From positions 1-23,764 of the IMG/VR virus record IMGVR_UViG_3300033149_007071: 23,764 nucleotides of DNA. One strand, 5' to 3'. This DNA is from a virus. The stretch's first letter is position 1. The number at the start of each line of letters is the position of its first letter. The notes beneath the pieces were generated by a model, which was not told where the DNA came from, made no database searches, and saw only the letters and a list, made by a program, of their open reading frames with translations. Position numbers and translations under genes: made by a program. Positions 1-23,764 of this stretch are shown one piece after another.

Positions 1-4
1 TTGG

Positions 5-24
5 CCGTGGGCGTCAGCCCACGG
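5..24. repeat. Short perfect hairpin 'ccgtgggc'/'gcccacgg'
   Basis: An 8-bp perfect inverted repeat (5-12 and 17-24) encloses a four-base loop 'gtca'. No U-tract follows, so a classical intrinsic terminator is not supported. It could be a terminator-like end of an upstream gene or a dispersed palindromic repeat. Confidence 0.55.
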
Positions 25-167
25 AAAGCCGCCCCGCCAACACAGAGCCCCGAAGGGGCGAAAGATACGTCCCGTTATGCAAGTTCCTTACGCCCCTTCG
101 CGGCTCCGGGTTGGGGGAGGCCGGGTTCGGGCGGCTCACGCCGCCGGCCAAGTCCTTTCGGCCCCTC

Positions 168-209
168 GGGCCTCCCTCGGGGCGCCGCGGGCCTCCCTCG
201 GGGCGCCGC
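168..209. repeat. Two perfect tandem copies of a 21-bp unit
   Basis: The unit begins 'gggcctccctcgg' and ends 'ggcgccgc'. Copies lie at 168-188 and 189-209 with no mismatch. This looks like a recent local duplication in non-coding DNA. The unit contains the palindrome 'ggcgcc'. Confidence 0.85.
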
Positions 210-419
210 GCCGTGCGGGCGAAGGGGCGCGGGAATGTCACCCGCACGTGAACCAGGCCCAAGGATCCAACGTGCGGATGGGCTGGAAAGGGCCTGGCCG
301 GGTCTTTGACGGCTCGCGGGCCGTTGGCATAACTCCCGGCGGGGGCAGTGCTAATGGATAACAAGGCGACAATTGGCAAGCATATGCTGTAGATTGCACA
401 AAATATTTTGATTTTTCCC

Positions 420-447
420 TTGTCATATAGACTATCCGTGTTACAAT
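420..447 (+). promoter_or_regulatory. Candidate sigma70-type promoter
   Basis: A -35 box 'ttgtca' (420-425) and a -10 box 'tacaat' (442-447) are separated by 16 bp. An AT-rich stretch (about 390-418, including 'aaaatattttgattttt') lies just upstream, like an UP element, and stands out in this GC-rich window. Transcription would begin near 454 and run into the zinc-ribbon gene and the HTH/sigma-like genes. Confidence 0.6.
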
Positions 448-549
448 TGGAGGTGAGCAGGAGATGCTTGCCTCGTCGGGCGGGTCGAAAGCGCAGGGAG
501 ACGATGATCCGGTTACGGCGGCGCCACAAGAAGAGAGTCATCAGCCCCC

Positions 550-822
550 ATGGCAGCCCGCGGACGGTCCTACGACGATCCGGTACGGTGTCTCCGCTGC
601 GGTTATGTCACCGAACGGCGGCGGCTGGCGGACGAAGACCACCGCAGACGCTCCCTGGCGGGCATCCATCACGTCGCTCCGGGCGACTGCGAGCCGGACG
701 AGTACGTGACGGCCTGCCCGGAGTGTGGCGCCGAGGAGTGCTTCGACGACGCCACGAAGTGCGCGGAGTGTCTGGAGTATCCCTGCATCTGCACGCCCCC
801 GGCGGCTGAGGGCGGCGCCTGA
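550..822 (+). CDS. Small multi-cysteine zinc-ribbon protein
   Basis: A 90-residue protein with CxxC pairs at residues 14-17, 56-59 and 71-74, and further cysteines at 47, 64, 79 and 81. The spacing suggests two zinc knuckles. Small zinc-ribbon proteins of this kind are common in phage early and regulatory regions, where they may bind nucleic acid or protein partners; the exact role is unknown. The frame is chosen because the regular cysteine pattern is unlikely by chance. The ATG at 550 has only a weak ribosome site. Two other ATGs, at 464 and 504, have better ribosome sites but open different frames that look non-coding past 550, so the start is uncertain. It is the first gene after the 420-447 promoter. 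Confidence 0.6.
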   Translation: MAARGRSYDDPVRCLRCGYVTERRRLADEDHRRRSLAGIHHVAPGDCEPDEYVTACPECGAEECFDDATKCAECLEYPCICTPPAAEGGA

Positions 823-1079
823 CGGATTCGGGGGCCGAGGCTTCAGAGGCTTCTGCCTGAGACGACAGGGAATCCCCGCGCGGCCGGTGCGGCACGAGAC
901 CGACGTAGCCGGTAGCCAGTAACAGCTTCTGCATCTTGGGCTTACGCGCGTGCCGACGCCTGGCCCCTCCTGGCTGCTGGCTACAGGATACCGGCTAGGG
1001 ATGGTTCAAACGCTGGTACCTGCGTTTGAACCATCCCCAAAAGAGGAATGACCCAACGGACAGCGCAAGGAGAGAGACA
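823..1079. other. Intergenic region with nested inverted repeats
   Basis: No gene is supported here. The left part holds 'tagccggta' (906-914) overlapping 'gtagccag' (912-919). The right part holds their reverse complements 'ctggctac' (977-984) and 'taccggcta' (989-997). Together they can form an imperfect stem around about 60 bases. A separate perfect 16-bp inverted repeat follows at 998-1037, and a strong ribosome site 'aaggagag' lies just before the ATG at 1080. Confidence 0.6.
998..1037. promoter_or_regulatory. Perfect 16-bp inverted repeat (operator or hairpin)
   Basis: The arms 'gggatggttcaaacgc' (998-1013) and its exact reverse complement (1022-1037) flank an 8-base spacer that contains 'ggtacc'. 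It sits 42 bp before the start of the HTH gene at 1080. There is no T-run, so an operator for a dimeric regulator, or an RNA hairpin in the leader, is more likely than an intrinsic terminator. Autoregulation by the HTH gene product is an inference from position. Confidence 0.8.
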
Positions 1080-1499
1080 ATGGTCAGTCTGGCGACGAGA
1101 CGAAGGCAGCGGCCGCTGGCCCGGTTGTCGGCGGGCCCGCAAGGCAAACGCCGCAAGGCCGCGCCCGGAACGTTCACGTGCCCCCGGTGCAAGCGGGAAT
1201 ACGGCGACCCGTGGTATCACGGCCCGATCGGCCACGCCCCCCAGCAGTTGTGCTTCGATTGCTGGGCCGCCGAATGGGACACCATGAGCCTCGTCATGTC
1301 CCGCGGGGGAAACTGGCAGCAGCTCGACGCGGCCCTGTATCTGCTCTGCCAGGGGTTCTCTCACCGGGAGGCCGCCGACCTGATCGGCATCTCCCGGAAC
1401 GCCGTATGCAGCTACGTCCGAAAGCTGCGCCAGCGGCCGGAGCTCACCCCCGACTGGCTGATCGACCGTGCGCAGTCCCGTGGGTCCACGCGGCGATGA
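1080..1499 (+). CDS. Zinc-finger plus helix-turn-helix DNA-binding protein
   Basis: A 139-residue protein. Residues 1-30 are basic. A four-cysteine zinc site is formed by CPRC (34-37) and CFDC (58-61). A helix-turn-helix at about 92-116 carries 'FSHREAADLIGISRNAVCS', the pattern of sigma region 4 or LuxR-type HTHs ('.REAA..LGIS...V...'). It probably acts as a transcription regulator. The start at 1080 is preferred over an ATG at 1026 because 'aaggagag' lies just upstream and because 1026 falls inside the inverted repeat. Its stop overlaps the ATG of the next gene (ATGA), so the two are probably translated together. What it regulates is not shown by the sequence; the structural operon downstream is the obvious candidate. 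Confidence 0.75.
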   Translation: MVSLATRRRQRPLARLSAGPQGKRRKAAPGTFTCPRCKREYGDPWYHGPIGHAPQQLCFDCWAAEWDTMSLVMSRGGNWQQLDAALYLLCQGFSHREAADLIGISRNAVCSYVRKLRQRPELTPDWLIDRAQSRGSTRR

Positions 1500-1825
1500 G
1501 CGATCCAGCCGCCGAAGGAGTCTCCTCTGCGGGTGCCCCCGGGGCCCCCAGGAGGGCAAGAGGGCGCAACCGCCGCCGGGGCCTGCCGAGGCCCGACGAC
1601 GTCCCTCCGCCCGGCCTCGACGAGCGCACGGTCAGTCGGGTCTCCAGAAGATACCTCGACGATGCCGTCCAGGAGGCGTGGGTGGCCTACCTGCGGGGCA
1701 GGAGTCCCAACACGGCCACAGCAAGGTACGTCAACCGGGCGCAGCGGCACGAGAGACGGTTCGAGTGCTTCTCCCAACTCGATCTGGATCAATGGATTAA
1801 GATCTACTACGAGACGCCCGGCTAA
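1496..1825 (+). CDS. Protein resembling sigma70 region 2
   Basis: A 109-residue protein whose ATG overlaps the stop of the preceding HTH gene. Residues 1-40 are Ala/Pro/Arg-rich and probably disordered. Residues about 47-90 contain 'YLDDAVQEAWVAYLRG' then 'ARYVNRAQRHERR', which matches the layout of ECF sigma region 2 (an acidic DA.QE helix, an aromatic/Leu segment, then a basic helix that in sigma factors follows the -10-binding surface). No region 4 is present in this chain; the HTH in the neighbour could supply it. This is pattern recognition only. It could instead be an anti-sigma or unrelated small phage protein. The gene ends before the long repeat-rich gap preceding the terminase genes, so it may control late transcription. 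Confidence 0.55.
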   Translation: MSDPAAEGVSSAGAPGAPRRARGRNRRRGLPRPDDVPPPGLDERTVSRVSRRYLDDAVQEAWVAYLRGRSPNTATARYVNRAQRHERRFECFSQLDLDQWIKIYYETPG

Positions 1826-1885
1826 GGGCCCGGCGTTGCCGGGGGAGAAAAAAAAGTGCAAAAATGCCAAGAATCCTTGTGCAAT

Positions 1886-1924
1886 TTGCCCCTCAAAAGG
1901 GATATGCCTGCTAAGGAGGGGCAA
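1886..1924. repeat. 9-bp inverted repeat 'ttgcccctc'
   Basis: The arms at 1886-1894 and 1916-1924 are perfect complements around a 21-base loop. It lies about 60 bp after the sigma-like gene. No T-run follows. It may be a terminator-like hairpin or an operator. Confidence 0.55.
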
Positions 1925-1956
1925 CGAATTCCCGCCCGGTGCGGCGCGAGCCGAGG

Positions 1957-2213
1957 AATCCACGAGTTCAAAGTGACCGATCTCGTCCCTATTGAGGGGT
2001 TCTCGTTGACTCGTGGATTGGTTAAGTCGTTAACTCGTGGACTCGCTGACTCCTTGATTCGAAAAGACCTGCGCTCTGAAGACACCCGCGCGTCCGGCGC
2101 GGGCAGGACCGCGGCGAGCCCGGCGCCCCCGCCGGGCAGCCCAGGAACCGAAACCCGCGAGAATCCCCGCAAGGTCTTCCCAGTCAACGAGTTAGCGAGT
2201 CAACGAATCAACG
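1957..2213. repeat. Oppositely oriented 'gttgactcg' word clusters
   Basis: Between 2001 and 2061 the words 'gttgactcgtgg', 'gttaactcgtgg' and 'actcgctgactcc' recur about every 10-25 bp. At 2183-2213 the reverse complement form appears as 'gtcaacgag' and 'gcgagtcaacg'. A further inverted copy 'aatccacgag' (1957-1966) pairs perfectly with 'ctcgtggatt' (2010-2019). The arrangement suggests a cluster of sites for a DNA-binding protein or a degenerate dispersed repeat. Confidence 0.65.
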
Positions 2214-2364
2214 GACCCCCGCGAGTGAGCCCGCATCGGTCAGCCTGAGCAGGAACACCTTGATCGAAGAACCTGCGCTTTCGGCCCGACGGCGGGCCGA
2301 GCGGCACCCGGTGGGCGGCCGCCCATCGCCCGCCGGAACGGGGCCGGAGACGCTTCGGCCCCGA

Positions 2365-2441
2365 GCCGACTCCCCCGATCCGCCTGCACGACGCCTCCCG
2401 CGAGCATCTCGGCGGCAGGGATCGGGGTCGGGGGAGTCGGC
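2365..2441. repeat. 14-bp perfect inverted repeat before the small terminase
   Basis: The arm 'gccgactcccccga' (2365-2378) is the exact reverse complement of 2428-2441, with a 49-base spacer. The spacer and flanks are themselves strongly self-complementary ('gggcggccgccc' lies at about 2314-2325). It ends about 30 bp before the start at 2473, so it may structure the leader of the packaging operon or belong to a packaging site. Confidence 0.6.
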
Positions 2442-2472
2442 CGCCCCTTGCCGATGGATGGGGAAAAGAACC

Positions 2473-2925
2473 ATGGCAGCCAAGAGCAAACTCGATTTCC
2501 TGAAACTCGCTGAGGACGTGGTCTCCGGCCGGTTCACCTACCAGGAGATCGGCGAGAGGCACGGCATCGGCCCGTCCTACGTCTGCGATATCGTCCACGG
2601 GAGGAGATGCCCCCGCGTGGCGAAGCTGATCGCGGAACTGGACGAGAAGAACCGGCGAGCGGCCGCACAGCGCCTGACGCGTCTGACGGGGAAGGCCGTC
2701 GATACGATCAGCGCCACGATGAACGGCAAGAGGTCCGCTGCCGCGCTGTCCGCGGCGAAGGAGGTCCTGCACCGCTCGCTGGACCGCAGGCCGCAGGCGG
2801 CCGAGCCGGCGGACGACGGCCTGAGCCTGCTGGACCTCTCGCCCGAGACGAAGCGCCTCGTCCTGGAGGAGCTGGGCGGTCCGCTGCCGGACGACGCGGA
2901 AGCCGAGGGTCCATGCGACGACTAG
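2473..2925 (+). CDS. Terminase small subunit (HTH)
   Basis: A 150-residue protein with an N-terminal helix-turn-helix at about residues 21-43 ('FTYQEIGERHGIGPSYVCDI'). A long charged helical segment (about 47-105) suits oligomerisation, and the tail is acidic. Small terminases bind the packaging site with such an HTH and load the large subunit. Identification rests mainly on position: it overlaps the large terminase by 13 bp, as small and large terminase genes often do. The ATG at 2473 is used; an in-frame ATG at 2458 is a possible alternative adding five residues. Family-level similarity cannot be checked here, so a different DNA-binding role remains possible. Confidence 0.75.
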   Translation: MAAKSKLDFLKLAEDVVSGRFTYQEIGERHGIGPSYVCDIVHGRRCPRVAKLIAELDEKNRRAAAQRLTRLTGKAVDTISATMNGKRSAAALSAAKEVLHRSLDRRPQAAEPADDGLSLLDLSPETKRLVLEELGGPLPDDAEAEGPCDD

Positions 2926-4382
2926 GGACCCGGGAGGAGCTGTGGGTCTACGTTCAGCAGAAGCTGGGCGTCCGGCTGCCGTACAAGGCCGTGACGTGCG
3001 GGCACTCGACGCCGCTGAACTTCGTGGCGGAGGCGTTCTTCCACCCGCGGCGCGACCTGGCCGTGTGGTCCAACCGCAGCGGCCTGAAGACCCTCTCGGC
3101 CTCCATCGTGGCGGCGCTGGAGTTCAAGTTCTCCGAGGCGCCGCTTCGGGCCCGCGTCCTCTCCGGCAGCGAGGTGCAGGCGCGAAACCTGTACGAGTAC
3201 TGGTGCCGCTGGTGCGGCGACTTCCTGAGCGACCGGCTGATCGGCAGCCCCGGGCGCTCGCTGACGCGGCTGACCGACGGCGACTTCGAGATCCTCGCCG
3301 CCAGCCAGAAGCGCGTCCGGGGGGCGAAGGTCCAGCGGCTCTTCCGCGACGAGGTGGACGAGATCGACCCGGACGTGCTCAGCGCGTCGGTGGGCATGCT
3401 GGCCAGCCGCCCGGGCGCCGCGGCGCGGACGATCGACACGTCCACCTGGCACCGGGCGAACGGGCCGATGGGCCGGCTCGTGGCCGACGCCGCCGAGCGC
3501 GGCATTGGCCTGCACAAGTGGAACATCTGGGAGGTCCTGGAGCGATGCCCCCCCGAGCGGCACGAGTACGGGCGCGGATGCGGCTCCTGCGGGCTCGCCC
3601 GGCCCTGCCTGGAAAAGGCGCGCGAGCTTCACGCCGACCCCCAGCGCAGGATCGGCGTCGCCGCCCAGTGCGACGGGGTCCTGCCCATCGACGACGCCAT
3701 CAAGCAGTTCAGGCGGTGGTCGATCGAGCAGTGGCAGGCCGAGGCCGAGTGCAGGCGCCCCAGCCTCCAGGGACTCGTCTATCCGACGTTCGACCGCATC
3801 GTCCACGTGCGAGGCTCCCTGGGCTTCCAGGCGGACCTGCCCACCTGGCGGGCCATCGACTGGGGATGGAACAACTTCGTGTGCCTGTGGGTCCAGGTGG
3901 ACAAGTCCGGCTGCGTGAGGGTCGTCGATGAGTACTGCACCGCCAGCACGACGACGGCCGACAACGCCCGAGAGCTCCGGCGCCGCGACGAGGGCCGGCG
4001 CATCGAGGCGACCTTCTGCGACCCGGCCGGAAGGAACCCGAACGATCAGACCGGATACAGCGACATCCAGGTCTTCGAGGGCTTCGGCATCCCGTGCACG
4101 TACAGCCTCTCGCCGTGGGCGCGCGAGGTCCGCAACGGGATCAACCTCATCCGCTCGTTCCTGGCGCCCGCCGCCGGAGGGCCGCGGCTGCTCGTCTCCG
4201 ACAAGTGCCGGCAGCTCATCCGGGCGTTCGAGGCATACCGCAACCGCCGGGTGAACGGCGAGTACGTGGACGAGCCCGTCAAGCCCCAGGAGAGCGATCA
4301 TCCGATGGACGCGCTTCGGTACTACTTCGTCAACTGCTGGCCCCCCGCACGCAGCGAGACGCGGCGGATGAGCTACGCGTAG
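2913..4382 (+). CDS. terL: Terminase large subunit, packaging ATPase and nuclease
   Basis: A 489-residue protein. The ATPase half has a Walker A-like segment SNRSGLKT (53-60) and a Walker B LFRDEVDE (143-150, D146 and E147). The C-terminal RNase H-like nuclease shows the three expected acidic positions: D316 in 'AIDWGW', D370 in 'FCDPAGRNP' and D466 in 'DHPMDALRYYF'. It would pump DNA into the prohead through the portal and cut it. Between the domains lies a Cys/His cluster (C212, H217, C223, C226, C232) that could bind zinc. Walker A lacks the first glycine of the usual GxxGxGKT/S form, which is common among terminases. The length is normal for the family. The start overlaps the small terminase gene. 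Confidence 0.93.
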   Translation: MRRLGTREELWVYVQQKLGVRLPYKAVTCGHSTPLNFVAEAFFHPRRDLAVWSNRSGLKTLSASIVAALEFKFSEAPLRARVLSGSEVQARNLYEYWCRWCGDFLSDRLIGSPGRSLTRLTDGDFEILAASQKRVRGAKVQRLFRDEVDEIDPDVLSASVGMLASRPGAAARTIDTSTWHRANGPMGRLVADAAERGIGLHKWNIWEVLERCPPERHEYGRGCGSCGLARPCLEKARELHADPQRRIGVAAQCDGVLPIDDAIKQFRRWSIEQWQAEAECRRPSLQGLVYPTFDRIVHVRGSLGFQADLPTWRAIDWGWNNFVCLWVQVDKSGCVRVVDEYCTASTTTADNARELRRRDEGRRIEATFCDPAGRNPNDQTGYSDIQVFEGFGIPCTYSLSPWAREVRNGINLIRSFLAPAAGGPRLLVSDKCRQLIRAFEAYRNRRVNGEYVDEPVKPQESDHPMDALRYYFVNCWPPARSETRRMSYA

Positions 4383-4428
4383 CGCGGCCGGGCGTCGCCG
4401 AGAGACGCACGAGACCGGAAGGCACGAA

Positions 4429-5949
4429 ATGCCAAGAGACTTCGACCCGTTCAACGAGGGCCCTCTGTATCGGCTGCACAAGCAGCGGTGGCAGTTGGAG
4501 ACGGACGCCGCGGAGATGACCCTGGACGTCCTGGCGCGCGGCGCGTACCTGCCGAAGTTCTCCGCCCGGGAGCACGAGGACGACTACGCCTATCGGCGGA
4601 GCATGTCGGTCCCCCTGGACATGTGCCGCGACGGCGTGCGGATCCGCGTGGACAACCTCTGGCGGACGCCGCCGAGGCGCTCGGTGGACCCCGCCGGCCG
4701 GCACAGGGACATCATCGAGCCGCTGATCCACGACGCCGACGGCGACGGCACGCCGCTCGATGAGTTCATGCGGCGGGCCCTCTGGAACCACTACGTCACC
4801 GGGGTGGACATCGTCACCCAGGTCGCCGACGCCCCGCCCGGCGTCGAGATCCAGACGAAGCGCGACCAGGCCCGCCACCGCGTCCGCCCGTACTTCATGC
4901 AGTTCACGCCGCTGGAGCGCCCGGACTGGGCCGTCAACGGCTCCCGGAACTTCCTCTGGGCGAGATACTGCCTCGGGCGCGCCCCGGGGGCCGACGAGCT
5001 GGCCGAAGGCCCGGCCGAGGCGCCGCCGTCCACCGACTTCCTGACGCTGACCGCCGGGGGGTATCGCCTCTGGCGGGCGGCGAGGGCGCCGGCCGAAGAC
5101 GGCGACGGCCGGGACGTCCACGTCGCCCTGCTGCGAGAGGGCTCCCACGCCCTGGGCCAGCCGCCGATCGTGAAGTTCTACTTCTTCGAGTCGCAGAAGT
5201 CCGGCCAGGGCGGCGTGCCGCTGAGCCTGCTGACGAGGCCGGCCGTCGTGGCGAAGGTGGCGATGAACCTCAAGAGCCAGGCCGACGCCGAGCTGCTCGC
5301 CTCGGTGCCCCGATGGTTCGCCACCGGCTTCCAGAAGGGCGAGCTGCCCGACACGTACGGCGGCGGCATGCTCATCTCCGCCCAGGACCCCGCCGCCACG
5401 CTCCACGTCGTGCAGGGCAACGTCGGGCACATCGTCGAGAAAAGGAACTGGCTGCTCCTGTACCTCGGCGAGATCCTGCGGCTGCTGAAGTTCCGCGGCG
5501 GGATGGCCGAGATCAGCGCCACCTCCGGCAGCGGACTGAAGCTCGCCATCGAGCGGACCGACCTGGACAACGAGCTTCGCGCGACGGCCTCCCACTGCGA
5601 GCGGACCGAGCTGGAGATGATGCGCCAGGCCGTCGTGCTCGCCACCGGACAGCCCGTCGAGCCGCGCCACGCCGCCGAAGAGCTGGGCTACGCCGTGACG
5701 TACAACCGCGATTTCGTGCTCGAGCCGGTCGGCGAGATGCTCGACAACCTCCGCAAGTGGGTCGGCGAGTGCCAGCCGGTGGCCTCGGGGATGACCGAGA
5801 TCACCCGGGAGATGGCCCGGCAACTGGCCAACATGCTCGCGCGGGAGGGGTCCCCGCAGCACCGGAGGATCTCCCGGCAGATCGACAAAGCTGCGCTGGC
5901 CGGCGGCGGGGAGGGCCCTCGACGCCGTCGGCGCAGAGGCGACGCGTGA
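4429..5949 (+). CDS. Phage portal protein
   Basis: A 506-residue protein directly after the large terminase, the usual portal position, and of usual portal length. The N-terminal part has 'DYAYRRSMSVPLD' and 'GVRIRVDNLWRTPP', a layout like that of portal proteins of the DUF4055-like group, where a paired-helix segment precedes an '..R.PP' turn. The middle (about residues 230-340) is compatible with the wing and stem helices, and the C-terminus is strongly basic (last residues about 'GPRRRRRRGDA'). Portals form the dodecameric ring at one capsid vertex through which DNA passes. No catalytic motif is expected. 'gaaggcacga' before the ATG may be the ribosome site. Its stop is overlapped by a GTG that could start an N-terminally longer next protein. 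Confidence 0.8.
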   Translation: MPRDFDPFNEGPLYRLHKQRWQLETDAAEMTLDVLARGAYLPKFSAREHEDDYAYRRSMSVPLDMCRDGVRIRVDNLWRTPPRRSVDPAGRHRDIIEPLIHDADGDGTPLDEFMRRALWNHYVTGVDIVTQVADAPPGVEIQTKRDQARHRVRPYFMQFTPLERPDWAVNGSRNFLWARYCLGRAPGADELAEGPAEAPPSTDFLTLTAGGYRLWRAARAPAEDGDGRDVHVALLREGSHALGQPPIVKFYFFESQKSGQGGVPLSLLTRPAVVAKVAMNLKSQADAELLASVPRWFATGFQKGELPDTYGGGMLISAQDPAATLHVVQGNVGHIVEKRNWLLLYLGEILRLLKFRGGMAEISATSGSGLKLAIERTDLDNELRATASHCERTELEMMRQAVVLATGQPVEPRHAAEELGYAVTYNRDFVLEPVGEMLDNLRKWVGECQPVASGMTEITREMARQLANMLAREGSPQHRRISRQIDKAALAGGGEGPRRRRRRGDA

Positions 5950-6020
5950 TTCACGGCCTTCGCTCGTCTCCTCGCGAAGGCCCGCAGGCCGGCGGCCGGC
6001 TTGTCCGCCTTGAGGGTCCC

Positions 6021-6980
6021 ATGGTCATTGCGCACGTGAGTCTTACGCCCCTGGAGGGGGCCGCCTGGGCGGCGGCGGAGGCCTTCCGCGAGGCGGGCTT
6101 CGAGAGCTTCTGCATCGCCCCCGAGGCCTACGACAGCGGACGGGCGATGCCGACGGACTACCGCCTTCCGCCCATGGGCCCGGCGGTGGCCAGGCTCGAC
6201 GCCGCCGACGTGGTCCTCTGTCACCAGCAGGGCGCGTTTGACGAACGCTGGTTCCCGAAGGGCAAGCCCAGCGTGATATGGATCCACCTGCCGTGGCGGC
6301 CGGGCGCCCGTGACGGCCCGCCGCCGGCCGACGGCTGGCCGTGGGGCATGTCGGGAGGGCTTCGACCGGCGCCGCAGACGAGCGCCCCGCCGCTGCCCGA
6401 GCTGGTGCCGCTGAAGCACCGGCTCTTCCAGGTCGGCAGGAAGCCTCGCGGCCGCGTGCGGATTGCCTACTGCCCGGCCGGCGGCGCGGGCAACTGCCGG
6501 GGCGATCCGGCCCACGAAGTGACGATGGCCGCCCTGGCCGGCCTGAACGCCGACGCGGAGGTGATCGTGGGCCTCTCCTTCGCCGCCAGACTCGGGCGAA
6601 TGGCCGCCGCACACATCGTGATCGACGGGTCTGCCGGCGGGTCGTACGGGCGCACGAGCTTGGAGGCCCTCGCCCTGGGCTGCGTGGTCGTCAACAACTG
6701 CGATGCCTTGAGGGCGTGGAACATCCAGCGGATGACCGGAGGCTGCGGGCACCCCTTCGAACTGGCCGGCCCGACCCGACTGCACAGGGCGCTTCGCCGC
6801 CTCATCGATCTTGGCCCGGCCGCCCTCGCGCACATGGGCCGGCGAAACCGGCGGTGGCTCGCCGCCGCGTGGAACCCGGCAGAGTCCATTCACCGGAACC
6901 TCAAGCCGCTGATCGACGCGGCGCTGGCCCGTCAGGAGAGCCTCTGCGGCCGCGGCGATCGGCGATCGGCGACCCGGTAG
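6021..6980 (+). CDS. GT-B-like glycosyltransferase
   Basis: A 319-residue protein. The start 'MVIAHVSLTPLEGAAWAA' matches the first beta-strand and glycine loop of a GT-B fold (acceptor domain). The C-terminal half has 'SYGRTSLEALALGCVVVNN' at about residues 209-227, the donor-binding signature of GT-B enzymes with the conserved Glu before an 'ALALG' helix. The enzyme would transfer a sugar from a nucleotide donor to an unknown acceptor. It lies between portal and scaffold, an uncommon place for such an enzyme, so a capsid or DNA component could be the target. A longer start at GTG 5946, overlapping the portal stop, exists. The ATG at 6021 is preferred because 'gagggt' precedes it and the fold begins there. 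A structural protein with a Rossmann-like fold is the alternative. Confidence 0.65.
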   Translation: MVIAHVSLTPLEGAAWAAAEAFREAGFESFCIAPEAYDSGRAMPTDYRLPPMGPAVARLDAADVVLCHQQGAFDERWFPKGKPSVIWIHLPWRPGARDGPPPADGWPWGMSGGLRPAPQTSAPPLPELVPLKHRLFQVGRKPRGRVRIAYCPAGGAGNCRGDPAHEVTMAALAGLNADAEVIVGLSFAARLGRMAAAHIVIDGSAGGSYGRTSLEALALGCVVVNNCDALRAWNIQRMTGGCGHPFELAGPTRLHRALRRLIDLGPAALAHMGRRNRRWLAAAWNPAESIHRNLKPLIDAALARQESLCGRGDRRSATR

Positions 6981-6998
6981 AAACGGAAACCCAACGAC

Positions 6999-7892
6999 AT
7001 GGATCACCCTCTCGGACCAGTGATGCCCGAAGAGGCCTCCGACAGGCCGGCCGTGGGGCCCGGAGAGGCCCCTCAGCCATTGCGGCCATCGGCTGACTCG
7101 ACGCGGCAGGAATCAGCCGGCGGGGCGGAGGCCCCGCAGGAGGCGCTCGGCGATCGGGGAGTTGTCTCCCGCGCCGAGTTCAACAAGGTCGTCGGCCAGC
7201 GGCAGGCGGCCAAGGAGAAGGTACGGCAACTGACGGCGGAAGTGGAGGAGCTGCTTGCTCGTCTCCACGCGATGCCCGGTGACGAGGAGCTGCGAGCGTT
7301 CCAGGACTGGAAGAGACTCCAGCAGGAGGCGGGAGTACCCCCCGCCCAACAGGGGCAGGACCTACAGGCCATGGCCCATCGAGTTCGTCAGCCGCTGAAG
7401 GACCGGATCGAGGGCCTCCAGCGCCGCAAGGACGCACTCGAGCGACGGCTCATGGACCTGCTGCGAGATCAGGAACTGCGGGCCGCGGCGGCACGCGCCG
7501 ATGCGATCAACCCGGAACAGGTGGTCGCCCTGCTGCGCGACCGCGTGCGCATGACCGAGACGGACGACGGCCGCTTCGTGCCGGAGTTCGCCGATGCCGA
7601 CGGTCAGCCGGTCTTTGACGGCCCGCAGCGAGTGACCGACACGGACGCGTTCGTCAACCGGTTCCTCTCCCTGCCCGAGAACGCCAACCTTGTCCGATCC
7701 ACCGTGACCCCCGGCAGCGGCGCGAAGCCGGCCGGGGGACTGGCAGTCAACTTGGACTCGATGCCCCGCACGAAGGCCGAGTTCCTCTCCCTGCCGCCGG
7801 ATGAGCGGCTCGGCGTCGCCAATCGGATGACCCGGCAGCAGCGCGACGCCCTCCTGGGCAGGGACTCCTCCGACGGCGGGGGATACCTCTAG
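6999..7892 (+). CDS. Capsid scaffold protein
   Basis: A 297-residue protein immediately before the major capsid gene, the usual scaffold position. The N-terminus is Pro/Ala-rich and likely disordered. Two heptad-rich segments follow ('KEKVRQLTAEVEELLARLH' at about 68-88 and 'LKDRIEGLQRRKDALERRL' at about 130-150). The middle part is variable, and a short basic C-terminal region contains 'RMTRQQRD' and ends 'SSDGGGYL'. Scaffold proteins of this size bind capsid subunits through a short C-terminal helix and leave during maturation. The same C-terminal region recurs in the protein at 22676-23005. No protease is visible, so the scaffold might leave intact or be cut by an unrecognised enzyme. It ends 13 bp before the capsid start. 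Confidence 0.72.
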   Translation: MDHPLGPVMPEEASDRPAVGPGEAPQPLRPSADSTRQESAGGAEAPQEALGDRGVVSRAEFNKVVGQRQAAKEKVRQLTAEVEELLARLHAMPGDEELRAFQDWKRLQQEAGVPPAQQGQDLQAMAHRVRQPLKDRIEGLQRRKDALERRLMDLLRDQELRAAAARADAINPEQVVALLRDRVRMTETDDGRFVPEFADADGQPVFDGPQRVTDTDAFVNRFLSLPENANLVRSTVTPGSGAKPAGGLAVNLDSMPRTKAEFLSLPPDERLGVANRMTRQQRDALLGRDSSDGGGYL

Positions 7893-7905
7893 GAGAGACA
7901 TTCGC

Positions 7906-8790
7906 ATGGCTCAGACGAATACCACGACCCTCGACGCCTGGGTGCCGAGCGAGCTGATCTCGGCGGACATCCTCCAGGAAGCCCGACCGAACATCGTGGT
8001 GGCGGACCTCGTCCAGCGCGAGTTCCTCAGCACCGGGCAGGGGAAGGTCTGGGAGCAGACGCAGCTTCCGACGACCACGGCCGCCAGCGTGGCCGAGGGC
8101 GACGACCTCTCCGCCGCCGCCCGCACGCCGACGACCTCCGCGTCGATCACCGTCGGGGAGGTCGGCCTCAGCACCGAGGTGACCGACCTGGCGCTGGAGA
8201 CCGCGATCGTCGGCGACCTGGCGGTCTGGGCGCGGAGCTCCGGCCGGGCGATCGCCCAGAAGGTCGACGGCGACCTGTGTGCCCTGTTCGCCGGCCTCAA
8301 CGGCTCCGGCAGCGGCGAGGTCGGCACCTCCGGGAGCGACCTGACCATCGCCGACTTCATCGAGGCGATCTACACGCTCGAGCTCAGCAACGCGCCCGGG
8401 CAGATGGTCTGCGTGCTCCACCCGGTGCAGAAGATGGACCTGTTCAACGAGCTGACGTCCACGTCGAACAACGCGGCCGTCTTCACCAACCTGCACGAAC
8501 TGGTGCGGGAAGGGCGGCTGCCGCAGGGCGTCTCCACCAATGGGTTCTGGGGCGTCTTCTGCGGCGTGCCGATCTACGTCACCACCGAGGTGGACACCGC
8601 CAACAGCGGCGCCGACCGCGCCGGGGCGATGTTCGTCCCGGAGGCGATGACGCTGGTGCAGCTCCGGCCGCTTCGCGTGGAGTACCAGCGCGACGCCTCG
8701 GCTAGAAGCACGGAGGTGGTCGCGACCATCGCCTACGGCGTCGGGGAGAACGTCGACACGTACGGCGTGCCCATCATCACGGACGCGTAA
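7906..8790 (+). CDS. Major capsid protein, HK97-type
   Basis: A 294-residue protein with strong 'aggagag' upstream of its ATG. The pattern is that of the HK97 fold: a Ser/Thr/Ala-rich N-arm, a region of short beta strands with 'TTTAASVAEGDDL' (E-loop area), an axial-domain segment, a long alpha-helix around 'DFIEAIYTLELSN' and 'PVQKMDLFNELT', and a closing strand 'YGVGENVDTYGVPIITDA'. HK97-fold capsid proteins are usually 280-390 residues, so the size fits. It would form the icosahedral shell. No delta-domain-like prefix is seen, which fits a separate scaffold. It is followed by a hairpin (8834-8863), as expected for a highly expressed gene with partial transcription stop. Confidence 0.8.
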   Translation: MAQTNTTTLDAWVPSELISADILQEARPNIVVADLVQREFLSTGQGKVWEQTQLPTTTAASVAEGDDLSAAARTPTTSASITVGEVGLSTEVTDLALETAIVGDLAVWARSSGRAIAQKVDGDLCALFAGLNGSGSGEVGTSGSDLTIADFIEAIYTLELSNAPGQMVCVLHPVQKMDLFNELTSTSNNAAVFTNLHELVREGRLPQGVSTNGFWGVFCGVPIYVTTEVDTANSGADRAGAMFVPEAMTLVQLRPLRVEYQRDASARSTEVVATIAYGVGENVDTYGVPIITDA

Positions 8791-8833
8791 CACCCCCCAC
8801 TGCGCACGGCCGTAAGACGGTAACAGAGGCTCG

Positions 8834-8863
8834 CGGCGGGGCGCCTTCCGGGGCGCCCCGCCG
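8834..8863 (+). terminator. 12-bp GC-rich hairpin after the capsid gene
   Basis: The stem 'cggcggggcgcc' (8834-8845) pairs perfectly with 8852-8863 around a six-base loop. It has no T-run, so it may act as a partial terminator or RNA-stabilising hairpin rather than a full stop. It lies between the capsid gene and the next gene on the same strand. Confidence 0.6.
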
Positions 8864-8886
8864 GGGGCCGAAACGAAGGGATCGCC

Positions 8887-9471
8887 ATGTACGAAGACGT
8901 CTACGATCTGAGCGAATCCGAGGCCCTTCAGGTCCAGGAGATCCTCGCCGAGATGTCCCTCCGCGGCGGGCGGCTGACCGGGCCGGACGGACGACCCGTG
9001 GCCTTTCGCATCCTCCGCGGAAGGCGCTTCCTGGTCTGCGACAAGGGGCTGATCTGGCGGTTCGCCCCGGTCGGCAGGCCGCAGGTCCCCGGCCAGGCGG
9101 GCGGCGTGCCCCGGCGGAACAACGCCGTCGAGATGTGGACCGGCAGATGGAGAAAGACCCGCACGCCCGAAGGCAAACAGACCTACGCGAAGTGCCTCGT
9201 CTGGGTGCCGATCGACGACCACATCAACGGCCATCCCGGCATCTCCAAGCTGGGCTGGTACCAGTCGGAGAAGGGCTTCAAGCATCCCCTCGCCGAACCG
9301 CACGCCCCCAGCGCCGAGGAGATCGCCGCCCTGGACGGCCGTGCGAAGGCGACCAGCGGCGCCGTCTACGCCCGCATGCAGGCTGAGGGGCTCAACGTGC
9401 CCGACGAGCCGGCCGGCGGGGCAGGCGGCGGGAAACGGACCCCCGCCCGGAGCAAGCGGCGTGCCTCTTGA
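8887..9471 (+). CDS. Unknown phage protein after the capsid gene
   Basis: A 194-residue protein that I do not recognise. It starts acidic ('MYEDVYDLSESEALQVQEIL'), has a glycine-rich turn 'GGRLTGPDGRPV', and ends in a long basic low-complexity tail (Gly/Lys/Arg, about the last 25 residues), which suggests nucleic acid binding or a disordered region. The ribosome site is 'gaaggg'. Its place between the capsid and the connector-like proteins points to a head protein such as a decoration, DNA-completion or internal protein. It shares an overlapped end with the small gene at 9461. Confidence 0.55.
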   Translation: MYEDVYDLSESEALQVQEILAEMSLRGGRLTGPDGRPVAFRILRGRRFLVCDKGLIWRFAPVGRPQVPGQAGGVPRRNNAVEMWTGRWRKTRTPEGKQTYAKCLVWVPIDDHINGHPGISKLGWYQSEKGFKHPLAEPHAPSAEEIAALDGRAKATSGAVYARMQAEGLNVPDEPAGGAGGGKRTPARSKRRAS

Positions 9472-9613
9472 CCGGAACACGGTGGACCGGCTCGCGGGAC
9501 GGCAGATCGCCGATCTCCAGAAGACGCGCAGCGTCAGCGACGCCGAGAAGCGCCGCATCCGGAAGATGCACGAGCAGATCGCCCGGAAAGTCGAGAAGAG
9601 ATCGCGCGGATAA
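9461..9613 (+). CDS. Small basic helical protein
   Basis: A 50-residue protein from a GTG with 'ggag' about 7-10 bases upstream, overlapping the previous gene by 11 bp. The sequence is charged and helical ('DAEKRRIRKMHEQIARKVE'). It may be a small head component or coiled-coil adaptor. Short length and absence of a recognised motif keep confidence moderate. Confidence 0.45.
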   Translation: MPLDRNTVDRLAGRQIADLQKTRSVSDAEKRRIRKMHEQIARKVEKRSRG

Positions 9614-9671
9614 CGCGCACGATGCGGCGGCCCCGGCACGGACCGCCGCGCCCTTCCACGAAAGGTCACAC

Positions 9672-10472
9672 ATGGCGCGGAAATGGGAGTCCATCATCTG
9701 CTACGAGGACCGCGGCGGCGAGTTCCATACGTCGCGATGGCGGCTGGCGGGGATCAAGACCAAGGAGGGCGGCGAGAACACCGACGGCGGCGTGCTCTGG
9801 CTGGAGATGCACCGTGCGGGCGACACGGTGACGGCCGACCTCTACAAGAGCCCGGCCCGCGGCGCCTCGGACAAGGTGGCCACCGGATCGGCCGATGTCT
9901 CGGGCATCGACGGCACCGGCGCCGCCGCGGCCGAGCTGGAGCTCTCCGAGGCCAACTCCAGCGGCATGAGCGGGTCGTTCCGGATACACCAGTACCGCGC
10001 CGACGGCGTCTGTCCGGTGCAGGTGGCCCTCTGCGTGGACGAGGACCTCGACGCCCTGTGGGACGGGACCGCGTCGCTCGGCGGCTACGATTCCACCTTC
10101 GGCTGCGCGGAGTTCATCCGCCTGGCCGGGGAGGACGTCCTCGCCAAGGTCAACGCGATGTTCCGGGACCAGCTCGGCGGGCACGGTGCGGCCGAAGCGT
10201 TCTTCATCGCCGACGCCTCGCGAAGCTACCCGGACCTCCGGCGGATCGCCAACCCCGCCCAGCTCCGCATCGCCTGCGCGCACCGCGCCCTGGCGATCGG
10301 CGTCGGGCGGAGCCACAAGATGGGCGGCGAGACGATGTACAGCCGGCTCCGCGACTACCATCAGGCGGAGTACGAAAGGGCAATGGCCTCGCTGGTCCTC
10401 GCCATTCGCCCGGGCGACGGAAACGCCGCCGCGCGAGGCGCCGCCGGGGCCGTGCGCCAGTCGCGAGTGTGA
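9672..10472 (+). CDS. Putative head-tail adaptor or connector
   Basis: A 266-residue protein. The first 100 residues look beta-rich ('GGEFHTSRWRLAGIKTKEGG', 'DTVTADLYKSP'). The C-terminal 110 residues are helical, with 'PAQLRIACAHRALAIGVGRS' and 'YHQAEYERAMASLVLAI'. A helical bundle of this kind, in the position after the capsid, is typical of gp6/YqbG-type head-tail adaptors, which bind the portal ring and link it to tail proteins. The first beta-rich part is unusual for that family and may be an added domain. The ATG at 9672 is the natural start; an in-frame extension upstream is only a GC-rich shadow. The stop overlaps the GTG at 10469 that could start the next gene. Confidence 0.5.
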   Translation: MARKWESIICYEDRGGEFHTSRWRLAGIKTKEGGENTDGGVLWLEMHRAGDTVTADLYKSPARGASDKVATGSADVSGIDGTGAAAAELELSEANSSGMSGSFRIHQYRADGVCPVQVALCVDEDLDALWDGTASLGGYDSTFGCAEFIRLAGEDVLAKVNAMFRDQLGGHGAAEAFFIADASRSYPDLRRIANPAQLRIACAHRALAIGVGRSHKMGGETMYSRLRDYHQAEYERAMASLVLAIRPGDGNAAARGAAGAVRQSRV

Positions 10473-10504
10473 TCCCGTCCGAATCAAACAATGCGAGCCG
10501 AACC

Positions 10505-11005
10505 GTGAGCGCCATCACCGTTGCCAATGCCGACTGGTCGATCGTTCAGGCCGTCAAGTCCGCCCTGAGCGACGCGACGATCGACTCGGCGGCCGTGTTC
10601 CAGTCCGTCACGGTGACCACCTCCGACGCCCAGGCCGGGGAGTGCCAGTTCCGCGACTCCCCCATCGCCGTCCTTCGATACGTGACGACGCGGGAGGACG
10701 ATTCGCCGGAGGACGTCCGGGGCTGCCGCGTCGTGCTGGAGTTAATCGTGGCGGCGATGGTGGAATGCACGGCCGCGGACGAATCCTCGCGTCTCCAGGA
10801 GATCCTGCGTCTGAAGAACGCGGCGATCAACGCCGTCGAGACCGATGCGCCGGCGGACTCCAGCGCCTGGGGGGACGGCGACCATTACCACAAGCGGCTG
10901 GCATGGGGCCGCCCCGAGATCGACACGGCCGTCTCTCAGCCCTGGGCGGTGTGCAAGCTGCCCCTTGAGGTCGGATTCGTCCTCGACAACGGAACCTCCC
11001 ACTGA
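10505..11005 (+). CDS. Putative tail-completion or tail terminator protein
   Basis: A 166-residue protein following the adaptor-like gene. The pattern 'ITVANADWSIVQAVKSALSD' followed by beta strands and a helix 'SRLQEILRLKNAAINAVE' resembles tail-terminator (gp17/gpU-like) proteins, which cap the tail and join it to the head. This is a structural guess from position and secondary structure only. The GTG at 10505 is chosen, with a start at GTG 10469 overlapping the previous stop as the alternative. Neither has a strong ribosome site. Confidence 0.5.
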   Translation: MSAITVANADWSIVQAVKSALSDATIDSAAVFQSVTVTTSDAQAGECQFRDSPIAVLRYVTTREDDSPEDVRGCRVVLELIVAAMVECTAADESSRLQEILRLKNAAINAVETDAPADSSAWGDGDHYHKRLAWGRPEIDTAVSQPWAVCKLPLEVGFVLDNGTSH

Positions 11006-11026
11006 CTTCCTCAGGAGCAAGAGATC

Positions 11027-11407
11027 ATGGCATTCAACGTGTACCACAACCCGCAGGACGTGGCGCTGGGCAGCAGCCCGATCACCGGCGTGCAGTCGAT
11101 CGTGGTTTCCGTGCGGTACGGCGAGATTCACGCCGCCGGGGACGACGACGCCCACGAATCCGTGGCGCGGCATACGACCGCACGGACTTCCGGCACGATC
11201 ACGCTGCTGGACCCGACCAGCGCCGACGGCGTCCAGGGCCAGACCGGAACGCTCTCGTTCACCTGGAAGGACGTCAAGGGCAGCAGCGACAAGACCGTGA
11301 CCATCGAGAATGCCTCGATCGGCGGCTACGACGCGACGGTGGCCCGGGACGCCGCCTCGAGCGTCACGCTTCCGTTCATCGCCGAGTCGGCCCCGTCGAT
11401 CGCGTGA
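11027..11407 (+). CDS. Tail tube-like beta-rich protein
   Basis: A 126-residue protein with a good ribosome site ('aggagcaagag'). It is dominated by alternating beta strands rich in Thr/Ser/Val ('SIVVSVRYGEIHA', 'TSGTITLLDPTS', 'GTLSFTWKDVKG'), as seen for the tube proteins that make hexamer rings. It follows the tail-terminator slot and precedes the assembly-chaperone slot, which is the usual place of the tube gene. Similar beta-sandwich proteins can also be capsid decoration proteins. It ends overlapping the start of the next gene. Confidence 0.5.
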   Translation: MAFNVYHNPQDVALGSSPITGVQSIVVSVRYGEIHAAGDDDAHESVARHTTARTSGTITLLDPTSADGVQGQTGTLSFTWKDVKGSSDKTVTIENASIGGYDATVARDAASSVTLPFIAESAPSIA

Positions 11408-11859
11408 TGGACCCCGAGGCGGTCAGGAAGCTCGAGGCCGAGCGCCGCCGCGGGCTCGGCGAAGCGCTGCATCCCGACCGGTGCCCGAAGCTGACGCTTC
11501 ACGGCGTGGCCTTCGCCATCCCGCCTCGGCGCCGCTGTGTCGTGCCCGTATTCGCACCGGACGGCGTGAAGATCCAGACGCGCGACGGGGTGGACTTCCC
11601 GGAGCCCTCGCGCCTCGTGGAGCTGGCGGACGTCGCGGAGCAGGAGCCCTGTCCCGAGTGCGGCCAGCCGCGCAGCGTCTCGCTCGCCGTGACGGTGGAG
11701 CACAACGCCGAGTTCCTCCGGACGGCCTTCTCGCTGGCGGGAAAGCTCCTGGACAGGCAGTACGATCTCTCCGCCGAGCGGAAGGCCGATCTGCTGAAGT
11801 TCGACGCCGGGCGACTTCCCGCATGGATCCCCGAACTGCTTGCATGGTGCACCCAATGA
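11407..11859 (+). CDS. Protein in the tail assembly chaperone position
   Basis: A 150-residue protein from the ATG at 11407 (a GTG at 11404 overlapping the previous stop adds one residue). The N-terminus is charged ('EAVRKLEAERRRGLGEALHP') and a CPECGQP zinc-knuckle-like motif lies at about residues 78-84 with other cysteines around. The remainder is helical ('FLRTAFSLAGKLLDRQYDL'). In tail operons the gene after the tube is normally an assembly chaperone, often joined to the next by a frameshift; here the next gene has its own overlapping ATG (ATGA at 11856), so separate translation is likely. The zinc knuckle is unusual for that family, so function is uncertain. Confidence 0.45.
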   Translation: MDPEAVRKLEAERRRGLGEALHPDRCPKLTLHGVAFAIPPRRRCVVPVFAPDGVKIQTRDGVDFPEPSRLVELADVAEQEPCPECGQPRSVSLAVTVEHNAEFLRTAFSLAGKLLDRQYDLSAERKADLLKFDAGRLPAWIPELLAWCTQ

Positions 11860-12551
11860 CCACGGACGTGCTGAAGGTCGAGCTCGAGCCGCAGATCGCC
11901 CGGTCGCTGCTCGCGGCCAAGGAGCTGCTGAGTCTGGTCCGGCACTCCGGCGGCGCGAGCCGAGCCCCGGGCGCCGAAGACCTGGCCGGCCTGTACGGAG
12001 CCACCGGTCCGGCGGCCCTGAGAGCCGGGGCCCTGCGCCCGGATGCGTCCGCGGCCGCATCTTCCAGCGCTGAGGAGGCGCCCGATGAGGCGACGGATCG
12101 GCGATCGGATCCAGCCGAGGCGCGGGAGGGCGACAGCGCTCTGCGGGGCCCGCAGATTCCTCCAGCGGCGACGGGCCGTCAAGAAGGCGAGCCGCCTATG
12201 GCCGTGGCACGCCGCGTCCGTCCCGTCGGCAATCGCCGGTCGCCGCGACGCGACGGCGAAACAGCGCACGACGCGCAGGCCGTGCTCGCCGAGTCCGACC
12301 AGTCGGGTTCTCTGCCATGGCCCGGTGGTTTCCTGACGCCGGCGGGTGAGCCCGGCCGCGACCGGACGGGACCCGCCGCACAGGCAGACGACCCCACACC
12401 GCCTGAGGCAGGTGATGAACCCGGGCCGCCGGGCCGAAGCATCACCGTCATCTACGGCGACAAGATCGACGCAAACAACTACTACGGCAGGATCATCGAC
12501 AACGCCAACACCACGGCGGTGCGGGGCGGCACGACGGACGACATGGAGTAG
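11856..12551 (+). CDS. Protein with long disordered region, chaperone or tail slot
   Basis: A 231-residue protein whose ATG overlaps the previous stop. Residues 1-35 are helical ('VELEPQIARSLLAAKELLS'), the next about 155 residues are Ala/Pro/Gly/Asp-rich and probably disordered, and the end forms a folded stretch containing 'ITVIYGDKIDANNYYGRIID'. A second open frame begins at 12085 inside it with the strong ribosome site 'gaggagg'. It lies where the second assembly chaperone or a tape measure would be found. It is too short and too disordered to be a tape measure. Function unknown. Confidence 0.4.
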   Translation: MTTDVLKVELEPQIARSLLAAKELLSLVRHSGGASRAPGAEDLAGLYGATGPAALRAGALRPDASAAASSSAEEAPDEATDRRSDPAEAREGDSALRGPQIPPAATGRQEGEPPMAVARRVRPVGNRRSPRRDGETAHDAQAVLAESDQSGSLPWPGGFLTPAGEPGRDRTGPAAQADDPTPPEAGDEPGPPGRSITVIYGDKIDANNYYGRIIDNANTTAVRGGTTDDME

Positions 12552-12626
12552 CTCCGCCCGGCCGGGCTTGGAGCCAGCCCCCCACGGCTTGCGAAGCGGC
12601 ACGACCCTCAGACAGGTGATTCTTCG

Positions 12627-13034
12627 ATGGCCAATCCGACCTTCGACGGCACAGCCTTGACCACTGACGCGGCCGCGGAGCGCATCGGCTCTCCGGGGGC
12701 GCGCGTCCGAACGGAGAAGATGCCCGGCGTCAAGGGCGAGTTCGTGCAGACGGACCACTTCTCGGGTCGCGACATCATCGTGACGGGCATCTACCGCGGC
12801 ACACCGGCGGCCCTGACGCTGGACGCCCAGGCGGCTCTCAAGAGTTCCCTGCGGGCGATCCAGTCGAAGGTGGCCGATGGCGTGGGGGCGTATGTGGGCG
12901 TCGATGCCAACACGTATCCGACGTGCGTGCTGAAGTCCTTCCGCCCGGTCGGCGGCACGCGCTACATTCGCGTCGCCGGCAACTACCAGGCGCTCGTCCG
13001 CGTGCGGGCCGTGATCCGCGACCTCAATCCGTGA
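12627..13034 (+). CDS. Beta-rich tail-associated protein
   Basis: A 135-residue protein of alternating strands: 'GRDIIVTGIYRGTPAALTL' and 'TYPTCVLKSFRPVGG', then 'RYIRVAGNYQALVRVRAVI'. The layout resembles small tail or baseplate components that make beta-sandwich rings, but I do not recognise a family. 'gacaggtgattcttcg' before the ATG offers a modest 'agg' ribosome site. It is the first gene of the tail-tip and fibre block. Confidence 0.45.
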   Translation: MANPTFDGTALTTDAAAERIGSPGARVRTEKMPGVKGEFVQTDHFSGRDIIVTGIYRGTPAALTLDAQAALKSSLRAIQSKVADGVGAYVGVDANTYPTCVLKSFRPVGGTRYIRVAGNYQALVRVRAVIRDLNP

Positions 13035-13109
13035 GGCCGGTCCGCAACGAAGCCATTCCCCGAGCGGACATTCGGCGCTGCGGCCGGTGCGGCCCCAGAG
13101 TAAGCGAGC

Positions 13110-13847
13110 ATGGGCTACTACACTGACGAGATCTCCATATCCCGCATCGACGAGATCGACCTCGGCCTGATCGTAACCGCCAAGGCCCTGCACGCCGAGA
13201 GGGTCATCCAGTGTTACGTCTCGGGTGATCTGGTCGCATGGCGGCAGCCGGAGGAGGGGATCGTCCGCTTCGTGCTCCCGCAGGCCGGCCCGGAAGACAC
13301 GATCCTTCTGCTGGCCGTCGACGCGGCGGACCGCGCATGCGACTACTGGTCGCAGGCGTTCGGGACGAACGATCGGTACGGAAACCGGGTGAAAGTGGAT
13401 TTTCGCCTGGACCTGCTCGACGGATACAGGCCGGGCGACAGGTGGCGGGTGTACCGCGGCAACGCCGGGGGTTCCGAGGCCGCCATCAAGCTGTACGAGG
13501 CGGAGGTCTTTCCCGGCGGCCGGGGCGCCTGCGGGTGGGGCCTCGACTGGGGCAACGGCGGATGGGGCTACAGCGGCTCCAACGCGCCCGGCTGGGGATA
13601 CCACTGGGGCTACACGTGGGGCTTCGGCATCGACTACCTGCGGTACATCACCCAGCCCCTGACGCGGGGGACCTACCCGGTGAAGGTCGATGTCGTGGAC
13701 GAGCACGGCAACGCATCGACGGCCTACGAGACGTCCGTGGTGATTGACACCTTCGCCCGGCCGGCCGACGACCTGGCCGTCTCATCGTATACGAAGGGCT
13801 CGGACACACTCGTTCTGGCAATGACTCCGAGTGAGGACATCTCCTGA
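13110..13847 (+). CDS. Tail protein with Gly/Trp/Tyr-rich insert
   Basis: A 245-residue protein. The N-terminal half has beta strands ('DLGLIVTAKALHAERVIQCY', 'GIVRFVLPQAGPEDTIL'). In the middle (about residues 146-172) is a Gly/Trp/Tyr-rich stretch with GWG-, NGGWG- and GYTWG-like steps, probably a loop or surface patch. Near the end 'YPVKVDVVDEHGNAST' and 'AYETSVVIDTFARPADD' look like an Ig/fibronectin type III-like domain. Such proteins sit at the tail tip or fibres. It overlaps the next gene by one base (TGATG). Confidence 0.45.
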   Translation: MGYYTDEISISRIDEIDLGLIVTAKALHAERVIQCYVSGDLVAWRQPEEGIVRFVLPQAGPEDTILLLAVDAADRACDYWSQAFGTNDRYGNRVKVDFRLDLLDGYRPGDRWRVYRGNAGGSEAAIKLYEAEVFPGGRGACGWGLDWGNGGWGYSGSNAPGWGYHWGYTWGFGIDYLRYITQPLTRGTYPVKVDVVDEHGNASTAYETSVVIDTFARPADDLAVSSYTKGSDTLVLAMTPSEDIS

Positions 13848-14755
13848 TGGCTGAAACCGACCTGACCGCGACAGAGGCCAACGCGCTTCACGGCACCACC
13901 GACGGCGACACGGGCTTCACCTACCATTCGCCCGGCGACGCGGAGTATTTCACCGAAGGCCAGCGCCAGCGACAAAGGCTGTTGACGCTCGCCAAGGCGC
14001 TTGGAAACAAGTTCCGCGTCTACAAGGACGGCACGAACACGTACGGCGTCCGTCCCGGCAAGGTGGAGAACGGCGACTCGACGCTCTCCTATGCCGGATC
14101 GACCGGAAACGCGCTGACCGACAACCAGACGAACTACATCTGGCTGTACATTGAGTCGGGGGCGTTGACGCTGGACACGTCCACGAGCGGCTTCCCGGAC
14201 CCCTCCGACACGCCGCACATCCCCCTGGCGACGATTGCGGTTGCCTCCGGCTCCTACGCCTACACGGACATCATCGACTGCCGGCAGTTGGCGTGCTTCT
14301 CGCTGAATTCCGCCGCCACGGCCGCCGATCTGAACACGCTGGTGGGGGGCTCCACGGCCGACTCGCTGCACACACACGACGCGGCGGGCCTGGTCTCGGG
14401 GCTTCAGGACGCCATCCCCCGGATCGACTTCGAGGGCACCGACGACGAGGACGGCACCGGCTCGATGACGATCAAGGTCCTGGACGCCGCGGGCAATCAG
14501 CTCATGCAGGAGTTCCTGATTCGCACGTGGATCGCGGACGCGGACATGTCCGAACCCGACCCCCAGACGGACTACAGCGTGACCAGCGGCGAGCAGATGC
14601 GCGAGATCGAGGCGAACGCCGACTACGAGGTCATCACCAACGACCTCGGCTACGCCACCATGAACATCGACGCGGGCGGGGCCAAGACGGTGTACGTCAT
14701 GGCCGAACTGGACGGGCGGATCTACTCGCAGTCCCTGGCGATCACGGCAGCATAA
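13847..14755 (+). CDS. Tail fibre-like protein with HxH motif
   Basis: A 302-residue protein. A middle segment 'ADSLHTHDAAGLV' carries an HTH (His-Thr-His) motif of the kind that binds metal in trimeric phage fibre needles. The N-terminal part (about 1-90) may attach to the tail, and the rest is beta-rich ('GSMTIKVLDAAGNQLMQEFL', 'YATMNIDAGGAKTVYVMAEL'). It would take part in host recognition, together with the tailspike encoded just downstream. The ATG overlaps the stop of the previous gene. Family assignment is from motif and context only. Confidence 0.5.
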   Translation: MAETDLTATEANALHGTTDGDTGFTYHSPGDAEYFTEGQRQRQRLLTLAKALGNKFRVYKDGTNTYGVRPGKVENGDSTLSYAGSTGNALTDNQTNYIWLYIESGALTLDTSTSGFPDPSDTPHIPLATIAVASGSYAYTDIIDCRQLACFSLNSAATAADLNTLVGGSTADSLHTHDAAGLVSGLQDAIPRIDFEGTDDEDGTGSMTIKVLDAAGNQLMQEFLIRTWIADADMSEPDPQTDYSVTSGEQMREIEANADYEVITNDLGYATMNIDAGGAKTVYVMAELDGRIYSQSLAITAA

Positions 14756-14770
14756 GACGCGGAGGTCGCA

Positions 14771-15823
14771 ATGGCCACCTACTACGCGGACGGAACGCTG
14801 GCGACGGGCAACAACGACGGCTCGTCGTGGGACGACGCCTGGCAGGGCGCGGCGGGGCTTCAGCAGCTCTGCGATACGCTCCAGGCCGGCGACGTCGGCT
14901 ACATCCGCAACACGTTCACCCTGACGGCGCCGATCGACATCGACCAGCACTCCGGCTCCGACGGCAGCCCCATCCGGGTGATCGGCTGCAACGCGGCGGG
15001 GGAGGTGGACGGCACGCAACCCGTGATCGACGGCGACGGTGCCGCCGCCAATTGCCTCGCGATTGCAGGCATGCACGATTGGATGTGGGAGAACGTCTGC
15101 TTTGAACACTCCACTTCACATGTAATCGCCGGTAACGAGGCCAGCGATGTATCGAGGTGGACGTTCAGGCGCTGCGGTATCGCATCGAGCGGCGGAGCGG
15201 GACTGTACAACGGCGGATCAAAGTACTTCGCCCACCTGATGCTGCACGAGTGCCTTGTCGCGTGGAACGACTCTTACGGCATCTACCGCGCGGGCCACGC
15301 CAGCCATGTGGTCGGCTGTACGGTCAAGGACAATGGCGACCACGGGATCTACGCCGGGGGCTACGGGCTGGTGGTTGCGGACTCCGTCGTACACAACAAC
15401 GGCGGCGAGGGACTTCACACCATCTCCTACGGCGTGTGTATTATCAATAGCGTCATCGACGGCAACACGAGCAATGGGGTCTATCTGCACAATTACGGTA
15501 CCGTGCGGCGGTGTCGAATCACGAACAACGGTGGCTATGGGATCGACATCGGCACCGCGAGCGTTATGGACCGCTGGAACTTCTTCTCCGGCAACAGCAG
15601 CGGGCCGGTCAACGGCTCGACCGCGTTCCCGAACGACAAGGGCGCCTCGACGCGGCTGACGAGCGGGACCGTGGGCTACGAGAACCGCTCGATCGACAGG
15701 TTCAACCTTCGCGTCGGGGCGGCGGGGTACGGGACGGAGATCGAGCTGTTCGGCGGAAATTACGCCCGCGCGCCTAGGGGCCTGCCGACGACGATTCTGC
15801 CCAGGATCGAGGACCAGGGATGA
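14771..15823 (+). CDS. Parallel beta-helix tailspike, pectate-lyase-like
   Basis: A 350-residue protein starting 'MATYYADGTLATGNNDGSSW', a start typical of tailspike and pectate-lyase-like proteins. The middle consists of regular coils with glycine turns and recurring N/D ladders ('DNGDHGIYAGGYGLVVADS', 'NNGGEGLHTISYGVCIINS', 'NTSNGVYLHNYGTVRRCRI'), the right-handed parallel beta-helix pattern. These proteins bind and often cleave surface polysaccharides of the host. Catalytic residues cannot be assigned. A 'ggag' lies shortly before the ATG at 14771. It is followed by an overlapping ATG (15820). Confidence 0.78.
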   Translation: MATYYADGTLATGNNDGSSWDDAWQGAAGLQQLCDTLQAGDVGYIRNTFTLTAPIDIDQHSGSDGSPIRVIGCNAAGEVDGTQPVIDGDGAAANCLAIAGMHDWMWENVCFEHSTSHVIAGNEASDVSRWTFRRCGIASSGGAGLYNGGSKYFAHLMLHECLVAWNDSYGIYRAGHASHVVGCTVKDNGDHGIYAGGYGLVVADSVVHNNGGEGLHTISYGVCIINSVIDGNTSNGVYLHNYGTVRRCRITNNGGYGIDIGTASVMDRWNFFSGNSSGPVNGSTAFPNDKGASTRLTSGTVGYENRSIDRFNLRVGAAGYGTEIELFGGNYARAPRGLPTTILPRIEDQG

Positions 15824-16371
15824 TGCACGTCAAACCGGGAGCAACGAACGTCAGCGCGTACTTTCTACTTCAGGACGCCGTGACCGGCGGGCCGTACACG
15901 ACGACCGGCGGAGAGACGAGCTTCAACCTCATCTACCAGCGCGACGGCGCCGCCCAGGTCTCCAACGACGTTACGGGAGCCCTCGGCAGCGCGACGGCGC
16001 CCCACACGGACAACAAGGTCTACCACTGCGGAGGCGGCCTCTGGCGGTGCGACTTCCCCGACGCGGCCTTCGCCGTTAATTCTGATCGCGTGACCCTGAT
16101 GGTCACCCACGACGACGGCGCGTTCCTTCCCGCGCTGCGCAGCGCCGAGCTGGCCGCCGGGGAGGCGGTCTTCGCCGCGGACATTGACTCCACCGGCGCG
16201 CCGACGAGCGCGGCCAAGGCGATCGAGGCCATTCTCGCCGTGGTCGCGGGAAACGCCTCCTTCACGGAATCCACGGGCGTCACATCCTTCAAGGGCCGGG
16301 ACGGCACCACGGAGATCGTCACCAACACGGTCGATGACGTGGGTGACAGATCGGGCTGCTCGATAAGCTGA
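15820..16371 (+). CDS. Beta-rich tail or fibre protein
   Basis: A 183-residue protein overlapping the tailspike end by four bases. Strands 'ATNVSAYFLLQDAVTGGPY' and 'TSFNLIYQRDGAAQVSND' followed by an aromatic patch 'VYHCGGGLWRCDFPDAAFA' suggest a single beta-sandwich module, and 'AAKAIEAILAVVAG' adds a helix. The C-terminus is polar and short. This kind of small protein often connects or decorates spike and fibre proteins. Function is not certain. An in-frame ATG at 15823 may be the true start. Confidence 0.5.
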   Translation: MMHVKPGATNVSAYFLLQDAVTGGPYTTTGGETSFNLIYQRDGAAQVSNDVTGALGSATAPHTDNKVYHCGGGLWRCDFPDAAFAVNSDRVTLMVTHDDGAFLPALRSAELAAGEAVFAADIDSTGAPTSAAKAIEAILAVVAGNASFTESTGVTSFKGRDGTTEIVTNTVDDVGDRSGCSIS

Positions 16372-16397
16372 TCGCTCGACCAGGAGGCTCTCGACAA

Positions 16398-17057
16398 GTG
16401 GCAAGGGTCTACCATCCATTCGGATACTGGCCGCTGAGGTACTTCCCCGGCTTCTACCTCCCGAACATCTCCCACGGCCATCGCGTCTACCGCGGAGTAG
16501 GGGGGCTGCCGAACGTCGATTGGGATACCCCTGTCGGGTTTGCTCAAGCCGACTCGACGACCATCGCCGTCACCGGCGCGGGGCACGCGGCCTCGACGCG
16601 GTACACGTACGCGGTCCGCCCCGTGGCCGGCAACGGCTGGCTGGAAACGCCGGACGTCTCCAACACCTGCGAGTTTGAGACGGACGGCTCCGGCGATTGG
16701 ATGGGCGCGCGGCCCGCCGCGGTGGAATGGCTTGACGCCGCGGTGGAAGCCGGCGGGGAGATCAAGCTCTCCTGGTCGTGGCGCAGGCCGTACGGCGCGG
16801 CCGTGCCGGAGGATTTCGCCCTCTACTGCGCAACCAGCCCACAAATCGCGCCCGGCAGCCCCCAGGCCACCGAGCCGTTTGTCTCGCAAGGCCTCTATTC
16901 GCACACGTTCTCCCTGGCGAACGGGCAGTCCTACTGGTTTGCCGTGACGGCCCGCGCCTCGGGCGTGGAATCGGATCTCTCGAGGATCATTGGTCCATAC
17001 GTCGCGGACGCTGCGGCGCCCGGCGCGCCGACCGCTTCTGTTTCCACCACGTTCTAG
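16398..17057 (+). CDS. Fibronectin type III-like tail protein
   Basis: A 219-residue protein from a GTG with 'aggagg' about 11 bases upstream. The start is an aromatic-rich segment ('YHPFGYWPLRYFPGFYLP'). Two Ig/fibronectin type III-like repeats follow: the first around 'RYTYAVRPVAGNGW', the second around 'GEIKLSWSWRRPY' to 'QSYWFAVTARASGVESD'. Such domains decorate tails and aid weak binding to cell surfaces. It stands just before the hub gene. No enzyme motif is seen. Confidence 0.6.
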   Translation: MARVYHPFGYWPLRYFPGFYLPNISHGHRVYRGVGGLPNVDWDTPVGFAQADSTTIAVTGAGHAASTRYTYAVRPVAGNGWLETPDVSNTCEFETDGSGDWMGARPAAVEWLDAAVEAGGEIKLSWSWRRPYGAAVPEDFALYCATSPQIAPGSPQATEPFVSQGLYSHTFSLANGQSYWFAVTARASGVESDLSRIIGPYVADAAAPGAPTASVSTTF

Positions 17058-17095
17058 CCAGGCCGCCTCGGTGCGGCCAGGAGACGGTGTACCTG

Positions 17096-19318
17096 ATGAC
17101 CAGGATCACTTGGGTTTCCGACTCGCGCGGAGCGGAGTACCGTGCTCCGGCATTCCGGGTCTACGTCTCGCGCGTGGTGGCCGCCCCCGAGGCGGAAGAG
17201 TCCAAGCCCGGCGGGTGGCTTGGGGAAGTCCGTGCGGCGTACTGGAAGCCGCTGCGGCTGAACTGGGGCGTCAACGGCAGGCCGAGTACGCTGACGCTTC
17301 GCCGCGTGCTGGGCGTGGGCGCGGGAAAGGCCTCAAGGACCAGGGCGGAAGACGAGTGCCTCGTTGCGGGGGACCGGGTCCGCCTCGTGGAGGTCCAGCG
17401 CGGTGGCTCCCAGGGGACGGCCCGGCGCGAGTGGTTCCGAGGCCACATCGCGCAGGAGAGGATTCTCGTTCAGGCCGATCCGGACGGCGAGACCGGCGAG
17501 GTCGTGGCCTATGGCCCGGAGATCCTGCTCCAGGGCAAGGCCGTTTCAGGTCAGTGGCACGCGGCCCCGGACGCGGACGAGAGCGTAATCAGTGGCACAT
17601 TCTCCCCGGAGCTGCTGAGACGGGAGAACACTTTTCGCAGTCACCTGCCGGTCGTATTCAATGAGGCGGGGCGCCCAAACGCCTCGCCCAGCCAGAGCGG
17701 CGGAAACGACGCACGGTGGCGCCTCGACAGCGGCTCCGAGGCCGAGAGCGCCGAAGGCAGGACCTTCGAGGCGGCCGGGCGTAGGGTCGCCGCGGCCGGG
17801 GCCACGTACGAGGCGACAACCTGGCGGGCGAGGGCGGCTGTCCAATCCCTGATCGAGATGGTCGACGACTACGAGATCATCTCGCCGGAGTCGGTGTCCC
17901 TGCTGCCGTCGGGACTGTCCGACCGAGCGATCGGCGAGGTCGACGTCGAGGGGATGAACCTGCTGGAAGCGCTTCGCGCCGTGCTCCTGCCGATCGGGTA
18001 TGGCTTTGCCCTTGAGCCCTGGGCCGACCAGGTCGGGCGGCACCAGTTGCGCGTCTTCGCGCTCCACGGGGCCGTTGAGGGCTCGCGGGTCCGCAAGCCG
18101 TACGTGGCCCCGATCTGCGGCGCGGCCGCCCGGATCACGGATCCCGCGGCGCAGCGAGCGGAGGTCCAGCGGATCGAGTTCGTCCGAGACAACCACAACG
18201 TCGCGAACGACGTAACGGTCGTCGGAGATCAGAAGCGCAAGCAGGTCACGCTGGTCTTTGCGTCGTCGGGATCGCAGTTGAAGCCGGCCTGGGACACCGA
18301 GGCACACGACCTGGCCGACTGGGCCACTGGCAACGTGGTGGACCCGATGCAGTGGCCCGTGCAGGGGCAAAGCGAACGGACGGTGGAGTACTTCGACGAG
18401 CGGTTCACGTACGGCGCAAAGGGGAACACGGATTATCGGCACGTCTTCAGGAGCTTCGCCTGGAACGAGGACGGCGCGTTCAACGAAGTGATCGGCCAGA
18501 TGGGCGATCTTCATGACTACGGCGTGGGGGCCGAGCAGAACTACGTTCGCAGGCCCCGGCCGGTCGGGCCGACATTCCTTCGCGACGACGCGACCGCGCA
18601 GGCGCGGAACCTCCCGAGCTTCGTCCAACTGGGGATCGAGGGCGACGAGGATTCCTGGATCCAGATCCCGGCGGTGATCTGGGCCGGCCGAGCCGGCTTC
18701 ACGATCCCGATCAACCCGCTGTGGCAGTGGTTTCCCTACACCAGCCAGTACGCCCGCCACGCCGCGGCCGGCGGGGAGACGCTCTTCGAGAAGCACGGCG
18801 GCGACAGTTACCTGACACTGCTTCACAACACGCTTCGCGGCGGCGGGAAGAAGCTCGTCCTGCGGCTGGTGGGCTCCATCGAGTGCGACGAGGCGGTGAC
18901 GGGTCGGGCCGGGCGGCGCGTGGGCAGCTCATGGCCCCTCACGGCCGCCAGGGTGATCCGGGCGGAGAATCGCTTCCGTCATCGAGACGTCCCCGGCGGC
19001 TCCGATCCGCTGTCTCTGGAGGCGAGCCGCCACGACACTCGGGACGATTCCGAGGACGCCGCGGACTTCGCCCGCGGCATCCGGGACGTGCTGGAAGACG
19101 AGGTCGGGCACGGGTCCATGACCCTGCGCCACCTGACGCGCGCCTACGCTCCGGGGGACGTGATTCCCGCCACGCGGGGCCGCGTCATCGACCTGACCGT
19201 CCGCGGCGGAGAGGCAGCCCACGGGCCGGTCGTCGTCGAGGTGGTCTGGAACTTCCAGGACGGCGCCAACAAGACGGAGCTGGTTCTGGACACGCCCTTG
19301 CTGAAGGTCACGCAATGA
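17096..19318 (+). CDS. Large tail hub or tip protein
   Basis: A 740-residue protein, the largest in the window. The first third contains 'RVYVSRVVAAPE', 'PLRLNWGVNGRPSTLTLRRV', 'GDRVRLVEVQRG' and 'GEVVAYGPEILLQGK', a series of beta strands like the gpD/gp27-type hub. The middle has 'VEGMNLLEALRAVLLPIGYG', a motif common in tail hub proteins. The end has 'SMTLRHLTRAYAPGDVI' and 'GRVIDLTVRGGEAAHGPVV', beta-rich again. It probably lies at the tail tip and holds the fibres and the spike. The ATG at 17096 follows a 'caggag' ribosome site. No lytic domain is seen. Assignment is from layout and position. Confidence 0.55.
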   Translation: MTRITWVSDSRGAEYRAPAFRVYVSRVVAAPEAEESKPGGWLGEVRAAYWKPLRLNWGVNGRPSTLTLRRVLGVGAGKASRTRAEDECLVAGDRVRLVEVQRGGSQGTARREWFRGHIAQERILVQADPDGETGEVVAYGPEILLQGKAVSGQWHAAPDADESVISGTFSPELLRRENTFRSHLPVVFNEAGRPNASPSQSGGNDARWRLDSGSEAESAEGRTFEAAGRRVAAAGATYEATTWRARAAVQSLIEMVDDYEIISPESVSLLPSGLSDRAIGEVDVEGMNLLEALRAVLLPIGYGFALEPWADQVGRHQLRVFALHGAVEGSRVRKPYVAPICGAAARITDPAAQRAEVQRIEFVRDNHNVANDVTVVGDQKRKQVTLVFASSGSQLKPAWDTEAHDLADWATGNVVDPMQWPVQGQSERTVEYFDERFTYGAKGNTDYRHVFRSFAWNEDGAFNEVIGQMGDLHDYGVGAEQNYVRRPRPVGPTFLRDDATAQARNLPSFVQLGIEGDEDSWIQIPAVIWAGRAGFTIPINPLWQWFPYTSQYARHAAAGGETLFEKHGGDSYLTLLHNTLRGGGKKLVLRLVGSIECDEAVTGRAGRRVGSSWPLTAARVIRAENRFRHRDVPGGSDPLSLEASRHDTRDDSEDAADFARGIRDVLEDEVGHGSMTLRHLTRAYAPGDVIPATRGRVIDLTVRGGEAAHGPVVVEVVWNFQDGANKTELVLDTPLLKVTQ

Positions 19319-20196
19319 ACCCGACCCAACGACAGTTGCTGCTCGCGCAGCGTCGTATGACGGCGGCGCTGGCGGCAGCCGAAGCGCCGGCCCTGCGGGA
19401 CGAGCCGCTGCGGCGGCCGGACGTCCTTCGCCGGGGCATCGCGAGGATCGACAGCAACGAGGGAGAAGCTGCGTACAAGGTCACCGAGCTGTGGTGGGAT
19501 CCCGACGGCCGGGAGTGGACTGCCGCCGCGGGCCCGCTGGGCCTCGAGCAGGCAGACGCCGTCGACTACACGCACAACGCGTGCGGAGAGGTCGGCGACG
19601 TCGTGCGCTTCTGGGAGCATCGCGGCCTGGATGGCCGGACGCAACTGCTCATCGACGTCACCGGGGGCCGGGCCGGCCTCCAGAAACTCTCCTCCTTCTG
19701 TGTCCACTATTCCGGCACGAACACGACCGCGGTGTTTCACAGCGTCCCGAACTGCAAGAACGCGCTGCTCGAAGTGGGCATTGACGTGCGAAGGTGTTCG
19801 GCACACGCGGGTCCTCCCGACCCCGACCACCCCGGCGACACGACGATGGGCGTCACGGGAGGGTTTATGGGCTTCGGCTGGTGCAACGCGCTGGCCACGT
19901 GGTCCGGTGGGGATTGGTGCAACCTGAAGTATCTGGCCCGGGCGGCAAACGGGGCGGTCGAGGGCGACGGCGCAAACGCGATCACGAGCTTTCACATCCA
20001 GTGCCGGGTCACCGCCGCCGGGAATCTGGATTTCCGAATCGAGAACGTCACCGGCGGCTGTGTCAGCGTCGTCGTCGCCGCGGCGATGCGGATTATGCCG
20101 TTCCCCGAGACGCCTCCCGGAACACTGGAACTCGGCAACTGCTGCTGCCACGATGACTACATGGACGACGAGTATCAATGGGGCGAGATCCCCTGA
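19315..20196 (+). CDS. Cysteine-rich tail protein of unknown function
   Basis: A 293-residue protein whose ATG overlaps the hub stop by four bases. The N-terminus is helical and Ala/Arg-rich ('LLLAQRRMTAALAAAEAPAL'). The middle is beta-rich, and the C-terminal half is rich in cysteines, ending with 'NCCCHDDYMDDEYQWGEIP'. The odd three-cysteine patch and acidic, aromatic end suggest a metal site or disulfide-linked surface. It is translated in line with the hub and is probably an accessory tip or fibre protein. I do not recognise the family. Confidence 0.5.
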   Translation: MNPTQRQLLLAQRRMTAALAAAEAPALRDEPLRRPDVLRRGIARIDSNEGEAAYKVTELWWDPDGREWTAAAGPLGLEQADAVDYTHNACGEVGDVVRFWEHRGLDGRTQLLIDVTGGRAGLQKLSSFCVHYSGTNTTAVFHSVPNCKNALLEVGIDVRRCSAHAGPPDPDHPGDTTMGVTGGFMGFGWCNALATWSGGDWCNLKYLARAANGAVEGDGANAITSFHIQCRVTAAGNLDFRIENVTGGCVSVVVAAAMRIMPFPETPPGTLELGNCCCHDDYMDDEYQWGEIP

Positions 20197-20813
20197 CAAC
20201 AAAGACGGAACTCGGAACCCGGAACCCGTTCAACGGCTGCCGGCACGGCGCCCTGCGAACCCGATACTTGGGGCTCGCGGGCGTTCAGCTCGCCGTGCTC
20301 GACGGCCACGGCATTAATGAGCACCTCGCGCGCTGGAGTCAGAGGTTCCCCCATCGTTGGCGAGTCGAGGGCTCGCCCAATCGCAAGGGAATCCCGGACG
20401 CCAAGAACGGGATCTTCCGCGCCTTTCGGGACAGGTGCGACCTGCCGTGGCTGCTCATGATGGACGACGACTGCGTCCCGCTGCCGGAAACGGAGGCTCT
20501 GCTGACCTGCCAGGCCCCCATCGCCGGCCCCCGCATCATCGGAACGACCGGAGAGGAAGCGCACGCGCACTGCCTCAGCGCTGCTTGCGTGAAGATCAGC
20601 CGCGAGGCGATCGAACGGATCCCCGAGCCGTGGTTCCGCTGGCCCGCTCGCGGAGGCTGCTCGTGCAGTTGGTTTTTCAACCGGGCGTACCAGGCCGGCT
20701 ATCGGCCTACCCACGCCGGCGTCATCGGCCACCGCTTCCCCGTGGTGGTCCTGCCGGGGAAAGACGGCCCGGTGTTCCGGTTCGATTCGGAGATCCGCAG
20801 TGCCCAGGTGTGA
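20178..20813 (+). CDS. GT-A-like glycosyltransferase
   Basis: A 211-residue protein that starts inside the end of the previous gene. The segment 'LPWLLMMDDDCVPLPETEAL' (DDD at about residues 96-98) is the DXD metal and nucleotide-sugar site of a GT-A fold, preceded by 'AKNGIFRAF' as in family 2-like enzymes that pick a sugar. The C-terminal 'GYRPTHAGVIGHRF' fits the catalytic half. It would add a sugar to an unknown acceptor, perhaps a fibre or capsid protein. It is short for the family, so it may be a minimal or partial enzyme. The start may be further downstream, as no strong ribosome site precedes 20178. Confidence 0.62.
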   Translation: MGRDPLTTKTELGTRNPFNGCRHGALRTRYLGLAGVQLAVLDGHGINEHLARWSQRFPHRWRVEGSPNRKGIPDAKNGIFRAFRDRCDLPWLLMMDDDCVPLPETEALLTCQAPIAGPRIIGTTGEEAHAHCLSAACVKISREAIERIPEPWFRWPARGGCSCSWFFNRAYQAGYRPTHAGVIGHRFPVVVLPGKDGPVFRFDSEIRSAQV

Positions 20814-21096
20814 CCCGAACGACGCCATCCCGCGCACGTGCTCAGATGCCTTTGGCCGGATCGCCGAGCGTCTGGCCCGCATCGAGGAAACCGGCAAGGC
20901 CATCCACGAACAGACGGTCAGGACGAACGGCCGCGTGACGGAGCTGTTCCGGCGAACGAACCGCCACGAGACGGATATCCGGCTGCTGCGGGCCCACGTG
21001 AGCGCCGCGGCGAAGGGCAGATCAACGTGGGGCAGACGAATCTGGCAGGTGGTCATCGGCCTGGCCCTGCTGCTGGCGGGCTACCTGCTGAGGTGA
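20800..21096 (+). CDS. XhlA-like small membrane protein
   Basis: A 98-residue protein from a GTG with 'ggag' just upstream, overlapping the previous gene by 14 bp. A coiled-coil or amphipathic segment ('AFGRIAERLARIEETGKAI', 'RVTELFRRTNRHETDIR') precedes a single C-terminal membrane segment ('IWQVVIGLALLLAGYLL', about 81-97). This order is that of XhlA-type haemolysin accessory proteins, which help a holin open the inner membrane. It lies directly before the holin gene. Confidence 0.62.
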   Translation: MPRCDPNDAIPRTCSDAFGRIAERLARIEETGKAIHEQTVRTNGRVTELFRRTNRHETDIRLLRAHVSAAAKGRSTWGRRIWQVVIGLALLLAGYLLR

Positions 21097-21118
21097 TGAA
21101 GCGCGTAGGAGACGACCC

Positions 21119-21322
21119 ATGAACCAGACGAGACCCGGGTACAAGACGACGGAGTTCTGGCTCAGCCTGCTGGCGACGCTGATCGGCCTTCTGATGGCCA
21201 GCGGCGCGCTGGATCAGCTCCCGGAAGACTCCTGGATCGCGAAGCTCATCGGCGGGGCCGTGGCCGTCCTGGCGGCGCTCGGCTACACGGCCGGCCGCGC
21301 CAAGGTCAAGAGCGGCCAATGA
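21119..21322 (+). CDS. Phage holin
   Basis: A 67-residue protein with the ribosome site 'aggag'. It begins with a polar 'GYKTTEFWLSLLATLIGLL' segment, has a second hydrophobic stretch ('AKLIGGAVAVLAALGYTAG') and a basic tail ('AKVKSGQ'). Two membrane segments of this kind, with an acidic turn ('PEDSW') between, are typical of small holins, which form holes in the inner membrane at the end of infection. Length is normal for the class. Its end overlaps the following gene by four bases. Confidence 0.75.
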   Translation: MNQTRPGYKTTEFWLSLLATLIGLLMASGALDQLPEDSWIAKLIGGAVAVLAALGYTAGRAKVKSGQ

Positions 21323-21510
21323 ACGGTCTGTGGGCGGCCCTCGCGCCCGTCGTGGAACTCATCCTGCGCGTCCTGCTGGACGTGCTTGTGGAGAACGCCA
21401 ATGCGCCGGATACGGCCGTGTCTGCTGGCCGCGACGCTGCTCGCGCTGAGCGCCTTCGCCGGCGGGTGCGGGCTCATAAGGAGCAGGACCGTTCTGATCC
21501 CGCCGGGTGA
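21319..21510 (+). CDS. Putative small inner spanin-like protein
   Basis: A 63-residue protein from an ATG overlapping the holin stop. Residues about 3-25 ('LWAALAPVVELILRVLLDVL') are hydrophobic but contain two charged residues, so it is either a membrane anchor or an amphipathic helix. The remainder is basic and helical ('RAERLRRRVRAHKEQDR'). The lipoprotein gene at 21401 begins inside it in another frame, as in nested Rz/Rz1 pairs. Inner spanins are usually longer (100 or more residues), so this may be truncated or different. Confidence 0.42.
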   Translation: MNGLWAALAPVVELILRVLLDVLVENANAPDTAVSAGRDAARAERLRRRVRAHKEQDRSDPAG

Positions 21511-21646
21511 GCCCGTCCAGCTCGCCGAACCCGTCAAGGCCCACGTCTATATCGACGTCGCCGGCAAACGCGAGAAAAGCGCGAACCGCATCACGCTCCC
21601 GGAAGGCTGGTGGTGCCTGCCCGATCCGGTCGCCGACGCTCCATAG
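21401..21646 (+). CDS. Outer spanin-like lipoprotein, ending inside a repeat
   Basis: An 81-residue protein nested in the previous gene in another frame, with 'ggag' eight bases upstream. It has a basic start, a hydrophobic signal segment and a possible lipidation cysteine at C23 ('AFAGGC', not an ideal lipobox). The rest ('VLIPPGEPVQLAEPVK', 'RITLPEGWWCLPDP') matches small phage lipoproteins that carry 'PxGxPVxL' and 'LPEGWY.LP' motifs near lysis genes. It would sit on the outer membrane inner leaflet and may work with the upstream protein as a spanin pair. Its last residues and stop come from the first repeat unit at 21630, so its natural end may have been replaced. Confidence 0.55.
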   Translation: MRRIRPCLLAATLLALSAFAGGCGLIRSRTVLIPPGEPVQLAEPVKAHVYIDVAGKREKSANRITLPEGWWCLPDPVADAP

Positions 21647-21810
21647 TCGCCGACGCTCCATAGCTATGGCGACGGAGCGTCGCCGACGCTCCATAGTCGC
21701 CGACGCTCCATAGTCGCCGACGCTCCATAGCTATGGCGACGGAGCGCTATGGCGACGGAGCGCTATGGCGACGGAGCGCTATGGCGACGGAGCGCCATGG
21801 CGACGGAGCG
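21630..21810. repeat. First cluster of 16/17-bp CCATAG/CTATGG units
   Basis: Two short units fill this stretch without gaps. Unit A is 'tcgccgacgctccatag' (17 bp) and unit B is 'ctatggcgacggagcg' (16 bp). The order is A A B A A A B B B B and one variant B (starting 'ccatgg'), from 21630 to 21810. Where A meets B, a perfect 12-bp palindrome 'ccatagctatgg' arises. Apart from one final variant, all copies are identical, so the array is young. It overlaps the end of the lipoprotein gene at 21401, and A supplies its stop codon. No spacers are present, so it is not a CRISPR array. Confidence 0.9.
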
Positions 21811-21861
21811 GGCGATGACCGGCCGTGAGCGCCGATGGGGGGAGACTGGACACTTGGTACG

Positions 21862-22281
21862 ATGAGACAGCATCGCGGCGGCTTGTCCGGGCTCGCCATA
21901 TTGCTTGCCGTTTTGTCGGCCCTCTTGGCCGGCTGCGCGCCCGAAGGCCCGGGGCATCTCATCGTCTACGCCCCGGCCGGAAGCATCATCGCCGCGGCGC
22001 CCCCCGCCGGGCTGCTTGTGAAGCTCCCCGACGGGTCGCCGACGCTCGATAGCTATGGCGACGGAGCGCCGCCGACGCTCGATAGCTATGGCGACGGAGC
22101 GCCGCCGACGCTCCATAGCTATGGCGACGGAGCGCCGCCGACGCTCCATAGCTATGGCGACGGAGCGCCGCCGACGCTCCATAGCTATGGCGACGCGATA
22201 GCTATGGCGACGGAGCGCCGCCGACGCTCGATAGCTATGGCGACGGAGCGACGATGCGCCCCGCGGACTTCCTTCAGATAG
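21862..22281 (+). CDS. Lipoprotein with 11-residue repeats, frame broken by deletion
   Basis: A 139-residue reading frame. A basic start and hydrophobic segment precede an ideal lipobox LLAGC (C25), so it should be exported and lipid-anchored. Residues 60-103 are four copies of an 11-residue unit, PTLDSYGDGAP or PTLHSYGDGAP, followed by a partial fifth copy (104-111). Then a 16-bp deletion in the repeat shifts the frame, and the last 28 residues, Arg-rich and ending at 22281, look like a wrong frame. The part after the array is plausible in another frame (see 22254-22433). No strong ribosome site precedes the ATG at 21862; an in-frame ATG at 21835 is an alternative. Without the repeat it may resemble the preceding lipoprotein in size and role. 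Confidence 0.55.
   Translation: MRQHRGGLSGLAILLAVLSALLAGCAPEGPGHLIVYAPAGSIIAAAPPAGLLVKLPDGSPTLDSYGDGAPPTLDSYGDGAPPTLHSYGDGAPPTLHSYGDGAPPTLHSYGDAIAMATERRRRSIAMATERRCAPRTSFR
22036..22250. repeat. Second cluster: 33-bp A+B units, in frame in a lipoprotein
   Basis: Here A-type units (with 'ctcgatag' or 'ctccatag' ends) and B units alternate strictly, giving a 33-bp period with copies starting at 22036, 22069, 22102, 22135 and 22168. A shorter piece at 22185-22201 ('ctatggcgacg' joined to 'cgatag') replaces a full pair, then a B unit (22202-22217), an A unit (22218-22234) and a final B unit (22235-22250). The 33-bp period is divisible by three, so it reads through as an 11-residue repeat. The short piece equals a loss of 16 bp, which breaks the frame. 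The units are the same as in the first cluster 225 bp upstream. Confidence 0.9.
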
Positions 22282-22433
22282 GCGAGCCGCTCAAGCTCAC
22301 CATCGAGCCCGCCGGGGAACTCCCTGCCGCCGACACGCCCCGGCCGGCGGACGGGCGGTCACGCTCCAGTCCCGTGAGAATCCCCTGCCGCCCGGCCGCA
22401 TCGGAGCCTCGACGTGAACGAATACCAGGATGA
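22254..22433 (+). pseudogene. Probable original 3' part of the repeat-bearing lipoprotein gene
   Basis: In a frame other than that of the upstream lipoprotein, and read directly on from the last repeat units, the sequence encodes 'ADFLQIGEPLKLTIEPAGEL' (about 22263-22322), which looks like normal protein. Restoring the 16 bases lost from the repeat would join this to the upstream frame. After about 22330 the plausible frame changes again ('VTLQSRENPLPPGRIGAS' in a third frame, ending at 22417), so a second lesion is possible. This is inference from frame and composition and may instead be chance. Confidence 0.35.
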
Positions 22434-22683
22434 CCGAGGGGAGCTGGTTCCGCTCGGGGAAGCACAGTCGATCTGTCGGGAGAAGCTGGGCATGTCCGAC
22501 GCCGAGTTTCGCCACGAGCTTGCCGAGCACGTTCGCGGCAGCGGGGGAATCCCGTGGGTCGCCAGCGAGACGGCCGTCGGCGTGTACCGCGCGGCCTTGG
22601 AGCAGCTCGTCTCGCTCCACTCAGAGGCTCTCGACGAGCGCGACGCCGGAGCCTCCCGCAACGAGGAGATGCTCGATGACTGA
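22414..22683 (+). CDS. Small protein with possible excisionase-type HTH fold
   Basis: An 89-residue protein from a GTG with 'ggag' eight bases upstream. It has 'ELVPLGEAQSICREKLGMSD', then 'AEFRHELAEHVRGSGGIPWV' and a last helix ('VGVYRAALEQLVSLHSEAL'). The order 'P..EA..ic...LgMs..E....L..........P.V....V..Y' resembles the winged HTH of the protein at 23022-23399. It could be a DNA-binding regulator. Its stop overlaps the ATG of the following gene (ATGACTGA), so the two are translated together. Confidence in function is low; in the gene, moderate. Confidence 0.5.
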   Translation: MNEYQDDRGELVPLGEAQSICREKLGMSDAEFRHELAEHVRGSGGIPWVASETAVGVYRAALEQLVSLHSEALDERDAGASRNEEMLDD

Positions 22684-23005
22684 CGAGTTTGACGCCCTCA
22701 TGGCCCGAGCGCGGCGGCTTGAGGAGGAGAACTCGATGCTGCGCTCCATGCAGAGCCCCAGTGGGCCGGACGACGGCCTGCGGGCCGAGAATGCCATGCT
22801 CCGCAGCGAGCTGGGAGCCATCCGCAGCTCGGCCGGGCCTGTCCCCCCCGCGCCGGGCGAGGCGGAGACCCCCGAGACGCTTCAGGAGTTCAACGCCCTG
22901 CCGCCTGCGCAGCGCCAAGCGGTCGCCCGGCGGATGACCCGCCAGCAGCGCGACGAAGTGCTGGGTCGCCAGTCCTCGAAGGAAGGCCGGGAAAGCTATC
23001 TCTGA
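22676..23005 (+). CDS. Small coiled-coil protein with scaffold-type C-terminal tail
   Basis: A 109-residue protein starting in the stop of the previous gene. Residues about 7-50 form leucine- and Glu/Asn-rich heptads ('ARRLEEENSMLRSMQ', 'LRAENAMLRSELGAI'). After a Pro/Ala linker, the last about 40 residues repeat the C-terminal region of the scaffold protein at 6999-7892: 'LPP' + 'VA.RMTRQQRD' + 'LGR.SS', ending 'ESYL' where the scaffold ends 'GGYL'. In scaffold proteins such a tail normally binds the capsid subunit. It could be an accessory scaffold, a decoy or a capsid-interference protein. A duplicate of part of the scaffold gene is the simplest origin. Confidence 0.68.
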   Translation: MTDEFDALMARARRLEEENSMLRSMQSPSGPDDGLRAENAMLRSELGAIRSSAGPVPPAPGEAETPETLQEFNALPPAQRQAVARRMTRQQRDEVLGRQSSKEGRESYL

Positions 23006-23021
23006 TCCGGAGGCGGTCCTC

Positions 23022-23399
23022 ATGAGCAGCGAAGCAAAACTCACGCCGCTACAAAAGCTCAGGTCCTACGTGGCGCACCTTGAGGAGGAGAACCTCCGTC
23101 TTCGCGGGCAGGCGGTCCCGTCGGAGGCCGCGGTGGCCCTCCAGCGCGAAAACGCCCGTCTCCGCCGGGAGATCGCCGCCGAGATGCCTCGGGCTTCCTC
23201 GTCGCCCGGCAGGGAGCAGCTCACACTGCCCGAAGTGGCCCAGGTCCTCAATCTGTCCACCTACGAGGTCCTGCGGAACCTCCGTGACAGCCTTCCCATG
23301 AGCGTCGACGACCAGGGAAGACCCGTCGTGGCCCGCCAGGACGTGGATGCCTACCTGCTGGCCCGCGCGCAGGGCCGAAGCACCCAGCGCTTCCTGTAG
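23022..23399 (+). CDS. Coiled-coil plus excisionase-type winged HTH protein
   Basis: A 125-residue protein. Residues about 8-55 form a leucine zipper-like helix ('LQKLRSYVAHLEEENLRL', 'VALQRENARLRREIAAEMP'). Residues about 67-115 look like an HTH_17/MerR-type domain, 'LTLPEVAQVLNLSTYEVLR' followed by a beta hairpin 'VDDQGRPVVARQDVDAYL'. It ends 'GRSTQRFL', again with an aromatic and Leu last. It is probably a dimeric DNA-binding regulator, perhaps of the genes around it. It has the same N-terminal style ('LEEEN' heptads) as the gene upstream, which suggests shared origin. Followed by a hairpin (23478-23508). Confidence 0.6.
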   Translation: MSSEAKLTPLQKLRSYVAHLEEENLRLRGQAVPSEAAVALQRENARLRREIAAEMPRASSSPGREQLTLPEVAQVLNLSTYEVLRNLRDSLPMSVDDQGRPVVARQDVDAYLLARAQGRSTQRFL

Positions 23400-23477
23400 G
23401 CCCCGGGCCCGTGCCTGCGGTGTCGCGGCCTCCAGGTTTCGCCCCGGCTCACACGCCCCCCGGCCGCTCGCCATCGC

Positions 23478-23508
23478 GCCCCCGGCTCTCCAACGGGAGG
23501 CCGGGGGC
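23478..23508 (+). terminator. GC-rich hairpin after the last gene
   Basis: The arms 'gcccccggc' (23478-23486) and 23500-23508 are perfect complements, extended inside by 'ctcc' with 'ggag' and a bulge. It lies about 80 bp after the last stop codon. No T-run follows ('tcgttgctgc'), so termination is possible but not certain. Confidence 0.6.
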
Positions 23509-23764
23509 TCGTTGCTGCGCTCATTCGGGATGGAATGGGCCCGGCGCCTGGAACTCTCCTAACCTCGGCGGGCCCCGCCTGTCTTCTCGCTTGACCGACA
23601 CCGAGAAGTTTGCCGATTGCCTTAGAATGGACAGAGCGGCGATCGGATCCAAGACCAGCTATAGGAAGTCAACTGTGAATCGCCAGGATTTGCAGCGTTG
23701 ATCTTTGACATGTGAAGATTCCTCAGGAGTTGGACGTAACGGGCGATCGCGTTGGCCGGCCTTG
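23509..23764. other. Non-coding end; no gene seen
   Basis: Open frames here are short and lack good ribosome sites. From about 23600 the composition is less GC-rich than the rest of the window ('ctataggaagtcaactgtg', 'ttgatctttgacatgtgaag'), which suggests a regulatory or leader region of a gene outside the window or host sequence. No paired -35 and -10 boxes with proper spacing were found. Confidence 0.45.

Follow-up and report, generated by a model that had tools for sequence, protein, structure and literature searches.

The phage genome described here encodes two proteins with the same C-terminal end, a head scaffolding protein and a small coiled-coil protein encoded at a distance from the head genes, after holin-like genes. 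Comparison across two phage groups indicates, at the level of sequence, that the type of this tail goes with the capsid protein and that the tail type of the second protein goes with that of the scaffold. We consider it probable that the small protein is a phage-encoded auxiliary scaffold, acting on the capsid-protein site used by the main scaffold. The stretch of DNA analysed (the window) is the entire IMG/VR record IMGVR_UViG_3300033149_007071, 23,764 nt in length; because one relative of the phage, L008, is part of a Phycisphaerae MAG, Phycisphaerae (Planctomycetota) is probably the host class. The features concerned, all on the plus strand, are as follows.

6999-7892, +, head scaffolding protein, 297 aa (PHROG 206 head scaffolding, E 4.7e-15)
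7761-7889, +, C-terminal tail of the scaffold, type A, 43 residues, reading MPRTKAEF..LPP..R...A.RMTRQQRD..LGR....GGYL
7906-8790, +, major capsid protein, type A (Pfam Phage_capsid_4, E 1.8e-9, above cut-off; PHROG 267, E 3.2e-18)
22414-22683, +, ORF of 89 aa that runs into the start of the small-protein gene (from the ORF list)
22676-23005, +, small coiled-coil protein, 109 aa, ending ESYL (tail match, AlphaFold2, counterparts in G145 and G225)
22868-23002, +, tail copy of the small protein, TPETLQEFNALPPAQRQAVARRMTRQQRDEVLGRQSSKEGRESYL (alignment and tail-profile match)
23022-23399, +, 125-aa protein, coiled at its N-terminus, with a probable helix-turn-helix and a C-terminal RFL (tblastn, PHROG 66)

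The main scaffold and its tail

The protein at 6999-7892 is a member of PHROG 206 / PF06810 by profile match and by its place directly upstream of the capsid gene, the match to Pfam Phage_scaffold (PF06810, E 3.5e-5) being below the gathering cut-off. It consists of a disordered N-terminus, coiled coils, an alpha/beta core, a disordered linker and a three-helix C-terminal tail ending GGYL. AlphaFold2 places helices at residues 58-91, 95-110 and 118-166 (modelled with six relatives), a linker with pLDDT < 50 at 236-252, and tail helices, all of them short, at 259-263, 267-276 and 279-285. Foldseek gave no significant match for the scaffold in the PDB, and only scaffold-like or unnamed phage models as its top matches among viral models; among solved structures there was no relative of the capsid protein or the scaffold, and nothing of use for the tail. 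The type-A tail is found on all nine type-A scaffolds, which are those of the window, of L004-L008 (54-64% identical to the window scaffold) and of G145, G163 and G225, three genomes of one order. Among five type-A scaffolds, mean pairwise identity is 71% in the tail as against 59% in the body.

A small protein with the scaffold's tail

The original prediction held that about 40 C-terminal residues are common to the scaffold and the protein at 22676-23005, and this is borne out, both ORFs being present: scaffold residues 227-297 align by blastp with residues 38-109 of the small protein (E 3.9e-12, 47% over 79 columns), and the local BLOSUM62 score is 120, compared with a mean of 39 (sd 6.4, maximum 72) in 2000 shuffles. 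Low-complexity charged sequence, which had been entertained as a possible cause of the match, is not its source, since the E-value is the same under SEG filtering; that account is ruled out by the filtered BLAST, the shuffles and the specificity of the profiles described below. Of the 31 codons in a core running from EF to SS (7779-7871 and 22886-22978), 21 specify the same residue in both proteins, 6 of them by synonymous codons, so that the pair is not a recent DNA copy. Viewed as a DNA repeat, it spans 92 nt at 73% identity and stands third in the list of the record's direct-repeat families, behind two from the repeat array at 21.6-22.3 kb.

The small ORF looks coding because its GC content by codon position (0.74/0.53/0.85) is comparable to that of its neighbours, a GAGGAG motif stands 5' of its ATG, and it overlaps the preceding ORF. 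The latter, of 89 aa, has no Pfam or PHROG family match and is probably in the same operon. For the small protein AlphaFold2 predicts helices at residues 2-25 and 32-52, then a flexible linker, and tail helices at 69-74, 77-86 and 89-95; with a mean pLDDT of 71 and a pTM of 0.31, only the secondary structure was taken from this model. As modelled, the layout of the tail is identical in the two proteins, a flexible linker being followed by three helices. The small protein itself matches neither PHROG 206 nor PF06810, and is not filed with those scaffolds because only the tail is in common; it is without the scaffold body, and the shared tail falls outside the part matched by the PHROG 206 profile. 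A direct search of viral contigs and cultured phages with the small protein gave no match.

Counterparts in type-A relatives

Three type-A genomes (the window, G145 and G225) have both a scaffold and a small tail-bearing coiled-coil protein. The region behind the tail genes is visible in G145 and G225; the viral contigs L004-L007 end too early. On G145 contig C127 the scaffold ends ..ALLGLRPNEGAGYL and the small protein, 20 kb downstream, ends ..ALCGQPVEENEGYL. This small protein (L030 9563-9982) contains two tandem tail-like copies, the first of which is diverged and resembles the tail of the G225 small protein, the second being close to its own scaffold. The G225 counterpart, of 117 aa, is encoded directly behind a tail gene, on a contig separate from that of the scaffold; its diverged tail ends SFL and retains little of RMTRQQRD, which makes strong capsid binding there doubtful. 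Scored in pairs, the small-protein tail of the window reaches 110-131 with the scaffolds of its own clade, compared with 61 when it is set against the small tail of G145; the latter scores best with its own scaffold (91, versus 62-78).

Two tail types follow two capsid-protein families

A sister group, type B, was reached via the tail protein of the window and G145; its terminase, portal and tail genes are homologous to those of type A, and its head is different. The type-B capsid protein is Gp13-like according to Pfam (E 1e-42 and 2.5e-47), not Phage_capsid_4, and profile comparison does not relate it to that of type A (0.8%). By hhalign, the two types have homologous scaffold bodies (97%, E 1e-10), and both kinds of main scaffold fall in PHROG 206. 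Profile comparison of the tails finds no homology (0.8%), and the type-B tail reads LDRNPARK..FIARHG..AYL.LAR. Since the tail changes with the capsid family while the scaffold body stays homologous, it is most likely the capsid-binding end of the scaffold. The two groups form a natural experiment in which the body is conserved and tail and capsid protein change together, and this joint change points, on sequence evidence alone, to where scaffold and capsid protein meet.

A second coiled-coil protein of about 190-215 aa, with the type-B tail as its C-terminus, accompanies the main scaffold in ten type-B loci or genomes (L045, L065, L067, L066, L064/G110, G180 on two contigs, G151, G080:C31, L089 and L092); G080:C54 shows the main scaffold only. 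The gene for this protein adjoins that of the scaffold, or lies behind the capsid gene or, in G180, behind the tail module. The second protein is found on the contig of the scaffold in most type-B loci, and likewise in G145, and the second-protein genes of G145, G225 and G180 are similarly placed, behind tail genes. In type B this protein appears scaffold-like beyond its tail. It aligns with the type-B main scaffold over 117 columns that include the tail (hhalign E 2.1e-10), and it is weakly similar to the scaffold families, with matches to PF06810 at E 0.0014 and 0.0047 and, for one member, to PHROG 206 at E 0.025. Homology between the type-A small protein and the type-B second protein is undetectable by profiles.

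Profiles made from scaffold tails only, and run on 4292 six-frame ORFs, match their own type only. With the type-A profile, the type-A scaffolds come first and are followed by the second proteins of the window (22418-23002, E 6.9e-18), G145 (4.8e-11) and G225 (6e-4); in the window record nothing is matched beyond the scaffold and the small protein. With the type-B profile, the scaffolds of that type are likewise followed by its second proteins (3e-11 to 6e-4), and the next matches of the two profiles are at E 0.11 and 0.084. Tail matches in G105 and G443, a RMTRQQRD match in L034 and a match in L096 were dismissed as chance, falling in unrelated proteins or reverse-strand frames.

In type B, the tails of scaffold and second protein are also more alike within than across genomes, as judged by permutation over 27 aligned core columns that were chosen by eye, in genomes some of which are related and not independent. 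With 8 pairs p is 0.0006 (Mantel r 0.82), with 10 pairs 0.0008, and in three non-redundant sets 0.0002 to 0.005; omission of the most striking pair leaves p at 0.0014 and 0.0065, and the use of all tail columns, in 7 pairs, gives p 0.0105. The bodies of the two proteins show no within-genome resemblance (p 0.30). Gene conversion could contribute to the resemblance of the tails, and thereby lend itself to a reading that we hold to be highly improbable, namely that the tail of the small protein is the functionless leftover of a tail-end duplication, its copies kept alike by recombination. Such a leftover would accord with the visible 92-nt repeat, and with type-A tails being closer within a clade than small tails are across clades. 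However, at ~40-50% identity the type-B tails are too distant for recent gene conversion; in the window the coding statistics are normal and 6 of the 21 shared codons differ only synonymously; and the arrangement is kept across a deep split between two groups whose tails differ.

Eight cultured phages with a Gp13-like capsid have a scaffold and no twin detectable by single-sequence BLAST and tail profiles, from which it follows that a second protein is not a general need; diverged twins would escape this screen, because in its control single-sequence BLAST gave no better than E 0.1-0.2 for two of three known type-B pairs. The scaffold of the cultured phage phiHSIC (L088 9382-10086; Gp13-like capsid) has a type-B-like end, KHSYIQEHGQAAYLKL (E 2.6e-4), which suggests that the type-B tail is old in that capsid family.

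A probable auxiliary scaffold and its alternatives

Because the second protein always has the local tail, it should bind the same capsid site as the main scaffold. The coiled coil would make the small protein a dimer or oligomer, and its three-helix tail, ending in an aromatic residue and Leu, would dock in the capsid pocket used by the tail of the main scaffold. The small protein would then enter the procapsid and share or compete for capsid-protein sites, and so might tune curvature, assembly rate or scaffold release. CpmB of SaPI1 does the same with the RIIK end of 80alpha, changing capsid size, and on these grounds we favour an auxiliary scaffold. The original prediction had likewise envisaged competition with the scaffold or guidance of assembly, and a competing or co-assembling role is still the best reading in that the tail follows the capsid family and the second protein has the tail type of the scaffold; the second head module or satellite that it placed beyond the right end finds no such backing. 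The record ends at 23,764, and the G145 contig runs past its small-protein gene into a cellular-looking gene on the reverse strand. As to a second capsid gene beyond the small protein, the window capsid protein matches one place only in G145.

The protein encoded at 23022-23399 is a possible partner of the small protein. A tblastn search with the latter matches 23058-23252 (E 3.7e-5), which is the coil of this neighbour, and the neighbour matches PHROG 66, excisionase/regulator, at E 9.6e-4; a C-terminus of F/Y followed by L/I occurs in 3 of the 31 gene models listed for the window, namely the scaffold, the small protein and this protein. Partly because the neighbour shares the coil and looks DNA-binding, the main rival to an auxiliary scaffold is cargo targeting, according to which the tail is a packaging tag and the small protein an internal or ejected protein taken into the capsid, perhaps with the helix-turn-helix neighbour as its coiled-coil partner. 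The window protein, mostly coil plus tag and encoded outside the head cluster, would fit this description, and precedent exists in T4, where the capsid targeting sequence, a short N-terminal tag of 10 residues subject to proteolytic processing, brings core-associated internal proteins into the head (PMC9026906). The tail described here resembles that sequence as a short tag common to several proteins, and differs from it in being C-terminal, ~40 residues long and present also on the scaffold itself. We nevertheless regard cargo as unlikely: the body of the type-B second protein is scaffold-like, not cargo-like, tblastn matches nothing in the other loci to the coil-sharing neighbour, and a prohead protease was not noticed in passing.

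A role outside the capsid, as an antagonist or regulator, seems to us very unlikely; in this reading the small protein would bind capsid protein (or scaffold) that is still free in the cytoplasm, so as to delay or gate assembly, or would report the capsid level to gene expression via the coiled-coil neighbour. The far-right, late position of the small-protein gene and its operon-like overlap would suit it, as would the adjacent protein, probably DNA-binding, whose C-terminus is likewise aromatic-Leu, but several type-B loci have their second-protein gene next to that of the scaffold or the capsid protein, a placement that points to a structural role.

Relation to known systems

CpmB of SaPI1 and the scaffold of 80alpha have a common C-terminal RIIK motif and bind one and the same capsid site (PMC5644958, PMC6893505), and CpmB, which is satellite-encoded, changes the capsid size of the helper phage. 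The small protein of the window is like CpmB as a small helical coil protein with the C-terminal end of the scaffold, by which it would bind the capsid. Whereas CpmB comes from a satellite and redirects its helper, scaffold and twin are here in one phage genome, terminase, portal and capsid genes being on the same record as the small-protein gene. The tail is also longer, at ~40 residues; in the small protein it reads RMTRQQRD..LGR..SYL, with no RIIK, and across the phages it comes in two unrelated types, each going with its own capsid-protein family. In P22, as described in the available part of one account, C-terminal helices of the gp8 scaffold (a helix-turn-helix) bind the coat protein (PMC9965877); the scaffold studied here similarly has helices at its C-terminal end, with a presumptive role in capsid binding. 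Unlike the present phages, P22 has a single scaffold, and that part of the account describes no second protein with the same end (PMC9965877).

Two proteins sharing a scaffold end are known from satellites; the phage-internal, capsid-type-matched form appears to be new, and no matching case of paired scaffolds inside one phage was found among the open-access papers searched. It is quite possible, although we advance this more tentatively than the auxiliary scaffold itself, that the two-scaffold system is stable in single phage genomes, the tail being an exchangeable capsid-binding plug that is swapped with the capsid protein and that the second protein must match; the two proteins would then co-evolve, and the phage would determine its own head size or dimorphism through them. 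That such pairs occur inside single phage genomes, in two sister groups whose capsid proteins and tails are unrelated, suggests a means by which phages may themselves tune capsid assembly, and phage-internal scaffold twins would be a possible source from which satellites could have drawn such a trick.

Other features

Glycosyltransferase-like proteins are encoded within the head module of both phage groups, in type A at 6104-6980 of the window, between portal and scaffold, and in type B at L061 11939-13542, behind the capsid gene. Capsid, portal and tail genes are present in the window, and a long tape-measure gene is not recognisable at 8790-21000. Positions 21629-22251 of the window are occupied by a dense palindromic repeat array, CGCCGACGCTCCATAGCTATGGCGACGGAGCG, with periods of 33, 16 and 17 nt, part of which is read in frame as SYGDGAPPTLH repeats in the ORF at 21835-22281.

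Follow-up and report, generated by a model that had tools for sequence, protein, structure and literature searches.

A dispersed 33-bp hairpin-forming sequence, probably a miniature mobile element, in tandem arrays within two lipoprotein genes of a phage

Rickettsia palindromic elements (RPEs), REPs/REPINs, PARCELs and MITEs are the described systems that come closest to the element considered here, E1, a 33-bp sequence (TCGCCGACGCTCCATAGCTNTGGCGACGGAGCG) found in two arrays of a virus record and as dispersed copies in bacteria. RPEs are about 150 bp long (review PMC10969869). Like them, E1 is palindromic, dispersed, placed in frame in unrelated protein genes and selfish-looking, but RPEs were described from Rickettsia whereas E1 is exactly 33 bp, occurs in about seven phyla and has the target DG^NGG. 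No Rickettsia was among the genome matches of E1; length and host description set RPEs apart. PARCELs are amphipathic tandem units of 75 nt or 25 residues (PMC2996958). They share with E1 the palindromic coding repeats, the in-frame tandem arrays, a patchy distribution suggesting horizontal transfer and lipoproteins among their sites, but E1 has 33 nt or 11 residues and is mostly present in single copy. E1 is similar to MITEs in being miniature, non-autonomous by its size, of inverted-repeat character and selective for its target, but there is no target-site duplication and a parent transposon was not found. REPs have been recorded within genes, and the CGTC REPs lack a transposase of their own (PMC3733652). 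E1 behaves like RPEs and is shaped like a REP, but it lacks the REP tag and the link to RAYT, and it is much shorter than RPEs and PARCELs.

The window, by which we mean the whole stretch of DNA analysed, is a 23.8-kb IMG/VR virus record encoding a terminase, a portal and a major head protein. Its portal matches, at best ~25-32% identical, are in Planctomycetota. Array 1 (21630-21810) and array 2 (22036-22250) are both on the plus strand, and their lengths of 181 and 215 bp rest on metagenome assembly, in which short reads may have misjudged both. Array 1 consists of five A half-units of 17 bp (TCGCCGACGCTCCATAG) and six B half-units of 16 bp (CTATGGCGACGGAGCG) in the order AABAAABBBBB, with the final B ending in CCATGG, and contains two complete E1 elements (21647-21679 and 21714-21746). 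Array 2 is built up by tandem E1 with a 33-bp period, but one unit is short by 16 bp, resulting in a 50-bp step around 22168-22217. The copies of the units are identical except for CTCC/CTCG, T or C at the start of A and the last B.

An initial annotation of this DNA had described the A and B units, their near-identity and the 225-bp gap between the clusters, and all of this is borne out. It rightly saw an irregular order in the first cluster and a 33-bp period in the second, but it counted one B too few in the former and took the latter to alternate strictly, which the 50-bp step from the 16-bp loss contradicts. A and B had also been treated as separate units; they are halves of a single 33-bp element and not independent. 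The window has 11 occurrences of the core 15-mer CTATGGCGACGGAGC and 0 of the reversed control, and chance is therefore rejected for the arrays, including the possibility that the units might be a coincidence. The units abut without the unique, similar-sized spacers of a CRISPR, and the earlier opinion that no standard repeat class fits holds up, as does that of a recent expansion. Two other repeats were seen in the window: a degenerate 8-bp tandem repeat (CTCGTTGA) at 2002-2061, with its complement at about 2181-2215, which is unrelated to E1, and a G+C-rich 21-bp tandem repeat of 2.4 copies at 160-210.

Both arrays lie in genes of the lysis region. Lipoprotein gene 1 (21401-21646, plus strand) starts with an ATG at 21401 within a program-called ORF from 21386, and array 1 supplies its last codons, so that the protein now ends in LPDP/VADAP before the stop codon, where the slash marks the join. 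If the array is left out, the ending reads LPDP/GR. Homologues in four viral contigs end in LPDPGE (two), LPDPGPEGQ (one) and LPDEVSATEADDQQAGP (one), and a seed sequence for the repeat is absent at that position. This is good evidence, drawn from sequence comparison, that array 1 entered at the old end of the gene, because its removal restores LPDPGR, similar to the LPDPGE of the homologues.

Lipoprotein gene 2 (21862-22281, plus strand), which has a weak Rz-like spanin match (E 0.017), carries array 2. The array starts on a codon boundary and adds 11-residue repeats, PPTL[DH]SYGDGA, as far as the loss of 16 bp, where the frame shifts; the array that had been described as in frame within a gene is so up to this loss and not beyond it. 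With array 2 left out, the protein is continuous in frame (...LLVKLPDG/TMRPADFLQIGEPLKLTIEPAGE...). A search for homologues of lipoprotein 2 gave none, so its empty site is putative. The two sites have similar-looking flanks. The initial annotation overlooked that the positions of the arrays are sites of insertion into two lipoprotein genes and that E1 behaves as an in-frame insertion element would. Upstream of lipoprotein gene 1 is a small membrane protein (21119-21322, plus strand), holin-like by position and size, which had no PHROG match; its frame is kept beside lipoprotein 1 in related viral contigs. An ORF just upstream of the lysis-region genes (20178-20813) has a weak glycosyltransferase match (PHROG 2456, E 6e-4).

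E1 is dispersed among distantly related bacteria. A search of 84,980 species genomes for the 18-mer ATAGCTATGGCGACGGAG, which bridges units A and B, gave 23 loci. Twenty of these, in 16 genomes from about seven phyla, are isolated copies with essentially all of TCGCCGACGCTCCATAGCTATGGCGACGGAGCG, and the remaining three (L050, L053 and L057) are chance matches. One complete copy in array 1, together with its left-flanking G (GTCGCCGACGCTCCATAGCTATGGCGACGGAGCG, 21713-21746, plus strand), has exactly the sequence of single copies found in MAGs from several phyla. The carriers, nearly all of them MAGs, belong to Patescibacteria (Woese-, Sacchari-, Moran- and Brennerbacteria), Planctomycetota, Sumerlaeota, Armatimonadota, Elusimicrobia and Bacteroidetes, and include a deltaproteobacterium. 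Many of the copies are intergenic. The Sumerlaeota MAG LacPavin_0920_SED5_MAG_50_10 has 38 copies in its whole genome at three mismatches or fewer, where the variable central base N is mostly T or C, while other carrier genomes have one to four each at the same threshold and the reversed pattern gives 0. Of the other Sumerlaeota genomes searched, none of 39 had the exact-arm pattern; of 392 Planctomycetota genomes, 2 had it. This pattern of a single burst with scattered occurrences elsewhere is that expected of mobile DNA.

Exact cores were required in the genome and virus scans. The dispersed copies that the initial annotation had proposed to look for are many, but they come from bacterial MAGs, spread over many phyla, and not from further phage records. 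No other IMG/VR contig contained an exact 19-mer from the A side, 40 IMG/VR matches to the 15-mer proved to be unrelated singletons rather than E1 in other viruses, and there was no match in the phage, plasmid and E. coli collections; the phage as a vehicle of E1 thus rests on one record. No description of the sequence or its peptides was found in the text of 5.39 million open-access papers. E1 is probably a miniature mobile element, so far unnamed.

The flanks of 60 distinct copies show a marked bias. Each of the 60 has a G directly before TCGCC, C is never seen at position -2 (p 2e-8), and GG follows at +3/+4 after GGAGCG in 26 copies when 3.9 would be expected (p about 1e-15). The bias is common to the 25 copies assigned to genomes outside the Sumerlaeota MAG, giving a single target preference, DG^NGG. 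Where the target is known, as for copies in E2 (described below) and the htpX copy, the G and the following bases are the target's own, and flanking direct repeats are not in excess (mean 0.30 compared with 0.44 in permuted flanks). E1 is therefore 33 bp long and its insertion is precise and without duplication. Array 2 is followed by ACG, against the NGG rule. Complementary flanks with strong stems were found in 6 of 60 copies when 1.7 were expected, an excess partly due to nesting in E2. At L058, L062, L063, L065 and L067, E1 lies between complementary sequences, as if inside the loop of an existing hairpin, and L058, L063 and L067 are striking cases of this. The modest excess makes targeting of hairpin loops a lead only.

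E1 has a length of eleven codons, and the version in the window is open in four of six frames. Judged from their sequence, the Sumerlaeota copies with T or C as central base open a fifth frame, and one L138 copy is translated in it. The htpX gene of a Brennerbacteria MAG has E1 in a loop, where it adds SPTLHSYGDGA, and 11 of 11 homologues have nothing there. A PilQ-type secretin in the Sumerlaeota MAG has two copies in different frames, which correspond to two 33-bp gaps in a relative of 68% identity. Open frames also traverse E1 in a DUF6298/collagen-binding protein, a nitroreductase, a PMT_2 glycosyltransferase and an ABC-2 membrane protein. In a Woesebacteria MAG, a loop of the Rho transcription termination factor likewise contains E1 (L045:1096-2574:-). 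This copy was dropped as a case of exact insertion, as that loop differs in length among relatives, several of which have other, unrelated insertions there.

Further elements of similar kind were found. E2 (GCCTACTTCGCCGAAGTGGCTACGAAGGCTGAA) is a second dispersed palindromic element of 33 bp, seen at loci L064, L066 and L165-L184 of G001, L163 of G006 and L164 of G014. The Sumerlaeota MAG has about 20 matches to it, and at least one long ORF contains it in frame (AYFAEVATKAE, L166). Nesting occurs both ways, with E1 within E2 and E2 within E1, and a 66-bp composite of E1 with E2 is dispersed at 11 different sites; unless the composite itself is mobile, this is difficult to account for. A triple nest was found around 1850-2000 of L052, where E1 lies in E3 (TCCGCCGTCGCCGAAGCCTATGGCGGAGGACGA, 33 bp), which in turn lies in another E1. 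The palindromic core of E4 (CCTTCGCTAAAGCTACGGCGG, L190-L219) occurs in 103 of 380 Patescibacteria genomes at two mismatches or fewer, with up to 20 copies in one genome and 0 in the reversed control. By eye, one copy of E4 (L215) is apparently in frame in a UvrC-like protein. E4 is similar to E1 and perhaps belongs with E1, E2 and E3.

As a single strand of 34 nt, E1 has as its most stable predicted fold a 28-nt hairpin with a 6-nt 3' tail (-9.2 kcal/mol, z -2.6). The tail is GGAGCG, or CGCTCC on the other strand. A hairpin had been anticipated in the initial annotation and is indeed predicted, but not simply as the palindrome CCATAGCTATGG on which it was based. The predicted folds of E1, E3 and E4 are alike, with a hairpin of 26-28 nt, an internal loop and a 3' tail of 6-7 nt.

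We consider it quite probable that E1 is a dispersed 33-bp miniature mobile element, capable of forming a hairpin, and that it expanded locally after entering the phage. The dispersed copies, the target bias, the in-frame 33-bp insertions, the nesting and the clean join left by array 1 are observed and speak for this. E1 would be non-autonomous and would be moved by an enzyme supplied in trans, inserting at DG^NGG without target duplication. The length of eleven codons and the mostly open frames would let it enter protein genes without breaking them, and it may have entered the lipoprotein genes of the phage lysis region once or twice. Replication slippage, or a switch of template between the palindromic half-units, would then have expanded it locally, so that array 1 would derive from half-unit duplications (AABAAABBBBB) and array 2 from duplications of the whole 33 bp with a loss of 16 bp. 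An order of nested insertions was also considered for array 1, because its first ten letters balance like parentheses, but was rejected as this has a chance of one in six.

The arrays could in principle be an ordinary minisatellite generated by slippage from local phage sequence, with no mobile element involved. Slippage fits the near-identical tandem copies, the in-frame 33-bp period, the runs of half-units and the 16-bp indel, and after insertion it is the likely way of expansion. As the origin of the repeat it is very unlikely, however, given isolated copies of the same 33 bp with a common target bias in unrelated genomes of many phyla, the conserved gene end restored by removal of array 1, and the homologues of lipoprotein 1 without a seed. 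The dispersed copies might instead be members of a REP family mobilised by RAYT (IS200/IS605-like Y1) transposases. E1 has the dimensions of a REP, being a 33-34 nt imperfect hairpin within the range of 20-40 nt, with an internal loop and an unpaired, single-stranded foot, and it shares with REPs the many copies in a burst-like number and the lack of target duplication; REPs in genes and CGTC REPs without transposase are, as noted above, on record. On the other hand, inspection of 60 copies revealed no GTAG/CGTC tag at the foot of the hairpin, and an exact length of 33 bp, frequent in-frame placement in genes and near-identity across several phyla are unusual for REPs. The Y1/RAYT transposase domain PF01797 is absent from the 38-copy Sumerlaeota MAG, which is possibly incomplete, and it is not linked to the copy number of E4 (14 of 20 E4-rich compared with 16 of 30 E4-free Patescibacteria). 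We regard this explanation as unlikely.

Selection for a function rather than mobility, with E1 as a regulatory RNA, a terminator or a protein-binding site, would agree with the predicted hairpin, the many intergenic copies and the complementary flanks of some of them (6 compared with 1.7 expected). It appears highly improbable because an Rfam search of the window arrays gave no match, the copies in the middle of the HtpX and secretin genes are missing from orthologues, and the target bias, the nesting and the re-dispersed composite are not expected of a functional motif. That the copies are artefacts, either chimeras made in assembly or a technical oligonucleotide of the metagenome libraries, is suggested by carriers that are nearly all MAGs and by arrays of 181 and 215 bp, which are difficult for short reads. 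Yet numerous independent studies contributed copies, one of which (L067) is on a 3.1-Mb MAG chromosome record, and the copies keep reading frames, nest and carry lineage-specific central variants, which makes an artefact extremely improbable.

Beyond the mobile element E1 itself, it is possible, although we hold this only tentatively, that E1, E2 and E3, perhaps joined by E4, make up a superfamily of mobile parasites of about 33 bp that are tuned to protein-coding DNA by their eleven codons, few stops and, for E1, precise insertion at DG^NGG. Such parasites would move by an unrecognised mechanism, spread between phyla sometimes on phages, nest in each other and seed in-frame protein repeats.

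If E1 is mobile, a sequence of 33 bp has moved nearly unchanged across distant bacterial phyla and enters genes in frame, htpX and a secretin gene among them, without stopping translation. One would then ask what enzyme acts on a hairpin of 33 bp to move it, why the element has a whole number of codons and whether phages are among its carriers. The arrays in the phage would represent one route from an insert to a tandem protein repeat.
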